Positions 1 through 46,576 of a stretch of DNA of 46,576 nucleotides are shown here, piece by piece; the first letter of the stretch is position 1; each line of letters begins with the position of its first letter. The stretch is taken from contig JAGVYS010000001.1 in assembly GCA_018303125.1 (NCBI GenBank), forward strand, positions 69,886 to 116,461. The letters are read 5' to 3'. The stretch is from Candidatus Woesearchaeota archaeon (lineage in GTDB: Archaea; Nanobdellota; Nanobdellia; Woesearchaeales; WJIZ01). Position numbers and translations under genes: made by a program. The notes beneath the pieces are model-generated. The model was given only the letters and a program-made list of their open reading frames with translations, did no database searches and had not been told where the DNA came from.

Positions 1-1269
1 AATAAGGTCTGCCCTATCATACCCGCCCTGCTCCCTTATAGAATCCACATTCGCAATATAATAGTCAAAGGAATGCCCATGGTAAAGAAGTATATTGTAC
101 CCATCAAAATCCTTACCTGAGTGGATGTTTACAATAGAAGGATTTGAGACTATTGTAGCGTTCTCCAGTCTTAGCAATGGTTCTGAAAACTTGGCTGAAA
201 AGACCGGCTGTGGCTCTGCTAGCCTCATGGCATCATGGTTGCCTGCGCAAATAATAAGTCGTATGTGCTTGGGTATCTTCGATAGTAGCTCAGCACACTC
301 TGAATACTGTTCTCTTGCATCTTTTATAGCTAACTCTGTTTCCTGGCCAGGGTAAACCCCGACTCCGTCAATAAGGTCGCCAACAAAAAAAATATACTTG
401 ACTTTTGAAGCTATATCTCTCTGCCCTGCGTTCCCTGCATTAAGGTTTATCCAGTCTAGAAACTTCATAAAATCTTCCTTTAGGAAATTATTTGAGCCTA
501 CATGTAAGTCAGAAAGGAAAAGCACATAGTCCTCATTGCCGTGCTTCTTTGTCTCGTTTGTTATTGGTACATCCGGCCAGAGGATATTGTTGGCAAAAAC
601 TACTTTATTCCCTACGTTGCCAATTATGCCGATAACTTCATCAAGAACAATATCTCTGGAGGAGGCGTATAACTCTGGTTTTGACTTGTTTACAATTACC
701 TTCATCTGGTCTGTCTGGTCTTCAATTGTCAAAACTATGTTGTTGTTTTTTGTAATATCTTTTTGCTTTACAATTCCTATAAGCGAAACACTCTCCTTGT
801 CTGATTTTGCAAGTATCCTGCTTATTGGGAGCGTGTTCTTCAGCTCCTCCCTATTATAGAGTATTTTTCTGAGTGCCTCAAACCTTGAGTTGAAATAATC
901 TACAAAGTCGCCGACAACTATCTTCCTCGGCTCTTCTAAATAAGATTTTACAACTTTTACAGAAGGTGCATCTGGCAAGGTCTCTTTTGGTTGTGTGGCA
1001 AGTGAATCTAATATTGTTTTGTACCCGACAGAGTCACCCATCTCAAGGCTGGCGCGCGCACTTTCAAATTCCCTCCAGTCTATCTGCTGCCTGTTAGCAA
1101 GTATTGCTAGAGCATCACTGTTGAGGTATACAAAATCATTACTCGCACCATAGTCAAATGTATGGAAGCGTCTTTTCATTGTGAGAAGTTCATCGTCATC
1201 TTTTATGGACAGTAATATCCCCCTGTCCATAAACGCCCTCACAACCTCTTTTTTCTGCTGTTCTTGCAA
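1..1269 (-). CDS. polB: DNA polymerase D (PolII) small subunit DP1, partial
   Basis: This is the N-terminal 423 residues of the small subunit of the archaeal replicative polymerase PolD, which carries the calcineurin-like 3'-5' exonuclease; the C-terminus lies beyond the window edge. The N-terminal helix (QQKKEVVRAFMDRGILLS) is typical of DP1. An OB-fold-like segment around residues 155-225 is followed by the phosphoesterase motifs FLSDLHVGS (about 250), VGDLIDG (about 290), AGNHD (about 345) and HGHSFDY near the visible end. I chose the TTG at 1269 because it lies 9 bases after the orc1 stop, has a GGTG behind it, and includes the full first helix; the first internal ATG (1230) would cut that helix. 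It is downstream of orc1 in one transcription unit, as in several euryarchaea. Confidence 0.93.
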   Translation of the reverse strand, partial: MQEQQKKEVVRAFMDRGILLSIKDDDELLTMKRRFHTFDYGASNDFVYLNSDALAILANRQQIDWREFESARASLEMGDSVGYKTILDSLATQPKETLPDAPSVKVVKSYLEEPRKIVVGDFVDYFNSRFEALRKILYNREELKNTLPISRILAKSDKESVSLIGIVKQKDITKNNNIVLTIEDQTDQMKVIVNKSKPELYASSRDIVLDEVIGIIGNVGNKVVFANNILWPDVPITNETKKHGNEDYVLFLSDLHVGSNNFLKEDFMKFLDWINLNAGNAGQRDIASKVKYIFFVGDLIDGVGVYPGQETELAIKDAREQYSECAELLSKIPKHIRLIICAGNHDAMRLAEPQPVFSAKFSEPLLRLENATIVSNPSIVNIHSGKDFDGYNILLYHGHSFDYYIANVDSIREQGGYDRADLI

Positions 1270-1278
1270 GTTTACACC

Positions 1279-2487
1279 TTATTCCCTTATATCTAGCGAC
1301 TTTAGTAAAGTTTCCTTGATGCTGTGCGTTGATACCTCTGGTATGTTCAGGAAAACTTCCCTTGTCCTGCCATACCTTCCCTTAGATATGATTTTGGCGT
1401 TTATTATGCCAAAAAGGTCAAGCTCTGAAAGTACATCGGACACCCTCCTCTGAGTCAGAGGCCTAAGACCTGTCTTGCTGCAAAGGTTTCTGTATAGTCC
1501 ATATATCTCGCCAGTAAACATTGGGCCTTTTCTTGTAATTGAAAGAGATACTATGGAATAAAGTATGCACTGGCTTTGTTTTGGCTGGTTTGCGACTATA
1601 TCAGATATCCTATCGCGCTCTATTTTCTCCTCTGCCTGATCGATGTGTTTTAAAGTTACTTTCTGTGTACCTGTCCTTTCTGCAAGCTCCGCAGCGACCC
1701 TTATGAGCTCTATGGCTCTTCTTGCGTCCCCGTGCTCTCTCGCGGAGTAGGCAGAGCATTTCTCGATTGTGCCTTGTTCGAGAACTCCCTCCTTGAAGGC
1801 TATTGATATCCTTTGCTTCAGGATATCTTGAATTTGAAATGCGTTATAAGGTGGAAAGATTATTTCCTCCTCTGAAAGGGAAGACCTAACGCGCGGGTCT
1901 AAGTTATCAATGAAAACCATGTCGTTTGAAAGCCCAACAATAGCCATGAAAGATTTCGCAGACTCATCATTTGCCCTGAGAAGATTATAGAGCACGCTGT
2001 CACCGGTCTTCTTGATTAATTGGTCTATCTCATCTAACACAAGAAGTATTGGGCATTCCTGCTGGTCAACAGCATTGAAAAACACGCGATAAACCTCATC
2101 CGTAGGCAGGCCTGTTGAAGGCAGTTCTTTCCCGAATTCCCTGGAAAGCTGGGCCAGGAGACGATATTCCGTATCCGCTACTCTTTTTAGCTTACAATTA
2201 ATATACACGGCTCTGATTTGTAGTCCTGTTTCATTTGAGGCTGCTGTTATTTCTTTTATTACATGCTTAATACTAAGGGTCTTTCCTGTGCCAGTTTTTC
2301 CGTAAATAAAAAGATTGGATGGTTTCTCTTTCCTAAGTATTGGGGCAAGAATTTGTGCTATTTGGTTTATCTGCGTATCTCTATGGTGAATTGTTTCTGG
2401 CAAATAGGAACTTAAGAACACGGATTTGTCAGTAAAAATAGATTCTTTTTGTACATAACTTTTGAAAAATTCTGATAGCTCAGCCAT
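1279..2487 (-). CDS. cdc6: Orc1/Cdc6 replication initiator
   Basis: This 402-residue AAA+ protein binds origin recognition boxes and helps load the MCM helicase. Walker A is GKTGTGKT at about residues 62-69 and Walker B is LLVLDEIDQ at about 147-155. A sensor-2-type GDARRAIELIR follows near 265, and a C-terminal winged-helix domain occupies roughly 300-395. The length is normal for the family. The start is supported by a TATA box 26 nt upstream, which predicts a leaderless mRNA. The polD small-subunit gene follows within 9 bases, and the presumed origin lies directly upstream. Only this one initiator gene is in the window. Confidence 0.96.
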   Translation of the reverse strand: MAELSEFFKSYVQKESIFTDKSVFLSSYLPETIHHRDTQINQIAQILAPILRKEKPSNLFIYGKTGTGKTLSIKHVIKEITAASNETGLQIRAVYINCKLKRVADTEYRLLAQLSREFGKELPSTGLPTDEVYRVFFNAVDQQECPILLVLDEIDQLIKKTGDSVLYNLLRANDESAKSFMAIVGLSNDMVFIDNLDPRVRSSLSEEEIIFPPYNAFQIQDILKQRISIAFKEGVLEQGTIEKCSAYSAREHGDARRAIELIRVAAELAERTGTQKVTLKHIDQAEEKIERDRISDIVANQPKQSQCILYSIVSLSITRKGPMFTGEIYGLYRNLCSKTGLRPLTQRRVSDVLSELDLFGIINAKIISKGRYGRTREVFLNIPEVSTHSIKETLLKSLDIRE

Positions 2488-2510
2488 TCTTTTTCCATAA
2501 GAAAAGAAGG

Positions 2511-2518
2511 TATATAAA
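2511..2518 (-). promoter_or_regulatory. TATA box of orc1/cdc6
   Basis: TTTATATA on the minus strand is centred about 27 nt before the orc1 ATG, predicting transcription that starts at or very near the start codon. An ORB-like sequence (2491-2510) lies between the box and the gene, so the initiator could repress its own transcription. Confidence 0.7.
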
Positions 2519-2551
2519 CATTATTGTTTATGGAAATATAGGTTACTGTTG

Positions 2552-2583
2552 CCTAGACACACCCCTCCATTTCTCATGGAAAG
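2552..2583 (-). other. ORB-like element (left, minus orientation) of putative oriC
   Basis: Read on the minus strand, this has a TTTCCAT...GAAATGG dyad followed by GGGGTGTGTCTAG. It matches the plus-strand element at 2663-2695 almost base for base but in inverted orientation. Archaeal origin recognition boxes consist of a TTCCANTGGAAA-like dyad followed by a G string, which is what is seen. Binding by the adjacent orc1 product is inferred. Confidence 0.65.
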
Positions 2584-2662
2584 TATTGCTCCGTTTATAT
2601 GTTTATTATATATTTTCAATATAGAAATAAATATATATATACTATACTAAACTATAAAATCA
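2584..2662. other. AT-rich core of putative oriC (candidate unwinding element)
   Basis: About 79 bases made almost wholly of A and T (runs of TATATA, TATACTA, AATAAA) lie between the two inverted ORB-like elements. Origins in Pyrococcus, Aeropyrum and Sulfolobus have this layout: an AT-rich unwinding region flanked by inverted ORBs, next to cdc6. No ORF was found in it. Confidence 0.6.
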
Positions 2663-2695
2663 TTTTCCAATGGAAATGAGGGAGTGTGTGTTTAG
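2663..2695 (+). other. ORB-like element (right, plus orientation) of putative oriC
   Basis: TTTTCCAATGGAAATGAGGG followed by AGTGTGTG and TTTAG contains the perfect dyad TTTCCA-A-TGGAAA and a following G/T-rich string. It is the inverted partner of the element at 2552-2583; the pair shares the dyad, the GAAATG core and a GTGTGT tail. It is the better match to the archaeal ORB consensus. Confidence 0.68.
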
Positions 2696-2704
2696 TATAC
2701 TAAA
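2691..2704. repeat. 14-bp perfect palindrome
   Basis: TTTAGTATACTAAA is a perfect palindrome at the right edge of the ORB-like element, about 105 bases before a ribbon-helix-helix gene. TATACTAAA also occurs at about 2644-2652 in the AT-rich core. It could be an operator for the small regulator downstream or an origin component; nothing in the sequence decides this. The rest of 2705-2807 is AT-rich without an ORF and holds a tandem CTAACTTA repeat just before the gene. Confidence 0.4.
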
Positions 2705-2807
2705 AAGTAATCTAGTTTGTTTTTTAGAAAGTTTTAAATAGTGATAATTTAAGTAATTATTAAAATAAACTTAGCAATAATAAATAAGCTAACTTAACTA
2801 ACTTACT

Positions 2808-2945
2808 ATGGTCAGAATAAATATAGAGCTACCGGACGAGATACATAAGAAAGCAAAGCTAAACGCACTTCTTCAGAACAAAACGCTCATAAAATATATA
2901 CATGAAGCGATAGAGGAAAAAACGGAGAAAGATGAAAAAAATTAA
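2808..2945 (+). CDS. Small ribbon-helix-helix DNA-binding protein
   Basis: A 45-residue protein begins MVRINIELPDEIHKKAKLNA. It has a short beta strand (RINIELP), a helix, a turn and a second helix (KTLIKYIHEAIEEK), which is the ribbon-helix-helix (CopG/MetJ-like) pattern. Its last 14 bases overlap the next gene, so the two are probably translationally coupled. It could be an autoregulator or the regulator of the long surface-protein block that it heads. A stray antitoxin is the alternative, but no toxin follows. It is too short for most gene callers, which is why the start and end are stated here with care. Confidence 0.72.
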   Translation: MVRINIELPDEIHKKAKLNALLQNKTLIKYIHEAIEEKTEKDEKN

Positions 2946-5721
2946 TTTATTGTTTGCTTTATGTGTAGGTATTTTGTTGAGTTCTATGTCGACAGCTATA
3001 ATGCAAGTACCATCAGATTTAGCTCAGGAAGCAACAACATCGATTAATTTTTGCGTTGACCGCTACCCTCACTTCATTTATGAGAGAGACGGCAACATTG
3101 GCAAGGTTTATGTTGTAGGGGTTAATTACAAATCCTGTGCAACCAACAAAGCGCCAGCAGGAGGCTGCAGCATTTCAGACCCCGGGGCAGGGAAGGAAAA
3201 CGACATTAAATTGCAAGTATTGACAATTGATTGGGCAAAAAGACCTAGAATAGGCAACATAACCATAACAGGGAAAGATAAAACAGCAAACAGAAACATA
3301 AATGAAATAACTATTGATGAAAAAACAAGTAATTTTGAAGGATGCGAGTTTACATACTTTAAGAGTTATTCTAATGCAGGTACAGGCGATTGCCAAGAAA
3401 TTTGCTGTAAAGAAGGGGAGATTATTACGTCGTATCAAGACCCACCAGATGGAGCACGAGTAATCAGCGGAGGACAAGGGCAGAAATGTATAACTATGCG
3501 AGAAGGGAATAATTGTGGCGGGGAAGACCCAAACAGTGCAGGGATTACCTGCTTAGGTATCACCGATTCTTCAGGAGGTAGCGCATTACAGATTGGAAAT
3601 TCTGGTGGCAGCCCAGGCCGCCGCCATGATGTAGATATAAAAGCAAAATTCACACTTAGTAGAGACGATTCTGACGCCGTCATATGTACTGCTCATCAAG
3701 GCGAGGGAGCATGGTTGCAAGGGGAAAATTTTGGGAATAACTGTTGCGGCGATGATATAGGGGATGCCGGCACAATAACCAACAATTACTTATGCTATAA
3801 CAATATCCAGAGTACCACCTCAGAAGATCCATTACAGGGTCCATGGGTATGGAGGAAGGCAGAGGACTCCAACAAGGGCGTAATAATAGTTTCACCGGCA
3901 GCTAGGGCATCATACCTTTCTAAAGGGGACGCCTGGGTTAAGTGTATTCAGGAAGGAACGGCATCTAAAATAATTTTAGGAAATGTACTTCAATCATCAA
4001 ATATCTATACTCCTCTAGATCATGATTATCTATGTTATTTTGAACCTGCTCTAAAACAGCATGTCTTTGTAGAATGCTGTGGGAGCTCAAACTGCGAAAA
4101 CAACGCAGGAAGCAATGGCAAGGAACTGGGGTTTGGCGGTGACAGTAAATCAGCAGGCGATTCAGTCAAAATTGGAGCAGAAACATATTTCTGCTCAGCA
4201 GATTCTGAATTTGTCACTGACCTTGACCAAGACGAATCAGCATGCAATTCAGCAAAAAGCGAAGACGGGCAAGACCTTGGCTATCGCTGGACAGGCTCAA
4301 AATGCTGTGGTGATGATACTGATGAATCCTATAATGATGTGGGCGGTATCGGAGCCTGCATAAAAGGAAAGGTTGCTGCAAATGGTGTTGTTTTAGGAGA
4401 AAATAATGGCATAACAGCAGGAAGTAAGTTGATATCTGTCTCCAATGGCCAATTCTTAGGGTGTAATTATGAACAAGGAGGTCACCAGCTGTCAAATCAG
4501 CCAGTAGAGGTAACAAAAGCAGCATTCTGCACAATCTCCGGGCAAAATTTCTGTGACCTTACTGGAAAATGGGAAGCTAAAACAGCAGATAATCTGCGTC
4601 AAAGCAGGTTGCCGGGAGAGAGCGCAGGCGGCTTCTGCTGTCCTGTTAACACTTGCTGGAATGGCAATGAATGCATTGCAGACCAAAGTGCACTTTCCTC
4701 TGTACAACCGCGCAGCGATGGCTATAGGTGCATAGCTGGCAATTGGGAGAGAAGCTCTGAAAAAACCTCAATGGACGGCAACAGCAAGGGATACTGTCCG
4801 AGAAATGACCAATGCTTCGTTTCGCACAGCGGCGTATTGCAGGACAATGGTATGCCTGATAAGAACCCGCAATGCATATTCTCTGGGCAATATAAGAATG
4901 ACAATTACTGTGAAGGCGGAAACTGGAACACAAGGACAAAGGCGCTGGCAGACGCGCTTCTTTCATATGCCGGGAACAGCTTTACTCTCTATTGCGGAAA
5001 CCATGCAGAAACATTAAATTATTTCAATTATGTAGTAATCGGACCGGAACGCAACTCAGTAAATGTAGAGGACCTCTTCAAGAAAGGCCTGATTGGGAAT
5101 GTATGCGTGCTTGTTGCAGGGCAAGAAATATATTTTGGTGGAGTGCTTAATGTAGAGTTAGAGGAAGGGAACAAGGCAACAATTTCAGCTGCACTGCCGG
5201 GGCTGGCAGGATGTTATGGCAAGGACGCACAAGGAGAAATAAAATGTTCTGATGAGGCATCTTACAATAAAAACCTTAAGACTTTTATTTACAATTCTAA
5301 TGATATGAAGCTAAAAAGCGAAGGCCAGATTAGGGGAACGCAGGAATATTTTGAAGATGCTTTTAGCACAGCAAAGGCAGCCTTCAATACTCAGCAAGCA
5401 AAAATCATTCAGGATGGATATGTTCCAAGGTTCAGTAGCATATTTCTTAGCAAAAAAGCAGGCAAAGAATCTTTTGCAATCCTTGATAGCTTAGGAAAAG
5501 AAGAGCATATCATCGCAAAATACCAGGGAACAGACGCAGGAAAAATATGCACAGCAATAGGGGCATACGAAAAACTAAAAATTAGCAGCAGGATAAACGT
5601 GCTGATTAAATGTGCAAAGCAGGACGAAGACAAGACAGCAAGCATATTTGCAAAGATTGGCCAACAGACAGATGTAAAGACAGGGGACGTATGGACAAGC
5701 CTAACTGGAAAATTAAGATAA
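2932..5721 (+). CDS. Large secreted Cys-rich protein, DPANN-type, function unknown
   Basis: This 929-residue protein has a Sec-type signal peptide (MKKINLLFALCVGILLSSMSTA). The mature part is extracellular in character: low in Lys, rich in Gly/Ser/Asn and with dozens of cysteines, many in pairs. A module CCGDD recurs (near residues 272 and 460), preceded once by YRWTGSK, and there are related FCCP and VECCG units. An NNYCEGGNWNTRTK-like segment near 660 leads into a less Cys-rich C-terminal region of about 270 residues. I recall similar proteins only from DPANN genomes and know of no established function. It heads the surface gene block, and the next gene begins inside its last 31 bases. No C-terminal membrane anchor is evident, so it is probably released or held by partners. 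Confidence 0.8.
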   Translation: MKKINLLFALCVGILLSSMSTAIMQVPSDLAQEATTSINFCVDRYPHFIYERDGNIGKVYVVGVNYKSCATNKAPAGGCSISDPGAGKENDIKLQVLTIDWAKRPRIGNITITGKDKTANRNINEITIDEKTSNFEGCEFTYFKSYSNAGTGDCQEICCKEGEIITSYQDPPDGARVISGGQGQKCITMREGNNCGGEDPNSAGITCLGITDSSGGSALQIGNSGGSPGRRHDVDIKAKFTLSRDDSDAVICTAHQGEGAWLQGENFGNNCCGDDIGDAGTITNNYLCYNNIQSTTSEDPLQGPWVWRKAEDSNKGVIIVSPAARASYLSKGDAWVKCIQEGTASKIILGNVLQSSNIYTPLDHDYLCYFEPALKQHVFVECCGSSNCENNAGSNGKELGFGGDSKSAGDSVKIGAETYFCSADSEFVTDLDQDESACNSAKSEDGQDLGYRWTGSKCCGDDTDESYNDVGGIGACIKGKVAANGVVLGENNGITAGSKLISVSNGQFLGCNYEQGGHQLSNQPVEVTKAAFCTISGQNFCDLTGKWEAKTADNLRQSRLPGESAGGFCCPVNTCWNGNECIADQSALSSVQPRSDGYRCIAGNWERSSEKTSMDGNSKGYCPRNDQCFVSHSGVLQDNGMPDKNPQCIFSGQYKNDNYCEGGNWNTRTKALADALLSYAGNSFTLYCGNHAETLNYFNYVVIGPERNSVNVEDLFKKGLIGNVCVLVAGQEIYFGGVLNVELEEGNKATISAALPGLAGCYGKDAQGEIKCSDEASYNKNLKTFIYNSNDMKLKSEGQIRGTQEYFEDAFSTAKAAFNTQQAKIIQDGYVPRFSSIFLSKKAGKESFAILDSLGKEEHIIAKYQGTDAGKICTAIGAYEKLKISSRINVLIKCAKQDEDKTASIFAKIGQQTDVKTGDVWTSLTGKLR

Positions 5722-6905
5722 GGAATCACAAAAAAGCCCAGGTGACATTATTCATAATCATAGGTCTGCTCCTTGTTATCATAGTTATAGTGCTTATCTT
5801 TATTGCAAAGCTTGTTAATGAGTCACAAGAAAAAAGAAGCACAAAAGAGGCAACAGAAACTTCAGCAAGCCTTCAGCCTCTTTCTGATTATGTTGAATCA
5901 TGCATTGAAACCAGCGCAAAAAAAGCTCTCGAGTTTGTTAGCGACCAGTCAGGTTACATATACACTAACCAGAAAGGCGACAAGCAAAGGCTTGTTGCGG
6001 GATTCTATGTTGAACACCGAGGAAACCAAATTCCTTTCAGGATACAGCCACCTGTATCGGGTGAGATATGCAAGTCAGGAGGAGAATATCCAGTAAAATT
6101 AGAAACGTATCCTTACATAAGTGGCGGGCGAAGGTACGACTATGCTTCTTGTTTTGGAAGAGTAGTGCTATTTAATCTTGAGAGGATTGAGAAATCAATG
6201 GAGAAGTTCATAGAAGGAGACATTGAAGACAGTTCTCGTTGTGATTTTTCAAATTTTAAAGGCCTGAAAATAGACAAGAGGCAATCTACTGTAAACATAG
6301 AGAGCAAGGAATCAAGCACAATTTTTACAGTCAACTATCCATTAAAAGTCACAGACAGCTCAGGTGCAGAATCTTCCCTAAGCAATTTCAGGACAGAGCT
6401 AAAGTTCAGCTTAAATCCGATAATCGAATTTTCAAACACGATAATGCAGAAAGATACTTCAGATCCAAGATACGACATAAAAGATGGAGATAGCAGATTT
6501 TCAGTAAATGTAGTTGAAGTAGCGGGCGGGGACGATATCGTAGTTATTGAGTCACAGAATATCGACTTCTATGGAGAAAAATTCCAAATGATTTTTGCAA
6601 GAAAGAACAGGAAACCGATATTGGAGTTCTACGCAGCCGGCAGTGAATTAGCTGCAAGGGAAGGGGAGCCACTAAGCTATGAAGGAATAATAAATAAGGA
6701 TATAGTTGCCTTAGACCCGGATGAGGATGCAGTAACTATCAGTATTAAAGTGAATAACCTGCAGCTTATAGCTGGTGGCTCATATATAGTAACTCAGGAA
6801 GACTTAGTCTCTGGAGAGATACCAATAACATTGGAAGTTATTGATGATGGCGGGCTTTCAGACTCACAAATTAGCAGCCAGAAAATAGAGGAAACTGCAA
6901 CATGA
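5691..6905 (+). CDS. Prepilin-like membrane protein with Ig/cadherin-like C-terminus
   Basis: Predicted length is 404 residues. The N-terminus reads NHKKAQVTLFIIIGLL and continues as one hydrophobic helix to about residue 41. KKA followed by Q is an archaeal class III (prepilin) processing motif. After it comes a segment PLSDYVESCIETSAKKALEF then SDQSGYIY, which I recognise as a conserved unnamed DPANN family. Residues from about 305 resemble a cadherin or Ig-like domain (LDPDEDAVTI, VIDDGGLSDSQ). I chose ATG 5691 because it has GGGG about 5 nt before it; the frame is open back to 5610, but that would give 27 implausible residues before the signal. The next gene overlaps its stop by ATGA. The outer domain may bind ligand or partner pilins. 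Confidence 0.78.
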   Translation: MDKPNWKIKIRNHKKAQVTLFIIIGLLLVIIVIVLIFIAKLVNESQEKRSTKEATETSASLQPLSDYVESCIETSAKKALEFVSDQSGYIYTNQKGDKQRLVAGFYVEHRGNQIPFRIQPPVSGEICKSGGEYPVKLETYPYISGGRRYDYASCFGRVVLFNLERIEKSMEKFIEGDIEDSSRCDFSNFKGLKIDKRQSTVNIESKESSTIFTVNYPLKVTDSSGAESSLSNFRTELKFSLNPIIEFSNTIMQKDTSDPRYDIKDGDSRFSVNVVEVAGGDDIVVIESQNIDFYGEKFQMIFARKNRKPILEFYAAGSELAAREGEPLSYEGIINKDIVALDPDEDAVTISIKVNNLQLIAGGSYIVTQEDLVSGEIPITLEVIDDGGLSDSQISSQKIEETAT

Positions 6906-9900
6906 AATATGGCAATTATATAATTGCTGCACTCACCTTTATAGTATTCGCGCTCGCATTTTCAGGAAGTGCTTCAGCTGTTACAGGATGCTGCCTTAAT
7001 CCACGTCAGGAAAGTTACCAATGCTTTACAGGTAGCTTGGTTGAGGAGTCAGTCTGCTGCCCAGCTGGCAGCGAAAACTATCCATCTGACGAGATTTTAT
7101 CTCCTATAAACAGCGAGGATTGCAAAGCAGATTATTTCATAAAGGGTGCGGAATGCAGCGCTCAACTCCGCTGTGTTGATGTATGTTGCTGCAGCCAACC
7201 AGCAAAAGCAGAGAAAACCTCCACAGTTTATTGCGATGCTATAGGCGGGATTAAAGTAAAAATTGAAGGGTCAACCTCAACATGCAACATAGCCCTATGC
7301 AATTTTCCAAGCGACACAACAGGAACAGAGAAATGCGACAACCCTCTTTTTAGCCCAAGCATAACTCAATTTACTGCAAGGCCAGTTACAGGCGAAAAGT
7401 CATTTGATTTAAGTTGGAGCAGCAGCTGCGATGCATCTTCATACTCTGTGCAGAGGTGCAATGCAGATGGCCAAGGGTGCAAAGATATAATCACAACAAA
7501 TGAAAAGAAGGCAACAGACAGCTCAAATGAATTGCTCTGGGGCAAGGAGTACATGTACAAGGTCTCAGGGCAATATAAGTTTGGCAAGGCATCAACAGCT
7601 AGCAGCAAGTCAAACCTCGGGGACATAGAATGCTGGGGCAGGAAAGAGTCAGAAAAATTTTGTGTTTATGATAGCAATCTCATGGAACGCATGGAATATA
7701 TGCTTGCAAATAGGGTTCACTACGGCATACCGGCAGATACGGACACAGCGAAGGAATTTGCAGATTATGTAAAAAATAAGTACAGTGCAAAACTCAATAA
7801 AGGATTTTCATGCGATGCCAACAATAAGATTTCTTCTCCAACAATAAGCTGCACACAAAACCAAGTCTGCGTAGTGGAAAATAAAAATACCGTATGCAAA
7901 GACGCAAGCTCGCAGTGCAGGCCAACTAACTTGGATGAGAAGCCGTTTGGGTTATACACAACAAAAGCAGAATGCTATGCTCTCGGATATTGTTATTACG
8001 ACAACTCAAAAAGCATAGTTGACAAGTGCATAGCATGCAACCCAAAAATGGATTGTTATGACTATAAATCAAGCGAAGCATGCACGGAAAATAAATGCAG
8101 GCCAGACTTAAATTGTGAATGGAAACCGACAATAGGGGAATTAGGTGTTGGTGTATGTGTAAATCAAAATGCTGACAATTGCAACTGGTGCGATAAGAAA
8201 GGCAGCGATGGCATAGATGCCTCAGCCTATAACGATGTATTTGGGTTGTGCACAAAGGAGAAGGCAGAGGCGCTTTCAACAACAGGAAATACTTGCGAAT
8301 TAGTAGGGGATAAGGCAAGGAATTGCGGCATGCTCACCTGCAATGATATCCCAATTGCAGAATGCCCAACAACAAAGCCAAGCCTCGGCAGCGATAATTC
8401 AATAAATCCTATTCCTAATAAAATATACGCATGCAACTTAAAGGTTTGCGCAGTTATGGGGGGAGAGTGCAAAAAAGACGCAGATGCCGACGGAAATCCA
8501 GACTGCCAAGATGCAGACATAGATTGCCGGAAAGACGTATTTCCGCCAGAGGCAGTGCTCACCGAGCAAAAAGATATTGATGGCGTTGTAATCGGTTATA
8601 GTATTTCAATAAAGGACAAGACATCTAAAGGTGACATAATAAATCCTCCAGGCGCAAAGCTCCGCCTCTGCATAAATAAGCCAGGAGAGAATGCATGCCC
8701 TAAACCAGACAGGTCACAATGGCTTCAGACAGAAGACACATCTCTTAGCATAAACGGGCTTCTCTTGAGTGACAAGAACCGTCAGATAGGCATTTCATAT
8801 TTAGGCAATGGTGACAACCAGATATATTACTATGCAGAAGACTCATCTCACAACTTGGGCATTGTTAAACATGTAACTATCACAGCATTAGAAGCAAACA
8901 AAAGGCCAGAGATTGTTTCGATTAATGTATTTGGGGCAAGGGAAGTAGGCAGTATATATTATACAAAGGAAAAAAGGCCTGCTGTAAAGATAGTTCTTAG
9001 GGAACCTGGAGCAGCAATACAGCAAGGGACAACAGATTTTAGGAATGCAGACTCTTCTCAACAGGTAACAGGATGGCAGGTTGTCGGAAAAGGCAACACA
9101 GAATATACAGTCTCTTTCATTAATAATCTGCAGAATGGAAAATATGTTTTGACGATCAAGCCAAAGAACACAGATAACAAAATAATAACAAGGGAGATTA
9201 CGATAAGGATAGATAACTTACTCCCAGATGTAAGATTTGCATCCCCACAGCAAAATAGCGTAACAAAAGGGGAGCCGTTAAGGATGGCAATTTCTTCCTC
9301 AAGGCCAATAAATATCACGAAGGCAGAGGCATCAGGAAAAGACTACTCTTCCTTGTTTGAATATGCCTTCTCAGAATCATTCGAAAAGGAGCTCGATATA
9401 GCAGACGGCAAGCATGCTTTTTCAATAGTAGCAAATGATTATTACGGCAACACAGTTAATGCAAAACTGGATTTTACAGTCAACAACGTCGAAAGGCCAG
9501 TTATAGAATTAATTGAGCCTAAGAATGGGGTATCCCAGAATAACAACTTTAACCTGAAAATAAAGGCAGATAATGAAGTTGAGTGCAAATATTCTGTTGA
9601 CAGCACAAGGTCTGATACAGGATTTTACCAGAATATGGCTTCCTTTGATAACGCAGTGAAAGGCATTTTCCACACTAAAAACAACCTAAGGATAGAAGGC
9701 AAATGGCCCCATCTTTTGCAGGTATGGTGTAAAGACCCATTGTGGGGAGAAACCATTTTCAGGTATAGCTTTACTTTGCAGGTGGACACTACAAGGCCCG
9801 AGATAAGGGTCATGTCGTTCCCTGTCAGCCCTCTTGCGGAAGCACCTGTTGATTTACTACTTGTAGCAGTTTCTGATGAGGGAATAATATGCAGCTATTC

Positions 9901-12900
9901 AGATGGTGACAAAATAACAGGAAACTTTGAAAACAAGGAATACACTGACAGGCAGGAAGCAAGAATAAACATCAAGGAGAAGGGAAGCTATACTTTCTCT
10001 GTTGTATGCGAAGACAAGGCAGGCCTTAAGCCCTTAGTTGTAAGCAAGATTCCAATAATTGTTGACCCAACAAAGGCATTGGAAATAAAGAGCCTTACTC
10101 AAGAATACCAAGATGCAGCAAATGCAGTTCTAAAAGCACAAACAAATAAGAAGGCAAGTTGTGATTTCAGCTTATCTCAGTCAGGTGCATATTTGCCATT
10201 AGGCCAGGCAGACAGCCTCATACATGAAGGCACTGCCCCTGCATCATTTGGTAAGGGAAGTCAAAATGTTTATTTCAAATGCGATACAGGGAAGGAAACC
10301 TCAACAATTTCTGCCAGTTTCTTCGCTGACCCATCACCTCCTGTAATAACGATTCTTGATGATTCCTCGCTGAGGGCAAGCAATCCGAGAGTATCTATCT
10401 ACCCTGACAAGATTTACGTTAAATGGAAGGCAGAAGACCCAGAGACAGGAAATAAAGGAATATCCTATAATTACTCCTTGGTTTCTGATGACACGGTCAT
10501 AGAGTGGACAAAGCTTTCCGCGAGCCTTGTTAAGGACAATTCCTTTGAGGGATGGATTACAGAGAACCATGAAGGAAGACCGCTTGCTCTGGAGACAGGC
10601 AAGACGTATAAGTTCAAGCTGAAGGCTGGAAATGTTGCCAGGTTATGGAGTGCAGCAAAGGATAGCGAGGGAATCAAGGTGGAAATACAACCAGATTATT
10701 CCCTGAAACTCCTTCAGCCTCCTTTTGGTGCAGTCCAGAAGAATGAATTTAAGATTATGATTGGTTCCCTTGTTGACATAGAATGCAGGTACAGCCTTGG
10801 CTATAATGACCCATTCTCTGAGATGCATAGCTTCCCTGAGACAGGAGAAAAAGCACATTCCACGAAAAACGACATATCTGCTCAGGAAGAGCTTCTTTCA
10901 AAAGGAGCAGGCCTTTGGGTTAAGTGCAAAGACCCTAAATCAGGGCAGATAATAGAAAGCCCTCCTTTCAAGATTACTCTTGACTTAAAGGAGCCAAGAA
11001 TAAGCAGCATTTTCAGCATTCCTTCAGGGACTATAGGTGAAAAAGAGGCAGAAGCAGAGATTGTCGCAATAACAGACGAAGAAACAAGGTGCAGGTACAT
11101 AAAGGGCAATCTTGCCGGGGCATTTTCCGGGTTTGACGATGGATTCGGAAAGGAAAACAGGGTATGGGTTAGCCTTAAGGAAGGGCAGAATTCATATTCT
11201 GTTGTATGCGAAGACAAGGCAGGGAGAGTTTCTGAGGCAAGCGTTCTGGCCATAACACTCAATCCTGATGCACCTCTGGCTATTGCATCATTAACAGAGC
11301 AATATCAAGGAGCAATCCCTTACAAAGTATCAATTTCAACAAATAAAAAGGCAACATGCTCTTACGGAAGCATAGCAGGCAGTACCTCTGTTCCATTTGC
11401 AGAAACAGGCAATTTTGTCCATACTACAACTGTTGCATCAGCTTCAGGCGGTGCAAAAAAAGTTTATGTAAGATGCGTAGGAGGCGGCAAGGAGGCCTCA
11501 GCAGAAGTTTCCACAACAATTGACATTACTCCTCCTGTAATAGATTTTGTTGATGATTCATCACAAGTAGAGGGCAAACCAGAATTGACTCCATTCAAGA
11601 ACTCAATATATGTATCATGGAAGGCAACTGACCAGGAGACAGGCAGCCTTGGCTACATATACAATTATTCCCTTCTTAAAAAGGACGGTACAGTTATTAT
11701 AGGATGGAAAACAATAGAAGGCTCTGATAAGGTTTCTCTCAGGGTAACAGAAGACGAAAAAGGAAGGCAACTAGTGCTTGCAGACAATACAGAATACCTC
11801 TTCAGGCTCAAGGCAGGAAACAAGGTAGGGAAATGGACAGAAAGGGCAACAGATAGCAATGGCGTCAAGACTTCATTTTCACTCTATGCTGTTCCTCCTG
11901 AATATGCAGCAGAGCTCCTTTCACCATATAATGGAGCAGCAAGGTCGCAGGAATTTGGCCTCAGGGCGAAGACAGAAAGGAAGCTCGAATGCAAGTTCAG
12001 CCTGGAAAGGGAGAAGCCGTATTCTGCCATGACTCTACTTTCAACTCAAGATGGGTTAATCCACACAGTAGAGAAAATCAGAATAACTGATGCGACTTCA
12101 ATATTTATTGCCTGCAGGGACGAGCAGGCAGGGCCGTACATATCTCCATATACCCTTCATGTTGACAATAGCCCTCCAGAAATATCTCTTTCCTCAGTTC
12201 CTGGCACCATAATAGCTCAAAGCTCTGCAACTGTTACAATAGTTGCAAAATCAAATGAGAATGCAGCATGCAGGTATGACAGGAGAAATGTAGTTTACTT
12301 GGAAATGGAAGGCAAATTCGATGCAGGCTTTGGGAAAGAAAAGAAAGCAGAAATAAGGTTAGGGCAGGGAGAGCACAAGCTGTATGTAATCTGTGAAAAT
12401 GAGGCAGGTGTTCCATCAGGAACAAAGGACATAACTGTAAAGGTTGATAGGAATGCCCAAATGACAATAGAGGACTTAAGCCAGAGATTTTCGCTAGGCA
12501 CTCCTTTGATAAAGCTGCAGACAAACGCAGAGGCTATATGCACATTCGAGTTTAACAACATAAAGGAAACAACCAGTACTTCATCATTTATCCATGAAAG
12601 AACGCTTTCAGGCCTCCGCGATGGCAGTAATGAGATAAAGATTTTCTGCGACAGTACAGAAGGCAAGGAAGCAAGAAGGACAATCTCAATTGTCATTGAT
12701 AAAACTCCTCCAGCAGTTTATGTTAACGACAGCTCAAAGGATTCAGAAGATTCAGAGAAATCACCATTCAAGGATAAGCTTTATGTCATATTTTATGCAG
12801 AAGACAACGAAAGCGGCAGCACAGGAATAACTTTCAATTACTCGGTCGTGAGCGCTCTCAGTGGAAACGCACTTATAAACTGGACGCTGATTGAAAATGT

Positions 12901-14713
12901 AAATGGAGGAAAGTTCTCTGATTATATAGACAAGAACAACAAAGGAGAAACACTTAACCTTTCCGACAATACCCGATATATCTTCAGGGTCAGGGCAAAA
13001 AACAATCTCGGCCTTTGGAGCATTGAAAAATCCAGCGACGGTGTAACGACAGACTTCTCTGTTATAACAAGAGAGGTTACATCCTCTTGCAGCAACAACA
13101 TTAAAGACAGCTCAGAGTCAGGCATAGACTGTGGCGGGGAATGCGGGCCAACTTGCGGTATAGGAAAAGATTGTGACAGCAATAGCGACTGCAGAAGCGG
13201 ATATTGTTCTGATAGCAACAAATGCCAGCAGCCAAGTTGCTTTGATGACGACAAAAACGGCAATGAGACAGATATTGATTGCGGCAGCAGCTGTGGCAAG
13301 TGTGAAAAAGGCAGCGTCTGCAATAGAAACACTGATTGCGATACCGGGAACTGCAGGAACGGCATATGCACAGAAGAAAGTAGCTGCACTAATGGTCTGC
13401 CGGATCCTGGAGAGTCAGATGAAGACTGCGGCGGTATTTGTGAAGCCAAATGCATTGCAGGATATTCATGTGATGTTAACGCAGACTGCGAAACAGGCTT
13501 GGAATGCATTGCAGGTACTTGTGTTGCAGATGAAGCAGAGGAAGAAGATGATTCAGATAGTGATGGCATACCTAATTCCTGGGAAGAAGGCAATGCAGGC
13601 ATGGATAGGGATGACGCCACAGACGCAGAGCTAGACTTTGATGGTGACGGCCTCACTAATCTTGAAGAGTATACACTAGAAACAGATCCAAATAACCCAG
13701 ATTCTGACGGTGACGGATATAGCGATAGCAAGGAGGCCAAGAAAGGAACGAATCCTAAAGACCCCAAAGACAAGCCAGGCAGCGCCTTTGGCATATTCTT
13801 CCTAGTAATCTTCATCCTTCTGGCAGGCTCAGCCATAGGATACTTGGCCTATATGCAGTACTTCAATAAAAAGCCCAAAAGCCCGCCATCCCAGAGGCCG
13901 TTCCAGCCACAGAGACTCATGCCAAGAAGCCCAATGCAGATGCCGCAGCGTAGGCCGCAATTCGTTATGAAGAGGCCTGACCTAAGAAAGCAGCCAATAA
14001 GGCCAGAGAAGCAGAAAATCCCGGATAAGGAAGAGTTTATTCCGCTTTTCGAGCCGAAGGAAGAGAAAAGCAAGGAAGAAGGCATCCTCTCTGCTTCGCA
14101 GCCAAAGGACGAAGTTTTCAAAAAACTCTCTGACATAGTGGGGGAGGGTGCAGCTAAGAGCAAAGAGCCAAAGAAATCAGTAGGCATGGAAAAGGTAAAA
14201 AAAATAGCGAAGGGCAAGAAAAATAAAAAAGGCGAGGCCAGCCAAGTATTTGTATACATAATCACTATAGTGATCATTGGCGTCATTTTTATTTTTGGTT
14301 ACAATTCCATACAGGAGCTGAACAAAAACTCAGAGAAAGTGTCCCAGGTAAGGCTAAAGACAGACATAGAGAATGCAATATCGAGCATAACTCCAGAGTA
14401 TGGTAGCTTTAAGCAGGCTTCAATAAAACTCCCAGGAAGCTACAGCGAAGTATGTTTTCTGAAGAACTTTATATCAGGAAGCTATCCGGAAAATGACTTC
14501 ACAGGCTATCCTTTGATTTTTGATGCCAAGGATACAGGCAAGAACGTTTTTCTTCTGGATGGAAAGAAAAGGATAGTTGATAGTTACACTATAGGTAGCA
14601 TAGATTTTGAGGAGAAGGCAGGCAAAACGCCTAGCCTGAACTGTTTTAAAGGAGAAAGCGGTACGGTCGATATCAAGTTTACCGGCAAAGGCGATCACGT
14701 ATTGATTTCATAG
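6902..14713 (+). CDS. Giant repetitive surface protein fused to a prepilin-like module
   Basis: 2603 residues. In order: a Sec signal peptide (1-26, ending GSASA); a Cys-rich head with CCC clusters to about 140; an Fn3-like domain (about 150-240); more Cys-rich sequence to about 550; Ig-like domains; three tandem copies of a roughly 400-residue unit (about 865-2058). Then come three 48-residue Cys knots of the DCGGxC..C type (about 2062-2215), TSP3/EF-hand Ca2+ repeats (DSDSDGIP, DFDGDGLT, DSDGDGYS, 2216-2290) and a membrane helix (about 2296-2320). A basic Pro-rich, probably cytoplasmic stretch follows, and finally NKKGEASQ plus a second helix (2449-2468) and a 135-residue domain. That tail looks like a stand-alone prepilin fused in frame. 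Start overlaps the upstream stop (ATGA). Likely a Ca2+-stabilised cell-surface stalk or adhesin. Confidence 0.82.
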   Translation: MKYGNYIIAALTFIVFALAFSGSASAVTGCCLNPRQESYQCFTGSLVEESVCCPAGSENYPSDEILSPINSEDCKADYFIKGAECSAQLRCVDVCCCSQPAKAEKTSTVYCDAIGGIKVKIEGSTSTCNIALCNFPSDTTGTEKCDNPLFSPSITQFTARPVTGEKSFDLSWSSSCDASSYSVQRCNADGQGCKDIITTNEKKATDSSNELLWGKEYMYKVSGQYKFGKASTASSKSNLGDIECWGRKESEKFCVYDSNLMERMEYMLANRVHYGIPADTDTAKEFADYVKNKYSAKLNKGFSCDANNKISSPTISCTQNQVCVVENKNTVCKDASSQCRPTNLDEKPFGLYTTKAECYALGYCYYDNSKSIVDKCIACNPKMDCYDYKSSEACTENKCRPDLNCEWKPTIGELGVGVCVNQNADNCNWCDKKGSDGIDASAYNDVFGLCTKEKAEALSTTGNTCELVGDKARNCGMLTCNDIPIAECPTTKPSLGSDNSINPIPNKIYACNLKVCAVMGGECKKDADADGNPDCQDADIDCRKDVFPPEAVLTEQKDIDGVVIGYSISIKDKTSKGDIINPPGAKLRLCINKPGENACPKPDRSQWLQTEDTSLSINGLLLSDKNRQIGISYLGNGDNQIYYYAEDSSHNLGIVKHVTITALEANKRPEIVSINVFGAREVGSIYYTKEKRPAVKIVLREPGAAIQQGTTDFRNADSSQQVTGWQVVGKGNTEYTVSFINNLQNGKYVLTIKPKNTDNKIITREITIRIDNLLPDVRFASPQQNSVTKGEPLRMAISSSRPINITKAEASGKDYSSLFEYAFSESFEKELDIADGKHAFSIVANDYYGNTVNAKLDFTVNNVERPVIELIEPKNGVSQNNNFNLKIKADNEVECKYSVDSTRSDTGFYQNMASFDNAVKGIFHTKNNLRIEGKWPHLLQVWCKDPLWGETIFRYSFTLQVDTTRPEIRVMSFPVSPLAEAPVDLLLVAVSDEGIICSYSDGDKITGNFENKEYTDRQEARINIKEKGSYTFSVVCEDKAGLKPLVVSKIPIIVDPTKALEIKSLTQEYQDAANAVLKAQTNKKASCDFSLSQSGAYLPLGQADSLIHEGTAPASFGKGSQNVYFKCDTGKETSTISASFFADPSPPVITILDDSSLRASNPRVSIYPDKIYVKWKAEDPETGNKGISYNYSLVSDDTVIEWTKLSASLVKDNSFEGWITENHEGRPLALETGKTYKFKLKAGNVARLWSAAKDSEGIKVEIQPDYSLKLLQPPFGAVQKNEFKIMIGSLVDIECRYSLGYNDPFSEMHSFPETGEKAHSTKNDISAQEELLSKGAGLWVKCKDPKSGQIIESPPFKITLDLKEPRISSIFSIPSGTIGEKEAEAEIVAITDEETRCRYIKGNLAGAFSGFDDGFGKENRVWVSLKEGQNSYSVVCEDKAGRVSEASVLAITLNPDAPLAIASLTEQYQGAIPYKVSISTNKKATCSYGSIAGSTSVPFAETGNFVHTTTVASASGGAKKVYVRCVGGGKEASAEVSTTIDITPPVIDFVDDSSQVEGKPELTPFKNSIYVSWKATDQETGSLGYIYNYSLLKKDGTVIIGWKTIEGSDKVSLRVTEDEKGRQLVLADNTEYLFRLKAGNKVGKWTERATDSNGVKTSFSLYAVPPEYAAELLSPYNGAARSQEFGLRAKTERKLECKFSLEREKPYSAMTLLSTQDGLIHTVEKIRITDATSIFIACRDEQAGPYISPYTLHVDNSPPEISLSSVPGTIIAQSSATVTIVAKSNENAACRYDRRNVVYLEMEGKFDAGFGKEKKAEIRLGQGEHKLYVICENEAGVPSGTKDITVKVDRNAQMTIEDLSQRFSLGTPLIKLQTNAEAICTFEFNNIKETTSTSSFIHERTLSGLRDGSNEIKIFCDSTEGKEARRTISIVIDKTPPAVYVNDSSKDSEDSEKSPFKDKLYVIFYAEDNESGSTGITFNYSVVSALSGNALINWTLIENVNGGKFSDYIDKNNKGETLNLSDNTRYIFRVRAKNNLGLWSIEKSSDGVTTDFSVITREVTSSCSNNIKDSSESGIDCGGECGPTCGIGKDCDSNSDCRSGYCSDSNKCQQPSCFDDDKNGNETDIDCGSSCGKCEKGSVCNRNTDCDTGNCRNGICTEESSCTNGLPDPGESDEDCGGICEAKCIAGYSCDVNADCETGLECIAGTCVADEAEEEDDSDSDGIPNSWEEGNAGMDRDDATDAELDFDGDGLTNLEEYTLETDPNNPDSDGDGYSDSKEAKKGTNPKDPKDKPGSAFGIFFLVIFILLAGSAIGYLAYMQYFNKKPKSPPSQRPFQPQRLMPRSPMQMPQRRPQFVMKRPDLRKQPIRPEKQKIPDKEEFIPLFEPKEEKSKEEGILSASQPKDEVFKKLSDIVGEGAAKSKEPKKSVGMEKVKKIAKGKKNKKGEASQVFVYIITIVIIGVIFIFGYNSIQELNKNSEKVSQVRLKTDIENAISSITPEYGSFKQASIKLPGSYSEVCFLKNFISGSYPENDFTGYPLIFDAKDTGKNVFLLDGKKRIVDSYTIGSIDFEEKAGKTPSLNCFKGESGTVDIKFTGKGDHVLIS
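9490..13075 (+). repeat. Three tandem ~1.2-kb coding repeats (Ig-like modules)
   Basis: The units begin at about 9490, 10700 and 11905. They share landmarks in the same order: ECKYS/ECRYS/ECKFS; a CKDP-like box; SYTFSVVCEDKAG or its equivalent; PPVI with DDSS; YNYSLVS; and a LKAGN...W-containing box. Copies 1 and 2 share an exact 26-base stretch at 9998-10023 and 11198-11223, exactly 1200 bases apart; copy 3 has a diverged version near 12384. The third unit is shorter at its end. Confidence 0.85.
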
Positions 14714-14733
14714 CAACTTCTCAAGGCAGGAAG

Positions 14734-15747
14734 ATGGATAAACGAGGAGAAATAGAGATACAATTTAACTGGATAATGGTTCTCATAGCAGGCTCCCTTA
14801 TTTTTGTCTTTTTTTTCGGCATAGCCCAGTTTGCATCAAAGAGTGCAAATACTTCCAGTCTTTTAAGGACATCTAACTATCTAGACTCTATGCTTGCAGG
14901 TGCAATAGTGAATGTCCCGACAGAAGGGCAGAAAATCACAAAGCTTACTTTGCCTTCAAAGGAAATAGAATTCTCCTGTGTGCGCTATAATGGCATTAGT
15001 GCAGAAGGCGCAGACCCGCTTGACATAGGGCAAAAAACAGTATTTGCTCCATCCAGAATAGAGGGAAGCCAGATTACAGCATGGGCATTAAGCTGGAATC
15101 TGCCTTTCAGGGCTGACAATTTCCTTCTTGTTACCTCTCCAAAAATTAGGTACATAATCAGAGGGAGCGGCAATTTCAAAAATGAAATTCAAACAACATT
15201 CCCTGATGAAATAACTGTAGATGAAGGAACTGTTCAGGACAGGAACAACTACAAAGTCAGGTTTATTTATGTAAATATGGATCCTAGTGATGAAGATATA
15301 CAGCCATTCAAAAAGTATTCCTCAGAGGACATTACAGCAATCAGCATATCTGGCAACTCATGGCAGGATGTCCGGCTGGGATTTTATGAAAAGCAGCCAG
15401 TCGGAGTTTCCAGTCCTAAATGGGAAAATAAGGGAACTTCATCAGCATTCAATAAAGCCGCTATTCTCGCAGCAATATTTTCAGAAAGCAAGAATGAATA
15501 TGACTGCAGCATGGCAAAGGCACAGGAAAAAGCCAGAGGAACAGCAGCAATCTATGCTTACAGGTCAGAAAAGCTTTCAGAGTATTATGCTAAAGAAGGC
15601 AATACAGCCTGTGAAGATATACACACTGCTGCCGCAGGCGAGCTTAAGGGATCAGAGATGGCAATTAGCAGCCTGAAAGAATTATATGATAACCTTCTCC
15701 TTTTCAACACACAAGCGCAGTCAAACTCTTGCGAGCTGATATACTGA
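14734..15747 (+). CDS. Prepilin-like membrane protein (KRGE type)
   Basis: 337 residues beginning MDKRGEIEIQFNWIMVLIAG, a class III-type KRG/E signal with one hydrophobic helix (about 10-33) and a large outer domain. I recall a DPANN family with the same EIQFNWI start, unnamed. The outer domain has six or so cysteines and an alpha-rich C-terminus (KEGNTACEDIHTAAAGEL...SNSCELIY). The gene begins 20 bases after the giant surface gene and its stop shares a base with the next start (TGATG), so it is cotranscribed. It is probably a minor pilin or an anchor subunit of the same envelope structure; the class III reading of the signal is inference. Confidence 0.75.
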   Translation: MDKRGEIEIQFNWIMVLIAGSLIFVFFFGIAQFASKSANTSSLLRTSNYLDSMLAGAIVNVPTEGQKITKLTLPSKEIEFSCVRYNGISAEGADPLDIGQKTVFAPSRIEGSQITAWALSWNLPFRADNFLLVTSPKIRYIIRGSGNFKNEIQTTFPDEITVDEGTVQDRNNYKVRFIYVNMDPSDEDIQPFKKYSSEDITAISISGNSWQDVRLGFYEKQPVGVSSPKWENKGTSSAFNKAAILAAIFSESKNEYDCSMAKAQEKARGTAAIYAYRSEKLSEYYAKEGNTACEDIHTAAAGELKGSEMAISSLKELYDNLLLFNTQAQSNSCELIY

Positions 15748-16232
15748 TGAAAAAGGCGCAGATTCAGATGATGGAAACTATAGCTGCCTTATTCATATTC
15801 CTTGTAATAATCGCAGTATCAATTGTATTCTACTTTAACATATCAAGCCACAGCATAAGCGAAAAAAAGCAGGAGCTCGCAGAACTTTCAGCAGTTGAGA
15901 TGCAGCAGCTTGTCTTATCCCTCCCAGAACTGCAATGCACACAGAATAATGTGCTTGAGACAAACTGTATTGACATTTTTAGGCTTGATGCAGCATCAAA
16001 AGGCAAAGGAGAAATAATTTACATTGACAAAGAAAAATATTTCAGTATTTTTGGACAGAGCAAGGTTTCAGTGAAACAGATATACCCGATTTCTACTGAA
16101 GAATGGGTTGTCTATGAAAGCAAGCCAGCCAGGATTACCTCTAAAAGCGAAGTTTCCTTTCCTGTATCGCTCTATGAGCCAGGAACGCAGCAGCATTCCT
16201 TTGGCCTTATTATGATGGAGGCCTATAGATGA
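15747..16232 (+). CDS. Prepilin-like membrane protein (KKAQ type)
   Basis: 161 residues. MKKAQIQMMETIAALFIFLV gives a textbook KKA/Q processing site, a helix to about residue 28, then SISEKKQELAELSAVEMQQLVLSLPELQC. The last part, about 100 residues, is a compact outer domain. I chose ATG 15747 over the in-frame ATG six codons upstream because it puts the motif at the N-terminus and overlaps the previous stop by one base. The length and the amphipathic segment after the helix fit a small archaeal pilin, with the E/Q-rich stretch continuing the helix as in type IV pilins. Confidence 0.77.
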   Translation: MKKAQIQMMETIAALFIFLVIIAVSIVFYFNISSHSISEKKQELAELSAVEMQQLVLSLPELQCTQNNVLETNCIDIFRLDAASKGKGEIIYIDKEKYFSIFGQSKVSVKQIYPISTEEWVVYESKPARITSKSEVSFPVSLYEPGTQQHSFGLIMMEAYR

Positions 16233-16783
16233 AGAAGGGCCAGATGGAGATAATGGGCATAGCAATAGTGGTAATTATACTTAGCATGGTGTTCCTTTTT
16301 GTTGTTAAATTCGTGCTTTTTTCAAAGGATGATACATCAAGCGCAAGGGAATTCGCAGAAAGCAGCATGGCAGCCAATTTCCTGAACACTCTCCAAGAGA
16401 CAAATGCAAGGGAGTGCGCAGGCATTTCATTCAGTTCCTTGTATCAGGACTGCGCAGAAAATTGTCTCGACTATAAGCCAAACTGTCAGGGGCTTATAGA
16501 ATGTACTGGAGGGACAGAAAACATAAAGTCATGCGAATATATAAGGAAAAAGACAAGTGAAATGCTTGTAAAAGTCTTTGGCGAGAGGAAAGTACAGTAT
16601 TATTTTGTAGCCACAACAGACGCAGAGAAGTTTACTGATGCCTCTAACCAGCTTTTCAATTCATTGCCTGATGGCAAGACTTTTGATGAGATATGCTCAG
16701 GAAACAGCATGAAGGCAAAATTCCAGCATCTTCCTGCAAAAAGCAACCCTTTTTCGCTCGGCTTGTTCATATGCGAGCCATAG
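16229..16783 (+). CDS. Prepilin-like membrane protein (KKGQ type)
   Basis: 184 residues starting MKKGQMEIMGIAIVVIILSM, a KKG/Q class III signal with the helix running to about residue 30. The outer part holds eight cysteines (ECAG, DCAENC, NCQ, ECTG, SCEY, ICSG, ICEP), consistent with disulfides outside the cell. It overlaps the preceding gene by ATGA and is the last gene of the first half of the surface block; two stem-loops follow. Function beyond pilin-like is unknown. Confidence 0.77.
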   Translation: MKKGQMEIMGIAIVVIILSMVFLFVVKFVLFSKDDTSSAREFAESSMAANFLNTLQETNARECAGISFSSLYQDCAENCLDYKPNCQGLIECTGGTENIKSCEYIRKKTSEMLVKVFGERKVQYYFVATTDAEKFTDASNQLFNSLPDGKTFDEICSGNSMKAKFQHLPAKSNPFSLGLFICEP

Positions 16784-16797
16784 AATCACAAAATTAT

Positions 16798-16850
16798 AGC
16801 AAATCACATTAATAATCGGAGCTTTTAGTTCCTAGCAAATGTGATTTGCT
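16798..16850. terminator. Inverted repeat 1 between convergent genes
   Basis: AGCAAATCACATT (16798-16810) and its exact reverse complement (16838-16850) form a 13-bp stem with a 27-base loop. It sits between the convergent pilin operon and vapC, a place for a two-way terminator; the loop is long for that, so a mobile or recombination remnant is possible. Confidence 0.5.
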
Positions 16851-16854
16851 TATT

Positions 16855-16905
16855 AGGAAATAACTTTCAAATTCTTACAATATACGAATATTAAAGTTAT
16901 TTCCT
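16855..16905. terminator. Inverted repeat 2 between convergent genes
   Basis: AGGAAATAACTTT (16855-16867) and its exact reverse complement (16893-16905) form a second 13-bp stem with a 25-base loop, 4 bases after the first. The arm length is identical to the first, but the sequence differs. It ends 8 bases before the vapC stop codon. Confidence 0.5.
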
Positions 16906-16913
16906 ATAGGGTG

Positions 16914-17279
16914 CTACTCAACAAATTCTACATTATTTAATCTGCTGAAATGCTTTTCTCCTGTAAGGAAGAGTATGCCTAAGTCTAAGGCAACTAAATA
17001 TCCTATGCAGTCAGCATAAGAAATTAAGTTTCTCTCACTTCTTTCTTTGAGCCTGAACTTCATAGCTTCCTTGATTACATTATCATCTACCGGCACACAA
17101 GCAGGTTTGAAGAATTCAAAGTATTTATCAGCAGTTTCTTCATTATAAAGCCTGAGTAGTGCATAGTACATTTCCATAATATTGAATATAGTTGTAACGA
17201 AGGATTTTTTCACATATTCCTTGTAATTTGCATTGCCCTTTATTATTTCTATTATTGCATACGTATCCAAAAAATACAT
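16914..17279 (-). CDS. vapC: VapC-type PIN-domain toxin
   Basis: A 121-residue PIN-domain ribonuclease, the toxin of a type II toxin-antitoxin pair; related VapCs cut tRNA or rRNA. Acidic residues at the expected places are Asp5 (FLDTYAI), Glu36 (NIMEMYY) and Asp90 (SYADCIGY); the fourth position is Glu108 in LTGEKHF, where Asp is usual. Normal family length. It begins directly after the antitoxin stop. The pair interrupts the plus-strand surface block, so it is a later insertion or a stabilising passenger. Confidence 0.9.
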   Translation of the reverse strand: MYFLDTYAIIEIIKGNANYKEYVKKSFVTTIFNIMEMYYALLRLYNEETADKYFEFFKPACVPVDDNVIKEAMKFRLKERSERNLISYADCIGYLVALDLGILFLTGEKHFSRLNNVEFVE

Positions 17280-17495
17280 TTAGTTTTCTCCTTCCCTTAT
17301 CTTGTCAAGGATTTTCTGTGTAGGCTCCTTTATTGTAAGGGTCCCAAATACCTTCGAAAGGTTTGTCCTTTTATCGGGTATAAACAGCTTCAGTTCCTTA
17401 TTTAGCTTTATATTCGCCTTCTCTATTACATCCTTTGGCAAAGCTATGCCAACAGAATTCCCCCATTTTCTCGCAACCACTTCAATCTCTATCAT
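17280..17495 (-). CDS. vapB: VapB-type AbrB/SpoVT antitoxin
   Basis: 71 residues with a swapped-hairpin AbrB domain: VVARKWGNSVGIALPKDVIE is the diagnostic stretch, and the C-terminal 30 residues would wrap the toxin. I chose ATG 17495 because AGGTGA lies 5 nt upstream; a GTG at 17504 overlaps that ribosome site and is less likely. Adjacent to vapC without a gap. An operator-like inverted repeat and a TATA box lie just upstream, as expected for an autoregulated pair. Confidence 0.9.
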   Translation of the reverse strand: MIEIEVVARKWGNSVGIALPKDVIEKANIKLNKELKLFIPDKRTNLSKVFGTLTIKEPTQKILDKIREGEN

Positions 17496-17510
17496 TGCAC
17501 TCACCTGAAA

Positions 17511-17537
17511 TTATACAAAGTATAACTAATATTTAAA
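17511..17537 (-). promoter_or_regulatory. vapBC promoter and operator
   Basis: TATA box TTTAAATA (minus strand, 17530-17537) predicts a start near 17507, about 12 nt before vapB. Between box and start lies TTATAC-AAA-GTATAA (17511-17525), a 6-bp inverted repeat with a 3-base spacer, well placed for repression by VapB or the VapBC complex. Confidence 0.6.
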
Positions 17538-17607
17538 ACTTTCTTCCAAAGTCACGGAATAAATCGCTCCAATTGCATCTTTCCTTCCAAAAATTCAAAA
17601 CAAAACA

Positions 17608-17615
17608 TTTAAATA
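17608..17615 (+). promoter_or_regulatory. TATA box for second half of the surface block
   Basis: TTTAAATA is centred about 28 nt before ATG 17639, giving a leaderless mRNA. It shows that transcription restarts after the vapBC insertion. Confidence 0.65.
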
Positions 17616-17638
17616 ATCCTCCTACTGAAAAGAGAGAA

Positions 17639-17935
17639 ATGATGAACAAGAAAGCACAGAGCATCTCAATCAACACAATAATAATCGCTGCAATAGCATT
17701 AATAGTTCTTGTTGTCCTTATAGCAATATTTACAGGAAGGATAACCCTTTTCGGAAAAGGCCTTGATGACGCACTGGCAGGAAAGGAATGTAAAGATGTC
17801 ACAGAAAAGGTAGGTTCACAAACTATGGTTGGTGGATGGCAGACTTCATGTGACGAGGGGTTCAAGCAGGTAGTCGGTACCTTTTCAGATGCAAAAGATA
17901 ATCCCGGAAAGGTTTGTTGTATATCAACAGGATAA
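17639..17935 (+). CDS. Small prepilin-like protein (NKKAQ type), paralogue of 23496 gene
   Basis: 98 residues: MMNKKAQSISINTIIIAAIA, then a helix to about 33 and a small outer domain with the pattern CDEG...FSDA...GKVCC. The frame is open upstream, but the TATA spacing supports ATG 17639. The gene at 23496 has the same plan (KKGDLSIN, an almost identical helix, CDEG, F.D, CC), so the two are duplicates. Cysteine pairs suggest an extracellular disulfide-bonded head. Major-pilin candidates are usually this short. Confidence 0.75.
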   Translation: MMNKKAQSISINTIIIAAIALIVLVVLIAIFTGRITLFGKGLDDALAGKECKDVTEKVGSQTMVGGWQTSCDEGFKQVVGTFSDAKDNPGKVCCISTG

Positions 17936-17954
17936 TTTTTTCTTTATAGTAACC

Positions 17955-17962
17955 TTTTTATA
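17955..17962 (+). promoter_or_regulatory. TATA box before 17985
   Basis: TTTTTATA centred about 27 nt before the ATG at 17985 predicts another leaderless start, so this small gene can be transcribed separately from the one before. Confidence 0.5.
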
Positions 17963-17984
17963 GATTCTTATCGTAGGCATATAC

Positions 17985-18119
17985 ATGAGTTTTAAGAATA
18001 AAAGCGGTTCATTTGAATTAGGCCTTAAGGAAATAATAATGGGTGTGGTAATCGTTATTGTCCTGTTTTTTCTCCTCTGGAAGATACTCTCGGAAAGGAT
18101 TGGGGGCATCTTTCAATGA
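17985..18119 (+). CDS. 44-residue single-helix prepilin-like peptide
   Basis: MSFKNKSGSFELGLKEIIMG is followed by a strongly hydrophobic helix (about 18-35) and WKILSERIGGIFQ. NKSG/SFE resembles a degenerate class III site. Its TGA overlaps the next ATG (ATGA), and its start has a well-placed TATA box; both support it as real despite its size. It resembles the 47-residue product at 19060 in size and plan: a short basic head, one helix and a short amphipathic tail ending in G-I-F. Confidence 0.68.
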   Translation: MSFKNKSGSFELGLKEIIMGVVIVIVLFFLLWKILSERIGGIFQ

Positions 18120-19063
18120 AAAGAGCAACATGGGAATGGGGATCTGTCGCAAAATTGATTCTGGTCATAGTGGTCTTCTTCTTCCTTCTTTCAGCAACAG
18201 GCCTTTTCGCCAAGGTAATAGATGAGGTTGCAAAAAAAGGAGGCTGCGACCTGAGCATAGTTGTCAGCACATTGCATATAGACAAAACGCTTCCAGAAGG
18301 TTGCATGAAGTTCAAGACTCTTGCCATCCAGGATTTGGCAGCAGGCCTGAGCAAGGCAAAGAATCGCATTGAGGAATGGAAGAAGGAGCCTGAGAAATAC
18401 AAAGAGGCCCTAAGGGAATTCAAATATGACGGAAAAGACGACACTATTCTTTATGAGTATGCACTTGATGAGTACATGGCCAAGAGCATGAAATCATGCT
18501 GGGATTTGGTGTACAAGGGGCAGCTTCCTCTTTTTCCGAACACCTGGGACTGGTTTGACTGGACTCTGGGCAACGAAATAAAGGGAAACCCGGATGTAAT
18601 AGAGGGACCAAAGATAGCTGGACTATATATTGCGCAGATAAAAGGTCCCCCTGTCTTCTGCATACCGTGCGAGAGAATAAAATTTGACGATTCTATAAAG
18701 AGAAAATTCGCCTCAAAAAGCGGCAGAATAACCTCCCTTCCAGTCTGGATGAAGAATAACGCAATATTGCCTAAATCAGAGCTTACGAAGGACATAAAAG
18801 TTTATGACAATACCGCATACGCCGAATACCTTGAAGATGATGCCCATAAGGGGATCTTTCAAAGGCAGGATGAGTTCAATGTGAATGAAGCACAGACAAT
18901 ATTATATGCAAGGGTTAATGTCTACAGGTACTGGGGTTGGGCAAACTGGGCGGGCAATTTTGTGGGACTCATTTCTAATGAAGAAGTAGATAAACCGGTC
19001 AACACAATAGCGGTTGCTCCTTACGGAGAGATAGGTGAAAAATGCCACGTTCTTATAACATGA
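18116..19063 (+). CDS. Membrane-anchored secreted protein, prepilin-like N-terminus
   Basis: 315 residues: MKRATWEWGSVAKLILVIVV, helix to about 33 (KRA/T as possible processing site), then an outer domain with CDLS, PEGCMKFKTLA, SCWDLVYKGQLPLF and CIPCERIKFD. That order of Cys motifs is one I recall from unnamed DPANN proteins. The end has a conserved ILYARVNVYRYWG. Overlaps both neighbours by ATGA, so it is in the same translational chain. No enzymatic motif is visible. Confidence 0.72.
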   Translation: MKRATWEWGSVAKLILVIVVFFFLLSATGLFAKVIDEVAKKGGCDLSIVVSTLHIDKTLPEGCMKFKTLAIQDLAAGLSKAKNRIEEWKKEPEKYKEALREFKYDGKDDTILYEYALDEYMAKSMKSCWDLVYKGQLPLFPNTWDWFDWTLGNEIKGNPDVIEGPKIAGLYIAQIKGPPVFCIPCERIKFDDSIKRKFASKSGRITSLPVWMKNNAILPKSELTKDIKVYDNTAYAEYLEDDAHKGIFQRQDEFNVNEAQTILYARVNVYRYWGWANWAGNFVGLISNEEVDKPVNTIAVAPYGEIGEKCHVLIT

Positions 19064-19203
19064 ATAAAAAAGGAATGGCTTGGGGATATATTGTCGGCCT
19101 TATACTTAGCTTGGTTGTCCTGCTCATATTGCTTTACATTGCATTCAGGAGCAAGGGCCAGATTTTCTCCCTTGCCGATTTCATAAGAGGCATATTTACC
19201 TAA
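19060..19203 (+). CDS. 47-residue single-helix prepilin-like peptide
   Basis: MNKKGMAWGYIVGLILSLVV continues to a helix end near residue 29, then RSKGQIFSLADFIRGIFT. NKKG/M is a class III-like site. The start overlaps the previous stop (ATGA) and the next gene begins one base after its stop, which makes it a real member of the operon. Likely a minor pilin-like or assembly peptide. Confidence 0.7.
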   Translation: MNKKGMAWGYIVGLILSLVVLLILLYIAFRSKGQIFSLADFIRGIFT

Positions 19204-19204
19204 A

Positions 19205-22200
19205 ATGAGAAAAAGAGCTATGGGATTTATGAATATGTGGTTTGCCCTTATAGTTCTCGTCATTCTTCTGCTTGTTTTCACAAATGCATTTTCAACTATA
19301 AAAACAATGCTTTACCCTGACTACAAGCCGAACAAGGAGGATTTCAAGCCATACGAGCCAGAGATAGTTGGCGACGAGGATATAGTTCAAAATTCAATAA
19401 AAGCGCTGGTGCTTGCAATAAATACTGTAGCAGCAGGCGACTTAAAGAGCCAGGACGCATTGCTTTCGGAATACAAAAAAAAGCCAAATGAGAAGCTAAA
19501 GATTAAGGAATACGAAATAAAATACAAGATTTATTTCAATGAGGACCTGCAGGGCATGCTTGATGCAGGCAGCAGGGATGAAAGGCTAGAATGGATTTCT
19601 TCAGGGAAGATATCTCTTCCAGCATCAAGCATTCTCATGCCAATGAACGTGAAGCCAAATGACGGGTATAACAACAGGTTTGCTAGGATAGAATCGACAC
19701 CAATTGTAATAGGCATAGGAATTGATGTGTGGTATGAGAAGTGGCCGGAGAGCAATGCGGCAATAAAGAATGAAGGTAGCCTAGGGCGTTGCAGTTTCGA
19801 AAGTGAATTAAGGGAATATCAGGATGATGGTTCAGGAACTCCATTTGTGGAGAGGCAGGTAACAAAGAATAGAGAAATGACTTCGCAGGAATTCAAAAGG
19901 GATGAGCCTAATAGTGGGCTACAGACATGGTCAGGAGATATAGGAGATACTGAAAAATGCGCTGAGACAGCAACTAAGGTCAGTTCATGCCCAGGAATAG
20001 AGCTTAGGCACTGCGGCTGGTCCCATAATAAGGCAGGGATAGATCAAAAATCAGTTGATATGGAAGGAAAGTCAAGAGGAGACAAGTATTTTGATGCAAA
20101 AGGCAATGCCAGGGCAACAATAAAGAGCCAAGTAGCATTTAGCGACTCGCTTCAGGCAAAGGAAACGCAAATCAGCGGAGGCAATGCAGGCGCAGGTGTC
20201 AGGGAACTTGATGCAGGCACAGCAAGGCTGCTGCAGAAGGGAACACTTAAGGGCAAATACGGCTCTGTCTCAACAGAATGCACGGACAAAGACTGCTGGG
20301 TTCTTGGGTTTGAGATGCCCCAGGGAGGGCTTTCAGATAAGCTAGATATATACAACTGGATAACGGGCGCAAAAGACCCTAAGTACATTCTTTATTACGA
20401 AGCTTTCCCACAAGGAGAGGAAGTCTCATGGCAGGTAAGCACTTTTTCATTTTTCAATGATGTCTTAATGTACGGTGCAGCTCTTAACAGCGCATTTCCA
20501 CTTGTAGGTTTACTTGGAAAGGGAGTATTCAAAACAATGGATGCGGCAGTAGAAGGCACAAAAGGCTTGCTTGCCGGTAAATCTTTGCAGCAGTTGAGGA
20601 GAGAAAATCTGGAGGAGGAAGTTAAGGCTATAGCTAAGGCAGCCGGAATAAAGGCAGAGCAGAAACTCATCACAGAAGTAGTGGACTTTTACACAAAGAA
20701 AGGCTATGAAACCTATGTAAAGTCTGCAATAATCTATGATAATTTAATCGCAAAAGGATTTCCAGAATACCTTGCATCTAATGTACAGAAGGAGATGCTA
20801 CAAAGGGCAAAACTCCTGGACAGGACATTTGGATATAATCTTGGAACAAAGCTGAAAAGCGGCCAGATGGCACATCAGAGTCTTGCAGACGACATCATAA
20901 AAAAGAACAAGGATGCCCTTCTGCCGAAAGATGAAAGCCTGATAAGAAGCGAGCTTAAGGGCATAGCAGAAACATCTCTTTCTGCAAATCTTGTCAGGTC
21001 ATTTGAATCAAGGCAGGCACTGAAGAAGTTCTTTGGAAGGCATATTCTGGACAGTTCAGGCAAGCTAAGCCCTGATTTATTTAAGCAGGTACTTACAAAA
21101 ACAACAACAAAGGAATTCTATGAAAAATTGCCTGCAGAAGCATTAGAGGAGTTAAATGTGCAGGCCGCACGATATGCTGACGAGCTATGGGACCCGGCAA
21201 CAGCAAATATAGCATGGCATAGGATTCTCGGCAGCTACCAGTTTGAGAAATATGGCATACCTAACTTCGAAAAATATATCGATACTGCATTCACGGCATC
21301 ATTGTCTGATAATCTACCTGACGTCCTCAAAACACTGGCGCTCGGAAACAAGCCTTATGTCTTCCCCATAGTAATCCACAGAGGAAATACTATTACGGGA
21401 AGAATACCCTCAATATACCTTAACAACATTCTTACCCGCGGTGCAGAGATATCCCTGCGCTCAGGCGCAAAGACAACATCTGCAGCAGCCCAGGATGCCT
21501 ACAATCTTTTTGTAAGGAGCGCAGTAGGAAGGTATTCCGCTGCTATAGTAATAGGCCATATCCTTGCAGAGGCAGATACAATGAACGAGAAGTGGATTGC
21601 AAAAGGAGCAGATAAGCTCATACTCGCCCAGCCATTTATGTTCGATAAAAGTGCAGTTTATGACTTAGAAACACAAGGATATTACATCAACCTATGGAAA
21701 GGAGACAAAGATAATTCAAGGTTTTATCTTGCAAGCCCATGCAAGGCCGATATTCAGGTTTACAAGAATAAGATAAAATGTCAGATAGAAAACGGAGATT
21801 ATGTTATTGAAAACATAATACAGCCGGTAGAAAAAAATTCAATAGATACGGAAAATCTGGAAGTTGAGCCGTATTATTTGCTTGACACTTTTGATGCTAA
21901 GAAGAAAGAATCAGCTCTTGAAAGCATCCTTGTCAAGGGCAATGGGAATTATCCAGGATATACCCAGTATCTAACTCCCATGTTGGTAAACGATACAGCC
22001 TTTGCTATATTCCTTGATGAATTTATAGAAGTAGTGGATGAGGTAGCTAAGCATGCAGACTATGTCAAGAAAGAGTCTTTGAGACACCAATACACTGATT
22101 TTACAATTTCTCCTGAAAGGCACGCTGAAAGAGGGCTACTTTATCCAAAAGGGCAGAATTACGATTTATTTCTCAGGCTTCTCAGCACAAGCTATTCCGT

Positions 22201-22897
22201 ATCTGGACTTGGTTCCCCAAAATATTTTGTAAGCGGACTAGGGTCCGAGCTGAATAAATACATTTCAGGAAAAATGGATACGGATGCTAAAGCAAGCCTT
22301 AAGGAATTCATAAGAAATGGTGCAATAACTGAATTCTCAGGCGAGAACGAAATGTCAAAAGAAGGATATCATCTTTTCTTCAGGACAATGTATAGTATTC
22401 ACAAAGATTATGCAATGCTATTCAAAAAAAGCTTTGATTTGCAAAACGGCCCATTCTACCTCGCAGCAAAGAAGTATTATTTTCACTATTTCAAGATTGT
22501 AGACAAAGATTACTCAAAAATATCCAAGGCAGTAAAGAAGTGCGAGACAAGCAGCAACTTGGGAACAGATGAAGGGATACTTAATACTGACATTAATCTT
22601 TTAAGGGCAAGATATAATGAAGTCGAAGCTGTAACAGTAAGCCCTATGCCAGGGAATTATGAGGATTACAATGATGGGCTTAATTACTGCTACTATGGCG
22701 ACCATGATGTCGTAAATGCGCTGAAATACCTAAGCATGGGGGCAGCCATAGGAATAGACATCGCAGTAGCATCAACAGGCTACGGATTAATAGCTCAGTC
22801 AGGTGTTGCAATGGTTACCGGCGGGCTTTCAGCATATCTAAATAACAAACTAGATGATTCAACAAGATGGCCAAAATACCAAAACATAAAGAAGTGA
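19205..22897 (+). CDS. Large prepilin-like surface protein, 1230 residues
   Basis: Starts MRKRAMGFMNMWFALIVLVI with the helix ending near 31 (RKRA/M). Just after it, DEDIVQNSIKALVLAINTVAAGD is a helical motif I recall from DPANN envelope proteins. The middle third (about 420-800) is Lys/Glu-rich and helical; a Cys-containing FYLASPCKADIQVYKNKIKC box lies near 840-860. A second hydrophobic stretch (about 1180-1215, IGIDIAVASTGYGLIAQSG and beyond) may be a C-terminal membrane segment, so both ends could be anchored. The next gene starts within its last 31 bases. Function unknown; its size suggests a scaffold. Confidence 0.76.
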   Translation: MRKRAMGFMNMWFALIVLVILLLVFTNAFSTIKTMLYPDYKPNKEDFKPYEPEIVGDEDIVQNSIKALVLAINTVAAGDLKSQDALLSEYKKKPNEKLKIKEYEIKYKIYFNEDLQGMLDAGSRDERLEWISSGKISLPASSILMPMNVKPNDGYNNRFARIESTPIVIGIGIDVWYEKWPESNAAIKNEGSLGRCSFESELREYQDDGSGTPFVERQVTKNREMTSQEFKRDEPNSGLQTWSGDIGDTEKCAETATKVSSCPGIELRHCGWSHNKAGIDQKSVDMEGKSRGDKYFDAKGNARATIKSQVAFSDSLQAKETQISGGNAGAGVRELDAGTARLLQKGTLKGKYGSVSTECTDKDCWVLGFEMPQGGLSDKLDIYNWITGAKDPKYILYYEAFPQGEEVSWQVSTFSFFNDVLMYGAALNSAFPLVGLLGKGVFKTMDAAVEGTKGLLAGKSLQQLRRENLEEEVKAIAKAAGIKAEQKLITEVVDFYTKKGYETYVKSAIIYDNLIAKGFPEYLASNVQKEMLQRAKLLDRTFGYNLGTKLKSGQMAHQSLADDIIKKNKDALLPKDESLIRSELKGIAETSLSANLVRSFESRQALKKFFGRHILDSSGKLSPDLFKQVLTKTTTKEFYEKLPAEALEELNVQAARYADELWDPATANIAWHRILGSYQFEKYGIPNFEKYIDTAFTASLSDNLPDVLKTLALGNKPYVFPIVIHRGNTITGRIPSIYLNNILTRGAEISLRSGAKTTSAAAQDAYNLFVRSAVGRYSAAIVIGHILAEADTMNEKWIAKGADKLILAQPFMFDKSAVYDLETQGYYINLWKGDKDNSRFYLASPCKADIQVYKNKIKCQIENGDYVIENIIQPVEKNSIDTENLEVEPYYLLDTFDAKKKESALESILVKGNGNYPGYTQYLTPMLVNDTAFAIFLDEFIEVVDEVAKHADYVKKESLRHQYTDFTISPERHAERGLLYPKGQNYDLFLRLLSTSYSVSGLGSPKYFVSGLGSELNKYISGKMDTDAKASLKEFIRNGAITEFSGENEMSKEGYHLFFRTMYSIHKDYAMLFKKSFDLQNGPFYLAAKKYYFHYFKIVDKDYSKISKAVKKCETSSNLGTDEGILNTDINLLRARYNEVEAVTVSPMPGNYEDYNDGLNYCYYGDHDVVNALKYLSMGAAIGIDIAVASTGYGLIAQSGVAMVTGGLSAYLNNKLDDSTRWPKYQNIKK

Positions 22898-23487
22898 GAA
22901 GAAAGAGGATAATAGCAGGCATAATAGCAGTGTCTGTTATCATAGTTATCCTTGCTTCAGCTCTTGCATACTACCTCATGTCAATGGCAAAATACGACTT
23001 TGATGACACTAGAAGTTGGTTTGATAAAAAAGGAGACGCTTACGGGCTGAATATTTTTGCATCTACCAACGGAATGGGGGAATTTTCAGATGGAACTTTA
23101 AGTTTCCTGGAGGGGGATTATGAATACCTCTTCATCTATGAGTGGGCTTACAAAGGCGAGATAGCAAGTGACAATTTGGTTATTTCTCCCTTATTTCATA
23201 CTAAAGATGGCATTCCAGAAGCATTTGCAGCTATGAGATATGAAAACAGCACAAGATATGCATATTTTTTTGTTGATGAGGACTGGAAGAAGGAAATGCC
23301 GAATACAATGTTATTCTGGGGTGATATTTATGAGAACGAAAAGGAGTTCTCTTTCAATGAGGCACAAAAAGGGGTATACTACGATAAAGTTGAGGATAAA
23401 AGGGGCAGAATACGAGGTCCTGGGCCCCTTATAGGTGACCTAAGCAGGGAAACGCAGGAGAAAAAGACATTTGTTAGAATAAACTAG
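22867..23487 (+). CDS. Single-pass membrane protein, unknown
   Basis: 206 residues with a basic head (KHKEVRRKR), one helix (about 14-36) and an outer domain of about 165 residues rich in aromatic and acidic residues (FDDTRSWFDKKGDAYGLNIF, FIYEWAYKGEIASDN). No prepilin-type AG/Q site, unlike most neighbours. The start lies 31 bases inside the previous gene; no better ATG exists before the helix. The C-terminus (RGRIRGPGPLIGDLSRETQE) is polar. Function unknown. Confidence 0.7.
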   Translation: MAKIPKHKEVRRKRIIAGIIAVSVIIVILASALAYYLMSMAKYDFDDTRSWFDKKGDAYGLNIFASTNGMGEFSDGTLSFLEGDYEYLFIYEWAYKGEIASDNLVISPLFHTKDGIPEAFAAMRYENSTRYAYFFVDEDWKKEMPNTMLFWGDIYENEKEFSFNEAQKGVYYDKVEDKRGRIRGPGPLIGDLSRETQEKKTFVRIN

Positions 23488-23495
23488 GTGAGAAA

Positions 23496-23795
23496 ATGAA
23501 AAAAGGCGACTTAAGCATAAACATGATAATAATGATAGTATTGGGATTAATAGTTCTTATTATTCTGATAGCGGTATTTAAGGAACAGATAACTAAGGGG
23601 GCAGAAGCTTTCCTTGGCATAGGCAAGGATGCAAAAGACGGCGCAGAGGGTAAGAAATGTATGACCTTCGCAGCAACGCGAAAGTGTGTTTCATCAGGAA
23701 ACCCTCCTAAGTGTGATGAAGGCTGGCGTGAATATCCACCGGGACAGGATAAATTCACAGATTGTACGAGAGGAATATGCTGCGAAAAGTGGTAG
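23496..23795 (+). CDS. Small prepilin-like protein (KKGD type), paralogue of 17639 gene
   Basis: 99 residues: MKKGDLSINMIIMIVLGLIV, helix to about 27, then an outer domain with KKCM, RKCVSSG, KCDEGWREYPPG, DKFTDCTRGICC. GGTGA lies 4 nt before the ATG, one of the clearest ribosome sites in the block. It shares the whole plan with the 98-residue product at 17639, and the CDEG...F.D...CC pattern is the strongest match. Candidate major or minor pilin. Confidence 0.76.
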   Translation: MKKGDLSINMIIMIVLGLIVLIILIAVFKEQITKGAEAFLGIGKDAKDGAEGKKCMTFAATRKCVSSGNPPKCDEGWREYPPGQDKFTDCTRGICCEKW

Positions 23796-24223
23796 GCAGG
23801 AGAGCAGAGACAACAGCTCTGAGCGAAGGCATGAAGCTACTGCTTTCTATTGTAATACTTTTTGCACTGATATCCCTTGTTGTGGTTCTAGTTAAAACAT
23901 TTATACCCAAAGAGGGCTACTCTACAACAAAGGTAAATCTGCTTTTAGTCTCAACAGAGTTGAATAACCTAAAGGACGGAGAGACTATTAAAGTGCCTTC
24001 CATCGGCAGGGGCATGATATACAGGCTTTTTTCAAAGCCTGAAAAAATACAGGGATGCACAAACGGAAAAAGCTGTATATGCGTTTCATCAGGGAAATTA
24101 TCCAAGTGCAGCAATTTGGAAGGCATCTCTGTGGAAGACAGTTGCTCGCAAGTGGATAGAGGTTCAGTTATAATCTCAATGAAATCCAAGAAAGCAAGTA
24201 TAGAGGGGAGATGCACAATATAG
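23777..24223 (+). CDS. Prepilin-like membrane protein (GRRAE type)
   Basis: 148 residues: MLRKVVGRRAETTALSEGMK, helix about 19-38, then about 110 outer residues with CTNGKSCICVSSGKLSKCS and two later cysteines. GRRA/E fits the class III pattern. I chose ATG 23777 (preceded by GAGAGG) over the in-frame TTG at 23762; it overlaps the previous gene by 19 bases. The compact, disulfide-rich outer domain is typical of the block. Confidence 0.72.
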   Translation: MLRKVVGRRAETTALSEGMKLLLSIVILFALISLVVVLVKTFIPKEGYSTTKVNLLLVSTELNNLKDGETIKVPSIGRGMIYRLFSKPEKIQGCTNGKSCICVSSGKLSKCSNLEGISVEDSCSQVDRGSVIISMKSKKASIEGRCTI

Positions 24224-25014
24224 GCAAATCCGGCGAGGAAGTAACCCCCATTTTCCTCAGCTTTATCTTTATATTGATAATAATAGTTGGCTCATTCAGT
24301 TTAGTAGTATGGTATGTGAATTCTAAATTCTCATCCGAAAACTACGGAGCGGTATACCACGTAATAAGCATCGGCATGTTCAGGAATGCAATCAATGCAA
24401 TGCCGGGAAATGCAATAATCTCATACGGAGACGCAGAGCCAAAATTCAATTACTCCTTTAAAGCAGACTTTACAACAGTAGGAACTGACTGGAAAAACGT
24501 TGCATCCTACCCTTTTTATCTGAATAAGAATTTTCCATCCCCTGCGCAGGACCTTCCAACATCAGGCATAAATCTCTCAAAAACACATTTAGGAATAACA
24601 GCAAAGTTTGAAAGAGAAATGCCAATTATCTGCACAAAAGCCAAGCATGTCATGAACAAAGTAAGCATTTTTTCTCCTGACAGCAATATAATAAGTGCAA
24701 TTCCCCAGATAAGTTTCAGGAATATAGAAATAAGAATAGGGAGCAATGAAAATGCACAGGAGGGCCTTAATATCGCCATAGAAGAAGACAAAGCAAACAT
24801 AAAAAGGATTTCTGTTGAATACAAGGAAAGCTATGGCAATATGGCATGTATACTTGCAGGAATATTGAGCAGGAGATTTTCGGGAGTGGAGGAAGCAAAT
24901 TCATTCCAAGGTAATGTTCCTGGGCTGAAAATAAAAATAGGTTCCAGTTATATGGTTGGAGCAGGCAGGGCAATGGGGGTGGCACTTAATGAGTTCCTAT
25001 CGGAAATTTCATAA
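24211..25014 (+). CDS. Prepilin-like membrane protein (KSGEE type)
   Basis: 267 residues starting MHNIGKSGEEVTPIFLSFIF with a helix to about 32. KSG/E is a weaker class III-like site. The outer domain is mostly beta-like with two cysteines (IICTKAK, MACILAG). GAGGGG directly before the ATG supports the start, which lies 13 bases inside the previous gene. No known domain recognised. Confidence 0.7.
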   Translation: MHNIGKSGEEVTPIFLSFIFILIIIVGSFSLVVWYVNSKFSSENYGAVYHVISIGMFRNAINAMPGNAIISYGDAEPKFNYSFKADFTTVGTDWKNVASYPFYLNKNFPSPAQDLPTSGINLSKTHLGITAKFEREMPIICTKAKHVMNKVSIFSPDSNIISAIPQISFRNIEIRIGSNENAQEGLNIAIEEDKANIKRISVEYKESYGNMACILAGILSRRFSGVEEANSFQGNVPGLKIKIGSSYMVGAGRAMGVALNEFLSEIS

Positions 25015-25504
25015 AAGCAAGAAAGCGCAGGACCTTACTGTAGGAGATGCAATTTTATGGATTCCTGCTGTTCTCTTGCTTTTGGTTCCTATGGCCTTTG
25101 TAAACTCTGAAATAAACGCAATAATAAAGACAAAGCTAAGCACACATGGTGTTGAGGGGGAAATAAACAATGAAAGGATAATGAATTCTCTTTCATACAT
25201 ATCCGGAGGAAGGCAGCATCCTGGCATAATAGACCCGTACAAGCTTACAGAAGAAAACCTTATGTTATCCTTTATTGACCCATATAAGGAAATACTGAAA
25301 AGAGTAGCATTCAAAGTTAACCTCTCCAACATAGATTCAGGAGAAAGCAAGGTAGTTATATTGGATAAGGATACCTATGAGGATGTGGCACCATTGCTCA
25401 GGCTTAAATATCTCTCCAGAAAAAGCACATCGTATGTCCTGATTGCAGATAATAATGGGCTTTCAAGGGGTATCCTTGAAATAACAGAGTTCTACCCAAA
25501 ATGA
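24989..25504 (+). CDS. Prepilin-like membrane protein (KKAQ type)
   Basis: 171 residues: MSSYRKFHKSKKAQDLTVGD, helix about 20-38 (AILWIPAVLLLLVPMAFV), then an outer domain without cysteine. KKA/Q is a good class III site. I chose ATG 24989 because a GGGGGTGG lies 6-10 nt upstream; the frame is open to 24956. Overlaps the previous gene by 26 bases and the next by ATGA. Confidence 0.74.
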   Translation: MSSYRKFHKSKKAQDLTVGDAILWIPAVLLLLVPMAFVNSEINAIIKTKLSTHGVEGEINNERIMNSLSYISGGRQHPGIIDPYKLTEENLMLSFIDPYKEILKRVAFKVNLSNIDSGESKVVILDKDTYEDVAPLLRLKYLSRKSTSYVLIADNNGLSRGILEITEFYPK

Positions 25505-25941
25505 AAAAATCAAAGAAAGCAGAGTCTGGACTATTGATGGCTGTTTCCATTATTGCTATAGTGCTCTCTCTTGTAATCCTTCATTTTTTTATAGCCAAGC
25601 CAAACATTGGAAAGGCAGATGTAAAGATAACTGATGTAAGGCATGATATGGGCCTTGACAAAATGATAGTTCCATTCTTAAGCACGCCCACAGATAAGGG
25701 AACAATAGCAGACCTCCTTATAGAATATTATCATACAGGAAACAAAGGAACTCTGGAGAGGGAAACAGGCAAAATAATAAGGCAGGTTTATGGCATTTCC
25801 GCGCAGTGGCAGCTGGAGATAGGTGACAAATCAATATCCAACTATAATATACCAAAAGGAAAAGCTATCGACTCTGAAGTAACCCTGCCACTCTTGGAAA
25901 AAAATAAAGAAGTAACAGTGAGGCTTGCAATTGTACCATGA
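25501..25941 (+). CDS. Prepilin-like membrane protein (KKAE type)
   Basis: 146 residues: MKKSKKAESGLLMAVSIIAI, helix to about 32, then a 110-residue outer domain that looks like a beta sandwich (VKITDVRHDMGLDK, WQLEIGDKSISNYN, VTVRLAIVP end). KKA/E is a class III-like site. ATGA overlaps at both ends. Its C-terminus ends on a strand, as in small pilins. Confidence 0.74.
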   Translation: MKKSKKAESGLLMAVSIIAIVLSLVILHFFIAKPNIGKADVKITDVRHDMGLDKMIVPFLSTPTDKGTIADLLIEYYHTGNKGTLERETGKIIRQVYGISAQWQLEIGDKSISNYNIPKGKAIDSEVTLPLLEKNKEVTVRLAIVP

Positions 25942-27533
25942 GGAAGAAAGCCATTATCTATTCTCCATTTATTGCTCTTATTGTTGTTACTGCAGTTATA
26001 TTGGTATATGTAAACGTAAGCACGAAGAATTTGTCATACCAGAAGGAAATAGGCGAGTACCAGCTTGAGCTTATTCAGTCAAAGTACAACCTGGAAAAGA
26101 AAGCCTTCTTCCTGGAGCAGGCAGCAAGGAATTCAGTTATCCTGGCATCAACACAGCTGGCTGAGAACGGAGGAACTTACAATCATTGCGAACTTTTTAA
26201 TGGCTACTCTGTCTGGAATCCTGACGGCAAGGACTGTATGCCGAGGAATAACCTAAGCAATAATCTAGCCAGCTACACAAAAGATAATTTTAAAGCATTG
26301 CTTGAAGGCACTTCAATTTCAGATTACAAAGATAGCTTTGCATTCTCAATTGGAAAAACATTTGCAGGAACATCTTTCAGGCCATTGGTCATTTCTGTTA
26401 ATGATGGTGAATTATCCATAATGCCCTCCTTCATTGGCAAAAACATTTCCAATACATTTCCATATTCGGGCTTTTTTTCTGTATATGATGAGTCGCTCAT
26501 AATAAGCAAAATACGTGCATGTTCAGGCAAAAAAAGCATAAGGGAGTGCGCAGATGAGGCAATTGAGGAGGCAAACAAGACAAGTAGCTTTGAATGGGAG
26601 ATTGACTGCGACAAGAAACAGACCGGAAGCATGGACGAAAAAAGGATTGTACTTTTATGTATAAAAAGCACATCAGATGAAGTTCTGGTTTATCATAAGC
26701 CAAATCTTATAAGGGAATTTCCCGTCCTTAAATTTGCAATATACATACCCTTTTTTGATGTTGAAGGCATGGAAGCGAATGAAAAGGACGGAGAAGACAA
26801 GGCAGTAATTCTCTCCTGGAAAAAGTCAAATGCAGGACATTACAATATCTACTACTCTAGCCAAATTATTCTGAAGGGAGCGTCCAAGAAGGATTCTTCA
26901 AGTATTCTTATTGATGCTAATAATTACAAAGAGGCATCTTTTGATATAACTTGCGTCTTCACAGAGATAGGAAAGCCCTGCATGCATGCTCAGGGCACAG
27001 GTAAAAGAGAAGCTATGGAGCCTAAAAAGCTGTATCTTGCACGTGAGAACTATTATTATCTCATGCAGGGGCTTGATGACAAGGAGTATTCCTTCAGCTT
27101 ATCTTCAGATGATAATAAGGATTTGCTTGAAAATTCAATTGAGATAAGGCCAAAGGATAATCTTGCGCCTTCAAAGCCAGATAAACTTTCTTATTCCTCT
27201 GGTACGATAGCAGTCTCAGCACCAGCAACAAATATTGATGGCACAATAAGGAATGACAAAGCAGAGATTTATTTTTTCCTTCCTGAAGGCAAGTGTGAGA
27301 ATGTAAAATTGTCAGATGGGAAAACCCTAACAGAGAGCAGGAGGACAAGGGAAGATGTTGCCTCTATACTCGGCTCTGCCAAAGGAAAAGATTTTTGTCT
27401 CGCTGCTTTGGCGCATGATGGTCACAACCCTGTAACCGAGGAAGAGGAAAACGGCATAAATATCCTGAAAATAAGGCCAGAATACTCAGATATAATCGAT
27501 GCTCTCTTTGCAAAACTTAACATTGTCACATAA
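25938..27533 (+). CDS. Prepilin-like membrane protein with Fn3-like domain, last gene of block
   Basis: 531 residues: MRKKAIIYSPFIALIVVTAV, helix to about 28, then a long helical stretch (YQLELIQSKYNLEKKAFFLEQ) and a central domain with several cysteines. Around residues 285-400 KAVILSWKKSNAGHYNIYYS looks like the core of a fibronectin III fold. Start overlaps the previous stop (ATGA). It ends 33 bases before rpa, which has its own TATA box, so this is the end of the surface operon. Two pilin-like features (long continued helix, KKA) suggest it is a tip or shaft subunit. Confidence 0.75.
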   Translation: MRKKAIIYSPFIALIVVTAVILVYVNVSTKNLSYQKEIGEYQLELIQSKYNLEKKAFFLEQAARNSVILASTQLAENGGTYNHCELFNGYSVWNPDGKDCMPRNNLSNNLASYTKDNFKALLEGTSISDYKDSFAFSIGKTFAGTSFRPLVISVNDGELSIMPSFIGKNISNTFPYSGFFSVYDESLIISKIRACSGKKSIRECADEAIEEANKTSSFEWEIDCDKKQTGSMDEKRIVLLCIKSTSDEVLVYHKPNLIREFPVLKFAIYIPFFDVEGMEANEKDGEDKAVILSWKKSNAGHYNIYYSSQIILKGASKKDSSSILIDANNYKEASFDITCVFTEIGKPCMHAQGTGKREAMEPKKLYLARENYYYLMQGLDDKEYSFSLSSDDNKDLLENSIEIRPKDNLAPSKPDKLSYSSGTIAVSAPATNIDGTIRNDKAEIYFFLPEGKCENVKLSDGKTLTESRRTREDVASILGSAKGKDFCLAALAHDGHNPVTEEEENGINILKIRPEYSDIIDALFAKLNIVT

Positions 27534-27535
27534 AC

Positions 27536-27543
27536 TATATAAA
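27536..27543 (+). promoter_or_regulatory. TATA box of rpa
   Basis: TATATAAA centred about 27 nt before ATG 27567 predicts a leaderless transcript. Confidence 0.75.
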
Positions 27544-27566
27544 TCTGCATATCGAGCCAGTTTATA

Positions 27567-28571
27567 ATGATAAAGATTCCTTATGAGGAGATTATTTCGA
27601 AGATAAAAGAGGGCTCTAAAATTTCTGAAGCCGAGATATCCTCAAAAATCAAAGAAAAGATGGACCAGCTGGCAGGCCTCATATCAAAGGAAGGCGCTGC
27701 ATATATAGTTGCCAACGAGCTTGGCGTAAAAATGCTTGATAGCTTTAACAGAGAAGTCAAGATAAAAAATATAGCCGAAGGGATGAAATCAGCATCTGTT
27801 CTTGGAAAAGTCATAGAGGTTTATGGCGTCAAGGTATTTAGCAGGAAAGACGGTTCAACAGGCAAAATAGGTTCGTTTGTCATAGCAGATGAGACTGGCA
27901 AGATAAGGGTAGTTCTTTGGAATGAGTTTGCAGAAAAGCTGGACGGCATAACGCCAGGAGCAGTCATAAGGATTAAAGATGCATATGTCAAGGAAAACCA
28001 GGCAGGGAATGAGCTTCATCTTAATAGCAGGTCAGAGATAGAGATAAACCCCAAGGGCGAAGGCATATCTGCTGTTTTTGAGAAAAAGAACAAAAGGAAG
28101 AAGATAAATGAGCTTAATGACAAAGATTCTGATGTTGAACTTCTTGGCACTATAGTGCAGGTATTCGAGCCAAGATTCTACGAGATATGTCCTGAGTGTG
28201 GGAAAAGGCTAAAGTCAAAGGAAGAAAAGCTCCAGTGCGAACAACACGGCATAGTTGAGCCATCATTTGGGTATGTCATTAACCTCATGCTTGATGATGG
28301 CAGTTCATCCATACGCTCAGTTTTTTTCAGGAAGCAGATGGAAAACCTTCTTGCCATGGAAAGTGCAGAAATAATGAAACTCCATGAGGCCCCATCAGAG
28401 TTTCAGCATGTAAAGGACAACCTGCTCGGCAAGATAATAAAAATAGTGGGCAAAGTCTCAAGGAACGAGATGTTCCAGAGGCTGGAGTTTATAGCACAGC
28501 TCGTTTATCCTGAGCCAGACCCTGATGATGAACTTAAGCGCCTTGAAAAGGACGCTCAGGTAGTGGAATAA
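27567..28571 (+). CDS. rpa: Replication protein A-like single-stranded DNA-binding protein
   Basis: 334 residues. A helical N-terminal segment (1-70) is followed by an OB fold (about 72-155; VLGKVIEVYGVKVFSRKDGS, IRVVLWNEFAEKL). A second region carries a CPECG...CEQHG zinc finger (about 208-226) and a C-terminal OB-like part. This is the layout of the archaeal single-chain RPA. The protein protects single-stranded DNA in replication and recombination, in keeping with radA downstream. TATA spacing and the first Met of the N-terminal helix agree on the start. A second OB fold is only weakly visible by eye. Confidence 0.9.
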   Translation: MIKIPYEEIISKIKEGSKISEAEISSKIKEKMDQLAGLISKEGAAYIVANELGVKMLDSFNREVKIKNIAEGMKSASVLGKVIEVYGVKVFSRKDGSTGKIGSFVIADETGKIRVVLWNEFAEKLDGITPGAVIRIKDAYVKENQAGNELHLNSRSEIEINPKGEGISAVFEKKNKRKKINELNDKDSDVELLGTIVQVFEPRFYEICPECGKRLKSKEEKLQCEQHGIVEPSFGYVINLMLDDGSSSIRSVFFRKQMENLLAMESAEIMKLHEAPSEFQHVKDNLLGKIIKIVGKVSRNEMFQRLEFIAQLVYPEPDPDDELKRLEKDAQVVE

Positions 28572-28633
28572 TCTTCTTAGACTCTAAACCCAAATTAAAT
28601 TTTCTAGTTATAGGCTCTAAAAGCTTGATTATT

Positions 28634-28650
28634 ACTGGACACTGTCCAGT
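28634..28650. promoter_or_regulatory. 17-bp palindrome upstream of the radA-operon TATA box
   Basis: ACTGGACA-C-TGTCCAGT is a perfect 8-bp inverted repeat with one central base, ending 12 bases before the TATA box at 28663. Length, symmetry and position are those of an operator for a dimeric regulator of the radA operon. The rest of 28572-28633 contains only T-rich sequence likely to end rpa transcription. Confidence 0.6.
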
Positions 28651-28662
28651 ATTCACATAAGG

Positions 28663-28670
28663 TATATAAA
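28663..28670 (+). promoter_or_regulatory. TATA box of radA operon
   Basis: TATATAAA with GG before it predicts transcription from about 28692, some 145 nt before the first good start codon (28838). That long leader contrasts with the other promoters of the window, which are nearly all leaderless. Confidence 0.65.
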
Positions 28671-28692
28671 TAAAATAGGCTATTTAGATATT

Positions 28693-28837
28693 GCTTCCTT
28701 GGGCTAGGGACTCATAGCACTTTGGCAAAAGCAGTTCCTTAACCCTGAGCAAAAAACCAAATCCCATCCCTGGGGCCAAATGCCCATAAATAAGGGGATG
28801 TTGAAATAAGAACCGAAAGGAATGGAGGTTGGTAAGG
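28693..28837 (+). ncRNA. Structured 5' leader or small RNA upstream of radA operon
   Basis: Two stem-loops can be drawn. First, GGG-TAGGGACT near 28701-28712 pairs with AGTTCCTTA-ACCC near 28753-28765 (one mismatch, one bulge, one G-U), with a CTTT/AAAG mini-hairpin in its loop. Second, CATCCC pairs with GGGATG around an inner GGGC-CAAAT-GCCC hairpin (about 28778-28815). An AT-rich internal loop on one side of the second stem resembles those of kink-turn RNAs. No known riboswitch or H/ACA consensus could be assigned. It ends in GGAGGT, the ribosome site for the gene at 28838. Confidence 0.45.
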
Positions 28838-29140
28838 ATGAAAGGAGCAACTAGTACAGGGAATATCCCTGAGAAAAAATTCAGCACAGGAGTTATAAGT
28901 GCAACGGTATGGAAAAATACCGGTAAGAACAGCAAAGGAGAAGAAATAGAGTACAGGACTGTTTCTCTGCAGAGGAGATATAAGGATAAGAATAATGCAT
29001 GGCAGACGTCTGGTTCTCTGAGGATTAATGACCTGCCAAAGGCAACTCTTGTTCTGAGCAAGGCATATGAGTTTGCCGTCCTGAGAGACACTCAGATGCA
29101 TGCAGAAGAAGAGGAAATAAGCGAAGAGATAGTGATGTAA
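28838..29140 (+). CDS. Conserved small protein of radA operon, possible nucleic-acid binder
   Basis: 100 residues. The core ([52 protein letters not shown]) is a beta-sheet followed by a helix. It matches an unnamed family I recall from DPANN genomes. Aromatic and basic residues along the strands (W, Y, RRYKDK, W) suggest contact with DNA or RNA; function is inference only. ATG 28838 has GGAGGT 9 nt upstream; a TTG at 28829 is a weaker choice. radA starts two bases after its stop. An acidic tail ([13 protein letters not shown]) is like those of some single-stranded DNA-binding proteins, where the tail recruits partners. Confidence 0.78.
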
Positions 29141-29141
29141 G

Positions 29142-30152
29142 ATGCAAGAGGAAGACTATATGCAGGAGCTAAATGACAACACCACAGTTAAAAAGCAGAA
29201 GGTTGCAGAGGAGAAGGACCTTTTCGACATTCCGGGAGTAGGGGCAGCCACAGTTGAGAAGCTCCAGATGGGAGGATTTCAGGATCTAATGGCAGTGGCA
29301 GTTGCCACGCCAGGCGAGCTTATAGATGCAACCGGTGTCGGGGAAGCAGTTGCAAAGAAGATGATAGCCTCTGCAAGGTCAATGCTTGACATGGGATTCT
29401 CCTCTGGATTGGATATGCTGGAAAAAAGAAAGAACATAATTAAGATAACAACAGGCTCAAAGGAGCTTGACAAGCTTCTTGGCGGCGGTGTAGAAACAAA
29501 CGGAATAACCGAAACATACGGCCAGTATGGCTCTGGAAAGTCCCAGCTTGCCCATATTCTTGCAGTGAGGGCCCAGATGCCTGTTGCAGAAGGTGGCGCA
29601 GGTGGCCAGGTGGTCTTTATAGACACAGAGTCAACTTTCAGGCCTGAAAGAATAGTTGAGATAGCAAAGGGAGTAGGCATTAATCCGGATGAGGTGCTCA
29701 GAAACATTAAGGTAGCAAGGGCTTATAATTCCGACCACCAGATGCTTTTGGCTGAGAAAGTAGAGGACCTCATTAAGAAGGAAGGGTTAAACATAAAGCT
29801 CGTTGTTGTTGATTCTCTAACTGCGCATTTCAGGGCAGAGTTTGTTGGTCGTGGAACATTAGCAGATAGGCAGCAAAAGCTTAATAAGCACATGCACGTC
29901 CTCTCAAAACTGGCAGATACACAGAATATCTGCATATATGTCACCAACCAAGTTATGTCCAAGCCTGACCAGTTTTTCGGCGATCCAACAGAAGCAATCG
30001 GCGGAAATATAGTGGGCCATAACTCGCAGACAAGGATTTATATAAGGAAGGGCAAAAAGGGTACAAGAGTAGCCAAACTGGTCGATTCACCCTATTTGCC
30101 TGATGGTGAGGCAGGCTTTGTCATAGTGGAGAAGGGCATAGAAGACGTTTGA
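29142..30152 (+). CDS. radA: RadA recombinase
   Basis: 336 residues, the archaeal Rad51/RecA homologue that forms filaments on single-stranded DNA and drives strand exchange. Helix-hairpin-helix DNA-binding motifs ([27 protein letters not shown]) lie in residues 28-85. Walker A is GQYGSGKSQ (about 126-134), where GEFGSGKTQ is usual. Walker B is [11 protein letters not shown] (about 220-230). L2-like [15 protein letters not shown] lies near 280. Start at 29142 follows the previous stop closely; an in-frame ATG at 29160 is possible. Cotranscribed with the small protein before it and next to rpa. Confidence 0.97.
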
Positions 30153-30154
30153 TT

Positions 30155-30259
30155 ATGGTCGAGATAAGGCCAATGCATGCGGAAAGCGGAAATTTTACTT
30201 TTTTTATACTTTTGATAATTGCAACACTGCTTCTCTTCACCTTTGTTATGGCTCATTGA
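30155..30259 (+). CDS. 34-residue membrane peptide downstream of radA
   Basis: MVEIRPMHAESGNFTFFILL continues as one hydrophobic helix to near the end (IIATLLLFTFVMAH). It starts two bases after the radA stop in the same direction, so it may be cotranscribed. The size makes it uncertain. It ends 21 bases before the convergent ATPase gene. Confidence 0.4.
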   Translation: MVEIRPMHAESGNFTFFILLIIATLLLFTFVMAH

Positions 30260-30280
30260 AATCTCTTTAGCGAGCCAGAT

Positions 30281-32923
30281 TTACATATGTTCTAAATCAA
30301 AAAATTTGATTTTTTTATTTGCATATTTCAACAAATCAAAGATTATTGCTAAAGATAAGGATAATGCAAGCACAATTAACAATCCGTCTGTTTTTAATGG
30401 AACTGTTTCAAATACTTTGTTTAATGGAGAGTATACTATGGCAAATGTCGCAATCAAGGATATAGCAGAGGCATAGAAAAGATAATGGTTTGCCATTAAT
30501 CCCCTATTGAAAACGCCTTTCCTAAATGATCGGAAATTAAATGCAGAAACTATCTCCAAGCTTATTAGCGAAAACAGTGCTACTGTCCTAGCATATTCAT
30601 GTGTTGCCCCTAAAACATTAAAAACAAAAAAATAGGAAGACAAAACAAGAATAGCGAGCAAACCTCCGGTAAAAAATAGGAGGGTGAGCAGTTTTTTGTT
30701 AAATATATCCGAATTTCTTCTAGGTGGCTCTGCCATGGAGTCATTTGAAGAAGGGTTTAATCCTAAAGTTATTGCAGGCAAGTTATCAGTTACAAGATTC
30801 ATAAAAAGAATTTGCAAAGCCAGTAATATAGGTATTTGCCATCCTAAAAATGGTGACAGTAAAACACCAACAAACAAAATTGAGAGTTCTGCAACGTTGC
30901 AAGAAAGCTGATAAGTGGCAAATTTTCTTATGTTTTTGAAAATTGTTCTTCCCTCGCTAATTGCCGACACTATAGTGCTGAAATTATCATCTTTTAATGT
31001 CAAATCTGCCACAGAACGGGAAACATCTGTTCCTTTTTTACCCATAGCTATGCCGATATGCGCCTCTTTTAAAGCAGGGGCATCATTAACACCATCGCCT
31101 GTCATTGTCACTATCTCTCCATTTGATTTTAATGCCCTGACTATCCTTAGCTTATGTTCCGGTTTAACTCTTGCAAAAATTGAAATGTTGCTTATTTCTT
31201 TTTTCAGTTCATCATCTGTAAGGTTATCTAAATCATTGCCTTCCATTACCTTACCATTTATTCCGATTTCTTTAGCGATTGATATTGCAGTTTCTTTATT
31301 ATCTCCTGTAATCATGTTTACTTTAATTCCAGCAGTATAGCATTGAGCTATGGCATCTTTTACCTCTTCACGAGCAGGATCTTCCATCCCTGCAAAACCA
31401 ACGAATATCAAGTCATCTTCAAAAGGGTCATTTTTTAATTGGTTTACTTTTTTATAAGCAAAAGCAATAGTTCTCAGAGAACTAATGGTCATATTTTTAT
31501 TAAAATCCAGTATCTTCTCTTTTTCAATTTTGGTTAATCTGTAAATTGATTTGTTTTTCTGGATATACTTGCATTTTTTTATCAGGTATTCCAATGCACC
31601 CTTTGAATAAGCTATGTTTTCTTCATTTATTTTGCATAGCACAGACATCATTTTTCTTTCAGAATTAAATGGTTTTTCCTGGATTTTTATTAATCTTAAG
31701 TCTTCCTTGAATAACCCGGCCTTTACGCCCATAATCAAAAGGGCAGATTCCGTAGGCGAGCCAATTGTCTTGAACTCCATATCCTTTCCAGTTCTTTCTA
31801 TTATTGCATCATTGCATATGACAGCATTCATCATTATGTTTCTTAAAGCAGGCTCATTATTCGGATTAATCTTTTTATTTTTATACAGAAAATTTCCTTT
31901 TCCTTCATAACCTGTTCCAGTAACTTCATAAACTGTATTATTCGCAAAAACTTTTCTGACAGTCATTTCTCCTTTTGTTATAGTTCCTGTTTTGTCAGAG
32001 CATATCACGGTTGTTTCTCCAAGTGTCTCTATTATAGACATCCTATTGACAATAGCATTTTTTTTGGCCATATGGTGGGCCCCTGAAGCCAGGGTAGTTA
32101 TTAGTACAACAGGAAAGCCTTCCGGAAATGCCGAAACTGCCAAAGCAATAACTAAAATCAGGACGTTTAATACTACTTCTTCACTTATTGTAGCACTTCT
32201 TGATAGCATAAGCAGGCCAGTTAAGGTAGAAACAACTATTGCTACAGTGACCATGTACTTGGCAATTTTGTTGACCTTTTTTTGAAGTGGCAATTCTTTT
32301 TCTGTAGAGGATATCAACCCAGAGATTTTTCCAAATTTGGTGTTCATTCCTGTATGGATGACTTTCGCTATGCATCTGCCATTAACAATATATGATCCCA
32401 TAAAAACAGAATTTACTTCCGCATAATTTTTTCCTGATGCTGCTCTTTTTTTTACTTCCATAGATTCCCCTGTTAGGATAGACTCATCTACTCGTAACTC
32501 TTTTTCTTCAAGTATTATGCAATCTGCCGGAATCTTATCTCCATTTCTTAAAACTAAAATATCTTCCGGGACTATGTTTACTGACAGGACTTCCTGCTCT
32601 TTTCCATCACGTATCACTATAGATACCTGGATTAGCATGCTTTTCAGAGCAGAAATAGACTTTTCTGCTCTGAACTCCTGGAGAAACCCGGCAAATACGA
32701 CCATGCAGATTATTGCAAGAATAGCATATGCGGTGATAGACTTGCCTATAAAAAAAGAAACAACCATTGTAAATGTTAGTAGGTATATGATAAAATTGCT
32801 TTTTATTTGCCTCAATAATATCCTTAAAGGAGTTGTTTTGGAAATATCCTTAATGTCGTTTAGGCCAAATTCTTCAAGCCTCTTTTCAGCCTCTATTGCG
32901 GTTAAACCTTTTTCTTCAATCAT
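30281..32923 (-). CDS. P2A-type Ca2+-transporting P-type ATPase
   Basis: 880 residues, ten predicted helices. The phosphorylation motif SDKTGTITKGE lies near residue 309, GESMEV in the actuator domain near 150, MITGDN and TGDGVNDAPALKEA in the P domain. Ion-site residues follow the SERCA type: PEGFP in M4 (usually PEGLP), NVAELS in M5, NLVTDNLPA in M6. These make Ca2+ export the best call, with Mn2+ as an alternative. The N-terminal LTAIEAEKRLEEFGLNDI is the family's cation-ATPase N domain. It is downstream of an ArsR regulator and a CBS protein with a 45-bp gap, so probably one operon. Confidence 0.93.
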   Translation of the reverse strand: MIEEKGLTAIEAEKRLEEFGLNDIKDISKTTPLRILLRQIKSNFIIYLLTFTMVVSFFIGKSITAYAILAIICMVVFAGFLQEFRAEKSISALKSMLIQVSIVIRDGKEQEVLSVNIVPEDILVLRNGDKIPADCIILEEKELRVDESILTGESMEVKKRAASGKNYAEVNSVFMGSYIVNGRCIAKVIHTGMNTKFGKISGLISSTEKELPLQKKVNKIAKYMVTVAIVVSTLTGLLMLSRSATISEEVVLNVLILVIALAVSAFPEGFPVVLITTLASGAHHMAKKNAIVNRMSIIETLGETTVICSDKTGTITKGEMTVRKVFANNTVYEVTGTGYEGKGNFLYKNKKINPNNEPALRNIMMNAVICNDAIIERTGKDMEFKTIGSPTESALLIMGVKAGLFKEDLRLIKIQEKPFNSERKMMSVLCKINEENIAYSKGALEYLIKKCKYIQKNKSIYRLTKIEKEKILDFNKNMTISSLRTIAFAYKKVNQLKNDPFEDDLIFVGFAGMEDPAREEVKDAIAQCYTAGIKVNMITGDNKETAISIAKEIGINGKVMEGNDLDNLTDDELKKEISNISIFARVKPEHKLRIVRALKSNGEIVTMTGDGVNDAPALKEAHIGIAMGKKGTDVSRSVADLTLKDDNFSTIVSAISEGRTIFKNIRKFATYQLSCNVAELSILFVGVLLSPFLGWQIPILLALQILFMNLVTDNLPAITLGLNPSSNDSMAEPPRRNSDIFNKKLLTLLFFTGGLLAILVLSSYFFVFNVLGATHEYARTVALFSLISLEIVSAFNFRSFRKGVFNRGLMANHYLFYASAISLIATFAIVYSPLNKVFETVPLKTDGLLIVLALSLSLAIIFDLLKYANKKIKFFDLEHM

Positions 32924-32968
32924 AGTTCACATAACTGATAATACCCAAATCTCGGGTTCCATTTTCAA

Positions 32969-33370
32969 TTAATAGTCTTTCAGCAAATTTATGAGGCTGC
33001 TAGGTGTAACAACCCCAATGACTTTATCATTTTCGTCCAATACTGGTATGTACTGGAAACCTTCTTTCCACATCAATCCAATAACCTTATTTATTGGCGT
33101 GTCCTTTCTGACTGCAGATTTGTTTTTGTTGACAAGGTCTTTTGCAGACTTATAGAGAAATTCCCGTTTATACCCTATATTCAGCGTTTTGACAAGCGGC
33201 TCATATTTTACCTGCTGCAAAAATAGCGCGATTACATCATTATCTCCAATTGCACCAAAAAATTTCCTGTCTTTTGTAACAACAATGCATGCATTAACAT
33301 GCTCATTCCTCAATTTTTTTAGAACTGTTGCTGAGCTGTCATCACATCGTAATAGGACAGGCTTAATCAT
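32969..33370 (-). CDS. CBS-domain pair protein (5' end apparently frameshifted)
   Basis: 133 residues from the first ATG: two CBS repeats (MIKPVLLRCDDSSATVLKKL to NDVIALFL; AVRKDTPINKVIGL to TPSSLINLL) that form an adenine-nucleotide sensing module. In the same frame upstream, 28 more codons read like protein (RLRGEQAELLADEYAIKKL, CAKDAM), but no start codon serves them. A TGA precedes, right at an A7 run (see the entry for 33371-33462). Placed between the ArsR regulator and the ATPase, it may regulate the pump. Confidence 0.8.
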   Translation of the reverse strand: MIKPVLLRCDDSSATVLKKLRNEHVNACIVVTKDRKFFGAIGDNDVIALFLQQVKYEPLVKTLNIGYKREFLYKSAKDLVNKNKSAVRKDTPINKVIGLMWKEGFQYIPVLDENDKVIGVVTPSSLINLLKDY

Positions 33371-33462
33371 CGCATCTTTTGCGCATAATTTCTTAATAGC
33401 ATATTCATCTGCCAGAAGTTCTGCTTGTTCGCCTCTTAATCTATTTGATTTTTTTCAATCAC
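33371..33462 (-). other. Probable true 5' end of CBS gene, out of frame at an A7 run
   Basis: GTG at 33462, with GGTGAT 4 nt upstream overlapping the arsR stop, reads V-I-E-K then goes out of frame within seven A's (33449-33455). With one extra A it would continue KSNRLRGEQAELLADEYAIK into the CBS frame without a break. Either a sequence error or a real slippage site. Confidence 0.6.
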
Positions 33463-33466
33463 TAGA

Positions 33467-33739
33467 TCACCTCATAGTTTTTACAATTTTATCATATTCT
33501 CTAATTAGCTGCTTCATTCTTGGTATTTTAAGGAAATAAAATCGTTCTCTGCCTTCATCTTTTGATTTAAGAATCCCTAAATCATACAGTTTTTTTAAGT
33601 GCTTGGAAGCTGAAGGTTCTGATAGATTTAAAATACTGGCTACGCCATGCACTGATATATTGTCATTTTTTACTAAGAATCGAATTATTTCTCTTCTCAC
33701 ATTTGAACCCAAGGCCCTTGCTAATTTGTCTTCAGGCAT
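33467..33739 (-). CDS. ArsR-family transcriptional regulator
   Basis: 90 residues with a winged helix-turn-helix: NVRREIIRFLVKNDNISVHG, then SEPSASKHLKKLYDLGILK as the recognition helix and turn, and RERFYFLKIP as the wing. There is no cysteine at all, so it lacks the ELCVCDL-type metal site and probably senses something other than soft metals. I chose ATG 33739 since a TATA box lies 26 nt upstream; an ATG nine bases earlier is in frame. It heads the CBS/ATPase operon and has an inverted repeat at its promoter. Confidence 0.88.
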   Translation of the reverse strand: MPEDKLARALGSNVRREIIRFLVKNDNISVHGVASILNLSEPSASKHLKKLYDLGILKSKDEGRERFYFLKIPRMKQLIREYDKIVKTMR

Positions 33740-33761
33740 GATTATCATATACTATGTTTAA

Positions 33762-33790
33762 TATTTAAATGTTTCATTGTTGGGAAACAT
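33762..33790 (-). promoter_or_regulatory. arsR promoter and operator
   Basis: TATA box TTTAAATA (minus strand, 33762-33769) for a leaderless arsR mRNA. Abutting it upstream is ATGTTTC-N8-GAAACAT (33769-33790), a perfect 7-bp inverted repeat covering the BRE position, well placed for autorepression. A further ATGTTTA half site lies at 33754. Confidence 0.6.
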
Positions 33791-33808
33791 AGCAACATAA
33801 AACCAGAA

Positions 33809-34525
33809 CTATACATTCCAGCCGCCGCTGACCTTTATGTTTGAGCCGGTTATATACTCAGACTCCTTCCTAATCAAGAATAAGATGGCGTTTGTTATGT
33901 CGCTGTATGATGCATCTCTTCCTTTTGGTATCTTCTCTTCAGGCTTTACGATAGAATTCTCCAAGACACCCGGAGAAACAGCATTTACAGTTATATCGTA
34001 TTTTGCATAAGCCTCGGCAAGGCTCTTTGTGAGTATAAGCACAGAGGTCTTTCCTGCCATATATGGCGTTATCCTAGGCCAGGCCTTTATCAGGTCAGCA
34101 CCGGAATCTGAGATATTTACTATCCTGCCAAAATTCTGCTTTACCATATACGGCAATGCATAATGGCACATGTTGAAAGTCGTTGTTGCTGTTGTCCTTA
34201 GGAGGTATTCCCATTCTTCTGGCGTTACCTTGTCAATTGTCTTTACAAGAAAATTTCCTACATTGTTTATCAGGACATCTATCCTGCCCTTTTTTCTAAT
34301 TGCAGCCTCTACAAGCTTTTTTGCGCCGCCGGCAGTGCTTATGTCAGCTTTTATGCAAAATGAATCGCTTCCAATGCTTCTAAGCTCTTTTTCAGTAGAA
34401 ACAGCCTCTTTTTTGCTTGTGTTGTAATGCACAATGACATCATAACCTTCCTTTGCCAGGGCAATGGATATCGCTTTACCTGTCCGCTTCGCATTGCCCG
34501 TAACAATGGCAGTTCTCTTAATCAT
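33809..34525 (-). CDS. Pteridine-reductase-like short-chain dehydrogenase (PTR1/FolM type)
   Basis: 238-residue SDR with a Rossmann fold. The nucleotide motif is TGNAKRTG (residues 9-16), matching the TGxxxRxG form of pteridine reductases rather than the classical TGxxxGxG. NNVG is at 87-90. IVNISDS places Asp140 where classical SDRs have Ser, followed by Tyr155-x3-Lys159; a D-Y-K triad is the PTR1/FolM signature, though the D-to-Y spacing is two longer. The family reduces dihydropterins with NADPH. It overlaps the PTPS/QueD gene by 8 bases, downstream of folE, which makes a tetrahydropterin product likely. Alternative: a general SDR of fatty acid type. Confidence 0.8.
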   Translation of the reverse strand: MIKRTAIVTGNAKRTGKAISIALAKEGYDVIVHYNTSKKEAVSTEKELRSIGSDSFCIKADISTAGGAKKLVEAAIRKKGRIDVLINNVGNFLVKTIDKVTPEEWEYLLRTTATTTFNMCHYALPYMVKQNFGRIVNISDSGADLIKAWPRITPYMAGKTSVLILTKSLAEAYAKYDITVNAVSPGVLENSIVKPEEKIPKGRDASYSDITNAILFLIRKESEYITGSNIKVSGGWNV

Positions 34526-34952
34526 TGTAAGAAGCAGAGGAATTTGGAGTTTCCCAGACGGTTATATTCTCTAGTTTCATCTTTTTACTCGCAAGCTTTG
34601 GTTTTAGCAACCCGTAAGTATACTTTGCTATATTCTCGGCAGTTGGAACAAAAGGCACGAATATTATTTTCTGGCTGTGAAATTTCCTGAATTGAGGCGC
34701 AAATGGATCATTATCATACATCATGAAACCATGGTCAAGCCTTTCATGTATCTCCTTCATCATGGCTTCCTTGAGGTCTGAAAAATCTATTATCATGCCT
34801 TCATCAGATGCACCTTTCACTCTTACATTCTTTCCAGAAACGCATGCCTCGAAAATATACCTGTGCCCATGAATATTTCTGCATTTGCTCTTATGGTTTG
34901 GGATTCTATGGCCCATGTCTATCTCAATCTTCCGGGTTATAGAATTTTTCAT
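34518..34952 (-). CDS. 6-pyruvoyl-tetrahydropterin synthase / QueD family
   Basis: 144 residues. Zinc ligands His15, His28 and His30 (DMGHRI, NIHGHRY) and the catalytic Cys24 in C-x3-HGH are present. The acid/base region [13 protein letters not shown] and the [10 protein letters not shown] substrate Glu complete the site. Such enzymes act on dihydroneopterin triphosphate, giving either 6-pyruvoyl-tetrahydropterin (biopterin route) or 6-carboxy-tetrahydropterin (queuosine/archaeosine). Sequence alone does not tell; the reductase downstream and the lack of queC or queE nearby favour the first. ATGA overlap with folE. Confidence 0.88.
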
Positions 34953-35485
34953 CTTATCAGGTTAAGGAACTCCGTTCTTGTTGACTCATCCTTGAAGCAG
35001 CCGAGCATGCAGCTTGTCTTCATTACAGAATTCTGCTTTTCAACCCCTCGCATCATCATGCACAGGTGCCTTGCTTCTATCACAACAGCAACACCCTTTG
35101 GCTTAAGGCTGTCCATTATGGCATCTGCTATCTGCGTGGTAAGATTCTCCTGTATTTGCAGCCTTCTTGCAAATATGTCAACAACCCTTGCAATCTTTGA
35201 AAGGCCTATTACCTTTCCATTTGGGACATAGGCAACGTGGCACTTCCCGAAAAAAGGCAGTAAATGATGTTCACAAAGGGAATACATTTCTATGTCCTTG
35301 ACAAGTACCATCTCATCAATCTTAGAACTGAATATTGCGCCATTTATGACATCCTTTGCGATCTTTCCATACCCTCCAGTCAAATACCTGAACGCATCAG
35401 CAGCCCTCTTTGGTGTGTTAGCTAATGTCTCTTTCGGCAGGCTAACATCCAATGCCTTGATTATCTCTTTGTAGCTCTTTTCCAT
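34949..35485 (-). CDS. folE: GTP cyclohydrolase I (FolE type)
   Basis: 178 residues converting GTP to dihydroneopterin triphosphate, first step of pterin synthesis. Zinc ligands Cys71 and His74 ([10 protein letters not shown]) and Cys142 ([11 protein letters not shown]) are all present; [19 protein letters not shown] and the end TSCMLGCF are typical. Type I (FolE) rather than the MptA/FolE2 type more usual in archaea. Heads a three-gene overlapping operon with the PTPS and SDR genes. The TATA element is weak (TTAATAA about 26 nt before the start). Confidence 0.95.
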
Positions 35486-35528
35486 ATCAGGGAAGAAAAT
35501 TTGTTTGCCTTATTAATCTTGCCTAGTA

Positions 35529-35744
35529 CTATATCTTGCTGCAGTAAGGGCACTTTGGAGATACGAGCTCATAGATACCATAAACAATGAGTATGACTGC
35601 TATGAATGTGGCCCAGTCAGTTATGGACATCACTGAGTTAACCATTATAAGTATACCAAGTACAATGGAAATTGCACCGCAGCATTTTTTGCACATACCG
35701 CACGAATTAGCCACTGTGGAAGACACTTTTAAGACTTTCTTCAT
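35529..35744 (-). CDS. Small Cys-rich two-helix membrane protein
   Basis: 71 residues: MKKVLKVSSTVANSCGMCKK then CCG, two hydrophobic helices (about 26-41 and 45-60), and a CPYC at the end. CxxCxxCC and CPYC could bind a metal as a zinc-ribbon-like pair on the same side of the membrane. GAGGTGG lies 5 nt before ATG 35744; an in-frame ATG is nine bases upstream. 43 bases upstream of folE in the same direction; a shared function is unproven. Confidence 0.65.
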   Translation of the reverse strand: MKKVLKVSSTVANSCGMCKKCCGAISIVLGILIMVNSVMSITDWATFIAVILIVYGIYELVSPKCPYCSKI

Positions 35745-35825
35745 GAATACCACCTCTTTTAGGCAAAATAGGCACAGTAGTTTAAAAATCTTCCTTTCAA
35801 TGCTTATAAATGGCGCACAGCGATA

Positions 35826-35833
35826 TTTATAAA
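35826..35833 (+). promoter_or_regulatory. TATA box of dph2-taw1
   Basis: TTTATAAA centred 26-27 nt before ATG 35856: leaderless start. Confidence 0.75.
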
Positions 35834-35855
35834 TTGCTTAAGACTTTTCTGCCAT

Positions 35856-36122
35856 ATGTACGACCTAGAAGAGGAAAAAATAATAGCAAAGGTAAATGAG
35901 AAAAAGTGCAAGACAGTGCTTTTGCAGTTTCCTGACGGCCTAAAAACGCAGGCAGGGCACCTTGCCCATAAAATAGAGCAGGAAACAGGCGCTCTTGTTC
36001 TTATATGGTTCGGCTCAAATTTCGGGGCATGCGATTTGCCAATAGGCATAAAGTCGGTGAATATCGACCTTATAGTGGCTTTTGGGCATAATGTCTATGT
36101 CAAGGAGGTAAGGGGATGGTAG
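35856..36122 (+). CDS. dph2: Dph2, N-terminal fragment (frame 1)
   Basis: 88 residues of the diphthamide synthase Dph2, a non-classical radical SAM enzyme that modifies a histidine of elongation factor 2. LLQFPDGLK and SNFGACDLP (the first cluster cysteine) are diagnostic. The frame stops at TAG 36120 just after KEVRG, and the rest of the enzyme continues in the next frame from 36116. A single extra G in GGGG (36112-36115) would join them as KEVRGMVEFMLVPAYY. Confidence 0.82.
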   Translation: MYDLEEEKIIAKVNEKKCKTVLLQFPDGLKTQAGHLAHKIEQETGALVLIWFGSNFGACDLPIGIKSVNIDLIVAFGHNVYVKEVRGW

Positions 36123-36847
36123 AATTCATGCTCGTTCCCGCATATTATAAGGAAGAAGTAAGCCTTAGCAAGGAAGCCCTCTCGGCACTGGGAAATAAAA
36201 AGAACGTTGCGATTTTCGCAAGCGTCCAGTTCATAAAACTTGAAAAGGTAATAGCGCAACTGAAGGAAGCAGGCATAAAGGTAATATCAACACACGGCAA
36301 AAGAACATCTGGAAAATATCAGCTTCTAGGCTGTGACTGCTTCAATAATTCTTTCGCAGATAATGGAATGTTCAATGAGATAGATGCAATTCTCTATGTA
36401 GGCGATGGCATGTTCCATCCAAGGGCATTGCTCCTGGCGCAAAAGGGAATAGGAAAGAAAGTGCCGGTTATACTATATGACCCAATATCAAAAAGGACAA
36501 AGGAGATAAAATTTACGGATATAGAGCATGAAACAAGAAGGTACAGAGCTAACATGCTGAAATACTTAAGCGCAAGAACAATAGGCGTCTTGATTTCTGT
36601 TAAGCCTGGCCAGCAATATCTGAAATTGGCAATAGCACTCAAGGAAAAGGACAAGGACAAGCAAGTATATCTTTTCATTGATGATACTTTCAATTTTGCA
36701 AGCATGGAAAACTTCCCATTCATAGACGTATGGGTGAATACTGCATGCCCCAGAATAGGCTATGATGATTTCCTGAATATGCCAAGGCCGCTTGTTAACA
36801 TAAATGATGCCTTGGCTCCAGAGGAGGCATTGAGAAAATGCAGCTGA
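36116..36847 (+). CDS. dph2: Dph2, C-terminal part (frame 2)
   Basis: 243 residues holding the remaining Dph2 domains with the second and third cluster cysteines, LLGCDCFNN and NTACPRIGYDD. Together with the fragment before it, the total of about 330 residues equals a normal archaeal Dph2. ATG 36116 has AAGGAGGT ending 6 nt upstream, the best ribosome site seen here, so separate translation as a coupled second subunit is possible. An error or programmed frameshift is equally open. taw1 starts within its last 10 bases. Confidence 0.85.
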   Translation: MVEFMLVPAYYKEEVSLSKEALSALGNKKNVAIFASVQFIKLEKVIAQLKEAGIKVISTHGKRTSGKYQLLGCDCFNNSFADNGMFNEIDAILYVGDGMFHPRALLLAQKGIGKKVPVILYDPISKRTKEIKFTDIEHETRRYRANMLKYLSARTIGVLISVKPGQQYLKLAIALKEKDKDKQVYLFIDDTFNFASMENFPFIDVWVNTACPRIGYDDFLNMPRPLVNINDALAPEEALRKCS

Positions 36848-37860
36848 AGGAGTTTCAGGCAAAACAGCTGGAGAAGCAGCAGTACCGGCTTGTTGGAAAC
36901 CATAGTGCAGTCAAGGTATGCCATTGGACCAAGAAGATGATAAAGAACGAGGGAGGCTGCTACAAGTTTGTCTTTTATGGTATAAGGAGCCACCAGTGCA
37001 TGCAAATGACAACATCAATGTTCTGCGCAAACAGATGCACTTTCTGCTGGAGAGGCCAGAAGGCGCCTGTTTCAGAGGAATGGTACGGTCCTGTAGATGA
37101 GCCAGGCTGGATAATAGATGAGGCATTGAAAAAGCACATGTCTCTTCTTGCAGGCATGGGGGGGAACGATAAGGTCCCGCCAAAGATGATGAACGCATGG
37201 AAAGATGTAAGGCATGTCGCCCTTTCCCTGACAGGGGAGCCGATAACCTACCCAAGGATTGAAGAGCTTCTTGACGAGTTCCACAAAAGGAGAGCCTCAA
37301 CTTTTCTTGTGACAAATGCGCAATATCCGGAGCAGATAGAGAAGATAAAGAAGATTACGCAGCTCTATATTTCAGTTGATGCGCCTTCCAGAGATATGCT
37401 TAAAGAGATAGACAGGCCATTATTCGGCGATTATTATGAAAGGCTCATTAAGTCTCTTGAAGCAATGTCAAGGAAAAAATTCAGGAGGGCGATAAGGCTC
37501 ACAATAATAAAAGGGAAGAATGACGTGGATGTTGAAGGATACAAAAAACTCATAGAACTTGGCAGTCCGGATTTCATAGAAGTAAAGGGATATGTCCATG
37601 TAGGTTTCTCGGTATATCAGCTCAAGAAGGAGAATATGCCTTACCACGATTACGTCCTGGATTTTTCAAAGAAGCTTAAAGAAGTATTGCCTGGCTATGA
37701 GATAGTTTCAGAGCATAAGCCATCAAGGGTTGTTCTGCTGATAAAAAAGGAAGCAATGCCTTATAGGTTCATAGATTTCCAGAAGTTCTTCGAGCTTGCG
37801 TCAGCAAGTGAGCATGTTGATGCAACAGAATACGGCTCAACTAAGATGATGCCTAACTGA
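36838..37860 (+). CDS. taw1: Taw1/TYW1, wybutosine-pathway tRNA radical SAM enzyme
   Basis: 340 residues. Makes 4-demethylwyosine from m1G37 of tRNA-Phe using pyruvate. The radical SAM motif is CANRCTFC (Cys63, 67, 70), preceded by Cys28, Cys41 and Cys54, the ligands of the second Fe-S cluster. SLTGEPITYP and VTNAQYPEQI are further family motifs; the end DFQKFFELASASEHVDATEY is like that of Methanocaldococcus TYW1. Overlaps dph2 by 10 bases; both act on translation (EF2 and tRNA-Phe). Confidence 0.95.
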   Translation: MQLKEFQAKQLEKQQYRLVGNHSAVKVCHWTKKMIKNEGGCYKFVFYGIRSHQCMQMTTSMFCANRCTFCWRGQKAPVSEEWYGPVDEPGWIIDEALKKHMSLLAGMGGNDKVPPKMMNAWKDVRHVALSLTGEPITYPRIEELLDEFHKRRASTFLVTNAQYPEQIEKIKKITQLYISVDAPSRDMLKEIDRPLFGDYYERLIKSLEAMSRKKFRRAIRLTIIKGKNDVDVEGYKKLIELGSPDFIEVKGYVHVGFSVYQLKKENMPYHDYVLDFSKKLKEVLPGYEIVSEHKPSRVVLLIKKEAMPYRFIDFQKFFELASASEHVDATEYGSTKMMPN

Positions 37861-37866
37861 TTTTTT
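37861..37866 (+). terminator. T-run after taw1
   Basis: Six T's directly follow the taw1 stop codon, enough for an archaeal U-tract terminator. No hairpin precedes it. The rest of 37867-37950 shows no gene. Confidence 0.4.
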
Positions 37867-37952
37867 CTAAATCCAAACTTTCAAGCAGGCGGATGCAAAA
37901 CTGATTGAATATAGTGTAATATGAACTAGCGCAATAATAACATTTATACATT

Positions 37953-37982
37953 TTATGTATATACTAATATATGTGATGTAAT
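37953..37982 (+). promoter_or_regulatory. Promoter and ribosome site of relBE-like pair
   Basis: TTATGTATATAC (37953 on) lies about 26 nt before ATG 37983, and GTGATG lies 5-10 nt before it. Both point to 37983 as the original start, two codons before an in-frame TAA. Confidence 0.5.
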
Positions 37983-38027
37983 ATGGTATAAGCCGTAATA
38001 AATATCGATGAACGAACAAACAGGGTT
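37983..38027 (+). pseudogene. Interrupted 5' end of antitoxin gene (stop at codon 3)
   Basis: ATG GTA TAA GCC GTA ATA AAT ATC reads M-V-stop-A-V-I-N-I-D-E-R-T-N-R-V in frame with the ORF that follows. The recalled DUF2683 family starts MVQAVINIDERTNRVLN, so TAA replaces CAA by one base change. These codons encode the DNA-binding beta strand. Confidence 0.65.
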
Positions 38028-38210
38028 TTGAATATCGTGAAAGCCAAATTCGGCCTTAAAGACAAGTCTGAAGCCATAAATCTGGTTGTGTGTGAGTACG
38101 AGGAAAGCTCTCTTGAGCCGGAACTTCGCCCAGAATATAGGGCCAAGATGGTTAAGATTTTGAAGGGAAAGCATTTTTCTAGAGAGCAATTTGAAAAAGA
38201 GGCAGAGTAA
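38028..38210 (+). CDS. RelB-like/DUF2683 antitoxin, truncated remainder
   Basis: 60 residues from a TTG: NIVKAKFGLKDKSEAINLVV, then a C-terminal arm (RPEYRAKMVKILKGKHFSRE). This is the helical part of a ribbon-helix-helix antitoxin of the DUF2683 type plus the toxin-binding tail. The strand that contacts DNA lies upstream, behind an in-frame TAA. Restart at this TTG or GTG 38037 would leave a toxin-binding but DNA-blind antitoxin. Its stop overlaps the toxin start (TAATG). Confidence 0.7.
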   Translation: MNIVKAKFGLKDKSEAINLVVCEYEESSLEPELRPEYRAKMVKILKGKHFSREQFEKEAE

Positions 38211-38473
38211 TGTACAGTGATCTCTATAGTGAAGAGATAACTAGGAAGCTTGCCAAAATAAGGAAGAAGGATCCTGCGCATTATTCGAGAATCAGGAAAA
38301 AAATGGATTCAATTTCGGCAGAACCAGAGCACAGCTATAAATTTCTAGGCCATGATATGAAAGGTATCAACAGAGTTCATCTGGGTCATTTTGTACTGGT
38401 TTTTGCAGTATACCATAAAAACAAAACAGTTTCTTTTGAGGATTATGATCCCCATGATTATATATATGTATAG
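38210..38473 (+). CDS. RelE-type toxin
   Basis: 87 residues. A RelE/ParE fold: two helices (YSEEITRKLAKIRKKDPAHY, SRIRKKMDSI), then strands in YKFLGHDMKGINRVHLGHFV and VFAVYHKNKTVSFEDYDPHD. Basic residues on the strands and the FEDYDPHDYIY end suit a ribosome-dependent mRNA interferase. Translationally coupled to the antitoxin. Ends 10 bases before a convergent gene. Confidence 0.85.
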   Translation: MYSDLYSEEITRKLAKIRKKDPAHYSRIRKKMDSISAEPEHSYKFLGHDMKGINRVHLGHFVLVFAVYHKNKTVSFEDYDPHDYIYV

Positions 38474-38483
38474 AAGCAATAAT

Positions 38484-38810
38484 TTACATCTGGCCAAGAT
38501 TATTTATCTTTGCAGCAACAATGAAGTCATTCTCGCTTAGGCCGCTTATTGCATGTGTATACAATGTAAGATTTACTTTCCTATAATATATCAATATGTC
38601 AGGGTGGTGTCCCTCAGAATCAGCTATCTCAGCAACCTTGTTTACAAAATCAATTGATTTCATGAAACTTTCAAACTTGTAATCCTTAGAAAGCTTTCCA
38701 TCCTTTAGCTCCCATCCCTTTACTTCCTTGAGCATCTCCCTTGCCTTTCCGATTACTATAGGGGGCACTCCTCCCTCGCAAGGCACGCATTTCTTTTTAG
38801 AAATTTCCAT
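38484..38810 (-). CDS. phhB: Pterin-4a-carbinolamine dehydratase
   Basis: 108 residues. EGHHPDILIYYRKVNLTLYT then His86 and GLSENDFIVAAKI are the family signature, with the catalytic His68-His69-Pro70-Asp71. The enzyme dehydrates 4a-hydroxytetrahydropterin to recycle tetrahydropterin cofactors. It begins one base after the ilvD stop, so it is the last gene of the leu/ilv operon, an unexpected place. Two N-terminal cysteines (CVPC) may bind metal. It complements the folE-PTPS-SDR operon 3 kb away. Moonlighting forms of this family exist, so the role is inferred. Confidence 0.9.
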   Translation of the reverse strand: MEISKKKCVPCEGGVPPIVIGKAREMLKEVKGWELKDGKLSKDYKFESFMKSIDFVNKVAEIADSEGHHPDILIYYRKVNLTLYTHAISGLSENDFIVAAKINNLGQM

Positions 38811-38811
38811 T

Positions 38812-40494
38812 TTAGCTTGTTATTGCTCCCTTGCTTGCGCAACTGACCAATTTTGAATACTTGTACAAAGCACCATTTTTGTATTTTATTTCCTTTGGCT
38901 TCCAGCTTTTCATCCTCTTCTTTATCTCAACATCGCTTAGCTTTATGTCAAGCCTTTTTCTCTCTGAATCAATGGAGATTATGTCACCGTCCCTTACTGC
39001 AGCTATCGGTCCGCCTTCCTGAGCTTCAGGTGCAGCATGCCCTATGACCATGCCCCAGCTTCCGCCAGAAAACCTTCCGTCTGTTATAAGAGCAACATCC
39101 CTGTGCAATCCAAGCCCTGCAAGCGCCGATGTTGGTGCAAGCATCTCCCTCATCCCAGGCCCGCCTTTTGGGCCCTCATACCTTATGACAATTACATCCC
39201 CCTTTTTTATATCTCCTTTCAAAATTGATTTTAAGCAGCTTTCTTCGTCTTCGAATACCCTTGCAGGACCCTCGTGCTTTACAATGTTAAGGCCGCATGT
39301 TTTCAGGACAGCACCGTCAGGCACAAGATTCCCTTTCAGAACGCTTATAGGCCCAACTTCCTTCAAAGGCTTTTCTAAGGAATAAACAACATCCTGCCCA
39401 TCAAGCTTAACTTTTACATCCTTAAGGTTTTCAGCAACAGTTTTTCCAGTTACTGTCAGGCAATCTCCATGCAACAGGCCTTTATCAAGGAGCATTTTCA
39501 TTACCATCTGCACTCCTCCAACTTTTCCCAAATCTGTCATCACATATTTGCCTGCAGGCTTTAAGTTGCCTATAGTTGGCGTAGTGTCATGGAAATAATT
39601 GAATTCGTCAACTAAAAGCCCGACTTCTGCTTCCCTAGCAAGCGCAAGAAGATGTAAAACAGCATTTGTGCTGCCTCCCAATGCCATGACAACTCTTATC
39701 GCATTCTCAAAGGCGTTCCTTGTCATAATTTGCCTTGGAAGTATGTTCTTCTTTACCAGTACAACAAGAGCCTTTCCTGCTTCTTTGCACATCTCTTCCA
39801 TCTTTCTGTCTTCTGCAGGAAGCGAAGCATTCCCAGGCATGCACATTCCTAATGCTTCAATGGCAGATGCCATAGTATTTGCAGTATACATCCCGCCGCA
39901 TGCTCCTGCCCCCGGGCATGCATTGCACTCTATGCCCTGCCTTTCCTCCTCGCTTATCTTTTTGGCGGTAAAAGCTCCAACAGCTTCAAATGCAGAAACT
40001 ATGTCAACATCCTTTCCTTTATGCTTTCCGGGCTTTATGGTGCCACCATAGATGAAAATGCTGGGTATGTTGAGCCTTGCCATTGGCATAACGCTTCCCG
40101 GAATTGTCTTGTCGCAGCCTCCTATTGCAAGGATTGCATCAAACTGATGTCCTCTTGTCACAAGCTCTATTGTATCTGCAATAGCCTCTCTTGATATCAA
40201 TGAGCATTTCATTCCTTCATGCCCCATTGCTTCACCATCGGTAACAACGAAGGTATTATATTTTATTGGGAATCCGCCCGCATCAGAGATGCCTTTTTTC
40301 GCATGAATTGCAAGCTTGTCTAGATGCATATTGCACGGCGTAACTTCGCTTCCTGCAGATGCTACTCCAACAATCGGTTTCGAGAAATCCTCGTCCTTCA
40401 TGCCGATTGCACGAAGCATTGCCCTATTTGGCATTCTCTCTATTCCTTCTGTCATTAGGCTGCTTATCTTGTTTAGTTTGTTTTTTTCCATCAT
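38812..40494 (-). CDS. ilvD: Dihydroxy-acid dehydratase
   Basis: 560 residues, normal length. Converts dihydroxy acids to 2-keto acids in valine and isoleucine synthesis. Fe-S ligands appear in [16 protein letters not shown] and [31 protein letters not shown] is the C-terminal signature. Overlaps leuD by ATGA, and phhB follows within a base. Confidence 0.97.
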
Positions 40495-41096
40495 TTGAAT
40501 CCCTTCACATAAGGCAGGCTATTTGCTTTTTTTTCAATGAGGCTCCTGCTCTGCAGCAATTCTGCCGTGGAGTCCCAAAGCCCATTAATGAGCGAATATC
40601 TTGATGCATCATTTATCTCTATGTTTAGGCTGAAATCGCCGTATTGGACTATGTTGTTTATCAAGTCAATCTTTATTACTGTATCTGGCTTCTCCTCTAC
40701 AAACATCATCAGGTTTTCTATGGCATCATATGGGGCAGTAACAGTGGGTATTCCCATTACAGCACAATTGCTAGCGAATATCTCAGCAAAGCTCTCTCCT
40801 ATTATTGCCTTTATGCCTGACCTTAATAGGGATTGCGGCGCATGCTCCCTTGATGAGCCACAGCCGAAATTCTTGTTAACTATCAATATCGAGCCTTTGA
40901 GAAACTTCTTTTCATTCATCGGGTGTTTCTTAGGCTTTTTCTGCTCATCAAAGCGCTCGTCATAAAATGCATATTTTCCAAGCCCTTCAAAAGTAACGCA
41001 CTTCATGAATCTTGCGGGAATAATCCTGTCTGTGTCTATATCATTCCCAGGCAAAGGTATGCCTTTCCCCTCGGCTATCTCTATTTTGTTAGGCAT
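40491..41096 (-). CDS. leuD: 3-isopropylmalate dehydratase small subunit, bacterial-like LeuD
   Basis: 201 residues. [20 protein letters not shown] and [15 protein letters not shown] are the key swivel-domain motifs. Archaeal LeuD is usually about 165 residues; this longer form with YAFYDERF is the bacterial type. Forms the enzyme with LeuC, whose gene it overlaps by 8 bases. Suggests that the operon has a bacterial origin; a tree would decide. Confidence 0.94.
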
Positions 41097-42477
41097 AATC
41101 CCTCACATCTACTATTTCACCGTTTATCGCAGCAGCTGCAACCATGGCAGGGCTCATCAAAATTGTCCTTCCTAAAGGAGAGCCTTGCCTACCTATGAAA
41201 TTTCTGTTTGAGGAAGATGCGCATATCTCTCTGCCCTTAAGCTTGTCAGGGTTCATGGCAAGGCACATTGAGCATCCGGCAGCCCTCCATTCAAATCCTG
41301 CATCAACGAATATTTTGTCCAAGCCTTCACTTACAGCCTGCTTTAAAACCTGCTTTGAGCCAGGAACAACAAAAGCTCTAACTTTGGCTTTCTTGCCTTT
41401 CACTATCCTTGCTGCTTCCCTTAAATCAGTTATCCTGCTGTTTGTGCATGACCCCACAAAAGCTACATCTATCTTTTTGCCATTTATTTTCTCTCCTTCT
41501 TTGAATCCCATGTGTTTAAATGCATGCGAGGCAGTAGCCTGCTCATGGACCGGAAGATCCTTTATCACTGGCATGCTCTGTGATATACCTATGGCTTGGC
41601 CAGGGTTTATGCCCCAAGTAACCATAGGCTCAATCTCGTCTGCATTTAGCTCTACTATGTCATCATATTCAGCATCTTTGTCAGAGGCTATAGATTTCCA
41701 GAATTCAACAGCAGCATCGAAGTTCTTCGGAGCATACTTCCTGCCCTTCAGGTAGTCAAAAGTGGTCTTGTCAGGATTTATGTATCCGCATCTTGCTCCT
41801 CCTTCTATGCTCATGTTGCAGATGCTCATCCTTGCTTCCATGCTAAGGTTGCTTATTGCTGTTCCAGCGTACTCATAAGCATAGCCTATTCCTCCTTTTA
41901 CACCTAGCATTTCAATTATCTTGAGTATAATGTCTTTTGAGTACACTCCCTTATGCAGCTTTCCTTTCACATCAATTTTCCTTACCTTTGGCTTGTCCAT
42001 TGCCATTGTCTGGGTAGCAAGCACATCCCTTATCTGCGAAGTACCTATTCCAAATGCTATGGCACCGAATGCACCATGAGTAGATGTATGCGAATCACCG
42101 CAAGCTATTGTCATGCCGGGCTGAGTTAAACCAAGCTCAGGCCCTATTACATGCACTATCCCTTGGTAATCTGAATCTAGCCCAAACAAAGATATTCCAA
42201 ACTCCTTGCAGTTCTTCTCAAGTGCTTTCATCATCTCTTCTGCAAGCTCATCTTGGAAAGGCCTTGTCTGGTTCTTTGTCGGGACTATATGGTCAACAGT
42301 AGCGAATGTCCTTTCAGGATACATCACTTTTAGGTTCCTCTCCCTCAACATATGGAATGCCTGCGGTGATGTGACCTCATGTATTAGGTGCAGCCCTATA
42401 AATATCTGGTCCTGCCCAGAAGGCAATTTCTTTACTTTGTGCATATTCCATACTTTGTCGAATAATGTGCTGCCCAT
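41089..42477 (-). CDS. leuC: 3-isopropylmalate dehydratase large subunit, bacterial-like LeuC
   Basis: 462 residues, aconitase fold. Starts [17 protein letters not shown], then [27 protein letters not shown] and [20 protein letters not shown]. Cluster ligands are in FVGSCTNSR and [10 protein letters not shown]. The length and N-terminus are those of bacterial LeuC; the archaeal form (HacA-like) is near 420. Isomerises 2- to 3-isopropylmalate in leucine synthesis. Starts 3 bases after ilvN. Confidence 0.96.
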
Positions 42478-42480
42478 TTG

Positions 42481-42957
42481 TTATCGTGTGCTTATTCCAG
42501 TTATACCTGTCCTGCTTATATCCTCTATCTTGAAATTGGACATTTCTTTCAGGAACTCTCCTATCTTCTCAGGTTCTGCCATCATCTCTATTACAATATA
42601 ATTCTGCCCAGAGGATATTATTTCGAAGCCATATTTTTTTACATACCCTTCAATTTTTTCCTTGTCTTTTTTTTCAACAAGAAATTTTGCCAGGCACATC
42701 TCCCTGAAAAAAGAGGAGTTTTCAGGAAGTTCTCTTATCTCTATTACATCCAGGAGCTTGTCGCATTGCTTTTCAACTTGATAGAGCGTCTCATCATCAG
42801 CTTCAAGCGTGAAAACAATCTTGCTTACCCCCTGCTTCTGTGTCTTGCCTACTGTTATAGTGTCTATGTTATACCCCCTTCTGGAGAACATCCCTGTTAT
42901 CCTGTTCATTACTCCTGGCTCGTCTATGACAAGCATTTCTATTACATGCCTTTTCAT
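42481..42957 (-). CDS. ilvN: Acetolactate synthase small (regulatory) subunit
   Basis: 158 residues. An ACT domain begins at once: MKRHVIEMLVIDEPGVMNRI then TGMFSRRGYNIDTITVG, the valine-binding fold, followed by a second ACT-like half. I chose ATG 42957, overlapping the ilvB stop (ATGA); the frame is open 33 codons further upstream within ilvB, but that extension has no family likeness. Confers feedback control on IlvB. Confidence 0.95.
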   Translation of the reverse strand: MKRHVIEMLVIDEPGVMNRITGMFSRRGYNIDTITVGKTQKQGVSKIVFTLEADDETLYQVEKQCDKLLDVIEIRELPENSSFFREMCLAKFLVEKKDKEKIEGYVKKYGFEIISSGQNYIVIEMMAEPEKIGEFLKEMSNFKIEDISRTGITGISTR

Positions 42958-44696
42958 TTTTGCCTCTTGGCAAGCACATCCTGCCATGTCTGCTTGAAGA
43001 CAACATTTCCCATTATTATCTCTTTGAGAGATGATGATGGCGGCAACATTGGCCATATGCCTTCTTCCTTGTCAACCATAGTATCAACTATCATTGTCTC
43101 ATCTGATTTTATTGCATTTTTTATTGCTTCCCTGTACTCTGATTTCCTCGTTACAGTGATTCCGGGCAAATGATAGGCATTTGCCATTTTTTCAAAGCTC
43201 GGGTTCTTTGTAAAAGCCACTCCTGAATACCTCTTGTTCTGGAAGGTCTCTAGCCACTGCCTTACCATTCCGAGGTAGCTGTTGTTCATTATTATCGGGA
43301 CAACTTTTATCTGCTCTTCCTTTATTGTGGCAAGCTCCTGCGAAGTCATCTGGAAGCTTCCATCTCCGTCTATGTCAAAAACATTCACATCAGGCCTGGC
43401 AACTTTCGCTCCCATTGCACATGGAAGCCCATATCCCATTGTTCCTGCTCCACCACTGGTAAGCCATGTCCTGGGCTTGTTAAGCGTCAGGAAATGCTCT
43501 CCGAACATCTGGTGCTGCCCAACTCCTGTTGTAACTATATCATTCTCTTTTAGCATGCCTGACAATTCCCGCACGCAGAACGCTTGAGTAAGCCCGCCTT
43601 TCTTTACATCTCTTTCATGCTGGCTCTCCACAAGATGCTTTAATTCATTAAGCCTTTTTCTCCATTCACTGCTCCTGTTAGCTATCTTGCTGCCTTCATG
43701 CACAAGTATATTTGCCAATCCTATCATGCACTTCTTTGCATCTCCGATTACTGCAACAGCAGCCTTTACATTCTTGCTTATCTCAGCAGGGTCTATGTCA
43801 ATATGGATTATTTTTTTGCCTTCCTGGAAAACTTTAGTATCCCCTGTAACCCTGTCAGAGAATCTTGACCCTATGGCTATAAGCAAATCTGTATTTATTA
43901 TTGCATAATTTGCGTGCTCCTGGCCGTGCATTCCAGCAACACCCAAGCTTAAGGGATGTGTCTCCGGAAATACTCCTTTCCCCATTGTGGTTGTTGCAAT
44001 AGGGCAGTTTATAGTCTCAGCTAATGCCAAAAGCTCCTTGCTTGCATTTGAAGATATTACTCCTCCACCAGCCAATATAACTGGCCTTTCAGCCTTCAAA
44101 ATCAGCTCAGCAGCTTTCTTCAAGGCAAGCTTGTCAGGTTCAATCTTTAGCTTTAGTCCTATTACTTCAATATCCTTTACTATTGGCACATCAGCTTCAT
44201 TCAACTGTATGTCCTTAGGCAGGTCTATGTAAACAGGTCCTTGCCTTCCACTGCTTGCTATCTTGAAAGCCTTTGCTATAATCTCAGATATCTTCTTAGT
44301 GTTCCTTATCTGGAAATTATGCTTTGTTATTGGTGCTGTTATGCCTATTAAGTCAGATTCCTGAAATGCATCATTTCCTATTAGGCGTGTCGATACTTGT
44401 CCGCCTATTGCTACAATAGGGACGCTATCCATGTACGCATCAGATATTCCTGTAACTAGGTTTGTTGCACCAGGCCCAGAGGTGGCGACGCATACTCCTG
44501 TTTTCCCGCTCGCCCTTGCATAGCCTTCTGCAGCATGCGCTGCACCCTGCTCATGCCTAACCAGTATATTCCTTATTTCCTTCTTGTAATCATAAAGTGC
44601 ATCGTAAAAAGGTATGATTGCACCTCCATTTATCCCGAAAATAGTGTCAACTCCCTGCTTTAGCAGTGACTCTACAGCAATGTATGATCCTTTCAT
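42954..44696 (-). CDS. ilvB: Acetolactate synthase large (catalytic) subunit
   Basis: 580 residues, ThDP-dependent, first common step of valine, leucine and isoleucine synthesis. Catalytic Glu49 is in VRHEQGAAHAAEGYARASG; GPGATNLVTGI follows; the ThDP-Mg motif is GDGSFQMTSQEL...NNSYLGMVRQW. Full length. Overlaps leuA by ATGA upstream and ilvN downstream, so stoichiometry is set by translational coupling. Confidence 0.97.
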   Translation of the reverse strand: MKGSYIAVESLLKQGVDTIFGINGGAIIPFYDALYDYKKEIRNILVRHEQGAAHAAEGYARASGKTGVCVATSGPGATNLVTGISDAYMDSVPIVAIGGQVSTRLIGNDAFQESDLIGITAPITKHNFQIRNTKKISEIIAKAFKIASSGRQGPVYIDLPKDIQLNEADVPIVKDIEVIGLKLKIEPDKLALKKAAELILKAERPVILAGGGVISSNASKELLALAETINCPIATTTMGKGVFPETHPLSLGVAGMHGQEHANYAIINTDLLIAIGSRFSDRVTGDTKVFQEGKKIIHIDIDPAEISKNVKAAVAVIGDAKKCMIGLANILVHEGSKIANRSSEWRKRLNELKHLVESQHERDVKKGGLTQAFCVRELSGMLKENDIVTTGVGQHQMFGEHFLTLNKPRTWLTSGGAGTMGYGLPCAMGAKVARPDVNVFDIDGDGSFQMTSQELATIKEEQIKVVPIIMNNSYLGMVRQWLETFQNKRYSGVAFTKNPSFEKMANAYHLPGITVTRKSEYREAIKNAIKSDETMIVDTMVDKEEGIWPMLPPSSSLKEIIMGNVVFKQTWQDVLAKRQK

Positions 44697-46225
44697 TTTC
44701 TTCCCCTCTTGAAGGCAAGGGACTTGTTTATTCCCTTCACGAGCGCAGATGCGCTTGCCATGACTATATCCTCATTTATTCCGTCTGCGCTGAATACGTT
44801 CCCTTGCTTATCTTCGATTTTTATTGTTACATTTGCCAATGCATCAGTCCCGCCTGTTATTGCCTTTAAATTATATTCCTTAAGCTTTATGTGAGGGTCT
44901 ATCAGGCTGAAGATTGCATGCGAGACAGCATCAACAGGGCCAAGTCCTCTTCCCTTTCCTGTCTTTTCCATTCCCTCTATTGTAATCTTTACCTCAGCTT
45001 CCGGAGTAACCTTGTTTCCTGCAATCACTTTTACTTCCTCTAGCTTTACAATTTCCTCTTCCTCTGAAAGCTTCCCTATCATGTCATTTGTTATGGCTAT
45101 TATGTCTTCTTTCATAACTTCCTTCTGCTTGTCAGCTAGTTCTTTCACTTTTTTTCTTATCTCTGATACCTGCTCAGTGTTAAGGTCATATCCTAGTTCC
45201 TTAAGGACTTTTTCGACAGCATGCTTTCCTGAGTGCTTTCCTATCACAAGGTTTTCCCCTGCCCACCCTATCTCTTCCGGGTCCATTATCTCATAAGTCT
45301 CCTTTGAGCTTATTACTCCATGCTGATGTATCCCAGCTTCATGCGCAAAGGCATTCCGTCCAACTATTGCCTTGTTTCTCTGGACATTTATGCCTGTAAG
45401 CTGCGACACCATTTTCGAGGTAGGGTAAATCTCCTTGGTGTTTATGCCTGTGAAGTATCCCTTGAAAAATTCCTTCCTTGTTTTTATGTTCATTACCACT
45501 TCCTCAAGTGAGCAATTCCCGGCCCTTTCACCTATGCCGTTGACAGTGCATTCTATCTGAGTCGCACCAGCTTTTATTGCAGCAAGGCTGTTTGCAACCG
45601 ATAATCCAAGGTCATCATGGCAGTGGACGCTTATGACTATTTTTCTGGCCTCATGCACTTTCTCGAATACTTCCTTTATTCTCTTAGCGAATTCCTCAGG
45701 TTGTGCATATCCCACGGTATCTGGTATGTTTATAGTAGTTGCGCCTGCCCTTATAGCCCCTCTGACAACATCGCACATATAATCAATGTCGGTCCTTGCA
45801 GCATCCTCAGGAGAGAACTCAACATCCTTGCAGTAAGATTTTGCGTGTTTTACTGCCTCTATGGCCATGTTCAATACTTCCTCCTTTGATTTTCTGAGCT
45901 TTTTTTCACGGTGGATTTGAGATGTAGCGACAAAAGTATGTATCCTCGGCCGGTTTGAGTACTTTATAGCTTCCCAGGTCCTGTCAATGTCTTCCTTAAT
46001 TGCTCTCGACAATCCACATATTATTGGGCCTTTTACTTTCTGTGCTATAATCTTGACAGCCTCAAAATCCCCATCAGAGCTTATAGGGAAGCCTGCCTCA
46101 ATTACATCTACTCCAAGCTTTGAAAGCTGTTTTGCTATGACAAGCTTTTCCTGTATAGTTAACGAAGCACCCGGGCTTTGTTCCCCGTCCCTTAATGTTG
46201 TGTCGAAAATGATTATTTTTTGCAT
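44693..46225 (-). CDS. leuA: 2-isopropylmalate synthase
   Basis: 510 residues. FDTTLRDGEQSPGASLTIQE opens the TIM barrel; HCHDDLGLSVANSLAAIKAG and GNCSLEEVVM hold metal and acetyl-CoA sites; the C-terminal 120 residues are the leucine-binding LeuA dimer domain. Committed step of leucine synthesis. A citramalate synthase is the main alternative; context and regulatory domain favour LeuA. AAGGTAG lies about 5 nt before the ATG, and the 160-nt leader upstream contains a Val/Leu-rich leader peptide and hairpins, so regulation by attenuation is likely. Confidence 0.95.
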   Translation of the reverse strand: MQKIIIFDTTLRDGEQSPGASLTIQEKLVIAKQLSKLGVDVIEAGFPISSDGDFEAVKIIAQKVKGPIICGLSRAIKEDIDRTWEAIKYSNRPRIHTFVATSQIHREKKLRKSKEEVLNMAIEAVKHAKSYCKDVEFSPEDAARTDIDYMCDVVRGAIRAGATTINIPDTVGYAQPEEFAKRIKEVFEKVHEARKIVISVHCHDDLGLSVANSLAAIKAGATQIECTVNGIGERAGNCSLEEVVMNIKTRKEFFKGYFTGINTKEIYPTSKMVSQLTGINVQRNKAIVGRNAFAHEAGIHQHGVISSKETYEIMDPEEIGWAGENLVIGKHSGKHAVEKVLKELGYDLNTEQVSEIRKKVKELADKQKEVMKEDIIAITNDMIGKLSEEEEIVKLEEVKVIAGNKVTPEAEVKITIEGMEKTGKGRGLGPVDAVSHAIFSLIDPHIKLKEYNLKAITGGTDALANVTIKIEDKQGNVFSADGINEDIVMASASALVKGINKSLAFKRGRK

Positions 46226-46297
46226 TTTATCTACCTTCCTGCATTGGTTTTTATTAATTTTTGTATCTAATCAATTGCGTTTCAAGAATGAATTTCC

Positions 46298-46323
46298 AGC
46301 CCGAATAAAACACGATTCGGGCT
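46298..46323 (-). terminator. Attenuator-like hairpin in leuA leader
   Basis: AGCCCGAAT and ATTCGGGCT form a perfect 9-bp stem with an 8-base loop. The stem begins on the last base of the leader-peptide stop codon, so a ribosome there would cover its 5' arm. No clear U-tract follows at once, so it may act on transcription through pausing, or on translation of leuA. Confidence 0.6.
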
Positions 46324-46385
46324 TATAGCAGAACCAGTACCAAAACCAGAACAACAGATAATGTAATGGTACTGTTTTTTATCAT
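46323..46385 (-). CDS. Val/Leu-rich leader peptide upstream of leuA
   Basis: 20 residues: MIKNSTITLSVVLVLVLVLL. The last ten codons are GTT GTT CTG GTT TTG GTA CTG GTT CTG CTA: five Val and five Leu in a row, with Leu9, Ile2 and Ile7 before. The ATG lies about 28 nt after a TATA box, the distance seen for the leaderless genes here, so the mRNA probably starts with it. It ends in the hairpin described at 46298 and is followed, 97 bases on, by leuA. This is what a ribosome-mediated attenuator needs; slow decoding when valine or leucine is short would stall the ribosome. A short membrane peptide is the alternative reading. Confidence 0.68.
   Translation of the reverse strand: MIKNSTITLSVVLVLVLVLL
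46335..46374 (-). promoter_or_regulatory. Inverted repeat inside leader-peptide codons
   Basis: CAGTACCA (46367-46374) and TGGTACTG (46335-46342), exact complements on the minus strand, bracket the first Val/Leu codons. The second arm lies within the TTG GTA CTG codons. A translating ribosome would melt this stem, so it can compete with other folds of the leader. TGGTTTT in the same stretch could also pair with AAAACCA just before the leuA ribosome site (46245-46251). Confidence 0.5.
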
Positions 46386-46409
46386 ATCATTAGAGTATTA
46401 ACTAATTTA

Positions 46410-46417
46410 TATTTAAA
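46410..46417 (-). promoter_or_regulatory. TATA box of leu/ilv operon
   Basis: TTTAAATA (minus strand) predicts a start near 46385-46387, at the ATG of the leader peptide, 160 nt before leuA. Upstream to 46477 there is nothing else recognisable. Confidence 0.7.
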
Positions 46418-46477
46418 CATATCGGAAAGTTACGGCTGTAAAGTAAACGTCACTAAAAAATAGGCTTAAAAAAGAAA

Positions 46478-46576
46478 TTAACTACACTTTCCATTAAGTG
46501 ATGGCTCTTTTTCAATGAAGTTTGAAATAGCTGCTATTCCTTCGGTTACTGTTTGAAAATCACTGTTGCTCAGGCA
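46478..46576 (-). CDS. C-terminal end of an unidentified protein, partial
   Basis: The last 32 residues and stop of a gene that enters from beyond the window: SNSDFQTVTEGIAAISNFIE, then KEPSLNGKCS. The amphipathic final helix resembles the end of fold-type I aminotransferases, but that is too little for a call. It lies upstream of leuA on the same strand, and the leu operon has its own promoter. Confidence 0.5.
   Translation of the reverse strand, partial: CLSNSDFQTVTEGIAAISNFIEKEPSLNGKCS

Follow-up and report, generated by a model that had tools for sequence, protein, structure and literature searches.

A candidate Val/Leu leader peptide upstream of the leu/ilv operon in a Woesearchaeales archaeon and related leaders in DPANN archaea

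In bacterial leader-peptide systems, an antiterminator arm lies directly behind the stop codon of the leader. The enterobacterial leu, ilv, trp and his attenuators join such a hairpin arm to a short ORF containing codons for the end product, placed ahead of the biosynthetic operon, and the archaeal locus described here shares all of these features. It differs from the enterobacterial attenuators in having an archaeal TATA promoter and a probably leaderless ORF whose last codons form the run, as well as in lacking both a terminator hairpin with a U-tract and a match in Rfam. In haloarchaea, a conserved RNA known as the leuA-Halobacteria motif precedes leuA; haloarchaeal leuA was not found among the plasmid records searched.

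The closest described design is the actinobacterial LEU element, in which an ORF with Leu codons is followed by a region, from stop codon to leuA, that is capable of forming a pseudoknot and has no obvious terminator (PMC1262725). In the LEU element the Leu run forms a base stem with the leuA Shine-Dalgarno (SD) sequence, whereas the archaeal leaders exhibit no such excess pairing against a synonymous-codon null; moreover, the LEU element has been described for leuA only (PMC1262725), whereas the amino acid specified by the archaeal leaders varies with the gene. A Leu-rich peptide also precedes the branched-chain operon (ilv) of Staphylococcus aureus and is described as an attenuator, in this case in a bacterium (PMC5794164). 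For archaea, a 2021 study of transcription stated that neither transcription attenuation nor antitermination had a known example (PMC8448881). Attenuation is likewise absent from a 2021 review of how transcription and translation are coupled in archaea (PMC8116511). The literature that we searched, mostly open access, yielded no archaeal leader-peptide attenuator, and earlier reports may exist.

The leader and the operon in the Woesearchaeales window

The window is the whole 46,576-nt stretch of Woesearchaeales DNA analysed here. On its minus strand, a TATA box (TTTAAATA, 46410..46417) is located 32 to 25 nt 5' of the ATG of a putatively leaderless short ORF (MIKNSTITLSVVLVLVLVLL, 46323..46385), which comprises 20 codons and a stop. 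Judged only by the spacing to the TATA box, the ATG at 46385 is probably a leaderless start. Codons 11 to 20 (46326..46355) are an uninterrupted run of Val and Leu codons, in order GTT GTT CTG GTT TTG GTA CTG GTT CTG CTA, and constitute the proposed sensor of charged tRNA-Val and tRNA-Leu. Inside the ORF, CAGUACCA (46374-46367) can pair with UGGUACUG (46342-46335) to give an 8-bp stem (46335..46374, minus strand). A 9-bp hairpin, denoted P1, has the arms AGCCCGAAT and ATTCGGGCT and the U-rich loop CGUGUUUU (46298..46323, minus strand), and begins on the last A of the leader stop codon. All of these parts had been listed in an initial annotation of this DNA, along with the leu/ilv operon behind them, and each can be read directly from the sequence. 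The leader region of the window folds better than shuffled sequence (z=-2.3), and the leader ORFs described below show, collectively, a modest folding advantage over their shuffles (Stouffer Z -4.6).

Across 2.56 million six-frame codons, representing about 95% of the genome, a run of at least ten Leu/Val codons occurs a single time, in this leader. When the 160 leaderless short ORFs that precede genes were ranked by their content of branched-chain codons, the window leader came first. The archaeal character of the genome is apparent from a gene for FttA/aCPSF1, and from RadA- and Orc1-like proteins that are readable in the window. No SSU rRNA was found in the genome bin.

The operon downstream of the leader has the order leuA-ilvB-ilvH-leuC-leuD-ilvD, and all six products score above curated NCBIfam cut-offs. 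The first gene, leuA (44693..46225, minus strand, with its ATG at 46225), encodes a 2-isopropylmalate synthase of the bacterial type (TIGR00973, 681.8 bits against a cut-off of 598.7) and is preceded by a Shine-Dalgarno-like GGAAGG (46234..46239). It is followed on the same strand by genes for the large and small subunits of acetolactate synthase, ilvB (42954..44696, TIGR00118) and ilvH (42481..42957, TIGR00119), and by leuC (41089..42477, TIGR00170), leuD (40491..41096, TIGR00171) and ilvD (38812..40494, TIGR00110).

Other genes of the window deserve mention in their own right. At the end of the operon lies a gene for 4a-hydroxytetrahydrobiopterin dehydratase (38484-38810), and genes for FolE (GTP cyclohydrolase I), a protein of the 6-pyruvoyl/6-carboxytetrahydropterin synthase family and a pteridine-reductase-like SDR are clustered at 33809-35485; the FolE cluster and the dehydratase may give this archaeon a pathway to tetrahydrobiopterin or a folate-type pterin. 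Dph2, of diphthamide synthesis, is broken into two ORFs that overlap (35856-36122 and 36116-36847) and match consecutive parts of TIGR00322, a split that reflects either a frameshift or a sequencing error. An ORF of 2603 codons (6902-14713), adjoined by other membrane-anchored ORFs, appears to encode a large protein that is secreted or exposed at the surface.

Leaders in relatives and the amino acids they specify

We searched for LeuA in 60 relatives, in 353 genomes of the order, which span at least 88 families, and in 243 genomes of the phylum, and then read the upstream regions; in a scan of named genomes, the matches were dominated by bacterial LeuA. By our count, a short ORF at TATA distance with a terminal Leu/Val or Ile run is present at about 49 of 59 LeuA-type loci. 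These leader-bearing loci span dozens of families, and three of them come from named genomes. Of 49 leaders, 45 have a TATA-like hexamer 5' of the ATG, with a median start at -31. When a fixed ORF definition was applied to both strands, 34 such ORFs were recovered from 0.49 Mb of LeuA-type loci, compared with one from 2.96 Mb of control loci. Examples include MESASKIGLLNVLLVLVVLLVLV (L002), METKVALSVVVLLLVLVLLV (L007) and MANTNLGKYSVLSLLALLLLLLLLL (L129). Leaders also occur beyond the order, in two members of the same class (MEIAKSLNFSRDILVIGILLSIIILL in L270 and MKPGVEANCSRILLALLIL in L271), and two named genomes, one labelled Diapherotrites (L031) and the other Nanohalarchaeota (L033), carry them as well. 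About ten LeuA-type loci are without a leader, among them L014, L024, L028, L029, L115, L273, L274, L276 and L277; one of these, L115, is a close leuA.

Several loci have unusual arrangements. At L129 (genome G167), the interval from about 255 to about 100 nt 5' of leuA contains a tandem duplication of about 77 nt; the duplicated unit takes in the last part of the Leu run together with the leader stop codon and the hairpin. At L125 (genome G314), an ORF of 147 codons and unknown function lies between leuA and an upstream Val/Leu leader (MKPKATISIALVLVVLVLVLLV). At L008 (genome G052), two successive Leu-run ORFs, LEILLLLSL and MLFLKLLLLLLL, are located 5' of leuA.

The amino acids specified by the leaders follow the pathway encoded downstream. 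At least two Val codons were found among the last 12 leader codons in 13 of 13 cases in which ilvB follows leuA, compared with 1 of 19 otherwise (Fisher p=4e-8, without correction for shared descent). Leaders ahead of the citramalate synthase paralogue (cimA), the enzyme for the first step to Ile, carry Ile runs, as in MKTAIAIKRGIFLAIAIIIIII and MIAQNIRNIIIGSIIAIIIIII; the citramalate synthase copy in the genome of the window, which scores above the TIGR00977 cut-off, likewise has an Ile leader (MAVDYMSTSKFSGISIIIS). For trpE, leaders with terminal Trp codons are present in 3 of 17 trpE-bearing genomes (PYFWCFWE, ELWFIWD and NWRWN). Two his operons that start with hisI (hisI-hisG) have leaders with HHHH or HHH, and in an order-wide search for His patterns chance matches predominated. 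Outside the biosynthetic operons, the leaders MQKNLLLLLL and MQNNLLLLLL lie immediately 5' of two leuS genes, Leu-rich leaders are found near two further leuS loci, and L270 has a second leader (MRLTQNVLVLLLVLVVALL) 5' of a small gene and leuS.

The median number of synonymous Leu codons used in a Leu run is four, with a minimum of three, so the constraint lies on the amino acids and not on a DNA repeat. If the leaders were not translated, it would be difficult to account for codons that match the pathway for Leu, Val, Ile, Trp and His alike. The initial annotation had also suggested that the leader was possibly acquired together with bacterial-like leuCD. Such an acquisition is unnecessary, because leaders also precede distant LeuA types, cimA, trpE, hisI and leuS, in many families.

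Structures between the leader and the gene

Hairpins resembling P1 recur behind the leader stop codon. For 38 leaders, the best hairpin starting within 9 nt of the stop was compared with dinucleotide shuffles, which gave a combined Stouffer Z of -13.8, and 25 of the 38 were individually significant (p<=0.05). The hairpin starts 1-8 nt 3' of the stop, and this conserved position is one at which placement of a ribosome would alter folding. Neither of the two His leaders has a post-stop hairpin. The P1 loops are rich in U (0.42 vs 0.27, p=3e-4). As a separate observation, ATATTCT is over-represented in the P1 loops of several families. Strong conservation of leader and hairpin in relatives is the pattern that the initial annotation had named as support for its reading, and the codons moreover change along with the pathway.

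Pairing of the P1 loop with sequence farther downstream, denoted P2, is enriched across the leaders (Fisher p=4e-4, Stouffer p=0.007). In the window, the candidate P2 (46277..46314, minus strand) joins the loop sequence GUGUUUU (within 46314-46307) to GAAACGC (46283-46277) and is weak (p=0.087). In one lineage, comprising L122, L126, L127, L129, L272 and L275 (five Leu leaders and one Ile leader, hereafter f10-type), P2 extends over approximately 12-14 bp and is located about 30 nt 5' of the ATG. Covariation in the f10-type P2 is 0.318, compared with 0.218 +/- 0.029 in shuffles, none of which reached this value in 500 attempts, and 83% of cells are paired, compared with 33-58% in slid controls; L126 stands two columns out of register in this alignment. 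In the f10-type leaders, full-length P1 and P2 probably compete, and a P1/P2 pseudoknot is possible. The window also contains CAUUCUU (46284..46290, minus strand) 3' of P1, which motif comparison assigns to the class CAU[UC][GC][UC]U; this class is present in 10 of 40 leaders, compared with a mean of 0.8 and a maximum of 4 in shuffles. CATYGTT, for which this class is the wider pattern, is over-represented just behind the post-stop hairpin in several families.

Features of a terminator were sought in the same regions. In most lineages the interval from P1 to the gene holds no further conserved structure (Z about -1.3). No U-tract is located 3' of the window hairpin, and T5 or longer was found before the gene in only about one third of 33 leaders, at scattered positions. 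Some cimA leaders are separated from the gene by just 29-32 nt, so a terminator hairpin would have no room there. Rfam scans of the window and of 16 related loci gave no family match, to the T-box or to any other, and Thr_leader scored 16 bits where 55 are needed.

Occlusion of the gene start was assessed as well. The gene-start region is unstructured across the leaders (Z=-0.3), and the codon runs exhibit no excess of pairing with the gene start over a synonymous-codon null. Modelled accessibility of the SD sequence in stalled, stop and free states did not rise consistently on stalling, being higher in only 13 of 38 leaders. On the strength of the accessibility models and the unstructured gene start, general masking of the SD or start codon as the output was rejected.

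Proposed mechanism and alternative readings

Together, these sequence comparisons identify a short ORF, a match of its codons to the downstream pathway, the promoter geometry, a post-stop hairpin and, in one lineage, P2. From them we infer that the leader ORF is translated and that ribosomes stall in it, as well as the direction of the effect. We consider it highly likely that the window element exerts leader-peptide control, with ribosome position on a leaderless mini-ORF reporting the supply of charged tRNA-Leu and tRNA-Val, and leader-peptide control by tRNA charging is very probably a feature of DPANN archaea. When amino acids are plentiful, the ribosome would pass through the run, reach the stop and cover the 5' arm of the hairpin; under amino acid shortage it would stall upstream, within the run, leaving the hairpin free to fold. 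The state of the hairpin, and in some lineages of the competing P2, would then set the output of the leu/ilv operon. Several points count against this model: the run abuts the stop codon, so that stalled and terminating ribosomes would be at most ten codons apart; modelled SD accessibility does not rise on stalling; a second conserved structure is missing in most lineages; P2 is weak in the window; and some LeuA-type loci, L115 among them, have no leader.

The output may be exerted on the nascent transcript. FttA prefers U-rich RNA (PMC11616081), and coupled ribosomes have been proposed to exclude FttA (PMC11616081, PMC8116511); our leading guess is that P1 shields its U-rich loop from this termination factor, FttA/aCPSF1. 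The more general form of this proposal, in which Leu, Val, Ile, Trp and His, and leuS, would be subject to such sensing throughout DPANN archaea, with a ribosome on the leaderless mini-ORF switching the hairpin, which would shield a U-rich site or expose it to FttA, and FttA terminating transcription prematurely without a terminator hairpin, is put forward tentatively, as a possibility that we would not yet favor.

A different output, also a guess, would be initiation of leuA in those leaders where the hairpin loop pairs with the SD sequence. In such translational attenuation, a terminating ribosome would open P1 and the strand released from the loop would pair with the SD or start codon, and stalling would leave the SD free. 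Complementarity between loop and SD or start was found in L121 (TATCCTC/GAGGATA, p=0.007), L123 (p=0.028) and L018 (p=0.037), the overall enrichment of pairing between loop and downstream sequence (Fisher p=4e-4) is of the kind that it predicts, and inspection by eye of the trpE leader L287 shows pairing of CTATATTCT with AGAATATGG, a segment that contains the start codon. Against these cases stand the location of the f10-type P2, about 30 nt before the ATG, pairing of the codon run with the gene start that does not exceed the null, the unstructured gene start and the flat response of accessibility to stalling, and we regard this mechanism as rather unlikely.

The region might instead act as an RNA that binds a protein or ligand, with an ORF of little importance, as in the actinobacterial LEU element, which has the same parts and in which codon mutations left regulation undisturbed (PMC1262725). 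The conserved loop and downstream motifs (ATATTCT and CATYGTT) and the possible pseudoknot would suit such an RNA, but the correspondence between codons and pathway over five amino acids would be unexplained without translation, and this reading appears improbable.

Slightly less probable still is a classical bacterial transcription attenuator, in which alternative hairpins would end in an intrinsic terminator and a U-tract before leuA. The order of parts is that of the enterobacterial leaders and the hairpin sits directly behind the stop codon, like the bacterial antiterminator arm, but the U-tract, a conserved second hairpin and a match to an Rfam leader are all missing and some cimA gaps are short; we therefore do not assign the element to the terminator-based class. 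The initial annotation had described a bacterial-style Val/Leu attenuator in an archaeon, and what endures of that description is a leader peptide, predicted to sense Val and Leu, behind a leaderless archaeal promoter; in the strict sense the term is not supported, since no terminator hairpin, consistent U-tract or general SD masking was found. Finally, a functional membrane micropeptide, to which the hydrophobic tails of about ten residues rich in Leu, Val and Ile might point, was rejected as very improbable because the tails follow the pathway, with Trp and His tails among them and Val tracking ilvB, and because the leuS leaders have only ten residues (MQKNLLLLLL) and the rest of the peptide is poorly conserved.

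If leader-peptide control of the kind proposed here is widespread, archaea would control biosynthesis through the position of the ribosome, and these leaders would provide a natural assay for transcription-translation coupling and for FttA. The leader codons alone could also help to assign amino-acid specificity to genes where small archaeal genomes are still poorly understood.
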